A stretch of 64,000 bases of DNA, from the NCBI GenBank assembly GCA_900318115.1, contig ONJJ01000020.1:20629-84628 (forward strand), given 5' to 3'. This document shows, piece after piece, positions 1 to 64,000 of this stretch (positions are counted from its first letter, which is position 1; every line of letters begins with the position of its first letter). This stretch comes from an uncultured Prevotellaceae bacterium (lineage in GTDB: Bacteria > Bacteroidota > Bacteroidia > Bacteroidales > Bacteroidaceae). The notes under the pieces were generated by a model that worked only from the letters and a program-made list of their open reading frames with translations, had not been told where the DNA came from and did not search any database. A program made the translations under genes and the position numbers.

Positions 1-1
1 G

Positions 2-33
2 CAAAGATAGATATTCCTGCCCTATGCACCAAA
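2..33 (-). promoter_or_regulatory. Bacteroidetes-type promoter reading off the left edge
   Basis: On the minus strand TATCTTTG (9 to 2) fits the Bacteroidetes -7 consensus TAnnTTTG. A TTTGG lies upstream with TTG at 32-30 and a 20-bp spacer, the usual -33 spacing. It should drive a leftward gene outside the window. Confidence 0.55.
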
Positions 34-201
34 TAAGAACGGCAAGCGGCGCTGGCAAATTTAACAAAATTAACTAAACAACACAACATATTGAAACAAA
101 TAGGAACCTACAGCTCTTCATTTAGCTTGCAAATAAAGCTATTTCGTCTGCCTCCATTGAATTTTCTTGGCAAATATGTCGCTCCTTTCAAAAAAAGCCA
201 T

Positions 202-209
202 TATCTTTG
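202..209 (+). promoter_or_regulatory. -7 box of the sialidase promoter
   Basis: TATCTTTG fits TAnnTTTG. No good -33 box is visible. Its position decides the start of the next gene: an in-frame ATG at 207 would lie inside the promoter, so the ATG at 237 is preferred. The preceding 200 bases hold no other recognisable feature besides the left-edge promoter. Confidence 0.5.
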
Positions 210-236
210 TGCCGAAAACCAATAAAAAACAGACTT

Positions 237-1484
237 ATGAAGAAATTTATCTTTGCTTTGCTCGCTCTGACAACCCTGATGCCCAACAATGCTTGCGCAC
301 AGTCGACCGAGCCCACGTGCCTGTTCAAGAACTACGACAGCTACAACATTCCTTACCGTATTCCGGCCATCGCCCTCACCCGGAAAGGGGATCTGCTGGC
401 TGCCGTGGACCGCAGGTATTGCTATCTTGACATAGGCTATGGACGCATAGACATCACCGCCCGGACGAGCAAGGATAATGGCCGCACTTGGTCGCCTGAC
501 ACCGTGATTCAACGCGGATCGGGCATCGAGGGTTCTGACGATTGCGGCTATGGAGACCTTGCCATGGTGGCTGACCGCACCTCGAATCGAGTCCTCTGTA
601 TGTCCGTCACGGGAAACGTAATATATATTAAAGGTACGCGCGCGAACCCCAACCGCATCGCTCGCTGGTACAGCCCCGATGGCGGACGCTCGTGGACCCG
701 AGCTGAGGATGTCACTGATGCCTTCTACAAGATGCTACCCCATACACGCACCATGTTCATTGGCAGTGGCCGCATCATGCAGAGCCGCATCATCCGCAAA
801 GGTAAATACTACCGCCTCTATTGTTCCGTGCTGACGCGTACTCAAATGGGACAGGAGGACGTGGCCTGCAACTACGTCATCTACAGCGACGACTTCGGCC
901 AGAACTGGCAGTTGCTGGGTGCCACCACGATGGACGGCACGGACAGTCCCTGCGTGGGGGGCGACGAACCCAAGACGGAGGAGTTACCCAACGGCGACGT
1001 TATCCTCTCATCCCGCAAATGGTATGGGCGCTACTTCAACGTCTTCCACTTCAACGACATCAGCCGTGACCAGGAATCAGGAAACTGGGGCACCTGCGTT
1101 GCCAGCCATGATGTGGAAGGTGGCATCCGCGTGGGAGCCAACTCATGCAACGGCGAGATTTTACTGGTCGATGCAGAAGAGGTTGCCACCAAGCGCCCAG
1201 TGAAACTGATGCTGCAGTCCCTGCCCTTCGGCGAAGGACGATTGGACGTGGGAATCTACTACAAGGAAATCATTCCGAACGGCATCTACTCGCCACGGGC
1301 TTTTGCCGCTCACTGGACACGGGGACTGCAAGTCAGTCACACCACCTCCGCCTACTCCACGATGATTCAGCAGAAGGATCGCCGCATCGCCTTCTTCTGG
1401 GAAGAGGAACTCTACGAGAACGGGTTCGACATGCTCTACCGGCCACTGACCATCGAAGAAATCACCCAGGGGAAATATCGGTAA
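237..1484 (+). CDS. Secreted exo-alpha-sialidase (GH33-like)
   Basis: Predicted to release terminal sialic acids from glycoconjugates in the periplasm or at the cell surface. The first 22 residues form a signal peptide ending in ACAQ. A YRIP motif (residues 40-43, Arg41) is the sialidase FRIP box whose arginine binds the sialate carboxylate. Three Asp-boxes of the S-x-D-x-G-x-x-W type are visible near residues 78-85, 145-153 and 216-224, and the C-terminal FFWEEELYENG segment resembles the end of the GH33 propeller. Length (about 415 aa) is normal for a single-domain bacterial sialidase. It stands alone with its own promoter and terminator. No sialic-acid catabolic genes are nearby. Family assignment is firm; linkage specificity cannot be read. 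Confidence 0.9.
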   Translation: MKKFIFALLALTTLMPNNACAQSTEPTCLFKNYDSYNIPYRIPAIALTRKGDLLAAVDRRYCYLDIGYGRIDITARTSKDNGRTWSPDTVIQRGSGIEGSDDCGYGDLAMVADRTSNRVLCMSVTGNVIYIKGTRANPNRIARWYSPDGGRSWTRAEDVTDAFYKMLPHTRTMFIGSGRIMQSRIIRKGKYYRLYCSVLTRTQMGQEDVACNYVIYSDDFGQNWQLLGATTMDGTDSPCVGGDEPKTEELPNGDVILSSRKWYGRYFNVFHFNDISRDQESGNWGTCVASHDVEGGIRVGANSCNGEILLVDAEEVATKRPVKLMLQSLPFGEGRLDVGIYYKEIIPNGIYSPRAFAAHWTRGLQVSHTTSAYSTMIQQKDRRIAFFWEEELYENGFDMLYRPLTIEEITQGKYR

Positions 1485-1510
1485 AGTCAAAGTTTCCTGT
1501 AAGGAAAGAA

Positions 1511-1556
1511 CACGTACGGACAAGTTTACTATCTTGTCCGTACGTGTATTTTTATT
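1511..1556 (+). terminator. Rho-independent terminator after the sialidase gene
   Basis: A perfect 14-bp stem, CACGTACGGACAAG (1511-1524) with its complement at 1533-1546, encloses an 8-nt loop and is followed by TATTTTTATT. The gene from the right converges here, so it may also stop minus-strand transcription. Confidence 0.85.
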
Positions 1557-1621
1557 AGTCATCCACAAGTGTCGAATGACACTCGGATCCAGGCTTAAGC
1601 TGAAAGAATCTTCTGAAGCAG

Positions 1622-2071
1622 TTATTTTTCCTCAGTCTCCTGGCGATCGTCGATGTTGTCGCCCTCGGTGGGACGCATCTTAGAGAAGTCATCCAATCCG
1701 TTCTCGATGAGAAGGTTGTACCACTGCAGGAGTTTCTTCACATCAGAGGGATGTACACGGTCGCGGTCAAAGGCTGGCAGCACTTCAGAAAGGTAGGCGA
1801 AGAGTTCCTCCTTCGAGGCTTTCTTCACATCGAGGCTGCTCTTGCCGCCCTCTTCTTTTTTCTGAATGGCAGTGAGGACATCAGCCAGAGGCACTTCTTC
1901 CTCATCGGTGTACATAGCGATGTCTGCCAGCGAGATGACACGGTCTGTGGCAAAAGCGGGGAAGCGGTGATGGCGGGCATCGATGCTCTCCACGATGAGA
2001 CTGCGATTGCCACGTGATACGAGTTTGTAGAGTCCGGGCTTGCCGGAAATAGCTAAAATTGTTTCAAGCAT
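1622..2071 (-). CDS. DUF5606 domain protein
   Basis: A 149-residue cytoplasmic protein that matches the Bacteroidetes DUF5606 family from memory: it opens with METILAISGKPGLYKLVS and has the segment LIVESIDARHHRFPAFATDRVISL, followed by an acidic C-terminus. No signal peptide or membrane segment is seen. Its biochemical function is unknown. It is the last gene of the nusB-yajC-ybbR-coaE string, about 30 bp after coaE, so it is probably co-transcribed with housekeeping genes. The tail (DNIDDRQETEEK) is highly charged and likely disordered. Confidence 0.8.
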   Translation of the reverse strand: MLETILAISGKPGLYKLVSRGNRSLIVESIDARHHRFPAFATDRVISLADIAMYTDEEEVPLADVLTAIQKKEEGGKSSLDVKKASKEELFAYLSEVLPAFDRDRVHPSDVKKLLQWYNLLIENGLDDFSKMRPTEGDNIDDRQETEEK

Positions 2072-2100
2072 TTTTAGTGTTCTTTTATGAATGAATGAAT

Positions 2101-2685
2101 TCAGTTTTCTTTTATAACGAACCGTCGGACGAACTCCTCCAATTGTGGCTGCAGGGGACGCCCATCGTTAACGATGACGAAATCTGCCACTTGGAGCAGA
2201 GTCTGCTGGGTGGCCTGCTGCCCCATACGACGACGTACCTCCTCCTCTCCTGCCCCATCACGCTGAATAGCACGATGCAGACGTATAGCCTCCGGAGCAG
2301 AGACCACGAGCAGGCAGTCCACGACATCCTGGAAACCAGCTTCCACAAGGATGGCACTCTCCAGAGCCACAACACCCTCGTGCACCTGACTCCAACGAAG
2401 GAAATCCGCCTTTACGGCAGGATGGACGATGGCATCCACCTGTGCTGCGTGCGCTGCCGAAGCAAAGAGGTAGCTGGCCACCACGGGCTTGCAGAGCTCG
2501 CCCTCTGGCGTGTAGGCTTCCTCGCCCAGCAAACGCACCAGCGCCTCGTGTACTTCTGGGGATTCCACCATCAGACGACGGGCTGCGCGGTCGCAGTCAT
2601 AGACAGGAATGCTGAAATGCTCCGTCAGTTGGCGGGCAATATAGCTCTTGCCGCTGCCAATGCCTCCTGTGATGCCGATTCTCAT
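2101..2685 (-). CDS. coaE: Dephospho-CoA kinase
   Basis: Catalyses the last step of coenzyme A synthesis, ATP-dependent phosphorylation of the 3'-hydroxyl of dephospho-CoA. The N-terminus MRIGITGGIGSGKS carries the P-loop (GGIGSGKS, residues 7-14). The segment YDCDRAARRLM matches the substrate-binding D-x-D-x-x-A motif of the family, and VVSAPEAIRLHRAIQRDG is the lid region. Length 194 aa is typical. The start overlaps the end of the upstream ybbR-like gene by 4 bp, indicating translational coupling in the nusB operon. Confidence 0.95.
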   Translation of the reverse strand: MRIGITGGIGSGKSYIARQLTEHFSIPVYDCDRAARRLMVESPEVHEALVRLLGEEAYTPEGELCKPVVASYLFASAAHAAQVDAIVHPAVKADFLRWSQVHEGVVALESAILVEAGFQDVVDCLLVVSAPEAIRLHRAIQRDGAGEEEVRRRMGQQATQQTLLQVADFVIVNDGRPLQPQLEEFVRRFVIKEN

Positions 2686-3704
2686 TCTCCGGGTTCCTCC
2701 GATTCTTCTGTTTCTTCCACCTGTTCGATGAGGAACTGCACGACCTCGGGATTGATACGCACCTGCGAGACTCCCTCTGGAATGGAGCGGAGCTGTAGGC
2801 GGAAGGTGGAATCCGGACGGGAGATCAGTTCTTCATAGGTTGCCGTGAGCACAAAGTTCTCTTCCGTGTAACGCCCGAAATCCCTGGAACCCACGCGGAA
2901 CGTAATCGTTGCCGAAGTTGGGAAGGTGCGCAGGGTGTAGCCCGCAGGGAAGTTGGTGCCTATGATAGGCACGTTCACGCTCTTCTCACTATAGACATCC
3001 ACCTCTGCTGTCAGCGTCACCTGCTCCGGCACCAGCTTGACACCCTTCATAGGAGCCAATGGTATCTGACGGGTGGTGCTCTTGCGCAAGTCCGTCAGGG
3101 TGGTGGCCACGGTGTTAATCACATTCAGCGAATCCAGGAAATGTTCCTCTGCCCACACGGTGACTGAATCTGGTTCTATCGTCAGGCTGGAGATGTAGGA
3201 CAAGGCATCTGTCTCCACCCGGCCAACGAATTCCACGGGTACTCGCTTACTCACACCACGAGTGTAGTAGTACTCCAACGTGTCGGGGCGTATGGTAACA
3301 ATACGTGTGGAGGCATCCAAGGAGGCGGCTAACAGCTTCTGCACATCCGTATGAGGCAGGACGACGTGCCCGAAGGAGATACCTCGGTCGTACTGAGTGA
3401 AGTCGATGACTAACTTGCGCCTATGGAATTGAGCATAATAACGGATGAGTGAAGTCCCCTTGTCCCGCACGGTGATGTGCATGGGCGAGGGCAGTTCCGA
3501 GGTTATCACGGTACCTTCGGGCACATTCTCCAGCTCGAGGTCATACTCCAATTCTAACTCGCTGGTTTCGTTGAGGGCCTGTGTCAGCCAGAAAGCCGCC
3601 GAAAGCAGGACAAAGACCGCAAAAACGAGGGCTTCCCGGCTCATCTTGCTGAGCAGGAAAGTCCGCGTGGCCTCGACGAAACGTTTGAGGTTGGGAGCCT
3701 CCAT
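2682..3704 (-). CDS. YbbR-like (CdaR-type) membrane-anchored protein
   Basis: One N-terminal membrane segment (about residues 25-45, ALVFAVFVLLSAAFWLTQAL) is followed by an extracytoplasmic region with repeated YbbR-like beta modules; segments such as NVPEGTVITSELPSPMHITV and VNVPIIGTNFPAGYTL are typical. In Firmicutes the YbbR/CdaR protein regulates the diadenylate cyclase CdaA. Here no cdaA is adjacent, so only membership of the family is claimed. It starts 10 bp after yajC and overlaps coaE by 4 bp. The yajC-ybbR-coaE order is, as far as I recall, conserved in Bacteroidetes. Confidence 0.8.
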   Translation of the reverse strand: MEAPNLKRFVEATRTFLLSKMSREALVFAVFVLLSAAFWLTQALNETSELELEYDLELENVPEGTVITSELPSPMHITVRDKGTSLIRYYAQFHRRKLVIDFTQYDRGISFGHVVLPHTDVQKLLAASLDASTRIVTIRPDTLEYYYTRGVSKRVPVEFVGRVETDALSYISSLTIEPDSVTVWAEEHFLDSLNVINTVATTLTDLRKSTTRQIPLAPMKGVKLVPEQVTLTAEVDVYSEKSVNVPIIGTNFPAGYTLRTFPTSATITFRVGSRDFGRYTEENFVLTATYEELISRPDSTFRLQLRSIPEGVSQVRINPEVVQFLIEQVEETEESEEPGE

Positions 3705-3714
3705 GCGAGAATGA

Positions 3715-4041
3715 TTACTTAGCGTAGTTTTCGTTGGAGCCTACGGCTGTGGCGAAGACGGAGTTGCGGTCTACGCGCAGACGCACGCCATTGGCGACCT
3801 CCACGACCAGGATGTTGTTCACCGTGTCAATCTCACGGACTACGCCGTAGATGCCGCCGGCAGTGACGATTTCCTGTCCCTTCTCAATTGCGTTGCGGAA
3901 ATTCTGGATTTCCTTTTGCTTCTTCTGCTGGGGACGAATCATGAAGAAGTACATGATGGCGAACATAGCCACAAGCATCAGAATCATGCCCAACCCTCCA
4001 TCGCCCTGAGATGCCTGGAGGAGAATCATTAGTGTTTGCAT
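3715..4041 (-). CDS. yajC: Preprotein translocase subunit YajC
   Basis: Small inner-membrane partner of SecDF in the Sec translocon. The single membrane helix (about residues 17-36, GLGMILMLVAMFAIMYFFMI) is followed at once by the hallmark RPQQKKQKE motif and the VTAGGIYGVVREID beta region. Length 108 aa is normal. It sits between nusB and ybbR on the minus strand, with 33 bp and 10 bp gaps, so the genes are likely one transcript. Confidence 0.95.
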   Translation of the reverse strand: MQTLMILLQASQGDGGLGMILMLVAMFAIMYFFMIRPQQKKQKEIQNFRNAIEKGQEIVTAGGIYGVVREIDTVNNILVVEVANGVRLRVDRNSVFATAVGSNENYAK

Positions 4042-4074
4042 ATAACTATAATTATTTAGATGTGAATATTAACT

Positions 4075-5064
4075 CTATTCTGTGGTCTCGGTTTCATCAG
4101 CATCAGCCTTCGACTCCGCGTCATGGACTTCGGGCATCAGTTTCTTAATCTTACCCTCTTCCACCAATCGACGAGCAATGGCATCGAGCATTCCATTGAC
4201 ATAACGGCCACTCTGAGGGGTGGAATACATCTTGGCAATTTCCACATACTCGTTGATACTGACCGAGATAGGGATATTGGGGAAGGTGCAGATCTCCGCA
4301 AGCGCCGTCTGCAGGATAATCAAATCCATCAGTGCCAGGCGGTTCAGGTCCCAATTATGCAACATTTGTGAAATCATCATCCTATAGTTCTCTGCACCAA
4401 GCAGCGATGCACGGAACAGGCGGGTGGCAAATTCGCGGTCTTCCTCATCCTTGAATTCGGGCATCAGCTGCTGCCGCGAACCCATCTTGGGATCAAAACG
4501 CTTGATGGTCTTCAGCACGAAGGTGTCCACGATGAAGCGGTCGTCGTTCCAGTAGAGGCTCTTATCCTCGAGAATCTGATCCAGATCCTCGTTCTCCACG
4601 AACACAGCCCGATAGAGTCGGCGCCAGAAATCACGGTCCTCCTCATAGGTCGTATCACGATCATCGGCCATCCACTCCTTGTAAACGTCCGATTCTATCA
4701 CCTGTTTGTAGAGCCGACGCACAAAGTCATCCTCGTCCGACCAGGTCTTCTTCTGGTCCTCGGTGAATTCCTGCAGTTGCTGATTGGTCTGCAACTGAGC
4801 CATGAAACGGTTGTCTATGAACTTGGTGCTTGGAGGCACCCCCTCACCCAGACGACGGTTGCGGCTCTGCGCTGTTTCCACGGCCCGCTCGGCAATCCGG
4901 TTGACGGCCACCATCAAGGATAACATATAAAGGTATAAGTCGTATGCTTTAGAAAGACTAAAAGCCAATTCCTTCTCTGCGGTATCAAGTTTACTGTTCC
5001 CATTCTGATAATGGGCATAAGTGAGTTGAACTACTTTTAATCTGATAAGTTCTCTATTTACCAT
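4075..5064 (-). CDS. nusB: Transcription antitermination factor NusB (long Bacteroidetes form)
   Basis: The C-terminal 140 residues carry the NusB fold: LLGAENYRMMISQMLHNWDLNRLALMDLIILQTALAEI, then SINEYVEIAKMYSTPQSGRYVNGMLDAI, matching the conserved helix ending in the VNG.LD motif. NusB with NusE binds boxA RNA during rRNA antitermination. At 329 aa it is more than twice the E. coli length; the extra N-terminal helical half is usual in Bacteroidetes. The C-terminus (ESKADADETETTE) is acidic and probably disordered. First gene of its operon, with a -7 box TACTTTTG 44 bp upstream. Confidence 0.93.
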   Translation of the reverse strand: MVNRELIRLKVVQLTYAHYQNGNSKLDTAEKELAFSLSKAYDLYLYMLSLMVAVNRIAERAVETAQSRNRRLGEGVPPSTKFIDNRFMAQLQTNQQLQEFTEDQKKTWSDEDDFVRRLYKQVIESDVYKEWMADDRDTTYEEDRDFWRRLYRAVFVENEDLDQILEDKSLYWNDDRFIVDTFVLKTIKRFDPKMGSRQQLMPEFKDEEDREFATRLFRASLLGAENYRMMISQMLHNWDLNRLALMDLIILQTALAEICTFPNIPISVSINEYVEIAKMYSTPQSGRYVNGMLDAIARRLVEEGKIKKLMPEVHDAESKADADETETTE

Positions 5065-5107
5065 ATGTTTCTTAGTTTCTCTAACGCTATATTTTCGTTT
5101 TCGAGTG

Positions 5108-5115
5108 CAAAAGTA
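5108..5115 (-). promoter_or_regulatory. -7 box of the nusB operon promoter
   Basis: The minus strand reads TACTTTTG, a full match to TAnnTTTG, 44 bp before the nusB start. The -33 region holds only a weak CTTT. Confidence 0.5.
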
Positions 5116-5189
5116 GTTATTTTAAGGGAAAAAGTCGCTCTTTTGATAAAGTTTTTCATCTTTTTTTAGGACGTTCGGCCAATTATACC

Positions 5190-5197
5190 TATTTTTG
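5190..5197 (+). promoter_or_regulatory. -7 box for the DUF3276 gene
   Basis: TATTTTTG matches TAnnTTTG, 38 bp before the ATG at 5235. The -33 region is weak. Confidence 0.4.
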
Positions 5198-5234
5198 TCA
5201 ATCAAAAAGATGATTTAAACCCAAGGAAAGTCAA

Positions 5235-5576
5235 ATGAAAGAGCATTTTTCTCACCCAGGAAGTCCGGAGAAGGACATCCTCTTCTCCCGCGCCATCAAA
5301 GCGGGCAAACGCATTTATTACATCGACGTGAAACAAAACAGCCGCAACGAGATGTATCTCTCGCTGACCGAGAGCAAGAAAATCGTCAGCGGCGATGCTG
5401 AGATGCCTCAGTTCAGCTACGAGAAGCACAAGATTTTCATCTACCCCGAAGACTTCGAGAAGTTCTCTGGTGCCATTGCCGATGCCATGAAATACATTTT
5501 CGAGCAGCAAGGGCAAGTCGAGCAACGGCCAGAACAGCCCAATGCAGAAATCAAACTCGATGAAATAGAGTTCTGA
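5235..5576 (+). CDS. DUF3276 (PUR-domain) nucleic-acid-binding protein
   Basis: A 113-residue protein with one PUR-like repeat: the stretch ILFSRAIKAGKRIYYIDVK is followed by MYLSLTESKKI and HKIFIYPEDFEKF, typical of the DUF3276/PUR-alpha family. Related Bacteroidetes and spirochaete proteins bind DNA or RNA as dimers; the target is not known. The acidic-polar tail after residue 95 (QQGQVEQRPEQPNAEIK) is likely flexible. Monocistronic, with its own -7 box and a strong terminator. Confidence 0.85.
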   Translation: MKEHFSHPGSPEKDILFSRAIKAGKRIYYIDVKQNSRNEMYLSLTESKKIVSGDAEMPQFSYEKHKIFIYPEDFEKFSGAIADAMKYIFEQQGQVEQRPEQPNAEIKLDEIEF

Positions 5577-5598
5577 TTCCGCTTAGAGAGAAAAAATG

Positions 5599-5636
5599 AG
5601 GGGGCAGACTTCGTTGGTCTGCCCCCTTGTTTGTTA
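5599..5636. terminator. Bidirectional rho-independent terminator
   Basis: The stem AGGGGGCAGAC (5599-5609) pairs with its exact complement at 5617-5627. TTGTTTGTT follows on the plus side, and on the minus side the stem is followed by CATTTTTTCTC. It lies between the converging DUF3276 and lipoprotein genes. Confidence 0.85.
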
Positions 5637-5653
5637 TCTCAAGCGAGAAATGC

Positions 5654-6526
5654 TTAGCGAGTCAGGCGGAAGATGACTTCTACATCCCAGTCTGCATCGT
5701 TATCTTGTTTGATGGTGCTCTTCAAAGAAAGCCAGCATTCACCAGCGTAAACGCCTTCCTTATAGACCTTGACGCTTGCATTACCGTCTTTAAGGAAATC
5801 ATTATTCATAGCATCTTTATCTTGCCAATCGAACTTCAGGTCACCGGCAGCTGCTGTGGTCTTCCAACGCCAGTTAGCAGTATAGTTTTTATTACTAGTG
5901 AAGTACACGCAGAAAAGACCTACTCCCTGGAAAGTAGCTGTTTTGACAACATACTCATCCTTGAAGTCTTCGTTGATCTTACAACCTTCTTTTTCTGCAC
6001 GAGCCTTCAGTGCCTGGAAGTCAATGCCCTTGAGCTCATCGGTAACGGTTCCCTTGGTTCCCTGCTTATGAAGGTTCAAGGTGGTCATGAAGGGCTTCCA
6101 ATCGCCAATGATATCTGTGTTTCCGGAATTAGAAGCTGTGGTCTTGGTGGCTACGACTGTGACGGTATTGCCATTGGTTGTAATGGTAACATCCACGCTC
6201 GTTGCACCATCGCCAACGGTGATTCTCCAGCTCTGACCACCAGAACTTACAGTGTAAACACCATTCTGCTCAGTGTATGTTCCGACGACGTACTCAACAA
6301 CGCCATCTTCGTTCTGCTGCTCAATGATAACCGAGTTGCCTTCACCGAACGAAACGCTCTTAATGGGGGTTTCTTGGGACGAGAACGTGTACTTGGCAGC
6401 CTTGGCTACGTTGGCTGGAGTCGGGAACACATAAGGTGTCTCCTCCTTGTCATCGCTTCCGCATGCAATAAAGCCAAGAGGCAATGCCATTGCCATCAAG
6501 GCACAGATGAATTTGTTCAGTTTCAT
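5654..6526 (-). CDS. Lipoprotein of unknown function
   Basis: A 290-residue protein with a lipoprotein signal: a basic start (MKLNK), a hydrophobic core and a lipobox ending LGFIAC, followed by GSDDKEE, an acidic stretch seen in surface-exposed Bacteroidetes lipoproteins. The rest is rich in beta-type residues, with a Thr/Gly/Val-rich middle (SWRITVGDGATSVDVTITTN) and a lysine-rich second half. I do not recognise the domain. It lies 36 bp downstream of the beta-barrel gene on the same strand, so the two may form a two-gene outer-membrane operon. Confidence 0.7.
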   Translation of the reverse strand: MKLNKFICALMAMALPLGFIACGSDDKEETPYVFPTPANVAKAAKYTFSSQETPIKSVSFGEGNSVIIEQQNEDGVVEYVVGTYTEQNGVYTVSSGGQSWRITVGDGATSVDVTITTNGNTVTVVATKTTASNSGNTDIIGDWKPFMTTLNLHKQGTKGTVTDELKGIDFQALKARAEKEGCKINEDFKDEYVVKTATFQGVGLFCVYFTSNKNYTANWRWKTTAAAGDLKFDWQDKDAMNNDFLKDGNASVKVYKEGVYAGECWLSLKSTIKQDNDADWDVEVIFRLTR

Positions 6527-6562
6527 TTTCTTTTGATTTTAGATTATAAGTGTATTTTTGAT

Positions 6563-7357
6563 TTAGAAGAATCGACCCGTCAGGCGAATGTTCAGCACTG
6601 GCCAGACCTTCACTTTGTGGATAATCTTCAAGGCGTCCTCCACATCATCGTGGAAACTCTCGCCGAAGTCGAAGTCATCAGCCTCAAGTTCTGTCCACTG
6701 ATACTTAGTGCCAGATGTCGTGGTAGCCTGTGCATAGCCCTCCAGGCGGGGTGTGCCATGGAACTGGACACCGAGGTCAAAAGCGACATTCAGGCGTTTC
6801 TTGGGAATGGCACGTCCAAAACCGATTCCGAGATAGGGTTTCACGGAGTTGGCTTTCAGACGCAGATCGATGGCGCCCGTTTCTGCATCGGGACGAACGG
6901 TCCATTGAGCACCATCTATCATCTTAGCGATACCTCCGCCGATAGGAGATATGGGATCTTCGATGAAGCTGGCAGTGAGAATATCACTCGTGCCCATGAA
7001 CAGACCAGCAGTCACATGGAAAGAATTCTTCAGCCCAAAGGGATAAGCATCGAATAGGATTTTACCATCAATCTTATTCAATTTGGCCTTCACTTCGCCC
7101 ATACCCTGGATGCCGTTGCGAGTGTATTTGACATCGTCTTTGGTGTACTTGATCCTGGGGAAGAAACTCACGCCCGCACGCACACTTACATAAGGTGTGA
7201 TAGGAGCTGCCACGTCAATGCCGATACCATCGGTACCGACAGAAATGCTACCGCCAAGGTGAGTGAAGATGTAGTTGTCGCTGTCAGAAGAATCCTGAGC
7301 CTTCAGGCCAACAGAAATCAACAAGAGTGTTGCGAAGAGGGAAATCGTCTTTTTCAT
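6563..7357 (-). CDS. Predicted outer-membrane beta-barrel protein
   Basis: The start at 7357 gives MKKTISLFATLLLISVGLKAQ, a clean signal peptide; an upstream in-frame ATG (7468) would add 37 residues across the promoter and is rejected. The mature 240 residues alternate polar and aromatic/hydrophobic residues, with short glycine turns (GGSISVGTDGIGIDVAAP; YLGIGFGRAIPKKR), and end in phenylalanine (RLTGRFF), the usual C-terminal signal of outer-membrane barrels. No enzyme motif is seen. The substrate is unknown; it may be a porin-like or OmpW/OprF-like structural barrel. Probably co-transcribed with the lipoprotein gene downstream. Confidence 0.7.
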   Translation of the reverse strand: MKKTISLFATLLLISVGLKAQDSSDSDNYIFTHLGGSISVGTDGIGIDVAAPITPYVSVRAGVSFFPRIKYTKDDVKYTRNGIQGMGEVKAKLNKIDGKILFDAYPFGLKNSFHVTAGLFMGTSDILTASFIEDPISPIGGGIAKMIDGAQWTVRPDAETGAIDLRLKANSVKPYLGIGFGRAIPKKRLNVAFDLGVQFHGTPRLEGYAQATTTSGTKYQWTELEADDFDFGESFHDDVEDALKIIHKVKVWPVLNIRLTGRFF

Positions 7358-7395
7358 AAGATAAGCGGTTTGATGATTAATTACTAAATATGCCG

Positions 7396-7427
7396 CAAAG
7401 ATAGAGAGTTTTTTAATACGAAACAAG
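7396..7427 (-). promoter_or_regulatory. Promoter of the beta-barrel/lipoprotein operon
   Basis: The minus strand shows TATCTTTG (7403-7396) and an upstream TTG (7426-7424) with exactly 20 bp between, 39 bp before the start at 7357. Confidence 0.65.
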
Positions 7428-7570
7428 TTTTTGCCCATTTTTCCACATTCTAAGCCTATTTTAGACAAAAAAAGAGGCTCTTCCCCTTAAAAAAAGCTTT
7501 TCAATCGGACCAAAAGTCAAAATGCAGACATTTTTCTTCGCGTCTTTTCGTCTTTTCGAAGCTTTTTCCG

Positions 7571-7578
7571 TATCTTTG
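7571..7578 (+). promoter_or_regulatory. -7 box of the purL promoter
   Basis: TATCTTTG lies 33 bp before the purL ATG. The -33 region shows two TTTTCG stretches (7545-7557) rather than TTTG. Confidence 0.5.
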
Positions 7579-7611
7579 CACCGCAAAACAAGAAAATAAC
7601 ACTTTACCATC

Positions 7612-10600
7612 ATGGCAATCTTCTTTTTCCGCACCCCTGGCAAGAGCATTATCGCCACTCAAGTGGACCATCAGCTCAACCAAGAAGAAATCGACAAACT
7701 CTGTTGGCTCTACGGCAACGCCACACTCATTGACGCCCCGGCCCTGGAAGGAAACTTCGTGGGGCCACGCCGCGAAATGATCACCCCATGGAGCACCAAC
7801 GCCGTGGAAATCACCCAGAACATGGCTCTCTGCGGCATCACACGTATAGAGGAATACTTCGCCGTCGAAAGCGATGAGCCCGACTACGACCCCATGCTCC
7901 AGCGCCTCTACAAGGGATTAGACCAAGACATCTTCACCGTAAACATCCAGCCCGCGCCCATTCAGGTTATCGAGAATCTGGAAGAGTACAACGAACAAGA
8001 GGGATTAGCACTCTCGCCCGAGGAAATAGAATACCTCCACAAGGTCGAAGGACAGCTCGGCCGCAAGCTGACAGACTCTGAGGTCTTTGGCTTTGCACAA
8101 ATCAACAGCGAGCATTGTCGCCACAAGATTTTCGGCGGCACGTTCATCATCGACGGAGAGGAAATGCCCAGCAGCCTCTTTGCCATGATCAAGAAGACCA
8201 CGCAGGAGAATCCCCACCACATTATTTCCGCCTACAAGGACAACGTAGCCTTTGCCGAAGGACCTGTCGTTGAACAGTTTGCGCCCGCAGACCACTCCAC
8301 CAGCGACTATTTCATCATAAAGAATATCGAGAGTGTCATTAGCCTCAAGGCCGAAACCCACAACTTCCCCACGACCGTGGAACCCTTCAACGGCGCCAGC
8401 ACAGGCACCGGCGGTGAGATCCGCGACCGTATGGGTGGCGGCACGGGTTCGTGGCCCATTGCCGGAACGGCCGTGTACATGACCAGCTATCCCCGGAATG
8501 CAGAAAGTCGCGAATGGGAACGCCTCTTGCCTGTGCGTCAATGGCTTTATCAGACGCCGGAGCAGATCCTTATCAAAGCCTCCAACGGTGCCAGCGACTT
8601 CGGCAACAAATTCGGGCAGCCGCTCATCACCGGCTCCGTGCTCACCTTCGAACACGAGGAGAATGGCGAACAGTACGGCTACGACAAAGTTATCATGCTG
8701 GCTGGCGGAGTGGGCTACGGCACCAAGCGCGATTGCCTGAAGGGCACTCCCGCCAAAGGCAACAAGATTGTGGTCGTGGGCGGTGACAACTACCGCATCG
8801 GTCTCGGTGGAGGCTCGGTCTCCAGCGTTGACACGGGTCGCTACAGCAGCGGTATCGAACTCAATGCCGTACAGCGTGCCAACCCGGAGATGCAGAAGCG
8901 TGCCAATAACCTCGTGCGCGCCCTGTGCGAAGAAGAGGTGAACCCCGTCGTGAGCATACACGACCATGGCTCGGCAGGTCATGTCAACTGCCTCAGCGAG
9001 CTGGTCGAGGATTGTGGCGGACTCATCGACATGACCAAGCTACCCATCGGCGACCCCACCCTCTCCAGCAAGGAAATCATTGCCAACGAGAGTCAGGAAC
9101 GCATGGGACTGCTCATCCAGGAAGAGCATCTTGATCACGTTCGTGCCATTGCCGAGCGCGAGCGCGCTCCGCTCTATGTTGTCGGCGAGACCACGGGTGA
9201 TGCTCACTTCGCTTTTGAGCAAGGTGATGGCGTACGCCCGTTCGACCTCGATGTTGCACAGATGTTCGGCCACTCGCCAAAGACGGTGATGGTGGACGAG
9301 ACCGTGGATCGTCGATACGAGGACGTGGCCACCGAGAGTAATCCTTCACTCACGACGCTTCAGTCATCATTAGAGAAAGTCCTCTCCCTCGAAGCCGTGG
9401 CTTGTAAGGACTGGCTGACGAACAAGGTGGACCGCAGCGTCACGGGCAAGGTCGCTCGCCAGCAGTGTCAGGGTCAGGTTCAGCTGCCCCTCTCGGACTG
9501 CGGCGTGGTCGCCCTTGACTACCGTGGTCGCAAAGGCATAGCCACAGCGCTCGGCCATGCCCCCCAGGCGGGTCTTGCCAATCCCGCTGCCGGTTCTGTT
9601 CTCTCTGTCGCCGAGAGCCTGACCAACCTAGTCTGGGCGCCACTCAGCGAAGGTCTCGACAGCGTCAGTCTCAGCGCCAACTGGATGTGGCCCTGCCGTT
9701 CTCAGAAGGGTGAAGATGCCCGTCTCTACCACGCCGTCGAAGCGCTCTCGGACTTCTGTTGCGCTCTGGAAATCAACGTTCCCACGGGCAAGGACAGCCT
9801 CTCCATGACCCAGAAATACCCCGATGGCAGCAAGATTATCGCTCCGGGCACCGTCATTGTATCGTCCGGCGGTGAGGTCAGCGACATCCGCAAGGTCGTC
9901 AGTCCCGTGTTGGCCGACGAGCCCAAGTCTGCCCTCTACCACATCGACTTCTCCTTTGACGAGCTGCGCCTGGGCGGTAGCGCCTTTGCACAGGTTCATG
10001 GCAAGGTAGGCTCCGATGTTCATACCTGCACCAACCCCGAATACTTCCGCGATGCCTTCGATGCCGTGCAGGAATGTGTGCGCAAGGAACTGCTGTTGGC
10101 AGGTCACGACATCAGCGCCGGCGGTCTCATCACCTGCCTGCTGGAGATGTGCTTTGCCAACACCCATGGCGGCATGAAGATCAACCTCGTCAACTTTGAA
10201 TCCAACGACATCCAGAAGATTCTCTTCGCCGAGAATCCCGGGGTGGTCGTTCAGGTCAGCACCAAGGACGAAGCCGAGTTCAAGGAACTCATGGACGAAG
10301 CTGGCGTGGGTTATATATATATAGGTACGCCCGCGCGCGAACGCAGCTTACGAATCCGCAAGGGTGACTTCGAGGAGACGCTGGACATCGACCGACTCCG
10401 CGATATCTGGTACCGTCCCTCCTACCTTCTCGACCGTCGTCAGAGCATGAACGGCTGTGCCGAAGCTCGCTACGAGAACTACAAGCACCAGCCCATCGAC
10501 ATCCGTCTGCCTCGCCACTTCACCGGAAAGCTCTCCCAATACGACCTCAACCCCGACCGCTGGAAGGAAGCCCCCCAAAGCACCTCCAAGGGTGCCCCCC

Positions 10601-11415
10601 AAATTGAAAACACCCAGAAGGGAGGTTCGCTCTGCAGCGATGGTATCGCTGCCCCCCGCCCCCACGCCGCCATCATCCGTGAGAAAGGCACCAACGGCGA
10701 ACGCGAAATGGCCTATTGCCTCTACCTCGCCGGCTTCGAGGTGAAGGATGTCATGATGACCGACCTCATCACAGGTCGCGAGACGTTGGACGACATCCAG
10801 ATGATTGTCTTCTGCGGTGGATTCTCTAACTCCGATGTCCTTGGCTCCGCCAAAGGCTGGGCTGGCGCCTTCCTCTACAATCCCAAGGCCAAGGCTACCC
10901 TCGACCGCTTCTACGCTCGCCCCGACACCCTATCGCTCGGCATCTGCAACGGTTGCCAGCTGATGGTGGAACTGAACCTGCTCGGCCTTACAGGCGAGGA
11001 AAAGATGTTGCACAACGACAGCCACAAGTTCGAGTCCGCCTACCTCGGCCTGACCATCCCCGAAAACAAGAGTGTCCTCTTCGGTTCCCTCTCTGGCAGC
11101 AAGCTCGGCATCTGGGTGGCTCACGGCGAAGGCAAGTTCCACCTGCCGCAACCCGAAAAGGCCTACAACGTCGTGGCCAAGTACAGCTACGACCAATATC
11201 CCGCCAACCCCAACGGCTCCGACTACAGCGTAGCTGGCCTTTGCTCTGCCGACGGTCGCCATCTGGCAATGATGCCACACCTCGAGCGTGCCATCTTCCC
11301 ATGGCAGTGCGCCTGGTACCCTGCCGACCACCGCATGGATGAGGTCACGCCCTGGATTGAAGCATTCGTGAATGCACGTAAATGGTGCGAGGAGCACAGA
11401 ACAAACATTGGATGA
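7612..11415 (+). CDS. purL: Phosphoribosylformylglycinamidine synthase (fused PurL)
   Basis: Converts FGAR, glutamine and ATP to FGAM in purine synthesis. The 1267 residues show the single-chain layout: an N-terminal PurS-like domain, two AIR-synthase-like halves (SLKAETHNFPTTVEPFNGASTGTGGEIRD is the signature segment, in shorter form ETHNFPT...GTGGEIRD), and a C-terminal class I glutaminase with GICNGCQ (Cys1112) and a late HGEGKF motif. Between the synthetase and glutaminase parts, residues about 986-1018 form a Pro/Ser/Gly-rich linker that I believe is absent from relatives, which run almost directly into HAAIIREKGTNGEREM. Its DNA (10567-10665) is cytosine-tract rich, unlike its surroundings. 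The stop overlaps the next start as ATGA. Confidence 0.96.
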   Translation: MAIFFFRTPGKSIIATQVDHQLNQEEIDKLCWLYGNATLIDAPALEGNFVGPRREMITPWSTNAVEITQNMALCGITRIEEYFAVESDEPDYDPMLQRLYKGLDQDIFTVNIQPAPIQVIENLEEYNEQEGLALSPEEIEYLHKVEGQLGRKLTDSEVFGFAQINSEHCRHKIFGGTFIIDGEEMPSSLFAMIKKTTQENPHHIISAYKDNVAFAEGPVVEQFAPADHSTSDYFIIKNIESVISLKAETHNFPTTVEPFNGASTGTGGEIRDRMGGGTGSWPIAGTAVYMTSYPRNAESREWERLLPVRQWLYQTPEQILIKASNGASDFGNKFGQPLITGSVLTFEHEENGEQYGYDKVIMLAGGVGYGTKRDCLKGTPAKGNKIVVVGGDNYRIGLGGGSVSSVDTGRYSSGIELNAVQRANPEMQKRANNLVRALCEEEVNPVVSIHDHGSAGHVNCLSELVEDCGGLIDMTKLPIGDPTLSSKEIIANESQERMGLLIQEEHLDHVRAIAERERAPLYVVGETTGDAHFAFEQGDGVRPFDLDVAQMFGHSPKTVMVDETVDRRYEDVATESNPSLTTLQSSLEKVLSLEAVACKDWLTNKVDRSVTGKVARQQCQGQVQLPLSDCGVVALDYRGRKGIATALGHAPQAGLANPAAGSVLSVAESLTNLVWAPLSEGLDSVSLSANWMWPCRSQKGEDARLYHAVEALSDFCCALEINVPTGKDSLSMTQKYPDGSKIIAPGTVIVSSGGEVSDIRKVVSPVLADEPKSALYHIDFSFDELRLGGSAFAQVHGKVGSDVHTCTNPEYFRDAFDAVQECVRKELLLAGHDISAGGLITCLLEMCFANTHGGMKINLVNFESNDIQKILFAENPGVVVQVSTKDEAEFKELMDEAGVGYIYIGTPARERSLRIRKGDFEETLDIDRLRDIWYRPSYLLDRRQSMNGCAEARYENYKHQPIDIRLPRHFTGKLSQYDLNPDRWKEAPQSTSKGAPQIENTQKGGSLCSDGIAAPRPHAAIIREKGTNGEREMAYCLYLAGFEVKDVMMTDLITGRETLDDIQMIVFCGGFSNSDVLGSAKGWAGAFLYNPKAKATLDRFYARPDTLSLGICNGCQLMVELNLLGLTGEEKMLHNDSHKFESAYLGLTIPENKSVLFGSLSGSKLGIWVAHGEGKFHLPQPEKAYNVVAKYSYDQYPANPNGSDYSVAGLCSADGRHLAMMPHLERAIFPWQCAWYPADHRMDEVTPWIEAFVNARKWCEEHRTNIG
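10567..10665 (+). repeat. C-tract insertion encoding the PurL linker
   Basis: About 100 in-frame bases with CCCCCC runs (10571, 10595, 10652) and a small hairpin CAGCGAT-ggt-ATCGCTG (10636-10652). It encodes the APQ/KGG/APRP linker before the glutaminase domain. Style resembles the palindromic elements elsewhere in the window but the core differs, so it may be another repeat class. Confidence 0.45.
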
Positions 11416-12161
11416 TACCCAGTAACGAACAAATAGATACATCGCACCAGCCCCTCCCCTCTCTGACGGGTAGCGAAGGTCGTAGCGGATTGACTGAATG
11501 TCAATCCGCCCTGAGCGACCAAAGCAGCGCTCGGCCCAAAGAGACGCTTGACACTTCAAGAACTCCTCTGCCGAGGACGGACGAGGTTGAGGGTTGGTCT
11601 CTCTTCCGGACCTTCTTCCACATTGGCCTCTTCACCATCGGCGGCGGATATGCCATGATTCCGCTGATTGAGGCCAAGGTGGTGGACGAGAAGCAATGGA
11701 TCAGCCGTGAGGACTTGTTGGACCTGATGGCTGTGGCACAATCCTGCCCCGGCATCTTTGCCGTGAACATTGCCATCTTCATTGGCTACAAGATACGAGG
11801 CACCTGGGGAGCACTGGCATCCACCCTGGGGTGCATTCTGCCTTCGTTCCTCATCATCCTGGCTATAGCCCTCTTCTTCCGTCAGTTCCAGGACAATCCT
11901 TGGGTAGCCCGTGCGTTCCGCGGCATACGCCCCTGCGTCGTAGCTCTCATCGCTGCTCCCACCTTCAAGATGGCCAAGACCGCCAAGATCGGCTGGACAA
12001 ATGTCTGGATTCCAGTCCTTGGAGCCTTCCTCATCTGGATGTTCGGTGTATCCCCCATCTGGATTATCGTTACCGCCGGACTCGGCGGATACCTCTATGG
12101 ACTGGTCGTGGAAAGTCCTCAATCGGCCCCTGAGAAGGAGAACCCGTCCGATAATTCCTAA
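11412..12161 (+). CDS. Chromate transporter, CHR family, first half-size subunit
   Basis: The CHR signature FFHIGLFTIGGGYAMIPLIE is followed by KQWISREDLLDLMAVAQSCPG and several membrane helices to about residue 230; one half-CHR domain of about 180 residues. The neighbour downstream is the second half, and in Bacteroidetes such pairs form the functional unit. The ATG at 11412 overlaps the purL stop (ATGA), favouring it over 11382. The first 56 residues before the CHR domain are low-complexity (PLPSLTGSEGR...) and encoded by a palindromic repeat, so they are unlikely to matter for transport. Anion specificity cannot be proven; annotated chromate transporters often lack tested function. Confidence 0.85.
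   Translation: MIPSNEQIDTSHQPLPSLTGSEGRSGLTECQSALSDQSSARPKETLDTSRTPLPRTDEVEGWSLFRTFFHIGLFTIGGGYAMIPLIEAKVVDEKQWISREDLLDLMAVAQSCPGIFAVNIAIFIGYKIRGTWGALASTLGCILPSFLIILAIALFFRQFQDNPWVARAFRGIRPCVVALIAAPTFKMAKTAKIGWTNVWIPVLGAFLIWMFGVSPIWIIVTAGLGGYLYGLVVESPQSAPEKENPSDNS
11449..11605 (+). repeat. Palindromic coding element in the chromate transporter N-terminus
   Basis: Starts with CCCCTCCCCTCTCTGACGGG and contains a hairpin CGGATTGAC-tgaat-GTCAATCCG (11486-11508). It also has the stretch GCTCGGCCCAAAGAGACGCTT (11530-11550 region), which recurs almost unchanged between the two-component genes near 57384. Read in frame as about 50 low-complexity residues. Confidence 0.65.
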
Positions 12162-12175
12162 ACATTCAAATCGCC

Positions 12176-12213
12176 TCTACTCCTCCCCCTTGGGGGAGGC
12201 AGGGAGGGGGCTT
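12176..12213. repeat. Palindromic element between the chromate transporter genes
   Basis: CCTCCCCCTTGGGGGAGG (12182-12199), then AGGGAGGGGGC. Intergenic member of the GC-rich palindrome family, directly before the second transporter start. Confidence 0.7.
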
Positions 12214-12220
12214 CCTTTCT

Positions 12221-12793
12221 ATGATATACCTCCAACTCTTCTACACCTTCTTCCTCATCGGTCTATTCGGATTCGGTGGAGGCTACGCGATGATCTCCAT
12301 GATTCAGGGTGAGGTTGTCACCAACCATCATTGGATGACGATGGGTGAGTTCACGGATATTGTGGCCGTATCACAGATGACGCCCGGCCCCATCGGCATC
12401 AACTCCGCCACCTATGTGGGCTACACCGCCATCGTCAATGCGGGCGGCCCCCATTGGATGGGCATCCTCGGCTCCGTCACGGCCACCTTTGCCGTCGTCC
12501 TGCCATCGTTCATCCTCATGCTGCTGATTTCCAAGTTTCTGATGAAGTACAAGAATCATCCAGCCGTCGAGCATGTCTTCTTGGGGTTGCGCCCGGCCGT
12601 TGTGGGCCTGCTTGCAGCAGCAGTTCTGCTGTTGTTGACTCCCGAGAACTTCTCCACGCCATCGGAATCCCCGTGGCAGTTCTGGATCAGTGTTGCAATC
12701 TTCGTCTTCACGCTCATCGCCTGTCAGGTGTACAAGCTCAACCCTATCCGCACTCTGTTATTCTGCGCTATTGCCGGCATCCTTCTATTTTAG
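12221..12793 (+). CDS. Chromate transporter, CHR family, second half-size subunit
   Basis: Complete half-CHR domain of 190 residues: the signature FFLIGLFGFGGGYAMISMIQ, then MTMGEFTDIVAVSQMTPGPIGINSATYVGY and about five further hydrophobic helices. Partner of the preceding gene, 59 bp upstream; the gap is filled by a palindromic repeat. Together they should form a heteromeric inner-membrane anion transporter. No chromate-response regulator is nearby, and the cluster sits behind purL, so a housekeeping role is as likely as metal resistance. Confidence 0.87.
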   Translation: MIYLQLFYTFFLIGLFGFGGGYAMISMIQGEVVTNHHWMTMGEFTDIVAVSQMTPGPIGINSATYVGYTAIVNAGGPHWMGILGSVTATFAVVLPSFILMLLISKFLMKYKNHPAVEHVFLGLRPAVVGLLAAAVLLLLTPENFSTPSESPWQFWISVAIFVFTLIACQVYKLNPIRTLLFCAIAGILLF

Positions 12794-12799
12794 TAAGAA

Positions 12800-14704
12800 T
12801 CACTTTTTACTTTCTTTAGGGATTGCCAGGCGGCACGCTCCCCTCAGGGCGACATCGTAGGTGGGCCATCCCCTCCTCCGTGCCTCCGTCTCCAAGGCGG
12901 CGCGTTGCCAGCTGGGCAGGCTGGCATCCAGCACCACCAACTTCGGAAAGAACACTTCCGCCACCTCCTCCAGGCTTCCTCCCCTGAATCCCCTCGTAAT
13001 CCACAACACATCCACCGCCGAGGAAGCAGTTTTTCCCGCTGAAGAAGGGGCAGCATCCAGCGCCAAGGAAGCGGAAGCAGTTTTTCCCGCCGAGGAAGCA
13101 GTTTTTCCCGCTGAGGAAGCAGTTTTTCCCGCTGAGGAAGTGTGGGCAGCGGTTTTCCCGCTGCCTTCTTCTTTTCCCCCATCCAGCATCACCGCCGTCA
13201 TCCCCATAGCGGCCACCGCCTTCCTCCCCCCGAGCACCACGGGCTCCGCCGTCAGGCGCCTCTTCCAGAAGCTGTTGGCGATATACACCATTCCCGAATC
13301 TGCCCGCTCCGGCTGGGGCATCAGCAGCCAGCTCTGCTCCGGCGAGGCGATGAGGTGCAGGGCCGGACAACGCCAGTTGTTGTACACCACCAACTGCGGC
13401 ACCGCCTTCCGGCTCCAGAAATCCGGGATGACTGCCCCCGGCAACTGAGTCTCCACGTGCATCACCCACAGCTGAGCACCCACCAACCATCCTACGCCTT
13501 TTGCCATCCAGGCAGCACCTGCCGTCCACACCAGCCCCGTAACCATCACAGCCATAGCACCATAGACCAGCACCGTCGTCAACGGCACCAGCACGATGCT
13601 GAACAGCGCGCCGTACAACGGATATTGGTGGAAATACAGCAGCACCAACGGCCACGTGAACAGCTGCGCACACACCGACACCGCCAACAGCTTCAGAGGC
13701 CAAAGCAGACGGTAGCGGTCCAGACGAAACAGAACGAAGCGCCAGCGGGCATAGCACCACTTGACGAAAGGTTGATAACCAAACAAGATACCGGCCACCG
13801 CCAGACACGACAGCTGGGCACCGACATCAAAAAGGTACACCGGGCGCACCAGCAACATCAGCAGCACCGTGGCCAGCAGCACATTGGCACCCTGCCGCCG
13901 CCGATGCACACAGGACAGCAGCACCAGCAACGAGGTCATCAGCGACGCCCTCACCAACGACGGCGGCAAGCCAGCCACGAAAGCATAGCCCCAGATGAAG
14001 GCCACGACAAGCAGTGACAGCGGCCACCGCCAGCGAGAATAGGTCAGACGAGTGGTCAGCAACATGACAAAGACACCCACGATGATGCCTAAATGCAATC
14101 CTGACAGGGCCAGCAGGTGGCTGGCGCCGGCCGCAGCATAGAGGTCCCGGGTGTCCCGGGACAAACGGGAGCGGTCGCCTAAGGAGATGGCGGCCACGAC
14201 AGCAAGCTGCTGCTCCGTCAGTCCCGATGCGCGCAGACTCCTGAGCAGCCGTTCGCGCACTCGCAAGGCAGCGTTTCTGAGATAGGGCTCTCCCGCCTTG
14301 TCCTTCCACGCAACACGCTCCTCCCCCACCTGAGCCTCGGGCGCACTCACCCATCGCCACCGCCGATAGTCGAACTCATCGGGATTGCCGCGATTCACGG
14401 GCGGCCGCTCCATGCTACCCCATGCCGTCTGCACCCCGCCGGCATAGGCGGCATACCTGGCGAATCCCACGATGGCAAAGAACAAGGCCACCAATGCCAT
14501 GAACAGAGGCCTGCCGACAAAGATCGAACGATCCGCCTGCCAGCGATGCGCCAGCCATGCCGCCAGGGCTATCAACGCAGCAGAGCCCCAGAGGCAGGCC
14601 CCCAACCAAGGAGGCACAGCCACTGAGGCTCTGTAGAACAAGGCATCGGCCGCAACGATTCCCGCCACAAGCGATGCTGAGAGCAAGATCACCGGGCGCT
14701 GCAT
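12800..14704 (-). CDS. ComEC/Rec2-family DNA-uptake channel protein
   Basis: A polytopic membrane protein of 634 residues. The N-terminus holds two to three helices and a DUF4131-like segment. The competence domain follows (QLAVVAAISLGDRSRLSRDTRDLYAAAGASHLLALSGLHLG is the ComEC signature, ending SHLLALSGLHLG) with about eight more helices to residue 420. The C-terminal part corresponds to the soluble domain but is short and carries seven-residue repeats (SSAGKTA) at about 520-560, encoded by 21-bp repeats. In transformable bacteria ComEC moves single-stranded DNA across the inner membrane; in many Bacteroidetes its role is untested. Follows rpe on the same strand. Confidence 0.88.
   Translation of the reverse strand: MQRPVILLSASLVAGIVAADALFYRASVAVPPWLGACLWGSAALIALAAWLAHRWQADRSIFVGRPLFMALVALFFAIVGFARYAAYAGGVQTAWGSMERPPVNRGNPDEFDYRRWRWVSAPEAQVGEERVAWKDKAGEPYLRNAALRVRERLLRSLRASGLTEQQLAVVAAISLGDRSRLSRDTRDLYAAAGASHLLALSGLHLGIIVGVFVMLLTTRLTYSRWRWPLSLLVVAFIWGYAFVAGLPPSLVRASLMTSLLVLLSCVHRRRQGANVLLATVLLMLLVRPVYLFDVGAQLSCLAVAGILFGYQPFVKWCYARWRFVLFRLDRYRLLWPLKLLAVSVCAQLFTWPLVLLYFHQYPLYGALFSIVLVPLTTVLVYGAMAVMVTGLVWTAGAAWMAKGVGWLVGAQLWVMHVETQLPGAVIPDFWSRKAVPQLVVYNNWRCPALHLIASPEQSWLLMPQPERADSGMVYIANSFWKRRLTAEPVVLGGRKAVAAMGMTAVMLDGGKEEGSGKTAAHTSSAGKTASSAGKTASSAGKTASASLALDAAPSSAGKTASSAVDVLWITRGFRGGSLEEVAEVFFPKLVVLDASLPSWQRAALETEARRRGWPTYDVALRGACRLAIPKESKK
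13021..13160 (-). repeat. 21-bp tandem repeats inside comEC
   Basis: The unit is GAGGAAGCAGTTTTTCCCGCT on the plus strand, encoding SAGKTAS-type heptads on the minus strand. At least three adjacent near-perfect copies lie at 13079-13138, with diverged copies on both sides. Confidence 0.85.
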
Positions 14705-14738
14705 GAGCTATGAGTGAGGTGAATGATGTACTATCCTG

Positions 14739-15398
14739 CTAAGCATTATCGATGATACATTTCAACTCATGCACCTCGGCCACAGGATCTTCCTTGCCGA
14801 AGAGGGCGCTGCCGGCGACATAGACATCCACGCCGGCCTGGGCCAGCAACGGTGCCGTCCGGCGGTTGACGCCGCCATCGACTTCGATGAGGGCATGAGC
14901 GCCCGTGCGATTGATCATCTCGCGCAGGCGTCGCACCTTGTCGAGGCTGTGTTCGATGAACTTCTGGGCGCCGAAGCCCGGGTTGACGGTCATCAGCATC
15001 ACCACATCCAGGTCGCCGATGATGTCCTCGAGGGTGGAGATGGGCGTGGCCGGATTCAGCGTCACGGCGGCTTTCATGCCCGCCTCGTGGATCTGCTGCA
15101 CGGTGCGATGCAGGTGTACGCAGGCCTCCTGATGCACGTTCATGACGGCTGCCCCGAGGTCACGCACCTGGCTGATGAATTTCTCCGGTTGCACAATCAT
15201 CAGGTGCACATCCAGCGGCTTGTCCGTCAGGCGTGCCACATGCTCCAGCACGGGAAAGCCGAAGGAGATGTTCGGCACGAACACGCCGTCCATCACATCC
15301 AGGTGCAGCCAGTCGGCCTCAGAGCGGTTGAACCACTCCATTTCGGCACGCAGGTTACTGAAATCTGCGGCCAGAAGAGAAGGTGCAATCAGATTCAT
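14739..15398 (-). CDS. rpe: Ribulose-phosphate 3-epimerase
   Basis: Interconverts ribulose 5-phosphate and xylulose 5-phosphate. TIM-barrel landmarks are in order: IAPSLLAADFSNL, WLHLDVMDGVFVPNISFG (metal-binding His and Asp), PLDVHLMI, VMLMTVNPGFGAQKFIE (phosphate loop) and LIEVDGGVN. Length 219 aa is standard. comEC follows 34 bp downstream on the same strand. A 47-codon ORF overlaps its start by ATGA. Confidence 0.96.
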   Translation of the reverse strand: MNLIAPSLLAADFSNLRAEMEWFNRSEADWLHLDVMDGVFVPNISFGFPVLEHVARLTDKPLDVHLMIVQPEKFISQVRDLGAAVMNVHQEACVHLHRTVQQIHEAGMKAAVTLNPATPISTLEDIIGDLDVVMLMTVNPGFGAQKFIEHSLDKVRRLREMINRTGAHALIEVDGGVNRRTAPLLAQAGVDVYVAGSALFGKEDPVAEVHELKCIIDNA

Positions 15399-15538
15399 GA
15401 CGGACGGTACGCGCGGGCGCGGGCGCGAATCTTATTAAGGATAGAAGTTCGGGGTGAAGCAGTCCAACCAAGGGCTGCGAGCTGATCTTCATAAGTCATA
15501 GGCGTCAGCTGGACCTCGATGAGTAGCGGTTGCTCCAT
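15395..15538 (-). CDS. Small hypothetical ORF overlapping rpe
   Basis: 47 codons starting MEQPLLIEVQLTPMTYEDQL and ending RARARAYRPS. The stop TGA overlaps the rpe ATG as ATGA, the arrangement used for translational coupling in this genome. The last ten codons cover a GC-alternating tract (15406-15430), which explains the RARARA run. I do not recognise it. It could be a genuine coupled leader peptide or a chance ORF. Confidence 0.3.
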   Translation of the reverse strand: MEQPLLIEVQLTPMTYEDQLAALGWTASPRTSILNKIRARARAYRPS

Positions 15539-15602
15539 AGGCAGTTATTTTTAGCTGTTCAACTATATAACGCGCACACTCGCCTGTTTATTGTGCAACG
15601 GG

Positions 15603-15632
15603 CAAAAAAAAGGGACGCAATGTTGCGTCCCT
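15603..15632 (-). terminator. Terminator of the left SusCD-peptidase operon
   Basis: The perfect 10-bp stem AGGGACGCAA/TTGCGTCCCT (15611-15620, 15623-15632) is followed on the minus strand by eight T residues. Confidence 0.9.
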
Positions 15633-15653
15633 CTATAATTTGTCACAGATGCT

Positions 15654-17375
15654 TCAGCGCACGACCTTTCGGCTCTGTCCTCCCTGCTTGATGACAAGGA
15701 TGCCGCGGGCGGGCACGTCCCAGAGGTTGAACTGCTGGGCGGGAGCGGAATAGACGAGGCGGCCGGTGGTGTCATAGACACGTGTGAGGCCGTCCGTGGC
15801 GGAAGCAGAGGCGCGGGGCGCAGCCACTCCGTCGTAGAGGGGCTTCATCTGCTCGGAGATGGTGCAGGTGGCAGGATCACCGGTGTACTTGATCTCGTAG
15901 GCCAGTTCACCGCCCGTAGCGATAATGCTATGCCACTGGCCTTCGCGCTTGTCGCGGGTGCCGAAGCTGATGCGGTAGGTGTGGCCGGGAATCATGTCCT
16001 TCTCCACATAGTAGTAATAGACCATGGAGGGTTCACGCAGGGTGAAGCCGGCACCGGGTTCCCAGATATCCTTGTCGGTATCACGAATCTGCCAGTTCTG
16101 GCCCGTGGTGAGGTCGGTGCCGAAGAGGCCGAACTCGCCGTCCATGGTGCAGGGACTCATGTTATCCAGACCGGCGTTCACCGAGATGTTCAGGGTCACG
16201 TGCTCCTCACCTTCGTCGTCCGTTTCATTGGTGAAGCTGAAGGTATAGGGTTCGCCGTCGTAGGAATAGATACGCGGTTCGGGTATGTCCGTCGGCAGCG
16301 CCTTCGCGCGAATGCCATAGACCATGTTCTGCTGCACGGAGAACTGCTGGTCGTCGGGGTTCATCAGGGCGATGTCGTAGAAGCCGTTGCCGCTGGCACC
16401 CCATCCCCAGTTCACATAGACCAGTCCGTCGGCATCCAGGCCGCAGAACACGAAAGCGTGACCGCCCTGTTTCTCGTCGGCACCGCCGTAGATGACGGGG
16501 CTGAGGCGATGGATCTCGTCGTAGATAATCTGGTTCCAGTCGTCCTGAGTGCCGTCGAAGCAGTCGCGCTCGGCATACTTCATGCTCTCCTCGGGATAGC
16601 TGAAATAGCTGGTCATGGCAATGCCAGCCATATAGAGGTAAGTGCCGCTGCCGCTCTTGGCATAGCGCATGAGGGTGGCATAGCCGCAGTCGCGCAGCAG
16701 GGTGGCCACGCTGTTCTTCTGTCCCTGGGAAGCCCTGCCGTAGAGGTCGAGGTAGGGATAGAAATAGATGCTGTTGACATCCACCGAGTCCACGGTGTAG
16801 CGGGTGGTGTTGTCCGTCTCGGTGTAGTAGCAGTAGCCGCGGAACCGGGCACTGCTGGGATAGCGGCAATAGTTGATGCTCTGTGCCATGGCCACGGCCA
16901 CGCAGCCGGCCGGATAGTTGTTGGGAGTCTTGAGATTGAAGGGGTCGGACTGAGTCCAGAGGGTGGTGATGAACGGTTCCACAGGTTGCTGGGGAGCACG
17001 TCTGGCGGTACGCAGGGGCTTGCCCGTGCGCTCGGCGTTCAGGATGTTCTGCTCGGCCATGCTGAGATACCAGCGCATATCGGCGGGCATATCCTGCTCG
17101 GAGAAGGCCGTCTGGGAATAGCCGATGACCTCCGGAGCGAGGTCGCTCTTGGAGACGATGACGAATGCCTCGGAGCCCTCCTGCTCGAAGACGGCATACG
17201 CCTTGTTTTCGAGGGCGCAACGGACCTGGGCGCTGGCGGACGCGCCCTGTCCCTTGACGAGGGCGGCGGCGGGCAGATAGCGTTGGGCGATGGAGCGCAT
17301 TTCACCACGACTGCGCTCGCCGGCAGAGGCTGCCAGGGATAGCGCCAGGGTGGCAAGAAAGAGTGCTTTTCTCAT
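15654..17375 (-). CDS. Secreted C10-family cysteine peptidase with C-terminal sorting domain (left copy)
   Basis: Streptopain-like peptidase, 573 aa. A signal peptide (about 1-18) and a propeptide of the Spi/inhibitor type (to about residue 130) precede the catalytic domain. The nucleophile is Cys158 in NNYPAGCVAVAMAQ and the base His306 in QGGHAFVF, with VNWGWGASGNGFYDI following as in streptopain. The last 45 residues (TRVYDTTGRLVY...VIKQGGQSRKVVR) resemble the type A C-terminal domain used by type IX secretion. As fourth gene of a SusC/SusD operon it probably generates peptides at or outside the cell surface for import. Closely related to the right-hand copy at 31880. Confidence 0.9.
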   Translation of the reverse strand: MRKALFLATLALSLAASAGERSRGEMRSIAQRYLPAAALVKGQGASASAQVRCALENKAYAVFEQEGSEAFVIVSKSDLAPEVIGYSQTAFSEQDMPADMRWYLSMAEQNILNAERTGKPLRTARRAPQQPVEPFITTLWTQSDPFNLKTPNNYPAGCVAVAMAQSINYCRYPSSARFRGYCYYTETDNTTRYTVDSVDVNSIYFYPYLDLYGRASQGQKNSVATLLRDCGYATLMRYAKSGSGTYLYMAGIAMTSYFSYPEESMKYAERDCFDGTQDDWNQIIYDEIHRLSPVIYGGADEKQGGHAFVFCGLDADGLVYVNWGWGASGNGFYDIALMNPDDQQFSVQQNMVYGIRAKALPTDIPEPRIYSYDGEPYTFSFTNETDDEGEEHVTLNISVNAGLDNMSPCTMDGEFGLFGTDLTTGQNWQIRDTDKDIWEPGAGFTLREPSMVYYYYVEKDMIPGHTYRISFGTRDKREGQWHSIIATGGELAYEIKYTGDPATCTISEQMKPLYDGVAAPRASASATDGLTRVYDTTGRLVYSAPAQQFNLWDVPARGILVIKQGGQSRKVVR

Positions 17376-17412
17376 GAGAGGGAATTTGTAGGTTGATTAC
17401 TTTTAGGGATGA

Positions 17413-17443
17413 ATTGTGCCGAGCCACGAAGGCCCGGCACAAT
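17413..17443 (-). promoter_or_regulatory. Intercistronic hairpin before the left C10 peptidase gene
   Basis: A perfect 9-bp stem ATTGTGCCG/CGGCACAAT with an inner AGCC/GGC(C) pairing and no T tract. The right-hand operon has a different-sequence hairpin at the same place (31806-31847), suggesting mRNA processing or partial attenuation. Confidence 0.6.
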
Positions 17444-17476
17444 GTCTATCAATCTTTCGCTAAAGAAGCTGCAGGT

Positions 17477-19240
17477 TTACAGGGTCGTGCGGCCAGTGAA
17501 CTTCTTGTGTTCGGCAAGCACACGCATCTTGTTCAGGAAGAAAGGCTTGGCCATGCCCTTCTTAGCAACCTTCACGGCCTTCTTCACCTCGGCATTGCCC
17601 GTGAGGGTGAAGGTGTCATGACCGACGCCGTATTCATCCGTTTCGTTGTAGAACACGGTGTAGAACGTGAAGACGCCATCCTTGTAATTGCTGACATAAT
17701 TGGCCCACTTCTCATCATTGCCCGTGTAGGTCTGGATGTCTGTGACATACAGCTCGCCATGTGCACCTGAGATGCCCGTAGGCTGGCCGGCAGGAATCGT
17801 GATGCTGTTGTCCTCGTTCAGGATGAACTCCAGGGTGCATTGGTTGCCCCAGGGAGCAATCTGGTAGTGGGCATGATTGTCAGCATCGCGATACAGCGTG
17901 AGGCCTTCGTCGATTTCGAATTTATTTTCCTTGGGATTACTGAGCAAATCGTAGTAGTAGTTACCGACATAGAGAGCCTCCCATTGGGTTTCGGGCTCCT
18001 CGCCTGTCTCGATGACGGCATCCACCTTCGAAGCGAGTTCGCCGACAGGATTGCCTTCCTCGTCGAAGCCCACGATGAGCACGTAGTAGGTACCGGTCTC
18101 GTCGAACGGCAGGCGGAAGGTCTCGCCATCGGTGACATCCACAGCTTCGTCGTACTCACCGGCCAAGATAGCGGCATACACCTCTTCGAGGGTCTCGGCG
18201 GTCACGAGGGCGGCCTTGGCGGAGACGATGTCACCACCTAATGAGGGAACACCCTCGACGTAGTACTGACCAGTAGTGTCGATGAAGCGACCCAGATACT
18301 CATACCCTACGGTGTAGTCAGCGATTCTGCTGCCAGGCAGGGCGATAGCTGTCAGACCGCGGTTGTTGGAGTAATACGAATCATATGCGCCATCGAATCC
18401 TGCAAGGAAACTCTTGGGCTCCGGGAAAGAAATCACGCCGTCCTTCAGCTGGCCGAACAATTCAGGCTTATTGGCCTTAATGACATCAAGGGTGTTGTTG
18501 TTGTCGAGGTAGAGCTGAACAAAGCTGCCAATGCTCATAGGACCGTCGCCCCAGTTGATACCGGTCTCGAAGGCCGGTACCCAGACGTAGTCGGGGTCGG
18601 AGGCATCAATGACCATGTAGTAGTCCTTGGTGGTATCCCAGTCGCCGGGATCGTTGTAGGGATAGGCGGAGCCATAGGGGTTCACCAGACGGTAAATACC
18701 ATCCTCGACGATGTTCTTTTCGATTTCAACTTCGTAGGTGATGGGGTCTGCTCCATAAGTACCGGCAACGAGGTCGTCGCGGAAAGTGGCCATACCCATA
18801 CTCACCCAAGCTGTAGCACCGGCGGAGAAGGTAAAGGCACTATTACCATAAGGAGTGGTAACATTTTCGTCACCGATCTGCACGGTGATGTCGGTATAAT
18901 CACCATAGACGATGGCATTGGGATCGTAGGAAATCACCAGATTGGTGGTCTTCTGACCATCGGCGAAGGTCACGCTCTTGGGAGCGGTGAAGATGCTGCC
19001 GTCGGGCAGAGTGACGGTGACGGGCACGGTCAGTGCTCCTACGCTGTCAACACGCGTGACGGGAATCGAGAAGGAGTTTGTGCTCTTGGAGAGTTCTATC
19101 GTCTCCGGAAGCTCGCTGCTGAAGAACACCTGGGGACCTTCAACGGGGATGATAGGTCTCTGGTCGTCCTCATCCTTACAAGCGGTGAAGGCGCAGCCAA
19201 CAGCAAGAAGCATCAAGCTATATTTTAAAATCTTGTTCAT
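17477..19240 (-). CDS. Surface lipoprotein, third gene of left SusCD operon
   Basis: 587 residues; signal MNKILKYSLMLLAVGCAFTAC with the lipidated Cys followed by KDEDD, a surface-export type acidic tag. The first third looks like beta-sandwich repeats (SFSIPVTRVDSVGALTVPVTVTLPDG), comparable to Calx-beta-like or Ig-like modules. Related in signal and order to the lipoprotein at 29828, but diverged. Its place after SusD suggests a SusE/F-like substrate-binding role, here for proteins or peptides given the neighbouring peptidase. This is inference; no named domain is certain. Confidence 0.7.
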   Translation of the reverse strand: MNKILKYSLMLLAVGCAFTACKDEDDQRPIIPVEGPQVFFSSELPETIELSKSTNSFSIPVTRVDSVGALTVPVTVTLPDGSIFTAPKSVTFADGQKTTNLVISYDPNAIVYGDYTDITVQIGDENVTTPYGNSAFTFSAGATAWVSMGMATFRDDLVAGTYGADPITYEVEIEKNIVEDGIYRLVNPYGSAYPYNDPGDWDTTKDYYMVIDASDPDYVWVPAFETGINWGDGPMSIGSFVQLYLDNNNTLDVIKANKPELFGQLKDGVISFPEPKSFLAGFDGAYDSYYSNNRGLTAIALPGSRIADYTVGYEYLGRFIDTTGQYYVEGVPSLGGDIVSAKAALVTAETLEEVYAAILAGEYDEAVDVTDGETFRLPFDETGTYYVLIVGFDEEGNPVGELASKVDAVIETGEEPETQWEALYVGNYYYDLLSNPKENKFEIDEGLTLYRDADNHAHYQIAPWGNQCTLEFILNEDNSITIPAGQPTGISGAHGELYVTDIQTYTGNDEKWANYVSNYKDGVFTFYTVFYNETDEYGVGHDTFTLTGNAEVKKAVKVAKKGMAKPFFLNKMRVLAEHKKFTGRTTL

Positions 19241-19284
19241 GGAGATTTTTATTTGAGGGTTTATAACTGAAGTTTAGCGCTCTC

Positions 19285-20922
19285 TTACTCCTCTGTCCAA
19301 ACAGGATATTTGTCGGAGGGATCGGGGTTGTTTAGGTTGAGAAGGGCATCGTTGTTCATCACCTCGTTGCGGCTGATGACCAGGTTCGTCCAAGCGGGAC
19401 GGCCGTTGGTATTCAGGCGGAACTGGCTATAGAACGGGGTGTCCTTGTAGCCACGGGTGACGGAGAGGTTCAGACGCTTCACATCGAAGAAGCGCTGGCC
19501 TTCGCCCCAGAGCTCGACTTGCTTCTGGAACACGATTTCGTTGACAACAGCCTCCTTCGTAGAAGCCTTGCTGGCGTAGTTGGGATCACGATAGGTGCTC
19601 ATGAAGTTCTTGACCAGCGTCAGGCCGGCAGCGGGATCGCTCTGAGCAGTAGCCTCGGCCTCGATGAAGTACATTTCCTCAACACGCATCACAGGATAAG
19701 CAGAAGCTGCACCCGTAGCGTAGGCGGAGATGTTACCCTGAGCGGGACGGAACTTGATGGAAGCGTAGGGCACGAGACCGGCTGCATCGGTAGGATTCAT
19801 ATAAGGAATCTGTGCGCGCAGGGGAGAGCCCTCGGGAGCCTGGAACCAGAGCTTACGCCAGTCAGTGTTGCTGATGCGCTCGTAGAACTTGGCATCGCAG
19901 ATGAGGAACATCTTGGTAGCAGCACCCGTGTAGCCGAAGTCCGTCTGGTTGCTGGCCCAGCTGGTCCAGTTGACAATACCGGTGGTGACGGTGCGGTCCT
20001 CGCTGGTCTGCTGACCAGCCCACATGAAGTCGGCAGCGGTGTTCATACCATTGGTGGTGCTGAGACCTTCTTCCTTGGAGATGGGGCCGACCTTGGAGTT
20101 GTCGATGGCCTTGCGGGCAAAGGTCTTAGCGTTGGAATAGTCCTCATTCCACATATAGAGGCGAGCCTTCAGACCATAGACGCAAGCGAGGTCGGGAAGC
20201 ACGTTGCCCTTGGTGTCAGTGAGGTTGACGATATACTTCTCAGCGTTGTCGAGGTCGGAGAGGATAAACTCGGACATCTTCTCGTGAGGAGCGCGGGGAT
20301 TCTTGCGGGCTTCACTTGCAGGAGTGGCCTCTGTAACGATAGGCACGGTCAGACCGGTGACGGTCATGCCTTCGGAGTTCTTGCCATCGGGGAAGATATC
20401 GTTGGGAAGGAACTCATACATACGAGCCAAGTCGAGGTAGATGAGTGCGCGGAAAGCGTATGCAGCACCGAGTGCACCCAGCTGATCCTCTGAAGCGTTC
20501 TCGGGATCCACGGTGCCAATCATCTGGTTGACGGCAAGCAGGAAACCATAGTAATAGCTCCAGACATAACCGGCGAAGACGTAGTCAGAGCCCTGATACT
20601 GGTTTATTCCCCAACGGGCGAAGTGACTGGCATAGGTCGAGACATTGAAACCTGCGTCGCCACCGAGCATATTGCGAATCATCATCTGTGCGGAATAGCC
20701 GAAGGAGTAGTGCCAACCCGTGTCAGAGTACTGATTCAAATAGGCAGGCATGGCCATCTTCAAGGCTTCGCTCGAAGCGGGCGATTCCTTGACTTGTTCT
20801 TCTGTAACCACGGAAGACTGAGGCTCCAATTCTTCGATGCACCCGGAGAGTGCGGGGACGAAAAGAGCGACGACTCCGAAGGTTAGTATTTTGTTATAGA
20901 TGCTTTTCATATGAATCTTCAT
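19285..20922 (-). CDS. SusD-like nutrient-binding lipoprotein (left copy)
   Basis: Lid lipoprotein of a SusCD transporter, 545 aa. The likely start is the ATG at 20910 (MKSIYNKILTFG), giving a lipobox LSGC; the ATG at 20922 is also possible. The SusD/RagB fold is visible in the N-terminal TPR-like helices and in the C-terminal hallmark VNEIVFQKQVELWGEGQRFFDVKRL, ending near YPVWTE. It lies between the SusC gene (28 bp upstream) and the lipoprotein gene (45 bp downstream) on one transcript. Substrate is unknown, but the C10 peptidase partner points to peptides rather than glycans. Confidence 0.93.
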   Translation of the reverse strand: MKIHMKSIYNKILTFGVVALFVPALSGCIEELEPQSSVVTEEQVKESPASSEALKMAMPAYLNQYSDTGWHYSFGYSAQMMIRNMLGGDAGFNVSTYASHFARWGINQYQGSDYVFAGYVWSYYYGFLLAVNQMIGTVDPENASEDQLGALGAAYAFRALIYLDLARMYEFLPNDIFPDGKNSEGMTVTGLTVPIVTEATPASEARKNPRAPHEKMSEFILSDLDNAEKYIVNLTDTKGNVLPDLACVYGLKARLYMWNEDYSNAKTFARKAIDNSKVGPISKEEGLSTTNGMNTAADFMWAGQQTSEDRTVTTGIVNWTSWASNQTDFGYTGAATKMFLICDAKFYERISNTDWRKLWFQAPEGSPLRAQIPYMNPTDAAGLVPYASIKFRPAQGNISAYATGAASAYPVMRVEEMYFIEAEATAQSDPAAGLTLVKNFMSTYRDPNYASKASTKEAVVNEIVFQKQVELWGEGQRFFDVKRLNLSVTRGYKDTPFYSQFRLNTNGRPAWTNLVISRNEVMNNDALLNLNNPDPSDKYPVWTEE

Positions 20923-20949
20923 TTAAAATTGATTATGTGACTTCAGGAT

Positions 20950-23900
20950 TTAGAATGTGACGCTGACACCTGCGGAGAGTGTGCGGATAGCGGAATAGTA
21001 GCTGTTGTTGACAGCACCTGCGAGCACCATACGGGGATCCAGACCCTTGCGCTTGCTCCAAACCCAGATGTTATCACCGACGAGATAGATGCGGAGTTTC
21101 TGGATGTGTGCCTTCTGAGTGAGGTTCTTCGGGAAAGTGTAGCCCACGGTGAGGTTCTGCAAGCAGAGGTAGTTGGCACTGGTCAGGAAGCGGTCGGAAG
21201 CACCTGCCATGTAAGTGTCGTTGTACTGCAAGCGGGGGATATCGGTATTCGTGTTCTCGGGAGTCCAGGCGTTGAAGAGATCCTTGTGCAGAGCACGACC
21301 TGTGCTATTCAGGGTCATCAGGCTGGCATAGGTTTCGTCATAGACCTTACCGCCGAGCTGATAGGTGAAGTCTGCGGAGAAGTCCAGACCCTTGAAGGAG
21401 AGGCTGGTACCGAAACCGCCATAGACATCAGGCATGATGTCGCCGATGATATAGTCATCTGCTTCGCTGTAGTTGGTCGTGGTGGTCATCTTATCGAGGA
21501 TGGGTTTGTCCTTATCGTCCTTCAGGAGGATATCGTCGCCGTTCTCGTCTTTCTTGGAATTGCCGTTTTCATCCAGTTCCTTCTTATAGACATTCTTGTA
21601 CCAGAGGCTCTCACCGTTCTCGTTCAGGCCGGCGAACTTACGGGTCATGTAGCTATAAGCGGAGAGACCTTCAGCGTAATAGTAGTTACCGCTGGAGAAG
21701 CCGAAGTATTCCTTGCCATCGAGATCCCAGTACTTCTGGGTGCGACGTTCCTCGGGCAGACGGGTGACCTCATTGTGGTTGGTGGTGATGTTGGCGTAAG
21801 CACTCCAAGTGAAATCATGTGTGCGGAAGATGTCGCCGCTAAGCTCGATTTCAACACCGCGGTTGACCATGTCACCGATATTGTCGTAGTAACCGGTGTA
21901 GCCGAAGGAGACGGGGAGAGGCAGACGGAACAGCATGTCCTTAGTCTTGTTGCTATAGAACTCAATGCCACCGGTGAGACGGCCCTTCCAGAAGCTGAAG
22001 TCAACACCAGCATTGAATTTGGCGTTGGTTTCCCAGGAAATATTTTCGTTCTTTTGCGTGGTGCTCGGAGTCAGGGAGACCTCATCGTTGGAGTTCTTGA
22101 TGGTGAAGCGGTTGGTGTAGAGGTAAGAATCGATGCGGTCGTTACCATTCTGGCCATAGGAGACCTTCAGCTTCAACTCGTCGATCCAGCTCTGATCCTT
22201 CAGGAAGCTCTCCTTGTTGATCAGCCAGCCGGCAGATGCACCCCAGAAGTTACCCCACCAATGATTATTGTGGAACTTAGGAGAAGCAGCAGCGCGGGTG
22301 AAGGAGCCTTCGACGAAATAGCGCTGGTCGTAGTTGTAGAGAGCGCGGCTCAGCCAGGACTCGGTATTGTACTGGAGCTTTTCGGAATCACCGGCACCGG
22401 CAACGACGGCACCCGTCAGTTCCTTGTGCTTCTGGGAGAACATATTGGTCTTGTAGTAGTTCAGGTCATAAGTGCTCTGGAGGTAGTATTCGTGACCGAG
22501 CATGACCTCAATGTTGTGCTTGCCATAGTCGTGCTGCCAGTCGATACGCTGCTGGAAGTTACGAGCCCAAGTGCGGCCGTGGTCTTTGGTGACGATACCC
22601 TTGGAATTGGCATACTGGCCGAAGTAGGGGTTGGTAACACCCGTGTAGCGGTACTCGTCCACATAGACGTAGTTGATAGAAGTGACCTTGAAGCCGTAGG
22701 GCAAACGCAGTTCGATGGTACCGGTACCGGAGAAGTTGTTACCTTCGGTCTGACGGGTGTCGAGCAGGTTGGCGGAGATGGGGTTGGACTGCGACAGGTA
22801 TGCACGCTGCACACCGTTGACGCTGCCGTCACCATAGTCGTAGGAACGAATGCCGGCGACATGGTCGTAAATGATCTGGCCCGTAGCATCGCGGTTGTAC
22901 ATCGGATAGATGGGAGCGATGTTGTTGAAGGCGAAGGCGTTGCCCGTAGAACCGGCATTACCCTCATCATCGGTATTGAGGTAATTCTGCTCGTAGTGGT
23001 TGTAGCTCATGTTGGCACCCACGCGGAGCCAGTCCTTCAGCTGGTAGTCAGCCTTCAGGCGAGAGCTCAGACGCTCGTAGTTCGAAGCGGCGGTGATACC
23101 TTCCTGACGGAGGTAGTTCGTGGAGAGGTAGTAGCTACCACGGTCGTTGGCACCGGAAGCGGTGACGGTATAGTCCTGACGCAGACCGGTCTTGAAGATT
23201 TCATTCACCCAGTCGTCGGGAGTCAGCAGGAACTGCTCGCCGTTGTTGGTCACGAGGCGGCCGAGGGTGGCAGCAGGGTTCATCAAGCCGTTGCGGCCAA
23301 TGAGGTACTGACCTTCGGGAATGGTGAAGACGTTGTAACCGAGGCTCTCGTCACCTACGTTGGCAGTGCCGAACATATTGTCGTTGGCCCAGCGCCAAGC
23401 GGCATCGGCACCCAGACCGAGGCCGTTGGTGGCGTAGTTGTTAAGGCCCTTGTACCACATCTCGTAGTGACGGCCGGGATCCTTGATCTTGTCGTACTCC
23501 TGAACGCCCTTGGAGTTAGCACCCCACTTGGCGTCGAGGGTGATGGTAGCATCCTTACCCTTCTTGGCAGTCTTGGTAGTCACCAGGATGACACCGTTAC
23601 CACCGCGGGCACCGTACAGAGCGGTGGATGCAGCGTCCTTCAGGACGGTCATGCTCTCGATGTCGTTCGGGTTGATGAGGTTGATGTCGCCGTCGTAGGG
23701 AGAACCGTCGAGGACGATCAGCGGGTTGTTGCCGGCATTCAGGGAGTTGATACCGCGGATGCGGATGCTGCTGGTCATACCAGGCTGACCGGAAGTGTTG
23801 GTAATCTGCACACCGGATGCACGACCCTTCAAGGCGTCCACAGCGTTGGTGACCTGGTACTTTTCCAGTTCCTCGCTGTTCATGATAGAAGCAGAACCGG

Positions 23901-24249
23901 TGAACTGGGCCTTGGTCTGTGTACCATAGGTGACAACCATCACTTCGTCCAGCAACTTGTTGTCAGTGTCCAGGGCAATGCGCATACCGTTGCGAGCCTT
24001 AACCACGCGCGTGAGCATACCGATATGGGAGATTTGCAGGCGTGTGTCGGCACTGGGCACGGTGATGGTGAACTCACCATCCAGGTTGGTTGTGGTTCCC
24101 ATCTTCTCGCCCTGAATCTTGACGGAAGCACCCGGCAGGGGTTCGCCGTCATCGGCAGAGATGATGGTTCCTTTCACTTGAGTTTGAGCAATGGCCATTC
24201 CAACACATAGGAACAGGCCGCTCAGGAAAAGCATTAATCTTTTTTCCAT
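20950..24249 (-). CDS. SusC-family TonB-dependent transporter (left copy)
   Basis: Outer-membrane importer of 1099 aa. Order: signal peptide (about 1-21, ending AIAQ), a CarboxypepD_reg-like domain (VKGTIISADDGEPLPGASV to about 110), a plug (DEVMVVTYGTQ; SIRIRGINSLNAGNNPLIVLDG; MTVLKDAASTALYGARGGNGVILVTT, cut here as shorter motifs), and a beta-barrel ending in VSVTF. The first 100 residues are nearly identical to the divergent copy at 24860 while the barrels differ. First gene of the left operon. The 37 bp around its start codon are an exact inverted copy of those at 24827-24863. Confidence 0.96.
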   Translation of the reverse strand: MEKRLMLFLSGLFLCVGMAIAQTQVKGTIISADDGEPLPGASVKIQGEKMGTTTNLDGEFTITVPSADTRLQISHIGMLTRVVKARNGMRIALDTDNKLLDEVMVVTYGTQTKAQFTGSASIMNSEELEKYQVTNAVDALKGRASGVQITNTSGQPGMTSSIRIRGINSLNAGNNPLIVLDGSPYDGDINLINPNDIESMTVLKDAASTALYGARGGNGVILVTTKTAKKGKDATITLDAKWGANSKGVQEYDKIKDPGRHYEMWYKGLNNYATNGLGLGADAAWRWANDNMFGTANVGDESLGYNVFTIPEGQYLIGRNGLMNPAATLGRLVTNNGEQFLLTPDDWVNEIFKTGLRQDYTVTASGANDRGSYYLSTNYLRQEGITAASNYERLSSRLKADYQLKDWLRVGANMSYNHYEQNYLNTDDEGNAGSTGNAFAFNNIAPIYPMYNRDATGQIIYDHVAGIRSYDYGDGSVNGVQRAYLSQSNPISANLLDTRQTEGNNFSGTGTIELRLPYGFKVTSINYVYVDEYRYTGVTNPYFGQYANSKGIVTKDHGRTWARNFQQRIDWQHDYGKHNIEVMLGHEYYLQSTYDLNYYKTNMFSQKHKELTGAVVAGAGDSEKLQYNTESWLSRALYNYDQRYFVEGSFTRAAASPKFHNNHWWGNFWGASAGWLINKESFLKDQSWIDELKLKVSYGQNGNDRIDSYLYTNRFTIKNSNDEVSLTPSTTQKNENISWETNAKFNAGVDFSFWKGRLTGGIEFYSNKTKDMLFRLPLPVSFGYTGYYDNIGDMVNRGVEIELSGDIFRTHDFTWSAYANITTNHNEVTRLPEERRTQKYWDLDGKEYFGFSSGNYYYAEGLSAYSYMTRKFAGLNENGESLWYKNVYKKELDENGNSKKDENGDDILLKDDKDKPILDKMTTTTNYSEADDYIIGDIMPDVYGGFGTSLSFKGLDFSADFTYQLGGKVYDETYASLMTLNSTGRALHKDLFNAWTPENTNTDIPRLQYNDTYMAGASDRFLTSANYLCLQNLTVGYTFPKNLTQKAHIQKLRIYLVGDNIWVWSKRKGLDPRMVLAGAVNNSYYSAIRTLSAGVSVTF

Positions 24250-24592
24250 AAATACTCTCTTAATTAAACATAATACCTATTAAACAAAGAGGTCCGTGTA
24301 AAGAACTTTATAGAATCGTAAAGGTCTGTAAACAAAATGATTGTAAGATATATTTACCTTCCAAGAAGAGCTTGACGGGCATGCAATATAATTAATGTAC
24401 GCGCGCGCACGCGAAAGAGCAATCTACAAGGAACACCAAGCCACCATCTGGGGGAGGTGCTGCACTCATAAATCCTGTTCTTCGTGAACAACAAAATGTT
24501 GCACAAAAGGCCTTTCCTTGTGCCATTTTGATGCACGAAAAGTGCAATTTGCTTTATTTCTGCCTCGGATTATTGATTTTTTTACATTTTTT

Positions 24593-24623
24593 ATTGCAGT
24601 TCGCTAAAAATGTATTAATTTTG
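24593..24623 (+). promoter_or_regulatory. Promoter of the right SusCD operon
   Basis: TTG (24593-24595), 20-bp spacer, TAATTTTG (24616-24623). Transcription would begin near 24630, giving a leader of about 230 nt that carries the three direct repeats. Confidence 0.6.
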
Positions 24624-24752
24624 CGCCGTCTTAGGGCAAATATTATAAAAAATGTAAGATAGCTGCGCCTACGTGTGAGCCAGCAGGAAGAATCATAGAA
24701 CCCAAAATTCCTAAAGCAAAAACGAGGCACAAGCGAACTGCACTTATCGGAA

Positions 24753-24814
24753 CTGGACTTATATAGTCAAGCATCTGGACTTATTCAGACAAGAACTGGA
24801 CATATATAGACAAG
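24753..24814 (+). repeat. Three phased direct repeats upstream of right SusC
   Basis: CTGGACTTATATAGTCAAG (24753), CTGGACTTATTCAGACAAG (24775) and CTGGACATATATAGACAAG (24796) are spaced 22 and 21 bp, two helical turns. Regulator sites in DNA or repeated structure in the leader RNA are both possible. Confidence 0.65.
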
Positions 24815-24859
24815 AATAAAGTGAACTAATAGGTATTATGTTTAATTAAGAGAGTATTT

Positions 24860-27800
24860 ATGGAAAAAAAGATTACGCTTTTCCTGAGCAGCCTGTTCCT
24901 ATGTGTGGGAATGGCCATTGCTCAAACTCAAGTGAAAGGTACCATCATCTCTGCTGACGATGGCGAGCCCCTGCCGGGAGCAAACGTCAAGGTACAAGGC
25001 GAGAAGATGGGCACCACAACCAACCTGGATGGTGAGTTCACCATCACCGTGCCCAACGCAGACGCTCGTCTGGTGATTAGCCACATGGGTATGATCTCCC
25101 GCACGGTGAAGGCTCGCAACGGCATGCGCATCGCCCTGGACACTGACAACCGCCTGATGGACGAAGTGATGGTCGTTGCTTTCGGCCAGCAGACGAAGTC
25201 CTCCTTCACGGGTTCGGCTGTTGTGGTAGGAGCCGATGAACTGAGCAAGAAGATTACGTCCAACGCCAAGGATGCCCTCGTGGGTTCCGTCCCCGGCCTT
25301 CAGATTCACGGTTCCAGCGGTACTCCTGGTTCGGATTCCGGCCAGATGACCATCCGCGGTCTCTCGTCCATGTATGCTGGCGTGGAGCCTCTGGTCATTG
25401 TCGATGGTTCGCCCTACAGTGCCAGCCTGCTGAACATTCCTACGGAGGACATCGAGAGCATCACCGTGCTGAAGGACGCTTCCTCCGCTGCCCTGTATGG
25501 TGCCCGCGGTGCTGCCGGTGTCATCCTGGTGACAACCAAGAAAGGTTCCTCAGCTTCACCTCAGGTCAATGTCGATGTGAAGTGGGGTGCCAACACACGT
25601 GCCCTGCAGCAGTACGAGACCATTCAGGATCCCAACCAGTTCGTGGAGACCTACTACAGGCAGCTCTATAACTACGCCGCCAGCAATGGCATGACCGCAG
25701 CAGCTGCCAACCAGTGGGCCAACAATCGTATGTTCTCTGGCAACCAGGGTCTGAAGTACAATCCCTATACGGTGCCCGATGGCCAGAACCTCATCGGTGT
25801 CAACGGCAGGCTGAATCCCAACGCCACCCTCGGCCGCGCCTATGATGCCAATGGCGAGACCTACTACATCCTGCCCGACGACTTCGTCGACGAGGCCTTC
25901 AAGACCGGTTTCCGCCAGGAGTACAACGTCAACGTCAGCGGCGGCAGCGAACGTAATTCCTACTACGCCAGCGCTGGCTACCTGAACGAGAACGGCGTGG
26001 TGAGCAAGGCCAACTTCGAGCGCTTCACGGCTCGCCTGAAGGCCGACTACCGCGTTCGCGACTGGCTCAAGATTGGAGCCAACGTCGGTTATGTCCACAG
26101 CAAGACGACCTCCAACCCCAACCTGGGCAACCTGTTGTCCTTCGCATCGCAGATTGCTCCTATCTATCCTCTGTACGTCCGCGTGCTCGACGAGAACGGC
26201 AACCCCATCATCCGCACGGACCAGTTTGGCCACAAGCAGTATGACTATGGTGTGGCCAGCACGAACTTCCCCGGCCTCAGCCGTCCCTACAACCAGACCT
26301 ACAACCCCATCAGCCAGAACATGTACGACGATGTCTATAGCTGGGGCAACCAGTTCAATGGCAGCTTCACAGCCGACGTCGATATCACCAAGTGGCTGCG
26401 CTTCAACAGCACCAACAACCTGAACTACGGCACTTCTGCCGGCAGCGACTACACCAACCCCTTCTATGGTGCACAGGCCGCCAACAACGGTCAGATCATC
26501 AAGAGCCAGGGCCAGACCTTCCGTCAGAACTACATCCAGACGCTGACGTTCTACAAGGAAATCAAGAAGCACGACATCAACTTCATGGTTGGTCATGAGT
26601 GGTACAAGATTTCCTCTCGCAGCCTCTCTGCCGGTGCCCGTGGCGGCTTCTCCCCTGAGATTCAGGAGATCAACGCCTTCTCCGACCGCTATGACTCCTC
26701 TTCTTCCAGCAGCGCCTACAATGTGGAGGGTTACTTCGGCAACCTGCTCTACAACTACGACCAGAAGTACTTCGTCAACGCTTCCTATCGTCGCGACGGT
26801 ACTTCCCGCTTCATGATCAAGCCCAACAACTACGCTTGGGGTAACTTCTGGAGCGTGGGTGCCGGCTGGCTCATCAACAAGGAGAAGTTCTTCACCGCCG
26901 ACTGGGTGGACCAGTTGAAGCTGAAGTTCTCCATCGGCCAGCAGGGTAACGACAACATCGGAAACTGGGGCTATACCAACCTCTACTCCTTGAGTAAGGG
27001 TGAGAACACGATGAACCCCTCTTTCGCACAAGTGGGTAATGAGGAAATCACCTGGGAAACCACCACGAGCTACAACCTCGGTCTGGAATGGAGCCTCTTC
27101 AAGGGCCGTCTGACCGGTGGCATCGACTTCTACAACAAGAAGGTGACCGACCTGCTCTTCTGGCTCAGCATTCCCGAGAGCTATGGTTCACGCGGCTACT
27201 GGGGCAACCTCGGCGACATCCGCAACCGCGGTGTGGAACTGACCCTGAGCGGCGACATCATCCGTACGCACGACATCGTGTGGAACCTCGCTGCCAACCT
27301 GGCTCACAACAAGACTAAGATCCTGAAGTTGCCCGAGGACAAGATTGCCAACTACGGCGGCTTCTCGCAGAGCGACGGCGTTCTCTCCCTGGGTGGTCAG
27401 AACATGCTCAGCTTCTGGTACGAGGAAGGCAAGGAACTCTACAACAGCATGATTCCTGAATACGCCGGAGTCAACGAGAAGGGAGAAGCCCTCTACTGGG
27501 TGGACAAGAACTTCGAGAATGCCGACAGCAAGAGCGCCCAGCCCGGTGTGAACCACGACTACACCACCACGGACTTCAACAAGGCAACCTACTACGAACA
27601 GGGCTCCATCATGCCCAAAGTGTCCGGCGGCTTCTCCACGACACTGAAGCTCTACAACGTTGATATCAGCGCCAACTTCGACTACCAGCTGGGTGGTAAG
27701 ATCTACGACTTCGGCTATGCCTACCTGATGAACCCCATCACGAGCAATGCAACGGGTCAGACCTATCACAAGGACATTCTGAACTCCTGGACAGCAGAAA

Positions 27801-28117
27801 ACACCGGCAGCGACATTCCTCGCTTCCAGTACGCAGACCTCTATGTCGGCGGTGGCACCCGCAGCAGCCGCTTCCTCACCAAAGCCAGCTACCTGAACTT
27901 CCAGAGCTTCACGGTGGGCTACACCTTCCCCAAGGCTCTGACGCAAAAAATCAAGATCAACAAGATCCGCATCTACGCCCAGGGTCAGAACCTCTGCTTC
28001 TGGAGCGCACGTCGCGGTCTGGATCCCCGCTACAGTTTCGTCGACACCCCCTCCGGCGGTTCCTCTGTCATGAGCCCGCTGCGCACGATCATGGGTGGTG
28101 TTCAGGTTTCTTTCTAA
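24860..28117 (+). CDS. SusC-family TonB-dependent transporter (right copy)
   Basis: 1085-residue outer-membrane importer with the same order as its divergent twin: signal peptide ending AIAQ, regulatory domain VKGTIISADDGEPLPGANV, linker DEVMVVAFGQQT, plug with TIRGLSSMYAGVEPLVIVDG and ITVLKDASSAALYGARGAAG, then the barrel ending GGVQVSF. Near-identity with the left copy is confined mainly to the N-terminal 100 residues. The divergent barrels suggest different ligands. First gene of the right operon, read from the promoter at 24593. Confidence 0.96.
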   Translation: MEKKITLFLSSLFLCVGMAIAQTQVKGTIISADDGEPLPGANVKVQGEKMGTTTNLDGEFTITVPNADARLVISHMGMISRTVKARNGMRIALDTDNRLMDEVMVVAFGQQTKSSFTGSAVVVGADELSKKITSNAKDALVGSVPGLQIHGSSGTPGSDSGQMTIRGLSSMYAGVEPLVIVDGSPYSASLLNIPTEDIESITVLKDASSAALYGARGAAGVILVTTKKGSSASPQVNVDVKWGANTRALQQYETIQDPNQFVETYYRQLYNYAASNGMTAAAANQWANNRMFSGNQGLKYNPYTVPDGQNLIGVNGRLNPNATLGRAYDANGETYYILPDDFVDEAFKTGFRQEYNVNVSGGSERNSYYASAGYLNENGVVSKANFERFTARLKADYRVRDWLKIGANVGYVHSKTTSNPNLGNLLSFASQIAPIYPLYVRVLDENGNPIIRTDQFGHKQYDYGVASTNFPGLSRPYNQTYNPISQNMYDDVYSWGNQFNGSFTADVDITKWLRFNSTNNLNYGTSAGSDYTNPFYGAQAANNGQIIKSQGQTFRQNYIQTLTFYKEIKKHDINFMVGHEWYKISSRSLSAGARGGFSPEIQEINAFSDRYDSSSSSSAYNVEGYFGNLLYNYDQKYFVNASYRRDGTSRFMIKPNNYAWGNFWSVGAGWLINKEKFFTADWVDQLKLKFSIGQQGNDNIGNWGYTNLYSLSKGENTMNPSFAQVGNEEITWETTTSYNLGLEWSLFKGRLTGGIDFYNKKVTDLLFWLSIPESYGSRGYWGNLGDIRNRGVELTLSGDIIRTHDIVWNLAANLAHNKTKILKLPEDKIANYGGFSQSDGVLSLGGQNMLSFWYEEGKELYNSMIPEYAGVNEKGEALYWVDKNFENADSKSAQPGVNHDYTTTDFNKATYYEQGSIMPKVSGGFSTTLKLYNVDISANFDYQLGGKIYDFGYAYLMNPITSNATGQTYHKDILNSWTAENTGSDIPRFQYADLYVGGGTRSSRFLTKASYLNFQSFTVGYTFPKALTQKIKINKIRIYAQGQNLCFWSARRGLDPRYSFVDTPSGGSSVMSPLRTIMGGVQVSF

Positions 28118-28137
28118 TCTAAAAAGAATTGAAGACT

Positions 28138-29808
28138 ATGAAAAAGATATTTTCAGTAACTATGGCAGCCCTGCTGGGAACCACGCTCCTCACCAGCTGC
28201 CTCGAGAAAATTGATCCTCAGACGAGCACGGTGACAGAGGAACAGGTGGCCAATGCCCCCGGTGTGTTCGACAAGTTTGTCGCCACGCTCACCTCTTCCC
28301 TCTGCGGAGAGTTCCTTTACGCCGGTGCCTCCAACGCCCGTGTTTACGACCACGGCTATCCCGCATTCTTCCTCACCCGCGACGTCGAAGGACAGGACAT
28401 CGTGCCCGTGGGCACCAACAACTGGTTCGACACCTGGTATCAGGACTTCACCAACCTGGCTCCCGGATGGGCTGTCACCCAGCTGCCCTGGACGGTCTAT
28501 TACGGCTGGATCAAGGGTTGTAATGATGTGATTTCCATGGGCGGAGCCTCTGGCTACGCCACTCCCACCGAGGGTCGCGAGACGGGCGTCGGCATGGCCT
28601 ATGCCCTGCGTGCCATGTTCTACCTCGACCTCTGCCGTATGTATTCCGCCAAGCCCTACTACCAGGACCACAATGCTGCCACCATGGTGAAGATCACCGA
28701 GGCCACCTCTGTGGAGGAGACGCGCAACAATCCCCGTATGACGTGGGACGAGGCTTTCGAGTTCATCCTCAAGGATCTGGACGAAGCCGAGAAGTACCTC
28801 GCCAACTACAAGCGTACGGACGTTTACACCGTGGACACCACCGTCGTCTTCGGCCTGAAGGCTCGTGCTTACCTCGAAAAGCAGGACTGGGCCAATGCAG
28901 AGAAGTATGCCAAGAAAGCCATGGAGAACTACTCCATGATGACTCCTGCTGAGTACCTCAGCCGCGACTACGGCTTCAACTCTCCCAACAACGCCTGGAT
29001 CTTCGGCATCACTTTCAAGGACAAGGATCCTAACATCCTCGAGAACGACGGCGACTCCAGCTGGGGCAGCGTCATGACGATGGAGAACGGCTTCGACTGC
29101 GGCTACGCTGCCAACTACGGCGGCCCCAACGTCATCGACCGTCACCTCTACGAGACCATCCCCGCTACGGACTTCCGCAAGCAGATGTTCGTGGACTTCG
29201 CCATCGACGATATGAGCGAAGACGAGCAGATCGAGGCTCTGGCAGCCTACACCGACCATGCAGAACAAATCCTGAATTCCGTGAAGGCTGCCGAGTACGG
29301 TCCTGGCGGTTTCGAATTCAAGTTCCGCCCCCAGGCTGGCATGTATGCCACCAAGTACACGGCTTGGGTCATCGCAGTGCCCCTCATGCGCGTAGAGGAA
29401 ATGAAGCTGATCGAGGCCGAGGCTGCCGGCATGCAGGACGAAGCCCGCGGCATCCAGCTCCTCACCGCTTTCGCACAGACACGCGACGCCAGCTACACCT
29501 ATGGCACTCACAACGAGGCCTATTACAACACCGCCAACAGCCTCTTCCAGAACGAGATCTGGTGGCAGCGCCGTGTGGAACTCTGGGGCGAAGGTTTCGC
29601 CACCTACGACATCAAGCGCCTGGGCAAGGGTATCATTCGCAGCTATGCCCGCACGAATCATGTCGAGAACTCCCGCTTCAACGTAGAGACTACTCCGGGC
29701 TGGATGAACTGGTGCTTCGTCGGCACCGAGGCCGACAACAACAAGGGCCTCGTCAACAACCCCGACCCCATCCGTCCCGATGGAGATTCTAAAGAATATG
29801 TTTGGTAA
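28138..29808 (+). CDS. SusD-like nutrient-binding lipoprotein (right copy)
   Basis: Start at 28138 (MKKIFSVTMAALLGTTLLTSC) gives a clean lipobox; an in-frame TTG at 28129 is ignored. Residues after the Cys (LEKIDPQTSTVTEEQV) align with the left SusD (IEELEPQSSVVTEEQV). The C-terminal hallmark is NEIWWQRRVELWGEGFATYDIKRL. It partners the SusC gene 20 bp upstream to form the hinged uptake complex. About 557 residues; normal length. Confidence 0.93.
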   Translation: MKKIFSVTMAALLGTTLLTSCLEKIDPQTSTVTEEQVANAPGVFDKFVATLTSSLCGEFLYAGASNARVYDHGYPAFFLTRDVEGQDIVPVGTNNWFDTWYQDFTNLAPGWAVTQLPWTVYYGWIKGCNDVISMGGASGYATPTEGRETGVGMAYALRAMFYLDLCRMYSAKPYYQDHNAATMVKITEATSVEETRNNPRMTWDEAFEFILKDLDEAEKYLANYKRTDVYTVDTTVVFGLKARAYLEKQDWANAEKYAKKAMENYSMMTPAEYLSRDYGFNSPNNAWIFGITFKDKDPNILENDGDSSWGSVMTMENGFDCGYAANYGGPNVIDRHLYETIPATDFRKQMFVDFAIDDMSEDEQIEALAAYTDHAEQILNSVKAAEYGPGGFEFKFRPQAGMYATKYTAWVIAVPLMRVEEMKLIEAEAAGMQDEARGIQLLTAFAQTRDASYTYGTHNEAYYNTANSLFQNEIWWQRRVELWGEGFATYDIKRLGKGIIRSYARTNHVENSRFNVETTPGWMNWCFVGTEADNNKGLVNNPDPIRPDGDSKEYVW

Positions 29809-29827
29809 TCATTAATTCGTAACAGAT

Positions 29828-31765
29828 ATGAAAAAGATATTCAAGTACAGCCTGCTGATGCTTTCCGTCGTTGCTGCCTTCGTGGCATGTAAGGACGAGG
29901 ACAACTCGGCGCCCGGCGAATGGGATGCCAACCCCAACTACGCCAATATCTACTTTGAGAAGACCTCCAGCTCTGTGGAACTGGATCCCTCTGAGGCTAC
30001 GACGGCCACGATTGCCATCAACCGTCGCGACACCGTGGGAGCACGCACCGTGCACATGGACATCGCCGAGAACACCGACGGCGTGTTCACGGTCAGCGAT
30101 GCCGTGTTCGAGGATGGCGACAGCGTGGCATACATCACCGTGAACTTCCCCAACGCTGAAGTCGGCAAGACCTACACGCTGTGCCTCAGTTCCTCTGATC
30201 CCAACCTCGTCTCGTCCTACTCCAAGGATGCTACCTACACCCTCAACGTCACCCGCATCAAGTGGAATCTGGTGGGTAAGGCTACCCTCGAGGAGTACTT
30301 TGTCTTTGGCGGCCAGGGACAATTCGACCTCTATGTCCGCGACGACGACCCCACCAAGTTCCGCTTCGACGATATGTTCGAGGAAATCGCAGCAAACACC
30401 GCCACGGAGCTCGATGGCAATCAGACGAAGCAGGCCTTCGTGTCCATCCTCAAGAACGGCGACGTCATGGGAAGCACCACCGTCAGCCAGGCCAACCTCA
30501 TCGGTTTCGTCGAGGACCTGAACACGGGCTTCGTACACCCGTCCTATGGTGCCGACATCCTCATCTGCCACCCCTATGGCTTCTCCAGCACCAAGGACGA
30601 GGCTTCCTGGACACACAACCGCGTGCTGGGATACCAGGAAAACGGCCTGCCCACACAGATCCAGATCGCTCCCTTCTACTATATGAATGGCGTTGGCGGC
30701 TGGAATCACTCTCAGGACGACGGATATGTCATCATCACCTTCCCCGGCTATGTGGCAGAGACTCCCGCCTACGAAGCTCAGTTCGAGGATGACTTTGAAT
30801 GGTCAGACGTGAAGACCTTCGACTTCACCAACACACTGACTGGCGAGAGCCACAACGTGATGCTGCAGAAGGCCACCTGCAAGGTCGACACCGACGACTG
30901 CGACTCCGTATTCATGGCCAAGTATGGTGTGCCCTACCGTGTCAAGGATGCCTTCGCAGAGGGCTATGACCTCATGTTCTTCGTCAGGGGCAAGAAGGTC
31001 TATACTCCCACTGACTTCTTCAAGGCTCAGCCCACAGGCGTCACCGCTGATCCCACTGGTCTGGACGTCTATGCTTTTGTCAACGATGATTCTTCCATCG
31101 AGTTCAACGGAGAGGACATCAGCAGCGTGAATCTCAACGTGACCTTCACGGATAAGGACGGAAACGAGTTCCGCTCCGGAACCATGACCCTGGCCAACAT
31201 CACTTGGAGCAAGATTGCCACGGGCACATTCTACTACAACTTCTTCTCCAGCAACGAAGACGGAAGTCCCGAAGCCGACCCGGGCTACAACCTGCTCAAG
31301 CGCGACGACAAGGACGACCAGTTCCAGATTGGCGAATGGCTGTTAGGCACGGATGGATTCTACTTCTCATGGGACAAGACCACCAACGCCTGCCACGTTG
31401 CCGACCAAAGCACTTACTACGAGCATCCCAGCTATGGCATGATCTACATTGTCGAAGGTGCCGAATACCACAGCAACTATGCCGAGCAGACTTCCTACTA
31501 CGATCCAGAGACGAAGACCTTCCACTTCTTCCCTGCATACTATGTCAGCCAAGGTTCCTTCGGACAGTTCGAAGAGGTATTCGAGATCACCGAGGAAGGT
31601 GCCATCAAGCGCAAGGCTTCCTTCAGACTGGGGCAGGACGAACTGAACACCAGCATCAAGCGCGTGCGCGTCTGGAAGAACTTCGGTAAGCCTTCCGGCC
31701 GCAGAGTGGCTCAGCAGAAGAACAACTTCTATGCAGCGTTCTCGAAGGATGCCGTCCGTAAGTAA
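29828..31765 (+). CDS. Surface lipoprotein, third gene of right SusCD operon
   Basis: 645 residues. The signal MKKIFKYSLLMLSVVAAFVAC is followed by KDEDNS, matching the left counterpart (CKDEDD). An N-terminal beta-sandwich-like part (VELDPSEATTATIAINRRDTVGARTVHMDI) is comparable to the left protein, then an aromatic-rich remainder. Proposed to hold or bind substrate at the cell surface next to SusD. Sequence conservation with the left copy is clear in the first 100 residues and weak afterwards. No named domain is certain. Confidence 0.7.
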   Translation: MKKIFKYSLLMLSVVAAFVACKDEDNSAPGEWDANPNYANIYFEKTSSSVELDPSEATTATIAINRRDTVGARTVHMDIAENTDGVFTVSDAVFEDGDSVAYITVNFPNAEVGKTYTLCLSSSDPNLVSSYSKDATYTLNVTRIKWNLVGKATLEEYFVFGGQGQFDLYVRDDDPTKFRFDDMFEEIAANTATELDGNQTKQAFVSILKNGDVMGSTTVSQANLIGFVEDLNTGFVHPSYGADILICHPYGFSSTKDEASWTHNRVLGYQENGLPTQIQIAPFYYMNGVGGWNHSQDDGYVIITFPGYVAETPAYEAQFEDDFEWSDVKTFDFTNTLTGESHNVMLQKATCKVDTDDCDSVFMAKYGVPYRVKDAFAEGYDLMFFVRGKKVYTPTDFFKAQPTGVTADPTGLDVYAFVNDDSSIEFNGEDISSVNLNVTFTDKDGNEFRSGTMTLANITWSKIATGTFYYNFFSSNEDGSPEADPGYNLLKRDDKDDQFQIGEWLLGTDGFYFSWDKTTNACHVADQSTYYEHPSYGMIYIVEGAEYHSNYAEQTSYYDPETKTFHFFPAYYVSQGSFGQFEEVFEITEEGAIKRKASFRLGQDELNTSIKRVRVWKNFGKPSGRRVAQQKNNFYAAFSKDAVRK

Positions 31766-31805
31766 GAAGCAAGGACTCTGAACACGGAGTCAGAAACCCT
31801 GTCAT

Positions 31806-31847
31806 GTAAGTTGCACCTGCTCTGCAAGAAGGAGCGGTGCAACTTAC
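31806..31847 (+). promoter_or_regulatory. Intercistronic hairpin before the right C10 peptidase gene
   Basis: GTAAGTTGCACC (31806-31817) and its perfect complement GGTGCAACTTAC (31836-31847) enclose an inner GCTC/GAGC pairing. There is no T tract, so a simple terminator is unlikely. Positional counterpart of 17413-17443. Confidence 0.65.
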
Positions 31848-31879
31848 TTGGTTAAACAATATTAAGGAAAAGAACACCT

Positions 31880-33643
31880 ATGAAAAAAACACTCTTTAGC
31901 TTGGCACTACTTCTGGCCGCAACCACTGCCGAGGCCGAAAACCGCTCGCTCGAGGAGATGCAGTCCATAGCTGCCGCAAAACTGAGACAGACCGCCGACG
32001 TGAAGTCGCTGACGGGGAAAAACGTGCCGCAGGCAGCCTTGCAGCGTGTGGCGGACGACGCGGCCTACAGCGTCTTCACCTCCCAGCAGTCAACAGGGTT
32101 CGTCATCGTGGCCAAGAGCACGCTGGCCGCCCCCATCATTGGCTATTCCTCCGAACCCTTCGATACAGACAACCTGCCGGCCGGACTCCGCTGGTACCTC
32201 GGTCAGGTGAGCAGGAACCTGCAGGACCTGGAAGCCGGACGCCGGAAGGCTCCGCGCCGTGCGGCGACCTTCACCCCTGTGGAGAACTTCATCACCACCA
32301 AGTGGAGTCAGGAATATCCTTTCGACCGCAAGACACCGAACAACTATCCCTGCGGATGCGTCGCCACCGCCTTGGCTCAGTGCATGAACTACTGCCAGTG
32401 GCCTGCCTCCGCCGAGTTCGTAGGGACTTACTTCGTCACCACCAGCAATGGAAAGAAAACCACCACGGATCGCAAAGAGGTCACCGTCAGCACCACCTAC
32501 AACTGGCCCTACAAGGATACGTACAAGGCTTTCGGAAAGTACGGCGACAACATTGATGAACTGATGCGCGACTGCGGTTATGCCACCTATATGGGATATG
32601 AGAAGGATGGCAGCGGAACGCATGGATTCATGTCAGGAATTGCACTGACCCACAAATTCAGCTACCCCTCCGAAAGCGTGAAGCAGCAGTATTTCAGCTA
32701 TTTCGACGGGGACCAAGAGGACTGGAACCAGATTATCTACGATGAACTGGGGCGCCGCTGCCCCATTCTCTATGGTGCCAACGACGAGTCCTTCGGAGGC
32801 CACGCCTTCGTTTTCTCCGGCGTGGATGAAGAGGGTTTGGTATATATCAACTGGGGATGGCGCGGCACGGCGGATGGCTATTATGACATCTGGGCGATGA
32901 ACCCGCAACAAGATAACATGCAGCTCAACTTCAGCGGCTCTCACCACATGGTCTATGGCATCCGCAAGGAAGCACTGCCCACGGATCACGTCGAGAGCCG
33001 CATCAGTGCCTACGATTCCGCTCCCTACACCTTCCGATGGACAACCGAGAAGGATGACGATGGGGTGGAACACCACACCCTGTTTTGCGACCAGCCCTAT
33101 GGACTCATCAATATCAGTTCAACAGACTTCGAGGGTGTCTTCGGTCTCTTCGGTCAGGACCTGACGGATGGCACCTCCTGGGTCATCGCTGAGGATTTGC
33201 AGGACCGCGACACGATCCCAGCCGGCTATGCCTATGGTGGCTCGTCAGAACAGTACAAGGATTTTGCATACTATTACTTTATTGATGGTGAACACGGACT
33301 GAAACCCGGCCACACGTACCACCTCAGCTTTGGTACCAAGAACGACCTCGAAGGCACCTGGCACAGCATTATAGCAGATGGCGGAGAAGTGGGCTATGAA
33401 GTTTACTACAGCGGAGATCCGGCCACCAGTACGATCAAGGAAGACAACCTCGGCGCACCCGTCATGACCGCGATTCATGCTCCTGCAGCAGCTTCCGCCA
33501 CGGACGGCCTCACACGTGTCTATGACACCGTTGGCCGCCTCGTCTATTCCGCTCCCACTCAGCAGTTTAACCTCTGGGACGTGCCCGCCCGCGGCATCCT
33601 TGTCATCAAGCAGGGAGGACAGAGCCGGAAGGTCGTGCGATAG
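31880..33643 (+). CDS. Secreted C10-family cysteine peptidase with C-terminal sorting domain (right copy)
   Basis: 587-residue streptopain-like enzyme: signal peptide (about 1-19), propeptide, catalytic Cys160 in NNYPCGCVATALAQ, His308 in FGGHAFVF, and VNWGWRGTADGYYDI (read as INWGWRG here). The C-terminal 45 residues are almost identical to the left copy (TRVYDTVGRLVY through SRKVVR), also at the DNA level, whereas the catalytic domains have diverged. The tail resembles the type A signal of type IX secretion. Fourth gene of the right operon, separated from the lipoprotein gene by a strong hairpin. Confidence 0.9.
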   Translation: MKKTLFSLALLLAATTAEAENRSLEEMQSIAAAKLRQTADVKSLTGKNVPQAALQRVADDAAYSVFTSQQSTGFVIVAKSTLAAPIIGYSSEPFDTDNLPAGLRWYLGQVSRNLQDLEAGRRKAPRRAATFTPVENFITTKWSQEYPFDRKTPNNYPCGCVATALAQCMNYCQWPASAEFVGTYFVTTSNGKKTTTDRKEVTVSTTYNWPYKDTYKAFGKYGDNIDELMRDCGYATYMGYEKDGSGTHGFMSGIALTHKFSYPSESVKQQYFSYFDGDQEDWNQIIYDELGRRCPILYGANDESFGGHAFVFSGVDEEGLVYINWGWRGTADGYYDIWAMNPQQDNMQLNFSGSHHMVYGIRKEALPTDHVESRISAYDSAPYTFRWTTEKDDDGVEHHTLFCDQPYGLINISSTDFEGVFGLFGQDLTDGTSWVIAEDLQDRDTIPAGYAYGGSSEQYKDFAYYYFIDGEHGLKPGHTYHLSFGTKNDLEGTWHSIIADGGEVGYEVYYSGDPATSTIKEDNLGAPVMTAIHAPAAASATDGLTRVYDTVGRLVYSAPTQQFNLWDVPARGILVIKQGGQSRKVVR

Positions 33644-33773
33644 AAGATTGTGCGATGAAAGGACGCATGATAGAAGGTATGTAATAGAAAATCGTGCGAC
33701 AGAGGACAGGGAAGCTCCTCATCAATCCGAACCAAGATAGCGGAAGAGTCCGACCCAGGACTGCTTCCGGAGT

Positions 33774-33839
33774 TTGAACGGCCACGGCAGAATGATCATT
33801 CGGCCGTGGCCGAATGATTAAACGGCCGTGGCCGTTCAA
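33774..33839. repeat. Nested inverted repeats after the right operon
   Basis: Outer arms TTGAACGGCCACGG (33774-33787) and CCGTGGCCGTTCAA (33826-33839) enclose a perfect 10-bp hairpin TCATTCGGCC-GT-GGCCGAATGA (33796-33817). A GGCC-GT-GGCC unit recurs at 33824-33833. The 923 bases between 33644 and 34566 hold no convincing gene, only this, the tandem array, a promoter and the 11-bp repeats. Confidence 0.8.
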
Positions 33840-33926
33840 CCGTTACTTCGGCTTGTCGAGACAACAAGCACTATATCTTGTAAAGACAGCAACGGGAGGC
33901 TATTTCGGCCTTCACACACTCTGTAG

Positions 33927-34150
33927 GGACATACCCCCGTGTATGTCCATCGGGGGCTGTGTGCATGTCCATCGGGGGCTGCGTGCATTTCGGACATACA
34001 CGGGGGTATGTCCCTACGGTGAACGTATGTCCATCGGGGGATGCGTGCATTTCGGACATACACGGGGTATGTCCCTACGGTGGACGTATGTCCATCGGGG
34101 GCTGTGTGCATTTCGGACATACACGGGGGTATGTCCCTACGGTGGACGTA
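33927..34150. repeat. 61-62-bp tandem repeat array with internal hairpins
   Basis: Units start at ATGTCCATCGGGGGCTG near 33965, 34027 and 34088, with a shortened copy at 33943. Each holds GGACATAC-acggggg-TATGTCC-type inverted repeats followed by CTACGGTG. Short ORFs in it (SIGGCVHFGHT repeats) are products of the repeat. Confidence 0.85.
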
Positions 34151-34342
34151 ACAAATTTCACGTGTGAAATGAAAAGAAAAATTGCAGCACTTTAGCACTT
34201 TTTGATGTTTAAGAACTGATATTCAGAGAAATAAAAGAGTGCTTGAAGGGTGCTCTAAGGGTGCTAAAGTGCTCCAAGAAGCTGTTTTGAGCCTGAAAAC
34301 ACACTTTTTCCTATCATTTTCCGCCAAAAGACGCGAAAAAAC

Positions 34343-34373
34343 TTGCACAAATGGGATATTATTTGTAACTTTG
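34343..34373 (+). promoter_or_regulatory. Promoter of the VirE/HU/RAYT genes
   Basis: TTG (34343-34345), exactly 20 bp, then TAACTTTG (34366-34373). Start near 34380 gives a leader of about 186 nt made mostly of the 11-bp repeats. Confidence 0.7.
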
Positions 34374-34415
34374 TATCGTCTAACAAGCAAACTGCCATAA
34401 AAATCCATTAAAACT

Positions 34416-34557
34416 CATCAAACAAACATCAAAAACCATCAATAAGCCATCAATAAAACATCAATAAAACATCAAACAACCATCAATAAACCATCAATAA
34501 ACCATCAATAAACCATCAATAACCCATCAATAACCCATAAATAACCCATAAAAAACA
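34416..34557 (+). repeat. Thirteen 11-bp phased repeats in the VirE leader
   Basis: CATC or CATA motifs occur at 34416, 34427, 34437, 34448, 34459, 34470, 34481, 34492, 34503, 34514, 34525, 34536 and 34547. The unit is CATCAATAAAC; all but one interval is exactly 11. Confidence 0.9.
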
Positions 34558-34566
34558 CCAAAAACT

Positions 34567-36741
34567 ATGAAAAAAGAAATCTACAGAGCTCCTGAAGCGA
34601 GCAAGATTAGGATGACCTCCTACCGCAGCTATGGCCCCAAACATGCTACCATGAGGAGCCTTCCCCTGAAATCCCTGATTGAACTGCTGCACGACGGTTC
34701 CCACCGCGCCACCGTGGCGGAACTGCGCGACGCGCTGCCCGACGGACGCGGCGCCACCATCGACCACCCCGAGATCTGGAAGGTGGCGACCATCTGTCCG
34801 GCTGCGGAATATGTGCGCAAGGAGGGCGGAATGCGGCTGAAGCAGTTCAACGGAGTGGTGCTGCTCGACGTGCAGGACGTCTATACCGAAGAGGCGGCAG
34901 CGCGCGTGAAGCAGACGGCGGCACAGCTGCCGATGACGCTTGCCGCCTTTGTGGGGTCCTCGGCGATGAGTGTGAAGGTACTGGTGCGCTACTGGCCCGA
35001 GGACGACAGCCTGCCCGGCACCCTCGAGGAATTGGAGAGGCTGCACGCCGCCGCCCACCAGCGGGCCGCCGCGCTCTACTCCACCCTATTGGGGCGCAAG
35101 CTGAAGGAGCAGCCGACGGAGGGCATCGCAGACACCTTCCGCCTGAGCATCGATCCCGAAATGTACGTCAACGAGGAGGCAGTGCCGCTGCGCGTGAGCG
35201 TCGCCGCCCCGCAGCAGGAGCAGCCGGAGCCTCCCGGTCCGCCAGCGGACAGCGCGCACTACTGGTACTTCTCCCGACTGTTCATGAAGGCAAAGGAGAT
35301 GGCCCTGGATACCCTGCGCGCCGACGGCCGCGACCCCCAGCACGAGCCACAGCTCTTCCTCGAAGAGGTCACCCGCCACTGCCATGAGCTGCGCATACCG
35401 CTGGCAGAGGCCCGCATGCGCATCGTGGAAGACGAGGAGCCACGGCGCGCCGCGGAGTACCGCAACTTCGTCAACGACTACTACACCACCCACGAACAGC
35501 GCATAGCGCCCAACAGCAGCAGGGCGCAGAGCCTGCGACAGCTGGAACAGATGCTGCAGGAGGACTATGAGTTCTACAAGAACGACATCAACGGCACCAC
35601 CTATTACCGGCCGCGCCACACCAGCGGCCGCTGGCAGACGCTGATCCCCGCCAAGCGCAAGGGCATCGCCATCGAGGCCATGGAACGGGGCATCGGCGTG
35701 ACGACGAAGGTAGTGGAGGACTACCTCGCCTCGGACCGCATACCGCTGCGCAACCCCGTGCGCGACTTCCTTGGCCAGGTGCGCGGGACCTGGGACGGAC
35801 GGGACCGCATCACGGAGCTGGCGCTGTGCCTGGGCGGAGAGAACCCGCGGCTTCCGCAGTTCTTCATGATATGGTTCCAGGCCATGGTGCAGCAGTGGAT
35901 GGGCATACATCCCGAGCACGGCAACGCCGTGGCACCCCTGCTCTGCGGACCGCAGGGCACGGGCAAGAGCAGCTTCTGCCGCGCACTGCTGCCGCAGGTG
36001 CTGGAATGGGGCTATCTGGACCACATCGACCTGGGCAAGAAGAACGAGGTCATCCGCTCCCTGGGACAGTTCCTGCTCATCAACATCGACGAGTTCGACC
36101 AGTACCGAGGCAACTCGCAGCGCGGCCCGCTGAAGAACCTGTTGCAGCTGGCCGACGTGAGGGCGCGCAATATGTACGAGTCGAATTTCAGCATCCGACA
36201 GCGCATGGCATCGTTCATCGCCACCTGCAACCCCATGGAGGTGCTCATCGACGAGACGGGCTCCCGACGATTCATCTGCGTCAAGGTGACCGAGGACATC
36301 ACGTTGCCCAAAGACTTGGACCACAGCCAGCTGTACGCCCAGGCGGTGGACTGCATCGAGGAACGACGCCGCCACCCGGAACGCTTCAGTCCGGAGGACC
36401 CCAGGGGACGTTGTTTCTTCACCGACGAGGAGCGCGAGGCCGTGGAGGAGAACAACCGCCACTTCCGCGTGCGCAGCGGGGCGGTGGAACGCTTCGAAGA
36501 TCTCTTGCAGCCACTGGCAGAACGACGCCAGCGCAACGACACCTCGGTGGAGCTGTCGCGCTCGGAGGTCTTTGACTACATCTGCCGCCACAGCCAGCAA
36601 CGGTTCAGCAACGAAGACAAACGACAGCTGTACGCCCGTATCGACCAGCTGGCCGCCGAGGGCGAGCTCTATCGCCGACGCGCCAACCGTGCTGCCCTTT
36701 ATCACTTCAAATTGAAGGGAAATCCTATCTTTTCGGTCTGA
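34567..36741 (+). CDS. VirE/VapE-like ATPase with BT4734-like N-terminal domain
   Basis: 724 residues. The N-terminal 210 residues match the BT4734/VirE N-terminal (primase-like) type: LKQFNGVVLLDVQDV and LAAFVGSSAMSVKVLVRYW. The second half is a VirE-type P-loop ATPase: GPQGTGKS (461-468), FLLINIDEFD (502-511), then ATCNPMEVLIDETGSRRFICV, an arginine-finger-like strand common to the family. Relatives occur on mobile and phage-like DNA as primase-helicases. The helically phased 11-bp repeats upstream and the HU-like gene downstream support a role in DNA transactions. Function of the chromosomal Bacteroidetes version is unknown. Confidence 0.82.
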   Translation: MKKEIYRAPEASKIRMTSYRSYGPKHATMRSLPLKSLIELLHDGSHRATVAELRDALPDGRGATIDHPEIWKVATICPAAEYVRKEGGMRLKQFNGVVLLDVQDVYTEEAAARVKQTAAQLPMTLAAFVGSSAMSVKVLVRYWPEDDSLPGTLEELERLHAAAHQRAAALYSTLLGRKLKEQPTEGIADTFRLSIDPEMYVNEEAVPLRVSVAAPQQEQPEPPGPPADSAHYWYFSRLFMKAKEMALDTLRADGRDPQHEPQLFLEEVTRHCHELRIPLAEARMRIVEDEEPRRAAEYRNFVNDYYTTHEQRIAPNSSRAQSLRQLEQMLQEDYEFYKNDINGTTYYRPRHTSGRWQTLIPAKRKGIAIEAMERGIGVTTKVVEDYLASDRIPLRNPVRDFLGQVRGTWDGRDRITELALCLGGENPRLPQFFMIWFQAMVQQWMGIHPEHGNAVAPLLCGPQGTGKSSFCRALLPQVLEWGYLDHIDLGKKNEVIRSLGQFLLINIDEFDQYRGNSQRGPLKNLLQLADVRARNMYESNFSIRQRMASFIATCNPMEVLIDETGSRRFICVKVTEDITLPKDLDHSQLYAQAVDCIEERRRHPERFSPEDPRGRCFFTDEEREAVEENNRHFRVRSGAVERFEDLLQPLAERRQRNDTSVELSRSEVFDYICRHSQQRFSNEDKRQLYARIDQLAAEGELYRRRANRAALYHFKLKGNPIFSV

Positions 36742-36888
36742 GAAAGCACGAAAGCACGCTACGAGCACCATACAAAGCACTTTTTAAAGACTTATCAAAC
36801 AAACGATTACACCGAAAAGTGCTAAAGTGCTCCAATTTTTCAATAAAAATAAAAACAGTAATAAATCTAAACAAATTAAGAATATTAT

Positions 36889-37512
36889 ATGGCTATTCAT
36901 TTCACCATCAGCAGGCGCGCGACCCTGCAGAGCGAGAAGAGCGCGGCACGCGAAGTGCTCGTCCCACGCCTGCAGTCGGCACGGCCCTGCAACGTCGTGG
37001 ACTACATCGACAACAGCCTCTGGCCCTCGAAACTGAACGGCGGCGACCTGGCCCACAGCCTGGCGGAGATACAAAGCATCATGCTACACGAACTGGCGGA
37101 CGGGTCGCCAGTGACCCTGCCGGGTATCGGCACCTTTCAGGTGAGCATCAAAGGCAAGATAGACACCGACAAGAACGGGGGTGTGACGGGCTGCGACGTA
37201 CATGTGGAAGGGGCCGACAAAGAGGAGACGGAACGCATCCTTCGCGAGCTCTTTAAGCATAAACAAACCATACAACACCGCGACGTCATGCTGGCCTTCG
37301 AGCGCACCCTCTCAACCCACCGAACCACGACACTGCTCCAACAGCTGGTGGCCGAAGGCCGACTTATCCTCGAGGGCAGTGGCAGCCAGACGCGCTACCG
37401 CGCCGCCGAAGGCGAGTTCACCGCCCCTCCACCCACTGCCGAAGGCGGCTCCACTACCCCGGCAACAAGCGACAGCGAGCAAGCCACCGCCCCAACCACT
37501 GAAACGCCATGA
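36889..37512 (+). CDS. HU/IHF-like DNA-binding protein with extra C-terminal domain
   Basis: 207 residues. The first 120 follow the HU-fold family typical of Bacteroidetes genes next to VirE (DLAHSLAEIQSIMLHELADGSPVTLPGIGTFQVSIKGK, with the GSPVTLPGIGTF turn). Residues about 125-175 look like a winged helix (DVMLAFERTLSTHRTTTLLQQLVAEGRLILEG), and the last 30 are Pro/Thr-rich. Expected to bend or coat DNA. 147 bp after the VirE-like gene, and its stop overlaps the next start (ATGA at 37509), so its translation is tied to the transposase-like gene. Confidence 0.8.
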   Translation: MAIHFTISRRATLQSEKSAAREVLVPRLQSARPCNVVDYIDNSLWPSKLNGGDLAHSLAEIQSIMLHELADGSPVTLPGIGTFQVSIKGKIDTDKNGGVTGCDVHVEGADKEETERILRELFKHKQTIQHRDVMLAFERTLSTHRTTTLLQQLVAEGRLILEGSGSQTRYRAAEGEFTAPPPTAEGGSTTPATSDSEQATAPTTETP

Positions 37513-39038
37513 CCACAGACGAGAAAAGAGCCAAAGGCATCCCCCTCGATGACATCAAACCGAGCCAACACCGTCGAGCTAACTGGCAGGACTACGAGGA
37601 TGCCGCGATATACATGGTCACCATAGTCATCGATGGGCGCACCCCGCTCTTGGGCACGCTGACCGGCAATTTCCGCGCCCCTCGCGGGACAGCAGACTTC
37701 CCCCACCTGGTGCCCAGCCCGCTGGGCCGCCTCATCCTCGAACAGGAGCTGCCTAAGATCCACACATTCTACCCACAGGTGGAGGTGTGGAAAGCAACCC
37801 TCATGCCAGATCACCTCCACCTCCTCCTCCGCGTCAACGCCACTCTGCCACGAGGGCGGCAGTTGGGGGATGTCATCAGCGGATTCAAGGGGGGATGCAG
37901 CCGCGCTTGGTGGGCGCTCCAGGAGGCAGCAGCAGGAACCCCAGCGCCACAGCCACCAGCAGCACCAGCAGCACCAACAGCACCAACAACACCAATAACA
38001 CCAACAGCACCAACAGCACCAATAACAGGGCCGAACGGCCCTGCCACCACCGCCCAAGGAAGCGCACCAGCCAGAAACAGCACCACCGCCCAAGGAAGCG
38101 CCCCAGCCAGAAACAGCGCCCCAGCCGGAAACAGCACACCAGCCCCAAACAGCACCACCGCCCAAGAAAGCGCACCAGCCAGAAACAGCGCACCAGCCAG
38201 AAACAGCGCCCCAGCCAGAAACAGCACCCCAGCCGGAAACAGCACACCAGCCCCAAACAGCACCCCAGCCGCAGTGGCGGCGCCGTTCGGCGCCGTCCCC
38301 ATCCCGCGCCGCCCCCTCTTTGAGCCTGGCTACCACGACCGCATTATCAAGCGGCCCGGAATGCTGGACACCATCAAGCGCTACATGGCCGACAACCCCC
38401 TCCGCGCCATCATGCGGCGCCAGCTGCCACGCCTGCTGGAACGCCGCCTGCACCTCTTCATCAACGGGCGAGAGTACGCCGCCTTTGGCGGCATCTTCCT
38501 CCTGAAACGCCCCGAGAAGCGGCAGGTGTTCTTCCACCGCAGGGATCCACAGTCAGGCATGCCCACAGAGCTGACGACTGCCTACCAGAAAGAACGCGCA
38601 GCCCTACTCGCTGAAGCCCGCGAGGGCGTGGTCCTCGTCTCACCTGCTATCTCCAAGGGAGAACGAGGTGTCATCGATGCGGCTCTGGAGGAACGGCTAC
38701 CCATCATCATGCTGCAAAAGGAACCTATCGGCCCCTACTGGAAACCCGAACGCCGACGATTCGAAGCTTGCGCCACCGGCAACCTACTCATCCTCGCACC
38801 TTGGGGGCTGGATGAAGAAATCAGGAGGAACACAGCGGGCGGCAGCACAACGGCAGGCACAGCGGGCAACGGCAGCACAACAGCGGCGGGCGCCAGCATT
38901 GCCAGCACAGCGGCGAACGCCGCTGCCACCACGGCCGCCATCTCGGACTACGCCCGCTTCCACCACCTGAATGACTTGGCGGAAGAGATATGCCTGAGCG
39001 CGGAATCCTGCATCCTGCGCATCCATGAGATCACCTAA
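37509..39038 (+). CDS. REP-associated tyrosine transposase (RAYT/Y1) with long linker and extra C-terminal domain
   Basis: The N-terminal 135 residues have the Y1 transposase layout: YMVTIVIDG early, then MPDHLHLLLRV with the metal-binding HUH motif (His102, His104). The likely nucleophile is Tyr275 in EPGYHDRIIKRPGMLDTIKRYMADNPLR. Between them lie about 120 low-complexity residues (APTAPTTP, then SAPARN/STPAPN repeats), where normal RAYTs have only a few dozen. Residues about 360-450 form a further domain (VVLVSPAISKGERGVIDAAL; FEACATGNLLILAPW) that looks Rossmann-like, reminiscent of DprA/LOG proteins. Total 509 aa, about three times a standard RAYT. Starts inside the HU-like gene stop codon. 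Confidence 0.8.
   Translation: MTTDEKRAKGIPLDDIKPSQHRRANWQDYEDAAIYMVTIVIDGRTPLLGTLTGNFRAPRGTADFPHLVPSPLGRLILEQELPKIHTFYPQVEVWKATLMPDHLHLLLRVNATLPRGRQLGDVISGFKGGCSRAWWALQEAAAGTPAPQPPAAPAAPTAPTTPITPTAPTAPITGPNGPATTAQGSAPARNSTTAQGSAPARNSAPAGNSTPAPNSTTAQESAPARNSAPARNSAPARNSTPAGNSTPAPNSTPAAVAAPFGAVPIPRRPLFEPGYHDRIIKRPGMLDTIKRYMADNPLRAIMRRQLPRLLERRLHLFINGREYAAFGGIFLLKRPEKRQVFFHRRDPQSGMPTELTTAYQKERAALLAEAREGVVLVSPAISKGERGVIDAALEERLPIIMLQKEPIGPYWKPERRRFEACATGNLLILAPWGLDEEIRRNTAGGSTTAGTAGNGSTTAAGASIASTAANAAATTAAISDYARFHHLNDLAEEICLSAESCILRIHEIT
37930..38280 (+). repeat. Low-complexity tandem repeats inside the RAYT gene
   Basis: CACCAACAG/CACCAATAA 9-mers (to about 38027) are followed by 18-bp units such as CCAGCCAGAAACAGCGCA. 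Read in frame as Pro/Thr/Ala and Ser/Ala/Pro/Arg/Asn repeats. Copy number is likely variable. Confidence 0.9.
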
Positions 39039-39045
39039 AAAACAA

Positions 39046-39128
39046 CTTGAAAAAGTCCGGAGTCATCCATACAGACTCATAGCTCACGGATAATCAACGA
39101 TGATTATCGCAGAGAGGACTTTTTCAAG
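39046..39128. repeat. Inverted repeat immediately downstream of the RAYT gene
   Basis: CTTGAAAAAGTCC (39046-39058) and GGACTTTTTCAAG (39116-39128) are perfect 13-bp arms. Inside lies a perfect hairpin GATAATCA-acga-TGATTATC near 39089-39108. It could be a terminator or a RAYT-recognised end. Confidence 0.75.
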
Positions 39129-39164
39129 CGGGATCCGATAATAATAAGGACGGGGACGCGGGCC

Positions 39165-39767
39165 TCAGTCGTAGTTGACGAAGGTGAGGTCCATCTTGTT
39201 GCGGGCAGCCATGCGACGAAGGTTGATGGTGGCATAGCGCATACGGCCGAGGGCGGTGTTGATGCTGCAGTTGGTGATGTCGGCAATCTCCTTGAAGGAC
39301 TTCTTCTCATAGATACGCAGGCGCACTACTTCCTGCTGGGGTGCAGGCAGCAGGGCTATCATCTTCTGGACATCCTTCGTCGTCTGCTCATTGTGATAGG
39401 AATCCTCGATATTGCCATCGACCAGTTCTCCGCGGTCGAAGAGTCGTTCGTGGTCCTGATCGGTGGAAGAGTCCACGATGGGTTCGCGATGGCGATGGCG
39501 ATCCACGATGAGGTTGTTGGCAATACGTATGAGCCACGACTGGAAGCGCCCTGTCTCGGTGTAGCGATGACTGCGGATGCTGACGATAGCTTTGAAGAAA
39601 GTCTCTTGGAAGATATCTTCAGCAGTGGCAACATCGCAGACCAGCGTCAGGATGAAGCCATAGATGGTTTTCTGATACCGTTCGAGGAGGACGTCAAACG
39701 CCCCGTCATTACCATTCTCATAGAGATCGACGAGTACCTCGTCAGTCTCAGTACGTAGGTTTTGCAT
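39165..39767 (-). CDS. ECF-type RNA polymerase sigma factor
   Basis: 200-residue sigma-70 family member. Region 2 is FDVLLERYQKTIYGFILTLVCDVATAEDIFQETFFKAIVSI with the core-binding DIFQETF helix, then FQSWLIRIANNLIVDRHR. Region 4 is LLPAPQQEVVRLRIYEKKSFKEIADITNCSINTALGRMRYA. No anti-sigma gene is adjacent. The promoter side has a TACCTTTG box at 39845-39838. The high similarity of this arrangement to housekeeping ECF factors of Bacteroidetes is from memory; the regulon is not visible here. Confidence 0.93.
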   Translation of the reverse strand: MQNLRTETDEVLVDLYENGNDGAFDVLLERYQKTIYGFILTLVCDVATAEDIFQETFFKAIVSIRSHRYTETGRFQSWLIRIANNLIVDRHRHREPIVDSSTDQDHERLFDRGELVDGNIEDSYHNEQTTKDVQKMIALLPAPQQEVVRLRIYEKKSFKEIADITNCSINTALGRMRYATINLRRMAARNKMDLTFVNYD

Positions 39768-39837
39768 TACTTTCCAATAAGATGATTTCGGAGTAATGAT
39801 TTGCGATAGGCAATGAGTTTTTAGGGGTTTAGCGGGG

Positions 39838-39845
39838 CAAAGGTA
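39838..39845 (-). promoter_or_regulatory. -7 box of the ECF sigma gene
   Basis: The minus strand reads TACCTTTG, a match to TAnnTTTG, 70 bp before the sigma gene start. No clear -33 box. Confidence 0.45.
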
Positions 39846-39905
39846 TGCGGAAAAGTTGAAAGATGAAAGTCAGGCGTTGAAAGTTATTGCTTCGCGCCCC
39901 AATAT

Positions 39906-40994
39906 TTAACATTCTTTCAGAAATGCGCCCTCTAAATGGGCTCCTCGGAGGAAATCGGTGGCAGACATACGGCGTTTTCCGGCCAATTGGAGGTCTGTCA
40001 GGCGGAGATAGCCGTCGGAGAGGCGTACGAGGAGAGAAGCCTTCCCGGACTCTCCCCCGGCGGGGAGGAGTTTCAGTTCCACCTCGTTTTCAGGGGAGCT
40101 GGGCGCCTCGGCTGTGGGAGAGGTGGCGAGGGGGCCTACTTTTTCTGCAAAGAAGACCTTGAGCTGGGTCTCGCGACCATCGGCGGTGCAAAGGGTGGTC
40201 CAGGCGCCAGGATAGGGCGAGAGGCCGCGGATGAAGTCGTAGGCGGACTTCACGGTGTGCAGGCTCCAGCGGATCTGGGTGTTGTCGCGGGAGAGCTTGG
40301 GAGCGGGACGGAGGGCAGACTCGGCGGGAAAACCGCCGAGCACACTATCTTGATCAATGGGGGCGATGGTGCCGGCGGCGATGTCGTCCACGGTGCGGAG
40401 GACGAGGTCGGCACCGAGGTACATGAGGCGGTCATAGACGTCGCCGACGGTGTCGGTGTCGGCGATGGGCGACGGCACGCGGTGGATGATGCGCCCGGTG
40501 TCGATGTCATGATCGAGGAAGAAGGTGGTGACGCCCGTCTCGGTCTCGCCGTTGATGACGGCCCAGTTGATGGGAGCCGCGCCGCGGTACTGGGGCAGCA
40601 GGGCGGCATGGAGGTTGAAGGTGCCCATGGGCGGCATGGCCCATACTACCTCGGGCAACATACGGAAGGCCACAACGATCTGGAGGTCTGCCCGGTAGCT
40701 GCGCAGCTGTTCGAGAAAAGCCTCGTCCTTCAGGCGCTCGGGCTGCAGGACGGGGATGTCGTGCTCCAGGGCGAACTGCTTGACGGGTGACGCCTGCAGG
40801 GTGTCGTGATGACGGCCCACCGGTTTATCCGGCATCGTGACGACTGCCACGATATTATATTGGTTCTCCACCAATTTACGAAGGGACTCAACGGCAAACT
40901 CGGGAGTGCCCATGAAGATGATTCGAAGGGAAGACTCTCCCCCTGCCCTCTCTGTCAGGGAGGGAGCTGAATGATTTTGACTGGATGTATTCAT
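39906..40994 (-). CDS. fmt: Methionyl-tRNA formyltransferase
   Basis: Formylates initiator Met-tRNA. The family normally begins at RIIFMGTPEFAVESL; here that is preceded by 23 residues (NTSSQNHSAPSLTERAGGES) encoded by a palindromic repeat, with no other usable start codon in between. Catalytic core: NLHAALLPQYRGAAPINWAVINGETETGVT (Asn-His-Asp type, with SLLP-like loop ALLPQYRG) and HDIDTG. The C-terminal OB-type domain also holds an unusual Pro/Ala/Ser-rich stretch (LATSPTAEAPSSPEN). 362 aa, longer than the usual 310-325. Upstream on the same strand are the ClC channel, tsaC and prfC genes. Confidence 0.94.
   Translation of the reverse strand: MNTSSQNHSAPSLTERAGGESSLRIIFMGTPEFAVESLRKLVENQYNIVAVVTMPDKPVGRHHDTLQASPVKQFALEHDIPVLQPERLKDEAFLEQLRSYRADLQIVVAFRMLPEVVWAMPPMGTFNLHAALLPQYRGAAPINWAVINGETETGVTTFFLDHDIDTGRIIHRVPSPIADTDTVGDVYDRLMYLGADLVLRTVDDIAAGTIAPIDQDSVLGGFPAESALRPAPKLSRDNTQIRWSLHTVKSAYDFIRGLSPYPGAWTTLCTADGRETQLKVFFAEKVGPLATSPTAEAPSSPENEVELKLLPAGGESGKASLLVRLSDGYLRLTDLQLAGKRRMSATDFLRGAHLEGAFLKEC
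40046..40070 (-). repeat. Possible palindromic element in the fmt C-terminal domain
   Basis: CTCCCCCGGCGGGGAGGAG within GGACTCTCC...: same opening as other members (GACTCTCCC). Encodes LLPAGGESGK. Degenerate; may be coincidence. Confidence 0.4.
40932..40994 (-). repeat. Palindromic element forming the fmt N-terminus
   Basis: Read on the minus strand: ACATCCAGTCAAAATCATTC, then GCTCCCTCCCTGACAGAGAGGG and CAGGGGGAGAGTC. The first part and the start-codon position match the element at 62817-62887 almost base for base. Confidence 0.85.
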
Positions 40995-41020
40995 TTAAAT
41001 TACGATTCTATTTGAGGTTT

Positions 41021-42823
41021 TTATTCATCACTCAGGTCCGCCATCATCTGACGGTAGAGAGCAAACACATGGCTGCGGCGTATGAAGCCGATGAAGGTGC
41101 CTTGGTCGTCCACGACGGGGAGCGTCCAGGCAGAGGTGCGGTCGAAGGCCGCCATGACGATGTCCATGGGGTCGCCGACCTTCAGACGGGCCGCGCAGCG
41201 CGACATGAGGTCACGGACGTGGAGGGTGTGGTAGAGCTCCGTGCGGAACATGACATGCCGCACGCGGTCGAGGACGAGTACGCCGAGAAGGTGCTGCTGC
41301 TCATCGACAACGGGGAAGATGTCGCGCTCGGAGGAAGAGATCTGGCGGACAATCTCGCCGAGGTCGTCGTCGGGATGCAGGTGTTCCTCATAACGTTGGA
41401 TGACAGAGTCCATGGACATCAGGGTGAGGACAGCCTGGTCCTTGTTGTGGGTGACCAGTTCACCCTTGCGCGCCAGGCGCATGGTGTAGATGCTATGGGG
41501 TTCGAAGATGATAATCGTCAGGTAGGCACAGACGGCCACGATCATCAGGGGGAGGAAGAGGCCGTAGCCACCGGTGAGTTCGGCGATGAGGAAGATGCCC
41601 GTCAAGGGGGCGTGCATGACACCGCTCATCAGTCCTGCCATGCCGAGCAGGGAGAAATTGCTCTCGGAGACGCCGGGCAGGGTGAGCAGCTGAAAGTCAA
41701 ACGCCGACAGGATATTCCACAACGACGCAAAGAGGAAACCTGAGACGCAGCCCAGGAACAGCGAGGGAGCAAAGGTACCGCCGCAACCGCCGCCGCTGTT
41801 GGTAGCCGTGGTGGCAAAGACCTTGAAGACAATGATGCCCGCGAGGTAGAGGAGTAGCAGGTGGGGCGTGGCGTAGAAGAAAGAGCCCTCGAGGACCTGG
41901 TTCCAGTCGGGCTGCGTCTGACCGTTGAGGAGGAGGCGTATCATGCCGTAGCCTTCGCCATAGAGCGAGGGGAAGATGAAGATGAGCACACTGAGGATGG
42001 GGCTGGCGATGAGGAAACGCTTCCAGGGCGATCCGAGCCGCCGGAACTGGTCTTCGAGCCAGTTCATGACGCGGGTGAAGTAGAGCGAGATGATGCCGCA
42101 GAAGACACCTAATAATATATACGCGGGCACGTGCTCGATGGCGAACACGCTGGTGAGGTGAAATTCAAAGAGGTTGTCGGTGCCGGAGATGGCGAAGGTG
42201 ACGGCGGCGGCGGTGACACAGGAGACGAGCAGCGGCAGCAGGCTGCCGAGGGTGAAGTCAATCATCAGCACCTCCAGGGTGAAGACGAGGCCTGCGATGG
42301 GTGCCTTGAAGATACCGCTGACAGCGCCTGCTGCTCCGCAACCGACGAGGAGCATCATCTTCTTGGAGTCCAGCTGGAAGACCTGGCCCAGGGTGCTGCC
42401 GATGGCGGAGCCCGTCAGCACGATAGGTGCCTCGGCACCTACACTGCCGCCGAAGCCGATGGTGATGCCGGAGGCGACGACCGACGACCAGGTGTTGTGA
42501 GGTTTGATGCGGCTTTGCTTGCGGGCGATGGCGTAGAGTATCTTGGTGATGCCGTGCCCGATGTCGTCGCGGACGACATAGCGGACGAAGAGACCGGTGA
42601 GCAGGATGCCGACGACGGGATAGACGAGGTAAGGCCAGTTGGCACCGGTGATGGAGAAGTGCTGGGTCAGCAGGTCCTCGATGAAGCCGATGAGCCACTT
42701 CAGCAGGAGGCCGGCCAGGGCGGTGAGGACACCGATGACCAGGGCCAGCAGCAGCATGAACTGTTTGTCCGTGATGTGACGGCTGCGCCAGAGGAGGATG
42801 CTATCGAAGGAGGGAACTTTCAT
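41021..42823 (-). CDS. ClC-family chloride channel/transporter with CBS domains
   Basis: About 600 residues. The membrane part has some ten hydrophobic segments; anion-path motifs include GSVGAEAPIVLTGSAIGS (gating Glu in GAEAP), GIFKAPIAGLVF and GGCGGTFAPSLFLG. The cytoplasmic C-terminus (about residues 430-600) carries two CBS motifs, seen in DIFPVVDEQQHLLGVLVLDRVRHV and TLPVVDDQGTFIGFIRRSHVF. Start at 42823 (MKVPSFDSILLWRSRHITDK) is favoured over 42853. In an operon-like run with tsaC upstream and fmt 26 bp downstream. Whether it is a channel or a proton antiporter is not decided. Confidence 0.92.
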   Translation of the reverse strand: MKVPSFDSILLWRSRHITDKQFMLLLALVIGVLTALAGLLLKWLIGFIEDLLTQHFSITGANWPYLVYPVVGILLTGLFVRYVVRDDIGHGITKILYAIARKQSRIKPHNTWSSVVASGITIGFGGSVGAEAPIVLTGSAIGSTLGQVFQLDSKKMMLLVGCGAAGAVSGIFKAPIAGLVFTLEVLMIDFTLGSLLPLLVSCVTAAAVTFAISGTDNLFEFHLTSVFAIEHVPAYILLGVFCGIISLYFTRVMNWLEDQFRRLGSPWKRFLIASPILSVLIFIFPSLYGEGYGMIRLLLNGQTQPDWNQVLEGSFFYATPHLLLLYLAGIIVFKVFATTATNSGGGCGGTFAPSLFLGCVSGFLFASLWNILSAFDFQLLTLPGVSESNFSLLGMAGLMSGVMHAPLTGIFLIAELTGGYGLFLPLMIVAVCAYLTIIIFEPHSIYTMRLARKGELVTHNKDQAVLTLMSMDSVIQRYEEHLHPDDDLGEIVRQISSSERDIFPVVDEQQHLLGVLVLDRVRHVMFRTELYHTLHVRDLMSRCAARLKVGDPMDIVMAAFDRTSAWTLPVVDDQGTFIGFIRRSHVFALYRQMMADLSDE

Positions 42824-42858
42824 TCGTGAGCAGCATTGATTATCCGCGATCATTTTTA

Positions 42859-43515
42859 TTACTTGCGGATGACGGTGACCTCGCCGGAGGGGGTGAGTTT
42901 GATGATGGAGGAGGGTTCGTGGCGGGAGGTGTCGCGCTGGCGGGAGAGGCAGACGTAGTCCACGGCCTGCTTGATCTCGTCGGAGATGTCGGCGAAGTTC
43001 TGTGGCGAGGGCTCGCCGCTGATGTTGGCCGAGGTGCTGACGATGGCCTTCTGGAAACGGTAGCAGAGCTGGTGGGAGAACACCTCGGAGGTGATGCGCA
43101 GCCCCACACTGCCGTCCTCTGCCAGGAGGTTGGGGGCGAGGCCGAAGACGCCGTTGAGGATGACGGTCGTGGGACGGGTGGCGAGGTCGAAGATGTCCCA
43201 GGCCACATCGGGCACGTTGCGGATGTAGCGCTGCAGGCGTCCCGGGCTGTCCACGAGACAGATGAGGGCCTTGCTGTCCTCGCGCCGCTTGATCTCAAAG
43301 ACCTTCTTCACCGCCTCGGGGTTGGTGGCGTCGCAACCGATGCCCCAGATGGTGTCGGTGGGATAGAGGATGGTGCCTCCCTGCTTCAGCACCTCGATGG
43401 CAGCACGGAGGTCCTGGTCGCGAAATTCGGCAGACCCGCGGACTCTCCCTCCGCCCTCCTTGCCGGAGAGGGAGCGGCTGCTGTTTGGCTGGTGGTTCTC
43501 GTTTTTATATTTCAT
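42859..43515 (-). CDS. tsaC: L-threonylcarbamoyladenylate synthase (Sua5/YrdC family)
   Basis: Makes threonylcarbamoyl-AMP for t6A modification of tRNA. The YrdC core begins at about residue 36 (AAIEVLKQGGTILYPTDTIWGIGCDATN) and includes KRREDSKALICLV and AIVSTSANISGEPS. 218 aa is close to short TsaC-type length. The first 35 residues are low-complexity (SSRSLSGKEGGGRVRG) and come from a palindromic repeat. It lies 8 bp after prfC and 35 bp before the ClC gene on the minus strand. Confidence 0.93.
   Translation of the reverse strand: MKYKNENHQPNSSRSLSGKEGGGRVRGSAEFRDQDLRAAIEVLKQGGTILYPTDTIWGIGCDATNPEAVKKVFEIKRREDSKALICLVDSPGRLQRYIRNVPDVAWDIFDLATRPTTVILNGVFGLAPNLLAEDGSVGLRITSEVFSHQLCYRFQKAIVSTSANISGEPSPQNFADISDEIKQAVDYVCLSRQRDTSRHEPSSIIKLTPSGEVTVIRK
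43437..43481 (-). repeat. Palindromic element forming the tsaC N-terminus
   Basis: The minus strand reads GCTCCCTCTCCGGCAAGGAGGG, then CGGAGGGAGAGTCCGCG, the same layout as the elements in fmt and the second permease. Confidence 0.8.
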
Positions 43516-43523
43516 AGGAAGTC

Positions 43524-45092
43524 TCAGAATTCGCTGGTGAAGTGGAACTTGATGTGTTCGAAGTCCTGCTGCGCCATGGAGAGGACGTAGGCGGAGTCGG
43601 CGAGGAAGACGTCGCGTCCTTCGAGGTCGCGCGCCATATACTGGTACTTGCGTTTCTTGAACTGCTCGAGCTGTGCGGGGTCGTCGCTCTCAATCCAGCA
43701 GGCCTTGTAGAGGCTGGCCGGTTCCCAGCGGCACTTGGCTCCATACTCGTTCTCCAACCGATACTGGATGACCTCGAACTGCAGCTGTCCTACGGTGCCG
43801 ATGAGCTTGCGGCCGTTGAACTGATTGATGAAGAGCTGCGCCACGCCCTCGTCCATGAGTTGTGCGATGCCTTTCTCCAGCTGCTTGGTCTTCATGGGAT
43901 CGGCATTCTCGATGTACTTGAAGAGCTCCGGCGAGAAGCTGGGCAGGCCGCGGAAGTGAAGCTGTTCGCCCTCGGTGAGGGTGTCACCTATTTTAAATAT
44001 ACCGTTGTCCGGCAGGCCCACGATGTCGCCCGGCCACGCCTCGTCGATGGTCGATTTGCGCTGTGCCATAAACTGCGTGGGCGAGGAGAAACGGACGGTC
44101 TTGCCCTGACGCACATGCAGGTAGGGGGCGTTGCGGACGAACTTACCCGAGCACACCTTGCAGAAGGCGATGCAGGAGCGGTGGTTGGGGTCGATGTTGG
44201 CCGTGATCTTGAAGACGAATCCCGTGAACTTAGGCTCCTCGGGCTGCACATCGCGCTCTTCGGCCTTGGTAGGACGGGGCGAGGGAGCGATCTCCACGAA
44301 GCAGTCGAGGAGTTCCTTCACGCCAAAGTTGTTCAGGGCCGAACCGAAGAAGACAGGCGCCACCTCGGCATCGAGGTAGGTCTGGCGGTCGAACTCCGGA
44401 TAGACGCCCTCGATGATTTCGAGGTCCTCGCGCAGCTGGGCGGCATCGTCGGCACCGACGTAGCTGTCCAGTTCATCGGAGTCGAGCTGCACACTCACCT
44501 TCTCGGTGACGCGTTGTTTATCGGGAGTGAAGAGGTTGAGGTTCTGTTCGTAGATGTTATAAACCCCCTTGAAGCGGGCGCCCTGGTTGATGGGCCAAGA
44601 GAGGGGGCGCACCTTGATTTGCAGTTCCTCTTCGAGTTCATCGAGGAGGTCGAAGGGATCCTTGCCCTCGCGGTCCATCTTGTTGATGAAGACGATGACG
44701 GGCGTCTTGCGCATACGGCAGACGGTCATCAGCTTGCGCGTCTGGGTCTCTACGCCCTTGGCACCATCGACGACGATGATGGCGCTGTCCACGGCGGTGA
44801 GGGTGCGGAAGGTGTCTTCGGCGAAGTCCTGGTGACCCGGGGTGTCGAGGATGTTGACCTTGTAGTCATTATAGTCGAACTCCATGACGGAGGTGGTCAC
44901 GGAGATACCGCGCTGCTTCTCGATTTCCATCCAGTCGGAGGTAGCGGTCTTCTTGATTTTGTTGCTCTTGACGGCACCGGCCACCTGGATCTGTCCGCCA
45001 AAGAGGAGGAACTTCTCGGTCAGGGTGGTCTTACCTGCATCGGGGTGCGATATGATGGCGAAGGTTCGCCTGCGTTCTATTTCGGGATTCAC
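43524..45092 (-). CDS. prfC: Peptide chain release factor 3
   Basis: GTPase that recycles RF1/RF2 from the ribosome. G-motifs: SHPDAGKTT (G1, about residue 16), [10 protein letters not shown] (G2), DTPGHQDF (G3), NKMD (G4). 522 aa and the C-terminal domain ([34 protein letters not shown]) are characteristic of RF3 rather than EF-G. First gene of a minus-strand run prfC-tsaC-clc-fmt. No convincing TAnnTTTG box is visible upstream. Confidence 0.96.
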
Positions 45093-45185
45093 CTTGAATA
45101 TTTACGATTTAACGATTTACGAATGAATGATGGGAATTCCCCACCTTAATTTATATAAGTAGATGAACACAATTAGTTTACATTT

Positions 45186-45240
45186 TAGACACGGAGGCAC
45201 AGAGAATATATATAAACTCTGTGTCTTTGCATCTCTGTGT
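45186..45240. repeat. Hairpin intergenic repeat
   Basis: CACAGAG (45198-45204) and CTCTGTG (45217-45223) flank an A+T-only loop; ACGGAGG before and TCTTTGCATCTCTGTGT after look like further half-matches. Downstream end of rfbD and upstream of prfC. Confidence 0.5.
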
Positions 45241-45275
45241 ACTAAGGATTGTGTCATTAAATTATGATTGGTTAC

Positions 45276-45415
45276 TTATTACCTTTTTCTTTTATCTCTT
45301 TAACTCTTCTCTTTCACCTTTTACTTTTTCACTTATTTTTCTCTTTTCTCTTTTAATCTTTTATTTACTTTTTCTCTTTTCTCTTTTACTTTTTCTCTTT
45401 CACTTTTCACCTTCA
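45276..45415. other. Polypyrimidine tract after rfbD
   Basis: About 140 bases almost only T and C on the plus strand (CTTTTTCTCTTTTCTCTTTT-type), hence polypurine in the rfbD mRNA. The 307 bases between prfC and rfbD hold no gene. Confidence 0.8.
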
Positions 45416-46362
45416 ATGCACTCCTTGAGGCTGTCCTCCCAGTAGGGGATTTCGAGGTGATAGGTCTGCTTGATCTTGGTCTTGTCGAGGACGCTGTAGT
45501 GCGGACGTGCTGCGGGTGTGGGGTACTCGGCGGTGTGCAGGGGACGGACGTGGCAAGTGGTGATGCCGGCCAGCCGGTGGATGGCCTTGGTGAAGTCATA
45601 CCACGAGCAGACGCCCTCGTTGGAGAAGTGGAAGATGCCAGGCTGAATGCCCTGGGAGATAGCAGCCATGATAGCAGCGGCCAAGTCACGCGCGTAGGTG
45701 GGCGTACCTATCTGATCAAAGATAACTCCCAGTTCGCTCTTCTCCCGACCAAGGCGCAGCATCGTCTTCACGAAGTTGTTGCCGAAGCGGCTGTAGAGCC
45801 AGGCGGTGCGGATGATGAGGGCCGAGGGGTTGGCTGCCAGAACGGCCTGTTCGCCAGCGAGTTTTGTCCGACCATAGACGGAGTTGGGGCATGTGGGGAG
45901 GTCTTCGGTGTAGGGGGTGTGGGCGGTGCCGTCGAAGACGTAGTCCGTGGAGATTTGGACGAGGTGACCGCCACGCTGCTGGATGGCAGCTGCCAGGTAG
46001 CCGGGGGCGGTGGCGTTCAGCAGGGCAGCGCGGTCGGCGTCGGACTCGGCACGGTCCACGGCCGTGTAGGCGGCGCAGTTGACGATGAGGTCCACGGAGT
46101 GCTCTTCGACGAAGGTGGAGACGGCGGCAGGATCGGTGATGTCCAGGGGGGAGATGGGGGGGACGGGGGAGGAGGCGGGGGAAGCGGCGGGGGAGGAGGC
46201 GGCGACGGGGGAGGCGGCGGCGAATACGCCGCCCACCCGACCGGAGGAATCTGGGGCGACGACATCGGTAAAATGCCAGCGATATTCGGGATGAAGGCGG
46301 GCTTGAAGCTGCATCTCGTTGCCGAGCTGACCGCAGGCGCCTGTGACGAGGATTGTTTTCAT
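45400..46362 (-). CDS. rfbD: dTDP-4-dehydrorhamnose reductase
   Basis: NADPH-dependent last step of dTDP-L-rhamnose synthesis. Landmarks: VTGACGQLGNEMQ (cofactor loop), LIVNCAAYTAVDRAESD, STDYVFDGTAHTPYTE and VYGRTKLAGEQAV (catalytic Tyr-x-x-x-Lys). 320 aa against about 285-290 usual; the excess is an Ala/Ser/Pro run at about residues 42-75 (AAASPVAASSPAASPASSP), between beta-strands 2 and 3, encoded by a GGGGGAGGAGGCGG-type tract (46150-46250). The other rhamnose genes are not in the window. Confidence 0.93.
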   Translation of the reverse strand: MKTILVTGACGQLGNEMQLQARLHPEYRWHFTDVVAPDSSGRVGGVFAAASPVAASSPAASPASSPVPPISPLDITDPAAVSTFVEEHSVDLIVNCAAYTAVDRAESDADRAALLNATAPGYLAAAIQQRGGHLVQISTDYVFDGTAHTPYTEDLPTCPNSVYGRTKLAGEQAVLAANPSALIIRTAWLYSRFGNNFVKTMLRLGREKSELGVIFDQIGTPTYARDLAAAIMAAISQGIQPGIFHFSNEGVCSWYDFTKAIHRLAGITTCHVRPLHTAEYPTPAARPHYSVLDKTKIKQTYHLEIPYWEDSLKECIEGEK

Positions 46363-46400
46363 ATCTGGGGTGTCAATCTTTTAATTCTCAAATTCTCCGC

Positions 46401-46510
46401 TCGACTTTGCCGCTTCTTCGAGCGACAGCGAGTCGGAGGAGGGTTTAATCTTTCAATCTTCAGTTCGACTTTGCCACCTTTTCGAGCGACAGCGAGTCGG
46501 AGGAGGGTTT
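46401..46510. repeat. Two direct 46-bp repeats upstream of rfbD
   Basis: TCGACTTTGCC-x-C-TTCGAGCGACAGCGAG-TCGGAGGAGGGTTT occurs at 46401-46446 and 46465-46510 with few differences, period 64 bp. Placed between the DUF4924 gene and rfbD. Confidence 0.85.
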
Positions 46511-46522
46511 TACTCTCTATTT

Positions 46523-47065
46523 TCACAGTTCCAGCTCCCCTGCCCTCTCCTTTCGCCAGGCATCGGCGAGGAGGGCCAAGAGGTGAGAGATGTGGGTGAC
46601 GGCTTCTTGCGTCTCCTTGGAAATAGGCTTCTGCTGCAGGCGCAGGAGCATGGTGCCATAGAGGGCTTCGAAGCAGTTCTCCAGCTCGGGAGCATCGGTG
46701 TGACCACTGCGGGAGCGGAATTCAACGATGAAGGGCAGGGCCTTGTAGTAGGCTGCCGAGTAGAAAGGATGCTTGGGGCTCTGAAGGAGCTGTTGGTGAA
46801 GGTCGGTCAGCAGGGAGACGGTGCCCTGGTTGATCTGCAGGTGGCCCCGCTCCGTCTTTCCTTCCTCGCGCATCATCTGGCAGAGGTCACTGAGCCACTG
46901 CGCCTCCGCAGCACGGTCCTCGTCGCTGTAGTCAAAACGGGCGACATACTCATCACGCAGGCGGTCGGCATCGCAGCCATAGGCACGCAGGGTATCTTCC
47001 AGCTGCCACATATACAGCAGGTACTCTGCCACATTCGTATCTTTCAGTTGTTTGGCAATCTTCAC
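46523..47065 (-). CDS. DUF4924 family protein
   Basis: 180-residue soluble helical protein that fits the Bacteroidetes DUF4924 family from memory: MKIAKQLKDTNVAEYLLYMWQLEDTLRAYG at the start and QINQGTVSLLTDLHQQLL plus FYSAAYYKALPFIVEFRSRSG in the middle. No catalytic motif is evident. It lies between the LysE-type exporter gene and rfbD on the minus strand, 36 bp after the former. Function unknown. Confidence 0.75.
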   Translation of the reverse strand: MKIAKQLKDTNVAEYLLYMWQLEDTLRAYGCDADRLRDEYVARFDYSDEDRAAEAQWLSDLCQMMREEGKTERGHLQINQGTVSLLTDLHQQLLQSPKHPFYSAAYYKALPFIVEFRSRSGHTDAPELENCFEALYGTMLLRLQQKPISKETQEAVTHISHLLALLADAWRKERAGELEL

Positions 47066-47101
47066 TCTTAAAACTTTATTCCTTAAACTTTACACCTAAA
47101 A

Positions 47102-47755
47102 CTAATACAGCGTCAGCCCCAGCAGTGTGGAGAGCAAGCCCAGTGCCGAGACGGTCATCACAATAACACCTATAATCATGTTGATGAGCGAAATGCGTTC
47201 GAGTTCAAAGGTGGCACGCAGCTTGTCCACCACATAGGTGAGTCCATACCACCACAACATAGCACCGAGGAAGATACTCAGGTAGCCCAGCGTCTGTTGT
47301 CCGATGTGATCGGGCACGACGAAGGTGAATCGGGCAAAGAGAGCTAGGAAGAGGAAGACGATGAGCGGATTGCTGACGGTGACGAAGAATCCCGTCAGCC
47401 CATTGTATGCCAGCGTTCCCTTCTCCGAGGACACCTTGCGCAGATGAGGTTTCGTGCGGAAGGTGTAGTAACCGAACGCAAACAGGATGATGCTGCCGAA
47501 GAGCTGGAGGAAATACATCGTGCGGGGTTGCTCGATGAACTCCAGCACAAAACTCATTCCCAAACCCGTCATGAGGGCATAGATGATGTCGCTCACTGCG
47601 GCCCCCAGGCCCGTGACCAGACCATACCAGCGTCCCTTGTTCAAAGTACGCTGGATGCAGAGCACGCCCACCGGCCCCATCGGGGCACTTGCGACGATGC
47701 CAACGAGCAGACCTTTGACGGTCAAATCAAGTAAAGTAACATGTTCAAACCACAT
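47102..47755 (-). CDS. LysE-family amino-acid exporter
   Basis: About 217 residues with six hydrophobic segments. It starts MWFEHVTLLDLTVKGLLVGIVASAPMGPVGVLCIQRTL; the SAPMGPVGVLCI turn is the LysE/RhtB signature. The ORF continues 48 codons upstream to 47899, but that part (KKLRKMHFCAEECAFLPFSFFF) does not match the family, so 47755 is chosen. Exported substrate is unknown. Divergent from the ROK kinase gene. Confidence 0.85.
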   Translation of the reverse strand: MWFEHVTLLDLTVKGLLVGIVASAPMGPVGVLCIQRTLNKGRWYGLVTGLGAAVSDIIYALMTGLGMSFVLEFIEQPRTMYFLQLFGSIILFAFGYYTFRTKPHLRKVSSEKGTLAYNGLTGFFVTVSNPLIVFLFLALFARFTFVVPDHIGQQTLGYLSIFLGAMLWWYGLTYVVDKLRATFELERISLINMIIGVIVMTVSALGLLSTLLGLTLY

Positions 47756-47875
47756 ACAGGGCACAAAGTTCGGCTTTTTCTTCGAAAAAAAGAAAGAAAA
47801 AGGAAGAAAAGCGCATTCTTCCGCGCAAAAATGCATTTTTCTTAGCTTTTTCTTCCTCTCATGCCAAACTTTTAC

Positions 47876-47883
47876 TACCTTTG
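47876..47883 (+). promoter_or_regulatory. -7 box for the ROK kinase gene
   Basis: TACCTTTG matches TAnnTTTG, 57 bp before the start. No clear -33 box. Confidence 0.5.
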
Positions 47884-47940
47884 GCGCCTGAATAGTCATT
47901 TCGTGACGAATACCCCAACCCTAAAGTATAAGACTCAAAA

Positions 47941-48900
47941 ATGGAAAAGAAACCTTATGTGATTGGCCTCGACCTGGGAGGCACCAACTCTGTGTTCGGA
48001 ATCGTTGACGCCAACGCCAACGTCGTCGCTACGACCTCCATCAAGACCCAAGGTCAGGGCGACATCAACCAATATGTGGATGCTTGTGTGGCTGCCCTTC
48101 GCCCCATCATCGACGAAGTCGGCGGCATCGACAAGATCCACGCCATGGGCATCGGTGCTCCCAACGGCAACTACTACACCGGCGCCATCGAGTTCGCCCC
48201 CAACCTCCCCTGGAAGGGACAGATTCCCTTGGCCGAGATGTTCCATGAACGTCTGGGAATCCCTGTTCGCCTGACCAACGATGCCAACGCCGCCGCCATC
48301 GGCGAGATGCAGTATGGCGCCGCCAAGGGGATGCAGAACTTCATCATGATCACCCTGGGCACAGGCGTCGGCAGCGGCATCGTCATCAACGGCACCGTGG
48401 TCTATGGCTGCGATGGTTTTGCCGGTGAGCTGGGTCATGTCATCGTGGAACGCAACGGACGCCAGTGCGGCTGTGGCCGCAAGGGATGTCTGGAGGCCTA
48501 CTGTTCTGCCACGGGCGTGGCCCGCACGGCTCGCGAAATCATCCAGAAGACCGACAAGCCCACCCTGCTGCGCGAGATTCCGCTCGACAAGATTGAATCG
48601 AAGGACGTGGCCATCGCTGCCGGCAAGGGCGACGAGGTGGCCAAGCAGATCTTCGAGGAGACCGGTCGCATCCTGGGCGAAGCATGCGCCAACTTCGCAG
48701 CCTTCAGCAGCCCCGAGGCCTTCATCTTCTTCGGCGGTCTGACCAAAGCCGGCGACCTCATCATGGATCCCATCAAGCGCGCCTACGACGCCAGCATCCT
48801 GCCGATCTTCAAGGGCAAGGCCAAGATGCTCGTCAGCGAGCTCGACGGTGCTGCCGCTGCCGTCCTCGGTGCCAGCGCACTGGGATGGGAGGTCCAATAA
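47941..48900 (+). CDS. ROK-family sugar kinase (probable glucokinase)
   Basis: 319 residues. ATP site: VIGLDLGGTNSVFGIVD. Sugar site: NDANAAAIGE and GELGHVIVE with His. The ROK zinc motif is CGCGRKGCLEAYCS. Phosphate-2 loop: ITLGTGVGSGIVING. This is the layout of Bacteroidetes glucokinases, but ROK kinases for N-acetylmannosamine or fructose are hard to separate by eye. No transcription-factor domain precedes it, so it is not a ROK repressor. The peptidase T gene starts at the next base after the stop. Confidence 0.9.
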   Translation: MEKKPYVIGLDLGGTNSVFGIVDANANVVATTSIKTQGQGDINQYVDACVAALRPIIDEVGGIDKIHAMGIGAPNGNYYTGAIEFAPNLPWKGQIPLAEMFHERLGIPVRLTNDANAAAIGEMQYGAAKGMQNFIMITLGTGVGSGIVINGTVVYGCDGFAGELGHVIVERNGRQCGCGRKGCLEAYCSATGVARTAREIIQKTDKPTLLREIPLDKIESKDVAIAAGKGDEVAKQIFEETGRILGEACANFAAFSSPEAFIFFGGLTKAGDLIMDPIKRAYDASILPIFKGKAKMLVSELDGAAAAVLGASALGWEVQ

Positions 48901-50151
48901 ATGAAAAGTGAAAAAGGAAAAATGAAAAGTGACAGATTAATAGAACGATTCCTCGACTACATCAGCTACGACACCCAGTCCTCCGAGGAGGCAGAAGGGT
49001 GCCCGAGTACTCCGAAACAACTGGACTTCGCCCGCCACTTGGCTGAATCCCTCGAAGAGATGGGACTGGAAGACGTGGAGATGGACGAATCCGGCTATAT
49101 CTACGCCACGCTGCCCAGCAACATTCCCGCTGAGGTGCCCACCATCGGTTTCATCTCGCACTACGACACCAGCCCCGACTGCTCGGGAGCCAACATCAGG
49201 CCCCGCATCGTGGAGCACTACGACGGCGGCGACATCGTGCTCGATGCTGCAGAAGGCATCGTCACCTCTCCCAAGATGTTCCCCGAGATGCTGGATCACG
49301 TGGGCGAAGACCTCATCGTCACCGACGGCCATACCCTCCTGGGAGCCGACGACAAGGCAGGCATCGCAGAGATTGTCGAAGCCATGGCCTACCTGATGGA
49401 GCACCCAGAGATCTCCCACGGCCGCATCCGCGTGGCCTTCAATCCCGATGAGGAGATTGGTGCCGGAGCACATCTCTTTGACGTAGAGAAGTTTGGCGCC
49501 GAATGGGCCTACACGATGGACGGTTCCGAGGTGGGCGAACTGGAGTATGAGAACTTCAACGCCGCCAGTGCCACCATCCGCATCAAGGGACTCAACGTCC
49601 ACCCCGGCTACGCCAAGGACAAGATGCGCAATGCCTGCCTCATCGCCACGGAGTTTGCGCGCGAGATGCCAGCTGCCGAAGTGCCCGAGCGCACCGAGGG
49701 CTACGAGGGATTCTATCACCTCACGGGCATCAAGGCCACCGTCGAAGAAGCCACCCTCAGCTACATCATCCGCGACCACGACCGCCAGCGCTTCGAGGAA
49801 CGGAAGAACTTCGTGGCCGACCTGGCTGCAGTCTTCGAGGAACGCTACGGCGAAGGAGTCGTCACGGCAGATATCCGCGACCAGTACTACAACATGAAGC
49901 AGCAACTCGAAGGCAAGGAGCACATCATCGACATCGCCCGCCGCGCCATCGAGGAGGCTGGCATGGAGTGCAAGGTCAAGGCCATCCGCGGCGGCACCGA
50001 CGGCGCCCAGCTCAGCTTCAAGGGTCTCCCCTGCCCCAACATCTTCGCCGGCGGCCTCAACTTCCACGGTCGCCACGAGTTCGTGCCCATCCAATCCATG
50101 CAGAAAGCCATGCAGACGGTGGTCAACATCTGCAAGATCGTGGCGGAATAA
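48901..50151 (+). CDS. pepT: Peptidase T (tripeptide aminopeptidase)
   Basis: M20-family zinc aminopeptidase releasing the N-terminal residue of tripeptides in the cytoplasm. Zinc ligand motifs: ISHYDTSPD (His-x-Asp), [13 protein letters not shown] (bridging Asp), [14 protein letters not shown] (Glu-Glu) and late [11 protein letters not shown] (His). About 416 aa, normal. The ATG at 48901 abuts the kinase stop; the ATG at 48922 ([15 protein letters not shown]) fits the family start better and may be the true one. Downstream is a strong convergent hairpin. Confidence 0.95.
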
Positions 50152-50163
50152 AGCCTTCCTGTA

Positions 50164-50264
50164 GATCACGGATTACGCGGATTCTTCAAGCGTAAAGCGT
50201 TGCAAGCGCCGAACGGAACGGTTCCTGAGTGAACCATGAAAGCCGTGTAATCCGTGGTCTTTTT
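50164..50264. terminator. Long hairpin terminator between pepT and hlyD
   Basis: GATCACGGATTACGCGG (50164-50180) pairs with CCGTGTAATCCGTGGTC (50243-50259) with two mismatches/wobbles, followed by TTTTT. An inner hairpin GGTTC-ctgagt-GAACC is visible. Both flanking genes converge on it. Confidence 0.75.
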
Positions 50265-50265
50265 G

Positions 50266-51507
50266 TTACCACTCCACCACCTCCGCATCCCCGAAGCGGT
50301 CGTAGCCGCTGATGAGCACCCGGTCGCCCGGCTGCAGTCCTTCGATGACCTCATAGAACTCTGTGTTCTGCCGCCCCAGTTTAATGGGCACGCGGCGGGC
50401 ACGATGCCCCGACTCGTCCACGCGCATGATCCACTGCCCTCCTGTCTGGGCGTAGAAATTGCCGCGAGGGATGATGAGGCGACGTTCGGGCTGTCCCAGT
50501 TCAATTTGCAGGCGGAGCGTGAGACCCGGGCGAAGAGAAGCCTCGCCGCGGAGTGAGGCTTCCACCCCGAATGTATGTTCCTGTACCTGCGGAACAATCC
50601 TACTGATTTCCAAAGCGATTCGTTCGCCTTTGTTAAAGGCCGTGGCGGTTTGTCCGCTTTGCACGCGATCAATGTAGTATTCGTTCAGGCGGGCGGTGAT
50701 CTTATAATCCGTGAGCACTCCTATTTCACCCACCTGTTCGCCCGCTGCAATCTGTCCGCCGATGGTGGCAGAGAGGTTGCTGATTTGTCCGTCCGTGGGC
50801 GCCAGCACGACGAGGGCATCGCGGCGGCGGTCGCTGTTGCGCAGTTTCTGTGCCTCCATCTGCATCTGTTGTTCAATGAGTTGACGACCGATGGCATTGA
50901 GCAACGAGTCGTGATGCAGGCTCTCGATGGTCAATAGCGTGCGGCGGCGGTTGTACTCATACTCATCCCTGGCCACCTCCAGCTGCGCCTGACTCTTCAC
51001 CCCCATGCGCGCCTCCTCCTGCTCGAGAGCGAAGTTCTTGCTGATCTTCCGCAGTTCGAAGTTCGCCTGCAGGGCTTGGCCGCGCAGGGTGATGCTCTTC
51101 TGCTGCATCTCCACGAGTTGTTGGCGATGCTGCATCTGCTGCAGTTCGTAGGTACGCCGCTCCGTCTCTATCTCCTCCAGCACTTTCGGGTTGGAAAGAA
51201 CGAGAATGGTGTCGCCGCGCCGCAGCAGGTCACCGTTGTGACAGCAGATGCGTTCCACAGTGCCCCCTTCCATGGCATTGACACGCATGGAGGTGATGGG
51301 GCACACCAGGCCATTGACGTCCACATACTCCAAGAAGTCGCTGTCGCAGACCACTGCCAGTTGTTCCGCCGCAATCTCCGACTTCAATGTCCGTGGGCGC
51401 AGCTGAAGCACAGCGGCGTAAACGATGAGTGCAAGGAGGAGCGTTCCTCCCACAATATACATCCGATACTTCACGTACCACGGTTTCTTCGGTAACTTAA
51501 TATCCAT
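50266..51507 (-). CDS. HlyD/MacA-like periplasmic adaptor subunit
   Basis: 413 residues. One N-terminal membrane helix (about 15-35, MYIVGGTLLLALIVYAAVLQL). A lipoyl-type half-motif (GGTVERICCHNGDLLRRGDTIL) is followed by a long coiled coil (about 110-240), the second lipoyl half (ALVVLAPTDGQISNLSATIGGQIAAGEQVGEI) and beta-barrel domains ending in GLQPGDRVLISG. Bridges an inner-membrane ABC permease to TolC. Starts 30 bp after tolC on the same strand, so it is under the same sigma-54 promoter. The permeases at 58739 and 62817 are plausible partners. Confidence 0.9.
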   Translation of the reverse strand: MDIKLPKKPWYVKYRMYIVGGTLLLALIVYAAVLQLRPRTLKSEIAAEQLAVVCDSDFLEYVDVNGLVCPITSMRVNAMEGGTVERICCHNGDLLRRGDTILVLSNPKVLEEIETERRTYELQQMQHRQQLVEMQQKSITLRGQALQANFELRKISKNFALEQEEARMGVKSQAQLEVARDEYEYNRRRTLLTIESLHHDSLLNAIGRQLIEQQMQMEAQKLRNSDRRRDALVVLAPTDGQISNLSATIGGQIAAGEQVGEIGVLTDYKITARLNEYYIDRVQSGQTATAFNKGERIALEISRIVPQVQEHTFGVEASLRGEASLRPGLTLRLQIELGQPERRLIIPRGNFYAQTGGQWIMRVDESGHRARRVPIKLGRQNTEFYEVIEGLQPGDRVLISGYDRFGDAEVVEW

Positions 51508-51537
51508 GCTATATTATATTTTACACTTTTCAATCTT

Positions 51538-53007
51538 TCATTTTTCATTTCCCAGCGTCAGGCTTCTCAGCCCATAGTGCAAGCTCCAGAACGTCTGCAG
51601 GGCACCGATGAAAGCACGCTGGGCAGCATCCTTCTCGCTGATGCTCGTGTTCAGTTCCAACAGACTGGTGCGTCCCTGCAGATACAGCCAGCGCGCCACC
51701 TCGTAGCGTCGCAGTGCTGTCTGGCGGGTGCGGTAGGCGATGCGCACGCGGTAGCCCTGGATGTTATACTGCCGCACCATCTTCAGCACGTTCAGCCGGA
51801 AGTCCTGCATGGCCTGTTCGCTCTGTGTCTGAGTCAGTTCCAACCTCGACTGTGCCACGCGCACCTGACCTTTACCGCGTCCCCAATCCAGCAACGGCAG
51901 CGACACGGACAGACTCACGTACTGCTGGTTCATGGGCTTCGTGTAAGCTTCGCGTATCGTGGTGCCCGTCTGGGAAAGACCGAACTGCATATAGAGGTCC
52001 GCCTTCAGGCCACGGCTGGCTTTGGCAGCTGACAGCGCGCTCTGGCTCTCTATCACGTTCAGTCGCAGCTGCTCCGGGTCGGGGTTGTTCTTCAGTGCCA
52101 GTGCCAACGCCTCCTCTGCGTCCACCGTCTGATGCGGGATGATGGTGTCGGGCACCACGCTCAGCACCACGTTCTCCCCCACTCGCAGGTAAGAGCGCAG
52201 CGACTGCATGGCATTCTCCACCTCCGCCTCGGCGTTCAGTCGGTTGGTCTCCTCGCTGAGCTTGTTCACCTCCAGTTGCAGCATCTCGTTTTCGGTGATG
52301 CTGCCACGTTCATAGCGACGCCGGGCGTACTGATGCAGGGTGTCGCTGACGGCATAGTTCTGGCGGGCGATGTCGAGATCCGTCTGCGCCGAAACCAGAT
52401 AAAAGAAATAAGTACTCGCGCGTGAGGCCACCAGCTCCATCGTCTCGGCCAGCTGCTTGCGGGCGATGCTGATGCGCATCGGCTCCGTGCGACGGGCCCA
52501 CCGCAGGCTGTTGTGCCCGAACAGGCTCTGCTGGTAGCCGATGGAGATTGGCACGCTGGAGTATCCGTGCGTGCGCCGCTCAAATTCGTCCTGGCGGTAG
52601 AGGTTGCTGCGCACGAACAACGTGCCGCCCGTCAGCGCCACGTTCTGCGAGATGCTGAGCGAGAGGTCGGTACTCAGTTGGTTCTGCCGCACAAAAATAT
52701 TGGTACCGTCGGGCTGTGTGATGCTGCTCACCTGGCGATTCAGCGAGGGCGCCGTGCTCAACGTGACGGACGGCAGGTAGTTCGCTCGGTAGTAGCGATA
52801 ACTCCACTCCGCCGCTTCCAACTGGTGGCGCGCCGCCAGCGCATCGCTCGACTGCCGCTGCGCCAAGGCCACGACCTCGCTGAGCGTCAGCCGCAACGTG
52901 TCCGCAGGCTCTGCCCAGCCGAGAGCAGGTCCGAGCCTTGTCATTGAGCCCGCCATCGTGCCATTGGCGAGGACAGAAAATATTAAAGTAATCACAATCG
53001 CTTTCAT
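51538..53007 (-). CDS. TolC-family outer-membrane efflux protein
   Basis: 489 residues with a signal-like start (MKAIVITLIFSVLANGTMAGS) and two OEP repeats of long helices: LRLTLSEVVALAQRQSSDALAARHQLEAAEWSY, then VDAEEALALALKNNPDPEQLRLNVIESQSALSAAKASRGLKADLY. Forms the trimeric exit duct of an export complex. It has a near-perfect sigma-54 promoter whose predicted start is only 2 nt before this ATG, so either the mRNA is nearly leaderless or translation begins at the internal ATG (codon 18). First gene of tolC-hlyD. Confidence 0.92.
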   Translation of the reverse strand: MKAIVITLIFSVLANGTMAGSMTRLGPALGWAEPADTLRLTLSEVVALAQRQSSDALAARHQLEAAEWSYRYYRANYLPSVTLSTAPSLNRQVSSITQPDGTNIFVRQNQLSTDLSLSISQNVALTGGTLFVRSNLYRQDEFERRTHGYSSVPISIGYQQSLFGHNSLRWARRTEPMRISIARKQLAETMELVASRASTYFFYLVSAQTDLDIARQNYAVSDTLHQYARRRYERGSITENEMLQLEVNKLSEETNRLNAEAEVENAMQSLRSYLRVGENVVLSVVPDTIIPHQTVDAEEALALALKNNPDPEQLRLNVIESQSALSAAKASRGLKADLYMQFGLSQTGTTIREAYTKPMNQQYVSLSVSLPLLDWGRGKGQVRVAQSRLELTQTQSEQAMQDFRLNVLKMVRQYNIQGYRVRIAYRTRQTALRRYEVARWLYLQGRTSLLELNTSISEKDAAQRAFIGALQTFWSLHYGLRSLTLGNEK

Positions 53008-53020
53008 ACCTCACACTGAG

Positions 53021-53036
53021 GCAAGAAGCGTGCCAA
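53021..53036 (-). promoter_or_regulatory. Sigma-54 promoter of tolC-hlyD
   Basis: The minus strand reads TTGGCACGCTTCTTGC, matching TGGCACG-N4-TTGC. Counting the final C as -12, transcription starts at about 53009. Confidence 0.88.
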
Positions 53037-53090
53037 ACCGTTATCTCACTGATTATCTTCGAAGAAGAAAGATTCTTCCGCTATAAAATA

Positions 53091-53126
53091 CGTGCAAAAC
53101 CGCACATCTTCGTGCGGTTTCGCACA
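53091..53126 (-). promoter_or_regulatory. Pair of activator boxes (UAS) for tolC
   Basis: Two 16-bp boxes, CGTGCAAAACCGCACA (53091) and CGTGCGGTTTCGCACA (53111), start 20 bp apart. The distal edge (53126) is 105 nt from the -12 C at 53021, the same geometry as at 58599 and 62597. The inner AAACCGCAC/GTGCGGTTT also forms a hairpin. Confidence 0.85.
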
Positions 53127-53130
53127 TCTA

Positions 53131-53595
53131 TCAGAATGGGAAAAGAAGGGGTAATACGATAATCATCACGATGCCCATGATGAGCTGCAGAAATCGGCGC
53201 AGGAAGGAGAGCGACTTGCGGTTGCCTTGCCTGTCGATGTGACAGAAGATGCCCGGTGCCTCCTCCACGGCCGCTGTGCCACGGGTGAAGGAGCGGGCAC
53301 TCGTCCACCGACAAGGAATGACGAGGCTGCCACCCTTGTCGATATAACCCCACTTGCCGCTTGAATCCTGCACCGCCGCCAAGTCCTCGCTGAACGAATA
53401 AGCGCGCTGCCACGTGCAGGGGATGACGAGCGTGCCGGCCTCATCAATGAAGCCGTACAGACCCCGCTCATCCCGCACCCAGGCACGTCCGCAGTGGAAA
53501 CCACGTGCATCGTGCCACCGGCAGGGAACGACGATCTGCCCCGCCTTGTCCGCGAAGCCTACAAGGCCCTGTCGCCTCACTCGTTGCAATTTCAT
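53131..53595 (-). CDS. WG-repeat protein with C-terminal membrane anchor
   Basis: 154 residues: four WG-type repeats of about 33 residues (GLVGFADKAGQIVVPCRW; GLYGFIDEAGTLVIPCTW; GKWGYIDKGGSLVIPCRW; a short GIFCHIDRQGN), then a hydrophobic tail (LQLIMGIVMIIVLPLLFPF) that could anchor it. WG repeats form beta-propeller-like or binding modules; role unknown. The start has GAGGAG just upstream. Immediately before it on the same strand is a fragment of an FMN-reductase-like gene. A TACCTTTG box lies at 53732-53725. Confidence 0.75.
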   Translation of the reverse strand: MKLQRVRRQGLVGFADKAGQIVVPCRWHDARGFHCGRAWVRDERGLYGFIDEAGTLVIPCTWQRAYSFSEDLAAVQDSSGKWGYIDKGGSLVIPCRWTSARSFTRGTAAVEEAPGIFCHIDRQGNRKSLSFLRRFLQLIMGIVMIIVLPLLFPF

Positions 53596-53602
53596 CTCCT
53601 CG

Positions 53603-53692
53603 CTATTCAGAGTCCCGATGCATCAGGGCCGTATTCTTGTTCCTGCGCGGACTGCCATTCACGAAGATGGCCTTTAGCGTTTTCTTTTCCAT
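53603..53692 (-). pseudogene. Truncated NADPH-dependent FMN reductase/flavodoxin-like fragment
   Basis: A 29-codon ORF, MEKKTLKAIFVNGSPRRNKN followed by TALMHRDSE and a stop. The pattern (I-F-V-N-G-S-P-R-x-N-x-N-T-A) is the FMN-phosphate loop that opens NAD(P)H-dependent oxidoreductases of about 180-200 aa. The rest of such a gene is missing; the WG-repeat gene starts 8 bases later. Best read as a decayed gene start whose promoter (53732-53725) and position were taken over. Confidence 0.6.
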
Positions 53693-53724
53693 CTTTTATA
53701 GACTGTTTTGATGTTTTAGCGGTG

Positions 53725-53732
53725 CAAAGGTA
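53725..53732 (-). promoter_or_regulatory. -7 box upstream of the flavodoxin fragment and WG gene
   Basis: The minus strand reads TACCTTTG. No clear -33 box at the expected spacing. Confidence 0.4.
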
Positions 53733-53866
53733 ATCAAATTTTTTGATTCCGTTGTTCTCTGAGGTTAAAAATGCACTGATGACCTTGTGTTTTGTAGCAA
53801 GAATTACAGGAAACGCACGTCGATGGGGGCGTCACCTATGCAAATAAGAGTCCTGCTTGCCTCGGT

Positions 53867-55630
53867 TTAAGAAAGTCCTTTCAGCAGTTGCTGCAGGAGG
53901 TAGGTGGCGTTCTGGTTGCGAGCCACGCCGGGCGTGATGCGGTAGGTGTAGGTGATGTGGTCGGAGAGTTGGATTTCGAAGCAGTAGTTGTGGAAGCGGT
54001 CGGAGTGCTCCTCGGCCATGCGGGAGAGTTCCAGGTCGTGGGTGGCGATGACTCCGGTCACGGGCAGCGCACTGACGGCTTCGAGGAAGAGGCGGGAACC
54101 ATTGAGTTTGTCAAGGGAGTTCGTACCTTTCAGGATCTCATCGAGGATGATGAGGGTGTGGGGCGGCTTGGCGGCGTCCGCAGTTGAGGTTGCTCTGACG
54201 AAATCCAGCAGCTGCTGCAACCGCAACAACTCAGCATTGAAATAAGAGATGCCATGGGCGAGGTCGTCGGAAGTGCGCATAGAGGTGAAAAGCGAGAAGA
54301 GCGAGCAACGCAGGTGTCCGGCAAAGACAGGCAGACCGACACGTGCCAGCAATACATTGATACCCACGGAGCGCAGGAAGGTGCTCTTGCCCGCCATATT
54401 GGCGCCCGTGATGATGTAGTAATGTCCGTCGGCGAGGAGGAAGTCATTGCGCACGGCCTTGGCGCCGAGGAAAGGATGCCACAGTCCTTTGGCTTCAAAG
54501 AGGGGTCCCTCCACTACTTCTGCATCGGTAGCTTCGGGGTGATTGAAGCGAAAGGTGGCCAGGGAGACGAGCGCGTCGTAGCGGCTGACGGCCTCTATCC
54601 ATTCGGGGATGCGCTGAAGGTAGCGTTCTTTCCACGACAGGAACCTGCGGACGATGAAGAGGTCGGCCATGAACAGGGCGTTGGAGATGAGAATCCAGAA
54701 CTCATTCCGACGATCGATACTGGCCACGATGGAGGTGAGGGAGGTGAAGGCAGGAGCGGCTTCCGAAGTCTCGGGCACCAGTGCCATCAGCCGTTCATAG
54801 ACCTTCAGCTGGCGGAGGATGCCCTCCGTGGCACGCTTCGTGAGCAGCAACGGACGGGCAAACAGGAGGCTGGCCACCAGCACTTCCAGCACGGCCCAAG
54901 CCATCACACTGCCGGCACCGGCCAGCCCTAAGACGCTGGCCACTAACAGAGCATAGAATCCACCGACAAGAGCGACTGCGAGGTACAGTGCCAGCCAGGA
55001 ACCGGCAAAACGAGGAACGCGGATGGAGGAGACGCCCTCCAAGGCACGCAGGACCGAGGCCGTGTCCACGTGTTCCTGCGCCATGAAGGTCATGCGACGG
55101 GTATCTTCCTCCGCCAACTGCCGAATGGCATCGCGCCGCTGCTGCACCTCGGCGAGTGAGGGCACACGAATCTCGGAAAGCAAGGCTGCCAGATGGTCGC
55201 TGCCACCCGATGTGACTGTGCGGTTCATGCGCTGGAAGAGGGATTCGGGGCCGAAGACATCGAGGTCGGTGGTAAACGGGTGCGCAGGGTCGGCATAGCG
55301 CTTGCCGTCGTCGAAGTGCGAGAAGTCGCCGTCCAAGGCCGCCAGCTCACCTTCATAGACCCTCAGCCACGACTCACACTCGCCCAGCCGTGCCGAGCTA
55401 CGTACATCGAGGCTGCGAATCCAGAGATAAACCAGCACCGCCACGCCAGCAGCCACCAGAAGGGGCCACCACCCATCCGTCACGCCATAAGCCACGGCGA
55501 AAGCCACCGCAGCAAAGAAACTGACCAACTCCGCCACGACGAAGTTTCTGGTCTTTCGCCTCAGCACCACCGCCTCAGCCCGCAGTGCATCGGCCTTCTC
55601 CTGATAGTATGTTTTTAAATCTTGTTGCAT
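53867..55630 (-). CDS. Membrane-anchored MutS-like ATPase
   Basis: 587 residues. Two membrane-helix pairs (about 35-70 and 208-260) frame a helical part. The C-terminal 200 residues are a MutS domain V ATPase: YIITGANMAGKSTFLRSVG (Walker A 409-416), LIILDEILKGTNSLDKLNGSRLFLEAV (Walker B and dimer helix) and VIATHDLELS. The mismatch-recognition domains I and II of MutS are absent, so mismatch repair is unlikely; this matches the poorly studied membrane MutS-related family of Bacteroidetes. Own promoter at 55706-55676. Function unknown. Confidence 0.85.
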   Translation of the reverse strand: MQQDLKTYYQEKADALRAEAVVLRRKTRNFVVAELVSFFAAVAFAVAYGVTDGWWPLLVAAGVAVLVYLWIRSLDVRSSARLGECESWLRVYEGELAALDGDFSHFDDGKRYADPAHPFTTDLDVFGPESLFQRMNRTVTSGGSDHLAALLSEIRVPSLAEVQQRRDAIRQLAEEDTRRMTFMAQEHVDTASVLRALEGVSSIRVPRFAGSWLALYLAVALVGGFYALLVASVLGLAGAGSVMAWAVLEVLVASLLFARPLLLTKRATEGILRQLKVYERLMALVPETSEAAPAFTSLTSIVASIDRRNEFWILISNALFMADLFIVRRFLSWKERYLQRIPEWIEAVSRYDALVSLATFRFNHPEATDAEVVEGPLFEAKGLWHPFLGAKAVRNDFLLADGHYYIITGANMAGKSTFLRSVGINVLLARVGLPVFAGHLRCSLFSLFTSMRTSDDLAHGISYFNAELLRLQQLLDFVRATSTADAAKPPHTLIILDEILKGTNSLDKLNGSRLFLEAVSALPVTGVIATHDLELSRMAEEHSDRFHNYCFEIQLSDHITYTYRITPGVARNQNATYLLQQLLKGLS

Positions 55631-55675
55631 GGTCCGAATCCATCACGTTGGTTTTGTGACGAAGATTTCAGGATG

Positions 55676-55706
55676 CAAAAGTAGGCATTTCTCTTGATTT
55701 CAACAA
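55676..55706 (-). promoter_or_regulatory. Promoter of the MutS-like gene
   Basis: The minus strand shows TTG (55706-55704), 20 bp, then TACTTTTG (55683-55676), 46 bp before the start. Confidence 0.65.
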
Positions 55707-55788
55707 GGATAGGAGCAAGAAAAAAAGATATTTTGTGTTTCCTTGGTTTATTTTAAAAGAACTCTGGATGAAGAATGCAGACTCCTGG

Positions 55789-55825
55789 TGTGCGGAACCG
55801 AACACAAGATGTGCGTTTTCGCACA
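55789..55825 (+). promoter_or_regulatory. Pair of activator boxes upstream of the response-regulator gene
   Basis: TGTGCGGAACCGAACA (55789) and TGTGCGTTTTCGCACA (55810), starts 21 bp apart, fit the same consensus as the boxes of the three sigma-54 promoters. No -24/-12 element follows. Confidence 0.7.
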
Positions 55826-55896
55826 AAATAGAGTGTTTTGAGGCTCTGATAGGCAAATAGCTGGAAGAAGGACGGCCGGGAATGAAGTTTTCTTCT

Positions 55897-55904
55897 TATC
55901 TTTG
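55897..55904 (+). promoter_or_regulatory. -7 box of the response-regulator gene
   Basis: TATCTTTG, 33 bp before the ATG at 55938. It implies a housekeeping promoter and rules out the in-frame ATG at 55902. Confidence 0.6.
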
Positions 55905-55937
55905 CGCAGAAAAATCATCAGACAGAAAACGCCAGTT

Positions 55938-57359
55938 ATGCAAAACCATCCCACAGACAAAGGCTACCGTTCCGTCCCGGACAGGCAAGGCGGGAGCAGA
56001 GCCACTGACGGCCGCATCCTCGTCGTGGATGACAACGAGGATATCCTCTTTGCCCTGAACCTGTTGCTGAAGCCGCTGGTGGAGGACATCAGAGTAGCTA
56101 CCAAACCGGAATTGATCGACAAGTTCTACGACCAGATTCATCCTGACTTAGTGCTGCTGGACATGAATTATAAAAGAGATTCCATCAGTGGCGAGGAAGG
56201 CTTCGAGTGGCTGGAGCACATCCTGCACCGCGACCCGCAGGCCGTCGTCATCCTCATGACGGCCTACTCCGATGCCGACAAGGCCGTGCGAGCGCTGAAG
56301 AGCGGTGCCACGGACTTCATCACCAAGCCCTGGGAGAACTCACGATTGCTGGCCACCATCTTCTCGGGCATCAAGCTTGGACAGGAACGCCATCGCACCC
56401 GTGTGCTGGAACAGCAGATGGAGGTGGCAGCATCACCCTTCGGTGCCACAACAGCTCCCACCATCATCGGCCAGAGTCCTGCCATGCAACACGTCCTGCA
56501 GACCGTGGCACAGGTGGCCGCCACAGATGCCAACGTACTCATTCTGGGCGAGAACGGCACGGGCAAAGATGTCATCGCACGCCAGCTCGGAGCCCTGTCC
56601 GCCCGCGCCTCGAAGCCGTTTGTGAGCATCGACCTGGGCAGCGTGCCGGAACAGTTGTTCGAGAGCGAGCTCTTCGGCTACGAGAAAGGAGCCTTCACCG
56701 ATGCCCGCAAGTCCAAGGCGGGCCGCATGGAGACGGCCAACGGCGGCACGCTCTTCCTCGACGAAATCGGTAACCTGCCCCTACCCTTGCAGGCGAAGAT
56801 GCTCGCCGCCCTGGAACGTCGCGAGATCTCGCGCCTCGGCGGTACGCAGGTGACGTCCATCGACGTCCGTCTCATCTGCGCCACCAATGCCGACCTGCAT
56901 CGCGAGGTGGAAGAAGGACGTTTCCGTGAGGACCTGCTCTACCGCATCAACACCATCGAGATCACGATGCCTCCGCTGCGCGACCGTGGCGAGGACATCA
57001 TCCTGCTGGCCGAACACTTCCTCGCCCTCTACGCGCGTAAATATAATAAGGTGTCGCTCTCGCTGAACCGCGATGCCCGCCAGAAGTTGCTGCGTCACAC
57101 GTGGCCGGGCAACGTGCGGGAGCTGATGCACGCCGTGGAACGGGCCGTGCTACTAGCCAAGGGGCCAGGACTCTGTGCAGCGGACTTCGTACTGAAGGAG
57201 ACCACACGCCGCAGCGCCCAGACACCGACCCTGAACCTCGAACGCCTGGAACAGGAGGCCATACAGCGAGCCATGGACGTCGCGGGAGGCAACATCAGCA
57301 AGGCCGCGGACCTGTTGGGCATCACGAGGTATGCGCTATATAGGAAACTGAATAAGTAA
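55938..57359 (+). CDS. NtrC-type sigma-54-dependent response regulator
   Basis: 473 residues in three domains. Receiver (26-135): ILVVDDNED, phospho-acceptor Asp75 in LVLLDMNY, Lys130 in FITKPW. AAA+ domain: GENGTGKD (204-211), the sigma-54 contact loop GAFTDA (251-256; commonly GAFTGA), TLFLDE (271-276). C-terminal Fis-type helix-turn-helix: NISKAADLLGITRYALYRKLNK, with core KAADLLGITRYALYRKL. It should bind the paired TGTGC-N6-GCACA boxes and drive the sigma-54 promoters of tolC and both permeases. The kinase gene follows after a palindromic repeat. A short RQGGSRATDG stretch before the receiver is poorly conserved-looking. Confidence 0.93.
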   Translation: MQNHPTDKGYRSVPDRQGGSRATDGRILVVDDNEDILFALNLLLKPLVEDIRVATKPELIDKFYDQIHPDLVLLDMNYKRDSISGEEGFEWLEHILHRDPQAVVILMTAYSDADKAVRALKSGATDFITKPWENSRLLATIFSGIKLGQERHRTRVLEQQMEVAASPFGATTAPTIIGQSPAMQHVLQTVAQVAATDANVLILGENGTGKDVIARQLGALSARASKPFVSIDLGSVPEQLFESELFGYEKGAFTDARKSKAGRMETANGGTLFLDEIGNLPLPLQAKMLAALERREISRLGGTQVTSIDVRLICATNADLHREVEEGRFREDLLYRINTIEITMPPLRDRGEDIILLAEHFLALYARKYNKVSLSLNRDARQKLLRHTWPGNVRELMHAVERAVLLAKGPGLCAADFVLKETTRRSAQTPTLNLERLEQEAIQRAMDVAGGNISKAADLLGITRYALYRKLNK

Positions 57360-57365
57360 GGACCC

Positions 57366-57428
57366 ACCCCTCACCCTCCCTCCGCTCGGCCCAAAGGGAC
57401 GCTTCACACTTGAAGAAAGGAAGGGAGT
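57366..57428. repeat. Palindromic element between regulator and kinase genes
   Basis: CCCCTCACCCTCCCTCCGCT, then CGGCCCAAAGGGACGCTTCA and CACTTGAAGAAAGGAAGGGAG. The middle part is nearly identical to 11531-11565 in the chromate transporter gene. Confidence 0.7.
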
Positions 57429-57448
57429 AGCTACCTTATGAAACGGAT

Positions 57449-58594
57449 ATGAAAACGTATTTGTTGTACATAGTTGGACTGGTTTTCTTGCCGCTGGCGA
57501 TAGCGGCGTGCTTGTTTGAGCACCTGCCCGTCACCGCAACAGCCATCAGCCTGCTGCTGCTCGGCTTGTGCATCTCGCTCTACAATCGCATCAGCCGTCT
57601 GCGCTACAGCTACCGCGAGACGGAACGGGAGAACGAGACGCTGCGGCACAAACTCACCGAAAGCGAACGGCAGATGCAGTACCTGCAGCAACTGACGGAA
57701 AACGTCGATACTGCCCTCTTCGTCTGCTCCACCGACGGACGGATTGACTGGATGAATCATGCAGGGAGGAAGATCCTCTCCTCGCTCACCCGTCAGGGGG
57801 AGGGCCTTTTTGGGGTGGGTCTCTTCCTCCCCTCCCCCATCCTTCAGGCCATTGCCGACCACGCCGAGGTGGTGAATGGCTGCGCCCTTTCCACCGTCCT
57901 ATTGCGCATCGACGGACATCGCCGCATGGTGGTGGCGATGAAGGATGTCTCGATGCTGATGCAGCGACAGGAAATGGAGGCTTGGCTGCAACTCATCCGC
58001 GTGCTGACGCACGAAATCATGAACTCGCTGACGCCCATCATCTCCATCAGCGAGACATTGGCAGAATCCCTCCCCCAAGGGGGAGGACAGGAGGGGGCCT
58101 CGGTCATCAACCGTCGCTGCCACGCGCTCCTCGACTTCGTGGAGAGCTACCGACAGCTCACTCGCATCAAACAACCCGAACGCACGACGTTCCCTGTCAG
58201 TGAACTCTTTGAACACATTTCTGCTCTCTATCCACAAGTCCAGACCAAAGGCGACGGACTGCTGACGGCTGACCGTTCACAGTTGGAGCAGGTACTCATC
58301 AACCTCATCAAGAACGCCATCGAAAGCGGAGCAACGCAAATCTCCCTCACCGCGCAGCCGCTCCCCTCCCCGTCGGGTGGGGATGGGGCTGATACAGCCA
58401 TTCATGTAAGCGACAACGGCGCAGGCATGACGCCCGACGTCCTCGCACACGCCTTTGTGCCTTTCTACACGACCAAGCCCAGCGGCACCGGCATCGGCCT
58501 CAGCCTCTGCCGCCAGATTATCCTCAAGCACGGCGGTCACATCAGCGTGAACAGTCATCCCGGCCTCGGCACCACGTTCACCATTACCCTGTAA
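57449..58594 (+). CDS. Sensor histidine kinase
   Basis: 381 residues. Two membrane helices at about 3-22 and 28-45 with almost no periplasmic loop, so it senses within the membrane or cytoplasm. A PAS-like domain (85-165; VDTALFVCSTDGRIDWMNHAG) follows. DHp: VLTHEIMNSLTPI with His188. ATPase: QVLINLIKNAIESGA (N-box), SDNGAGM, GTGIGLSLCRQII. Three low-complexity loops (about 112-130, 206-216, 304-313) coincide with palindromic repeats at the DNA level: one in the PAS domain, one between the DHp helices, one in the ATPase sheet. Partner of the NtrC-type regulator upstream. Confidence 0.92.
   Translation: MKTYLLYIVGLVFLPLAIAACLFEHLPVTATAISLLLLGLCISLYNRISRLRYSYRETERENETLRHKLTESERQMQYLQQLTENVDTALFVCSTDGRIDWMNHAGRKILSSLTRQGEGLFGVGLFLPSPILQAIADHAEVVNGCALSTVLLRIDGHRRMVVAMKDVSMLMQRQEMEAWLQLIRVLTHEIMNSLTPIISISETLAESLPQGGGQEGASVINRRCHALLDFVESYRQLTRIKQPERTTFPVSELFEHISALYPQVQTKGDGLLTADRSQLEQVLINLIKNAIESGATQISLTAQPLPSPSGGDGADTAIHVSDNGAGMTPDVLAHAFVPFYTTKPSGTGIGLSLCRQIILKHGGHISVNSHPGLGTTFTITL
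57780..57840 (+). repeat. Palindromic coding element 1 in the kinase gene
   Basis: CTCACCCGTCAGGGGGAGGG, a T-rich spacer, then CTTCCTCCCCTCCCCC. Encodes SLTRQGEGLFGVGLFLPSP. Confidence 0.7.
58066..58100 (+). repeat. Palindromic coding element 2 in the kinase gene
   Basis: CCCTCCCCCAAGGGGGAGG (58069-58087 region), then ACAGGAGGGGGCC. Encodes SLPQGGGQEGA. Core nearly the same as the intergenic copy at 12182. Confidence 0.75.
58359..58391 (+). repeat. Palindromic coding element 3 in the kinase gene
   Basis: CGCTCCCCTCCCCGTCGGGT, then GGGGATGGGGCTG. Encodes PLPSPSGGDGA in a loop before the SDNGAGM box. Confidence 0.65.
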
Positions 58595-58598
58595 CGCC

Positions 58599-58634
58599 TG
58601 TGCATTTCCGCACAATCCTGGGCGAAAGCGCACA
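58599..58634 (+). promoter_or_regulatory. Pair of activator boxes for the first permease gene
   Basis: TGTGCATTTCCGCACA (58599) and TGGGCGAAAGCGCACA (58619), 20 bp apart. The first base of the distal box is 105 nt before the -12 C at 58704. Confidence 0.88.
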
Positions 58635-58688
58635 GGACGCCGCAAGCAGTGTTTTTGTCATCTCCCGATGAATCAGCGACTTATCGTT

Positions 58689-58704
58689 TTGGCACGGTTC
58701 TTGC
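58689..58704 (+). promoter_or_regulatory. Sigma-54 promoter of the first permease gene
   Basis: TTGGCACGGTTCTTGC; transcription start predicted at 58716, leaving a 23-nt leader. Confidence 0.9.
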
Positions 58705-58738
58705 GCTATTATTATTGTTACAAAATCAGTTTCACAAA

Positions 58739-61264
58739 ATGAATAACCAAGAACAAACAACTCGCCAGCTGCTGCCCTCCCTGACGGGAGGGGGACGGGG
58801 GTGGGTCTTCCTCACCCGCATGAAAGGCTACACCATTCTCTCGCTGCTCGGTCTCATCATCTCCCTCAGCGGTACCGTCATCATCAGCCGCTACCTTTAT
58901 CAGGAATGGACGGTGGATCACTTCATGCCCAACCTCGACCGCACGTTTGTCCTCTTCTCGCAGTACAAGGACAGCCCCGCCGACGATCTGAACCTCGGCA
59001 TGAGCTACGACCCCAACCACGAAGCCGACTTCATCTCGCCCGTGGAAGGTCAGAGCGAGATTGAGGCATACTGCGACATCGAACTCCGCAAGGGATTCCC
59101 CATCGCCCAAGAGGGGAAGGAAGTTATCTATCCCGCCGCCATCACCGTGGAAGACAGCACCTTCTTTCAGATTTATCCTGTGGAAGTCGTGGAAGGTGCC
59201 CGCCAACTGACCGCCGACGGCCAGTGCATGGTCAGCGAGGAGTTGGCGCGCCGCCTGTTCCCCGCGGAGAGTGCTGTGGGCAAGAGCATCCCCATCGAGG
59301 ACGGCACACCGCACACCATCCAGGCCGTCTATCGTCAGCCCTCCACCAAGAGCACCCTGCGCTTCGACATCCTGCAGTTCCGCAAGGAACCGATGCTCAG
59401 CAATTCCTATTCAATCTGCCTCGTGCTGCTGCATGAGGGAGCCGACGCGAACACCTACAACGAGCGGCAACCCTATCAGGAGATATCGCTCTACAGCAAA
59501 CGTCCCATCAAGTTCATTCTCAAACCTTACAGCGAGTTGAGCAACCGTCCGTGGTGGGGAGATGACATGGACGGTACTAAATGCGCTCAGGCAAAAAGCT
59601 CCTCCTCGCACCTGTGGATGCTCTTCTTCGTGGCCATGCTCCTGCTGTTCGTGGGTCTGTTCAACTTCGTGAATCTCTTTGCCGTGATGCGCTCGCACCG
59701 CCGCCACGAACTGCACGTCCGCCGTCTCTTCGGTGCCTCCCGCTGGGATCTCTTCCGCCTGCTCTACTCAGAGACTTTTGTCCTCGCAGCCCTCGCCATG
59801 GTGGGCGTTTGGACGGTGGTGGAACTCACCACGCCCCTGCTCGCTACCTATTATAATATAGAGGTGATGGGGCAGTGGAAGTTTGATGTGGGGCTGACGG
59901 CGGTAATTGTAATCATACTACCATTAGTCGGACCCTCCCCCCTGCCCCTCCCTGCCAGGGAGGGGAGTAATTACCTTTCAAGAATAAAGAGGGCAACCAG
60001 TCAAATACATCTTACTCCCCTCCCTGTCAGGGAGGGGCGGGGGGGAGGGTCTGTCGGGGGGGCTGCTGCCTTCCTTTTCCTCCAGTTCTTCATCTCCCTC
60101 ACCCTCCTCAACGTCAGCCTCTACTTCATGCGCCAGCTGAACGCGATGATGACCACCGATCCGGGCTTTCGCACTAAGGGGTTGCTGAGCGTACTCCTGC
60201 AACCGCACGAGAACAGGGACACGTGGTCGGAAGAGGAATGGCAGGCTCACGTGGCCAGGTCGGCCAGCAACCGCGATGTCATCTTGCAACGCCTGTCGGC
60301 ATGCCCTTACATCAAGACCTACTGCTACGACCCGCACCTCGTCGGCGAACGCCAGGACGACGAAGTCAATGGGAAATACAAAGTCAACCTCTGCTGGATC
60401 AACCCCAAGGCGATGGAGCTGTATGGCCTGCAGGGCGTGGCCGGACGAACATTCAGCGACAGCACGGACCACTTCGCGCAATACCTTTGCATGGTCAACG
60501 AGACGTTCATCCGCCAACTCGAAGTCAAGGACTTCCATGACTTCAAGGTGCAATTCCCCAACCGCGTATGGTGGTCGAACGGATCTGACATGAGCGGCAA
60601 TCCGCCCTTCGAGATTGTGGGTGTGCTGCGCGACTTCCATCCCGGTCGCCAGTCCGAGCCATTGATGCCCACGGTCTATCTCTTCGAGAACTCCGACAGC
60701 GGCAAGGACTCTCCGTTCGGCTTCGAAGGACAGTACCTGCTGATGGACATCGCCGAAAGGCATGAAGAGGACGTCATCACCTATCTGCGCGACCTCGTCC
60801 ACGAACTCTTCGGCACCAACGAGCTGACTTATCAGTGGGTGGAAGACCAGCGCAAGGACCTCTACCGCGAGGACCAGCGCACCGCCCGCATCTTCATCAC
60901 CTTCTCGCTCTTAGCCATCGCCGTGACGTGCCTCGGTGTCCTCGGGCTGATGATGTTCGACGTGCGCCGTCGCTACCGCGAGATAGCACTCCGCAAGGTG
61001 CATGGTGCCACCTTCCTTGACATCGCCCTGCTGCTCTCTCGCCGCTACCTCATCGTCTTCGCCGTGGCCGCCGTCGCCTCGCTGCCCGTCAGCCTCCTCG
61101 TCATCCACCGCCTCATGGCCAGCTACACCATCCACACCTCCTTCGCCTGGTGGATTCCGCTGCTGAGCATCGCACTCATCCTTGGACTGTGCACCCTGAC
61201 GCTGTGGCAGCAGGTGTGGAGGGCTACAAGAATCAAACCGTATCAAATACTCAAAGAACAATAA
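58739..61264 (+). CDS. FtsX/MacB-like ABC transporter permease 1
   Basis: 841 residues from the ATG at 58739 (the longer ORF start at 58649 lies upstream of the transcription start). N-terminal helix (GYTILSLLGLIISLSGTVIIS), a large periplasmic MacB-PCD-type domain (EEWTVDHFMPNLDRTFVL...), three helices, a second periplasmic domain, and a C-terminal FtsX block (FITFSLLAIAVTCLGVLGLMMFDVRRRYREIALRKVHGAT). No ATPase domain, so a separate ATP-binding subunit is needed and is not in the window. In-frame palindromic DNA encodes residues about 10-25 and about 398-440. Likely partners: HlyD adaptor and TolC. Confidence 0.9.
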   Translation: MNNQEQTTRQLLPSLTGGGRGWVFLTRMKGYTILSLLGLIISLSGTVIISRYLYQEWTVDHFMPNLDRTFVLFSQYKDSPADDLNLGMSYDPNHEADFISPVEGQSEIEAYCDIELRKGFPIAQEGKEVIYPAAITVEDSTFFQIYPVEVVEGARQLTADGQCMVSEELARRLFPAESAVGKSIPIEDGTPHTIQAVYRQPSTKSTLRFDILQFRKEPMLSNSYSICLVLLHEGADANTYNERQPYQEISLYSKRPIKFILKPYSELSNRPWWGDDMDGTKCAQAKSSSSHLWMLFFVAMLLLFVGLFNFVNLFAVMRSHRRHELHVRRLFGASRWDLFRLLYSETFVLAALAMVGVWTVVELTTPLLATYYNIEVMGQWKFDVGLTAVIVIILPLVGPSPLPLPAREGSNYLSRIKRATSQIHLTPLPVREGRGGGSVGGAAAFLFLQFFISLTLLNVSLYFMRQLNAMMTTDPGFRTKGLLSVLLQPHENRDTWSEEEWQAHVARSASNRDVILQRLSACPYIKTYCYDPHLVGERQDDEVNGKYKVNLCWINPKAMELYGLQGVAGRTFSDSTDHFAQYLCMVNETFIRQLEVKDFHDFKVQFPNRVWWSNGSDMSGNPPFEIVGVLRDFHPGRQSEPLMPTVYLFENSDSGKDSPFGFEGQYLLMDIAERHEEDVITYLRDLVHELFGTNELTYQWVEDQRKDLYREDQRTARIFITFSLLAIAVTCLGVLGLMMFDVRRRYREIALRKVHGATFLDIALLLSRRYLIVFAVAAVASLPVSLLVIHRLMASYTIHTSFAWWIPLLSIALILGLCTLTLWQQVWRATRIKPYQILKEQ
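58771..58812 (+). repeat. Palindromic coding element in the permease 1 N-terminus
   Basis: CTGCCCTCCCTGACGGGAGG, then GGGACGGGGGTGGGTCT. Encodes LPSLTGGGRGWV just before the first membrane helix. Confidence 0.8.
59930..60054 (+). repeat. Complete inverted pair of palindromic elements inside permease 1
   Basis: The left arm (59930-59970) GGACCCTCCCCCCTGCCCCT / CCCTGCCAGGGAGGGGAGTAA and the right arm (60012-60054) are inverted copies over about 40 bp. The spacer has TTACCTTTCAAGAA and CCAGTCAAATACAT, both echoed in the pair around 62721-62887. Encodes about 42 residues between two membrane helices. Confidence 0.88.
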
Positions 61265-61325
61265 AAGATGGCTCCCCCTCCCCAGTCCTCTCTTTTGAGT
61301 CAAGCAAAGGGATGCTTAGAGGGTG

Positions 61326-61391
61326 CTAATCCAAGAAAATCGCGACTATTTAGGATTATAATCCAAAAAAGTCCTGCTTTTCTTGGATTAG
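61326..61391. promoter_or_regulatory. Nested palindromic operator upstream of the DUF4143 ATPase gene
   Basis: Outer arms CTAATCCAAGAAAA (61326-61339) and TTTTCTTGGATTAG (61378-61391), perfect over 14 bp, enclose the palindrome GGATTATAATCC (61353-61364). The right arm overlaps the -33 TTG. Confidence 0.75.
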
Positions 61392-61413
61392 TGCCTTTTT
61401 CGTATTACCTTTG
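61383..61413 (+). promoter_or_regulatory. Promoter of the DUF4143 ATPase gene
   Basis: TTG (61383-61385), 20 bp, TACCTTTG (61406-61413). This makes the ATG at 61444 the start and excludes the ORF start at 61411. Confidence 0.75.
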
Positions 61414-61443
61414 CGCCGTCATTCTCCACCATCTACCTCCATA

Positions 61444-62568
61444 ATGATTACCCGTACATTACAAGCAAAGATAGAGCAGAGACTTTTCAAAGGAAAGGCT
61501 ATTGTTGTCGTGGGAGCACGCCAGGTCGGTAAGACCACGCTCTTCAATGAAATCCTTCGGGGACGCACGGAAAAGACATTGCGACTCAACCTGGACGAAG
61601 CTGATGCCCGTGAGATCCTCTCCTCTCCGACCATGGCAGAGCTGAAGCAGTTGATAGCCGACAACAGCATCGTCATGATTGACGAAGCCCAGCGAGCAAG
61701 GGATATTGGATTGACCTTAAAGCGCATACAAGACAACTTCCCTCACGTACAGCTGATGGTAACAGGGTCTTCTTCCCTTGATCTCCGGGCCAGTATCAAT
61801 GAGCCGATGACCGGACGCAAATGGGAGTACCAGCTCTTTCCGCTCTCAACGGCTGAGATTCTTGGTGCCAATGGCATCCTCTCGGTCAGGCAGAGTCTGG
61901 AAAGCCGACTCATCTATGGCTCCTATCCTGACGTCCTCAACTATCAGGCCGAAGCACGCGAAACATTGACCAACCTCACAGGCAGCTATCTGTATAAGGA
62001 CCTGCTTGAGCTGGAAGGCATCCGGAAACCTGCTTTGCTGGAGAAGCTGCTGGTGGCACTGGCCTTGCAGCTGGGCAGTGAGGTGTCTTACAATGAGCTG
62101 GCACAAACCGTGGGGTCAGACAGCAAGACCGTAGAAAAGTACATAGACCTGCTGGAGAAGTGCTTTATCGTTTTCCGCTTGCCGGCATTCAGTCGCAACC
62201 TGCGCAATGAACTGAAGAAGAACCGAAAGATATACTTCTTTGATAACGGCGTTCGCAATGCCATTCTACAGAACTTCACCCCTCTGTCCTTACGTGCAGA
62301 CGTCGGAGCCCTCTGGGAGAATTTCTTCATCAGTGAACGGCTAAAGGCAAACCACTATGGCGGACACTATGCCAAGAGCTACTTCTGGCGTACCAAATCG
62401 CAACAGGAAATCGACTATATCGAGGAGTGCGACGGAAGTTTACGTGCCTTTGAGCTAAAATGGAATCCCAAGCGAGCGAACACCTCTATTCCCACCTCCT
62501 TCCTGCAAGCTTACCCCGTGGAAGAGGCGGTCGTCATTACTCCCGAAAACTATCTGGACTTCTTATAG
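61444..62568 (+). CDS. AAA-type ATPase with DUF4143 domain
   Basis: 374 residues. N-terminal ATPase: VVVGARQVGKTTLFNEIL (Walker A GARQVGKTT), SIVMIDEAQRARDIG (Walker B) and LMVTGSSSLDL (sensor). The DUF4143 half has LLEKLLVALALQLGSEVSYNELAQTVGSDSKTVEKYIDLLEKCFIVFRL and KIYFFDNGVRNAIL, then FWRTKSQQEIDYIEE...FELKW, a nuclease-like D/E-x-K pattern found in this family. Common orphan genes in Bacteroidetes, function unsettled. It breaks the permease series with its own promoter/operator, which suggests insertion. Confidence 0.88.
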   Translation: MITRTLQAKIEQRLFKGKAIVVVGARQVGKTTLFNEILRGRTEKTLRLNLDEADAREILSSPTMAELKQLIADNSIVMIDEAQRARDIGLTLKRIQDNFPHVQLMVTGSSSLDLRASINEPMTGRKWEYQLFPLSTAEILGANGILSVRQSLESRLIYGSYPDVLNYQAEARETLTNLTGSYLYKDLLELEGIRKPALLEKLLVALALQLGSEVSYNELAQTVGSDSKTVEKYIDLLEKCFIVFRLPAFSRNLRNELKKNRKIYFFDNGVRNAILQNFTPLSLRADVGALWENFFISERLKANHYGGHYAKSYFWRTKSQQEIDYIEECDGSLRAFELKWNPKRANTSIPTSFLQAYPVEEAVVITPENYLDFL

Positions 62569-62596
62569 ACAGACATATCACTTGAGGCATGAATGG

Positions 62597-62632
62597 TGTG
62601 CATTTCCGCACACTTGTGAGCGAAAGCGAACA
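62597..62632 (+). promoter_or_regulatory. Pair of activator boxes for the second permease gene
   Basis: TGTGCATTTCCGCACA (62597, identical to 58599) and TGAGCGAAAGCGAACA (62617), 20 bp apart and 105 nt from the -12 C at 62702. Confidence 0.88.
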
Positions 62633-62641
62633 AAAAGGGAG

Positions 62642-62679
62642 AAACACTGATTTCTGTATTCATCAGGCAATCAGTGTTT
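62642..62679. terminator. Hairpin between ATPase gene and permease 2 promoter
   Basis: AAACACTGATT (62642-62652) and AATCAGTGTTT (62669-62679), perfect 11 bp, followed by TCTTGTTTT. Possible terminator of the DUF4143 gene, lying between the boxes and the sigma-54 promoter. Confidence 0.55.
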
Positions 62680-62686
62680 TCTTGTT

Positions 62687-62702
62687 TTGGCACGGTTCTT
62701 GC
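62687..62702 (+). promoter_or_regulatory. Sigma-54 promoter of the second permease gene
   Basis: TTGGCACGGTTCTTGC, identical to 58689-58704. The predicted leader (62714-62816) is lengthened to 103 nt by a palindromic element. Confidence 0.9.
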
Positions 62703-62720
62703 GAAGTGATAAGTGGGACA

Positions 62721-62887
62721 AGACTCTCCCCCCGCCCTCTCCTGTAGGGAGGGAGCGGTCACTTTCCAAGAAGTGAAAACATTAAATGCCATAAAAGTAA
62801 AAAGATTAAACTGTCAATGAACAAGAACACATCCAGTCAAAATCATTCTGCTCCCTCCCTATCAGGGAGGGCGGGGGGAGAGTCCGC
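62721..62887 (+). repeat. Inverted pair of palindromic elements spanning leader and N-terminus of permease 2
   Basis: Left arm GACTCTCCCCCCGCCCT (62723-62740 region) in the leader; right arm AGGGCGGGGGGAGAGTC (62866-62884 region) in the coding sequence; inner halves CTCCCTCC and GGGAGGGAG. The start codon at 62817 lies within the element. Confidence 0.85.
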
Positions 62888-64000
62888 GGCGTCCGCTTTT
62901 CGTTTCTTAACCCGCATGAAAGGCTACACCATCCTCTCGCTGCTCGGACTCATCATCTCCCTCAGCGGCACCGTCATCATCAGTCGCTACCTCTATCAAG
63001 AGTGGACGGTTGATCACTTCATGCCCTCCCTCGACCGCACATATATCCTCAAGGTTGGCAACGGGGATTACGGTAGCTTTCCGGCGAACTACAAACTCTT
63101 CGGCATCGAGCAATTAGCTTCTCACTTCGAGGGACGCGACGAGTTGGAGGCTGTGGCTTCGCTCCATGTCTTCGAGACCATGAAGGTGACGATGCCCAGC
63201 GGTGAGGTGCTGCAACCCGGAACCATCGGCGTGGATAGCATGTTCTTGGATCTCTACCCTTTGCGCCTCGCGGATGGCACGGGAACGCTGACGGGCGACG
63301 ACAAATGTCTGCTCAGCGAGAAGCTGGCCGCACAACTGTTTCCCAACAAACGCGCTGTGGGACAGACGCTGACGCTGAACAGCAGCGAGCTGCGCACCAT
63401 TGTGGGTGTCTTCCGTCAACCCGAGACCAAGACGAGCCTGCGCTTCGACCTCATTTGCTCTGAGACCATTCCCAACCAGCGTAATTCCGTGACTGCATTC
63501 ACGATTCTCCGCTTCCGTCCGGGAACCGACATTCAAGCTTACAACGCCCAGCTGTCAGACGACTTTGACATGGGTTTCTCTGGCGACAGGACCTTCAAGT
63601 TCTCCGTCCATCCCTATAGCCAAGGCTTCTTGGATAGTGAATACCAGAAAGCCTGGTCACAGAATTACGTCAGCGGTATCATTCAACTGCGCAGCAACCC
63701 TCACTATCTGTGGCTGTTGCTGGTCGTGGCTATCCTGCTCCTCGGCGTGGGTCTTTTCAATTTCGTCAACCTCTTCGCCGTGATGCGTTCGCATCGTCGC
63801 CACGAACTGCACGTCCGCCGCCTCTTCGGTGCCTCACGCTGGGACCTCTTCCGCCTGCTCTACTCCGAGACCTTCGTCCTCGCCCTCCTCGCTATGGTAG
63901 GTGTCTGGACGGTGGTGGAACTCACCACACCCCTGCTCGCCACCTATTATAATATAGAAGTGATGGGGCAGTGGAAGTTTGATGTGGGACTGACGCTCAC
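62817..64000 (+). CDS. FtsX/MacB-like ABC transporter permease 2 (cut by window end)
   Basis: Open from the ATG at 62817 to the edge, 394 codons. The N-terminal peptide NTSSQNHSAPSLSGRAGGES, from a palindromic element, is almost the one found on Fmt. Then comes RMKGYTILSLLGLIISLSGT, a periplasmic domain different from permease 1 (KVGNGDYGSFPANYKLFGIEQL), and a membrane block near 63710-64000 that is nearly identical in DNA to permease 1 (VMRSHRRHELHVRRLFGASR). Same sigma-54 promoter architecture as permease 1. Paralogue by tandem duplication. Confidence 0.9.
   Translation, partial: MNKNTSSQNHSAPSLSGRAGGESAASAFRFLTRMKGYTILSLLGLIISLSGTVIISRYLYQEWTVDHFMPSLDRTYILKVGNGDYGSFPANYKLFGIEQLASHFEGRDELEAVASLHVFETMKVTMPSGEVLQPGTIGVDSMFLDLYPLRLADGTGTLTGDDKCLLSEKLAAQLFPNKRAVGQTLTLNSSELRTIVGVFRQPETKTSLRFDLICSETIPNQRNSVTAFTILRFRPGTDIQAYNAQLSDDFDMGFSGDRTFKFSVHPYSQGFLDSEYQKAWSQNYVSGIIQLRSNPHYLWLLLVVAILLLGVGLFNFVNLFAVMRSHRRHELHVRRLFGASRWDLFRLLYSETFVLALLAMVGVWTVVELTTPLLATYYNIEVMGQWKFDVGLTL

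Follow-up and report, generated by a model that had tools for sequence, protein, structure and literature searches.

A predicted sigma-54 regulon with a shared enhancer geometry at the genes of a tripartite exporter in an uncultured Prevotellaceae bacterium

Judged from sequence, a single two-component pair of the NtrC type very probably controls, through a sigma-54 regulon, a tripartite ABC exporter in the 64,000-nt stretch of DNA analyzed here (hereafter “the window”; Table 1). The exporter would consist of a TolC duct, an HlyD adaptor, duplicated permeases of the FtsX/MacB type and a separate ATPase, whose likely gene lies on another contig. The window comes from an uncultured Prevotellaceae bacterium of gut or rumen type (GCA_900318115.1, contig ONJJ01000020.1, hereafter C20, positions 20,629–84,628 of the forward strand) and ends with the contig, within permease 2. 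Genome-wide counts refer to 3.33 Mb scanned in an assembly that is ~87% complete.

Table 1 Features of the predicted export regulon, numbered from the first nucleotide of the window.
Feature	Position	Strand	Basis
HlyD-type periplasmic adaptor gene	50266..51507	−	Pfam HlyD_3 4.2e-15; best NCBIfam DarC, 113 bits
TolC-type outer membrane channel gene	51538..53007	−	Pfam OEP 1.2e-36
tolC −24/−12 sigma-54 promoter	53021..53035	−	exact TGGCACNNNNNTTGC
tolC proximal predicted regulator box	53091..53106	−	direct reading and pattern scans; 55 nt to TGGCAC
tolC distal predicted regulator box	53111..53126	−	direct reading and pattern scans
Fourth pair, first box, upstream of regulator gene	55789..55804	+	pattern scans
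Fourth pair, second box	55810..55825	+	sole exact TGTGCG-N4-CGCACA in the assembly (~87% complete)
Putative housekeeping −7 element of regulator gene, TATCTTTG	55897..55904	+	71 nt after fourth pair
NtrC-type response regulator	55938..57359	+	Pfam Response_reg, Sigma54_activat, HTH_8
Histidine kinase, N-terminal hydrophobic hairpin, no sizeable periplasmic domain	57449..58594	+	HATPase_c 1.5e-25; hydropathy
Permease 1 distal predicted regulator box	58599..58614	+	direct reading and pattern scans
Permease 1 proximal predicted regulator box	58619..58634	+	direct reading and pattern scans
Permease 1 −24/−12 sigma-54 promoter	58690..58704	+	exact TGGCACNNNNNTTGC scan
Permease 1, duplicated MacB_PCD/FtsX, 841 aa, without ATPase domain	58739..61264	+	FtsX 1.7e-23, two stretches; hydropathy
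Permease 2 distal predicted regulator box	62597..62612	+	direct reading and pattern scans
Permease 2 proximal predicted regulator box	62617..62632	+	direct reading and pattern scans
Permease 2 −24/−12 sigma-54 promoter	62688..62702	+	exact TGGCACNNNNNTTGC scan
Permease 2, incomplete at contig end	62817..64000	+	family profile search and cross-contig comparison

Promoters and regulator boxes in the window

Direct reading places TTGGCACGCTTCTTGC at 53036–53021 on the minus strand, upstream of tolC, and TTGGCACGGTTCTTGC at 58689–58704 (permease 1) and 62687–62702 (permease 2). The sigma-54 promoters that an earlier note on this DNA had proposed for these three genes were thus borne out, with their coordinates re-read from the sequence. 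Exact TGGCACNNNNNTTGC occurs in 4 copies within the window, the fourth (62054–62068) lying inside a DUF4143 ORF, where the scan found no box pair. The predicted tolC start at about 53009 would leave a 2-nt leader before the ATG at 53007.

Each of the three promoters is preceded by two palindromic boxes that start 20 bp apart, and 55 nt separate the proximal box from TGGCAC in every case. The distance from the start of the distal box to the −12 C is 105 nt at all three genes, so that this claim of the earlier note, like that of the 20-bp offset, holds on direct reading. The boxes themselves are less uniform, several of them being imperfect (TGGGC, TGAGC..GAACA, CGTGC). Single elements occur at near-chance frequency: TGTGC-N6-GCACA was found 38 times in the window at ≤2 mismatches (37.65 expected), and TGTGCG-N4-CGCACA at 9 places in the genome at ≤1 mismatch, six of them in this locus, compared to 11 for the control pattern. 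Searches for boxes alone or promoters alone were left out of the evidence; it is the combination that exceeds chance. A genome scan, proposed earlier as a check and run here with a two-box pattern (4-nt gap, ≤3 mismatches), returned only three places in 3.33 Mb, all at this locus, and none for the control.

The regulon had been described with three box pairs. All three are present, but a fourth had been overlooked: it lies upstream of the regulator gene, with boxes 21 bp apart (5-nt gap), and faces no sigma-54 promoter. The distance from this pair to the putative −7 element is 70–71 nt in 9/9 window-type loci, including L052, where TAnnTTTG was initially missed because the called start precedes the pair (the element lies 70 nt after it). 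We infer that the regulator starts at ATG 55938 and not at TTG 55902.

Exporter, regulator and kinase

By protein family, the exporter is tripartite and MacB/DarB-like. The earlier view of duct, adaptor and permeases as parts of one export machine fits these assignments, but was incomplete with respect to the ATPase: we found no exporter ATPase gene in the examined part of the window (44000–64000), and neither permease 1 nor the sequenced part of permease 2 gave a Pfam ABC_tran match. Contig C24 of the same genome opens with a permease C-terminus and then an ATPase gene, which likely encodes the ATPase of this exporter. The ABC ATPases found here carry an SGCGK Walker A motif, so that a search for SGSGK missed them, and they were recognized by reading the gaps.

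The assignment of an NtrC-type regulator and a kinase beside sigma-54 promoters was upheld. The regulator combines the receiver, sigma-54 AAA+ and Fis-type HTH domains typical of its class, all with Pfam matches above cut-offs, the kinase also fits its family, and a sigma-54 gene (PF04552, 172 bits) in the same genome accompanies the −24/−12 promoters at the putative targets, as expected for an NtrC-type system.

We propose that the kinase would pick up a signal in or at the inner membrane and phosphorylate the regulator, dimers of which would bind two TGTGCG-N4-CGCACA palindromes on the same face of the DNA, about two helical turns from each other, and form an AAA+ oligomer. The ~55-nt spacer would let this oligomer reach sigma-54 polymerase at −24/−12, and tolC-adaptor, permease 1 and permease 2 would be switched on together from predicted starts at ~53009, 58716 and 62714, both inducibility and activation being predictions. 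Transcription of permease 2 probably extends to the ATPase, and the housekeeping promoter of the regulator gene is probably modulated by the fourth pair.

A possible refinement, compatible with this regulon although we consider it rather doubtful, is that the kinase uses its short membrane hairpin to monitor the state of the FtsX-type permease; this would make the exporter both target and sensor. Bce-type modules of Firmicutes are the model for a histidine kinase reading the state of its permease. Consistent with this, hydropathy profiles of 24 of the 27 orthologous kinases, the window kinase included, show a hydrophobic N-terminal hairpin and no sizeable domain in the periplasm; five orthologs are ~320–334 aa long, leaving little room for another input domain; and a permease gene follows the kinase gene both here and in several close relatives. 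However, the remaining three kinases (L057, L178 and L179) lack any hydrophobic segment, and the window kinase, which has no PAS match at 1e-3, includes a stretch without domain assignment between hairpin and HisKA that could itself be the sensor.

Geometry in related loci and paralogues

The same arrangement was found in related loci, with boxes 20–21 bp apart and a 54–57-nt gap: 29 of 32 loci reached a joint score ≤7, compared to 0 of 320 shuffles, although the loci are related and such counts are therefore not independent. The joint test failed for L057, L182 and L183, while L053 and L056 passed on their boxes with a poor promoter. When promoter matches were sought at ≤1 mismatch and ≤200 nt from a pair, 30/33 fell at a gap of 54–57 nt. 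We also scanned 35 of 66 family genomes whose listed match is at least 50% identical with two-box patterns. The 5-nt-gap pattern yielded 28 places, 25 of them no more than 3 kb away from such a regulator, and the 4-nt-gap pattern 13 places, all at regulator loci (38/41 overall; both controls 0), while 5/35 genomes had no two-box match at the regulator locus at the same threshold. Among new loci from other families with the recognition-helix class of the window, 9/10 carried a TGTGCG pair, and 7 of these 9 had a promoter with ≤3 mismatches at a gap of 53–55 nt (both pair orientations scored).

For paralogous regulators, palindromes were sought without a fixed word, and peaks appeared at gaps of 54–56 nt, 65 nt (between the boxes) and 76–77 nt. 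A usable sigma-54 site was present in 28/48 paralogue loci, and no exporter gene was found in the examined stretch of 11/48. With regulators located by BLAST, as the GAFT.A pattern missed 15 loci, 27/80 loci had a joint score ≤2 compared to 2/80 reversed controls, and 42/80 compared to 12/80 at a score ≤3. The spacing thus recurs at paralogous regulators predicted to read other palindromes. For L204 and L206, a candidate palindrome at 63–65 nt, one helical turn farther, was rejected as the inter-box palindrome; with proximal boxes at 52 and 54 nt and distal boxes at 75 and 77 nt (degenerate words picked after the data had been seen), both loci fit the common spacing.

These data bear on whether the neighboring regulator is the protein that binds the boxes. 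Palindromic boxes alone do not name their binder, and in several relatives the TAnnTTTG element of the regulator gene lies 21–22 nt past the end of the pair, as would suit repression, so that another protein such as a repressor might occupy the pairs while the NtrC-type regulator acts elsewhere. We regard this as highly improbable: none of the 27 well-scoring loci, which are related to each other, carried the operator word of another helix class, the word always fitting the recognition-helix class of the regulator, and both the matching word in nine of ten new loci and the concentration of two-box places at regulator loci in the 35 genomes point the same way.

The origin of the shared spacing had been left between strong selection and recent duplication. 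Mostly selection is indicated, because the spacing has been retained in other genera and other families, and at paralogues whose operator words differ. That a single control region was recently duplicated in this genome, with a spacing free of functional constraint, is very improbable as a general explanation. Such a duplication is plausible for permease 1 and permease 2, whose control regions are identical at 80/118 positions and whose N-termini are, for part of their length, almost identical, but is contradicted for tolC, whose control region matches those of the permeases at only 60 and 58 of 118 positions, boxes and promoter included, and at 21–22 of 55 in the spacers. The geometry is thus old, with local duplication apparent only between the two permease control regions.

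Discussion

Beyond the window, we lean slightly towards a broader scheme in which Bacteroidales would harbor sigma-54 export switches of one family, running in parallel and insulated from each other, with a single frozen enhancer geometry (palindromes 20–23 bp apart, proximal edge ~52–57 nt upstream of −24), each reading a distinct operator word by way of a small recognition-helix change: R[YF][AS]LYRK with TGTGCG, RQTLYNK with [TC]GTC[TC]A, and RPT[LF]Y with TGTAAA. RTSLYRR, a fourth class, may recognize TGT[TA]CG with a spacing one helical turn longer (~65 nt), and the kinase may use the exporter membrane itself for sensing. For this RTSLYRR/ASLYRR class the spacing is a lead only: paired TGT[TA]CG-type boxes were weak (8/18 loci at ≤4 mismatches, 6 to 9 in 54 shuffles), and a TTGGCAT site with 3 mismatches stood at 65–66 nt in 6/18 loci (L267, L270, L271, L275, L283 and L284), this promoter having no control.

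The scheme offers a testable rule for Bacteroidales sigma-54 regulons, leading from regulator to recognition helix, operator word, and a position ~52–57 nt upstream of −24/−12. Many unassigned two-component pairs would likely be linked in this way to exporters under their control, and a fixed spacing with an operator word that drifts with the protein offers a natural experiment in the way that enhancer-binding proteins gain access to polymerase.

That FtsX-type permeases of Bacteroidia are under sigma-54 control has been published before: predicted sigma-54 regulation is reported to be enriched at COG0577 (FtsX-like) permeases in this class and in two others (PMC12316311). The available parts of that paper, the closest returned by our literature search, comprise a survey of promoters along with general remarks about enhancer-binding proteins, and contain no regulator boxes, spacing rule or helix–operator correspondence; the search returned no description of the shared geometry or of this correspondence. 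A 2011 sigma-54 survey (PMC3162934) does not mention “Bacteroid”, “efflux”, “ABC transporter”, “Porphyromonas” or “permease” in the main text available.

Among known systems, the regulator is closest to TIGR02915 (416 bits, below the cut-off of 503), the best named model, which we take to be PrsR of PEP-CTERM systems; we infer that its targets differ from those of PrsR. Intramembrane-sensing histidine kinases have two membrane helices with a very short loop between them and no other sensory domain, and the window kinase shows the two helices and short loop by hydropathy. The exporter shares with MacAB-TolC the MacB_PCD and FtsX domains, a MacA-like adaptor and a TolC-family channel. It differs in that MacB has its ATPase fused to the permease N-terminus, whereas the likely ATPase here is a separate protein, encoded on C24, and in that permease 1 has two FtsX stretches in one chain. 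Such a duplicated permease is described for ADOP (TIGR03434), the best NCBIfam match of permease 1, although its 183 bits fall below the cut-off of 622. DarBCD (NF038008, NF038010, NF038007) likewise consists of separate permease, adaptor and ATPase, and DarC and DarD are the best NCBIfam models of the adaptor and the C24 ATPase, with DarB second after ADOP for permease 1, all below cut-off (adaptor 113 vs 450, permease 54 vs 700 and ATPase 287 vs 375 bits).

Box pairs and promoters in the source genome

The earlier note had described three predicted sigma-54 promoters, upstream of tolC, permease 1 and permease 2, each with a pair of palindromic boxes (TGTGC-N6-GCACA type, the putative regulator site), and all three are present as read: box starts lie 20 bp apart and the distal box 105 nt from the -12 C in every case, with 55 nt between the end of the proximal box and TGGCAC (-24; hereafter the gap). 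The two-box part of its suggested genome scan (4 nt between boxes, ≤3 mismatches, 3.33 Mb) returned three places, all at this locus, against 0 for a control pattern. With 5 nt between boxes there was one place, a fourth pair upstream of the regulator gene. Single boxes (TGTGCG-N4-CGCACA, ≤1 mismatch) showed no excess over the control (9 vs 11 places); six of the nine fall within 9.5 kb at this locus, and the sole exact one belongs to the fourth pair. Against the control patterns, single elements are common in this genome and paired boxes are not. The exact -24/-12 match inside the DUF4143 gene lacks paired boxes and probably arose by chance. The predicted tolC leader is 2 nt, i.e., near leaderless, as in relatives L052, L141 and L142; in other relatives it is ~8 to 64 nt.

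Coordinates of features at the locus and in related genomes (window positions unless a contig or locus is named)
Feature	Coordinates
tolC predicted leader	53007-53021
WG-repeat protein and MutS-like ATPase genes	53131-55630
Dispersed repeat copies	58360-58392, 58773-58806, 59946-60036, 62727-62765, 62853-62871
DUF4143/AAA_14 ATPase gene	61411-62568
-24/-12 match without box pair	62054-62068
Regulator-kinase pairs, genome G069 contig C12	L182 3157; L183 464
Box pair of L183	L182 19383
Off-locus two-box sites (5-nt gap)	G069:C22:43395-43431; G094:C4:71999-72035; G010:C18:22873-22909

Genes of the locus

Protein families (HlyD adaptor, TolC, MutS-like ATPase, NtrC-type regulator, histidine kinase, duplicated FtsX/MacB_PCD permeases and one DUF4143 ATPase) agree with the earlier reading of a regulator and kinase amid duct, adaptor and permease genes, and the source genome carries a sigma-54 gene. 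The exporter is divided among the three promoters, one box pair each. Two genes, for a WG-repeat protein and the MutS-like ATPase, separate tolC from the regulator, which in many relatives are directly divergent, and the DUF4143 gene stands between the permeases as if inserted. Both the window and its contig stop inside permease 2. The first coding sequence on contig C24 of the same genome is a permease C-terminus (61% to permease 1) and the next encodes an ABC ATPase, so the exporter's energy source probably adjoins permease 2. This ATPase is 89% identical to that of relative L164; its best named model is DarD, at a score under the model's cut-off.

Among 27 orthologous kinases, 24 open with a hydrophobic stretch of ~45-50 residues, fitting two helices and a very short loop, and three (L057, L178, L179) have none. 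Judged from hydropathy, this makes sensing in or at the membrane likely for most orthologues but not all. A GC-rich dispersed palindromic repeat (core CCCTCCCTNNNNGGGAGGG, intact or degenerate) lies in frame within the kinase and permease genes, and also in the permease 2 leader. The genome holds 95 forward and 90 reverse matches vs 4 and 5 for the control, palindromic places being counted on both strands. The kinase repeat segment is absent from 5 of 6 aligned relatives, L052 having a similar one; the permease linker joining the two halves varies among aligned relatives.

Conserved spacing at orthologous loci

Regulator matches (E ≤1e-100, paralogues included) occur in at least 102 of 301 family genomes and at least 198 of 393 at the order level. 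Among the family matches listed, those at ≥50% identity, here termed orthologues (66 genomes), are set apart from those at ≤49%; order-level identities are continuous, without such a gap. Relatives usually have tolC divergent from regulator-kinase with the box pair in between, and adaptor, permeases and ATPase (where seen) on the tolC side. In close relatives (L052, L164-L168), the kinase gene is followed by another box pair with its own promoter and then, wherever the contig extends far enough, by a permease gene. One contig of G069 has two regulator-kinase pairs ~17 kb apart, either side of one exporter cluster, with a recognisable box pair only at the second.

Boxes and promoter were scored jointly (lower is better) up to 8 kb around the regulator. 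Scores of ≤7 were obtained for 29 of 32 orthologue loci, and the lowest of 320 shuffles was 10. Outside this range fell L057 (pair 6.2 kb off, upstream of tolC, gap 56), L182 (no pair) and L183 (pair in the adjoining stretch L182); L053 and L056 passed through their boxes, with a poor promoter. Promoter distances were then tallied for 105 oriented pairs, a set in which every palindromic pair appears once per orientation and near-identical genomes are kept. Promoters with ≤1 mismatch within 200 nt lay at gaps of 54 nt (6 cases), 55 nt (19), 56 nt (3) and 57 nt (2), with 3 at other distances; at ≤2 mismatches, 38 matches were at 54-57 vs 11 elsewhere.

In 35 hand-picked genomes of the 66, the 5-nt-gap pattern occurred at 28 places, 25 of them within 3 kb of an orthologue, and the 4-nt-gap pattern at 13, each at a regulator locus (controls 0). 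The three off-locus sites are possibly extra regulon members or chance matches. Neither pattern was found at the scan threshold in G017, G149, G290 and G298, and G069 gave an off-locus match only.

At the regulator gene, the pair precedes TAnnTTTG, which we take to be the Bacteroides -7 element, by 70-71 nt in 9 of 9 window-type loci (window, L052, L053, L164-L168, L174) and by 21-22 nt in L170-L173, L175, L176, L180, L181 and L205; distances deviate in L177 (59), L178 (93), L213 and L214 (32 each) and L216 (191). This placement suggests autoregulation.

Paralogues share the spacing with other operator words

Three of the first 8 paralogue loci (L208, L209, L212) showed clear palindromes of different wording at 54-56 nt. 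With 40 loci added (48 in total), sigma-54 sites were picked by position before genes and palindromes scored without preset wording. Perfect 6+6 palindromes stood at gap 54-56 in 14 of 32 usable sites (28 loci), 4 from the first 8 loci and 10 from new ones; letter shuffles predict ~0.05 per gap for all sites together. Palindromes also peaked at 76-77 (distal box) and ~65 (between boxes). Imperfect palindromes, scored with a degenerate word chosen afterwards, placed proximal/distal boxes at 53/76 (L202), 52/75 (L204) and 54/77 nt (L206). Exporter genes lie within the stretch examined in 37 of the 48 loci, several of the other 11 being cut by contig ends.

Operator words and recognition-helix class

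For 80 loci, a sigma-54 site plus palindrome at gap 53-57 scored ≤2 in 27 (reversed sequence, 2) and ≤3 in 42 (reversed, 12); the words were derived by inspecting part of these loci, which are related, so that these counts and those of the new loci below are non-independent. The regulator's recognition helix was R[YF][AS]L in 13 of the 27 well-scoring loci, ten with in-register TGTGCG-type words, two (L165, L177) with palindromes that overlap a TGTGCG-type site in a shifted register, and one (L179) with the degenerate TTTGCG..TGCAAA. RQTL accompanied TGTC[TC]A in 10 and RPT accompanied TGTAAA in 4; none of the 27 carried the word of a different helix class.

As a test, ten new loci from other families with an R[YF][AS]LYRK helix, including near-duplicates L260 and L262, were scored; nine yielded a TGTGCG pair with ≤5 mismatches, vs 8-10 mismatches in one shuffle of each; the tenth, L265, begins at the regulator gene. 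With both orientations scored, the best promoter (1-3 mismatches) lay at 53-55 nt in 7 of the 9, L259 had one with 4 mismatches at 55 nt, and none was found for L261. TGTGCG and TGTCTA switches coexist, since G080 contains both (L171 and L209). At order level, loci with helix RTSLYRR (L267-L284) have weak TGT[TA]CG boxes, and six of the 18 also show TTGGCAT 65-66 nt downstream of them, one helical turn beyond the common spacing.

Relation to known systems

Searches of an open-licence library of papers gave no prior description of the enhancer geometry common to paralogues or of the helix-operator correspondence. The general link between sigma-54 and FtsX-like permeases in Bacteroidia is already known, as PMC12316311 reports sigma-54 regulation to be enriched at these permeases.
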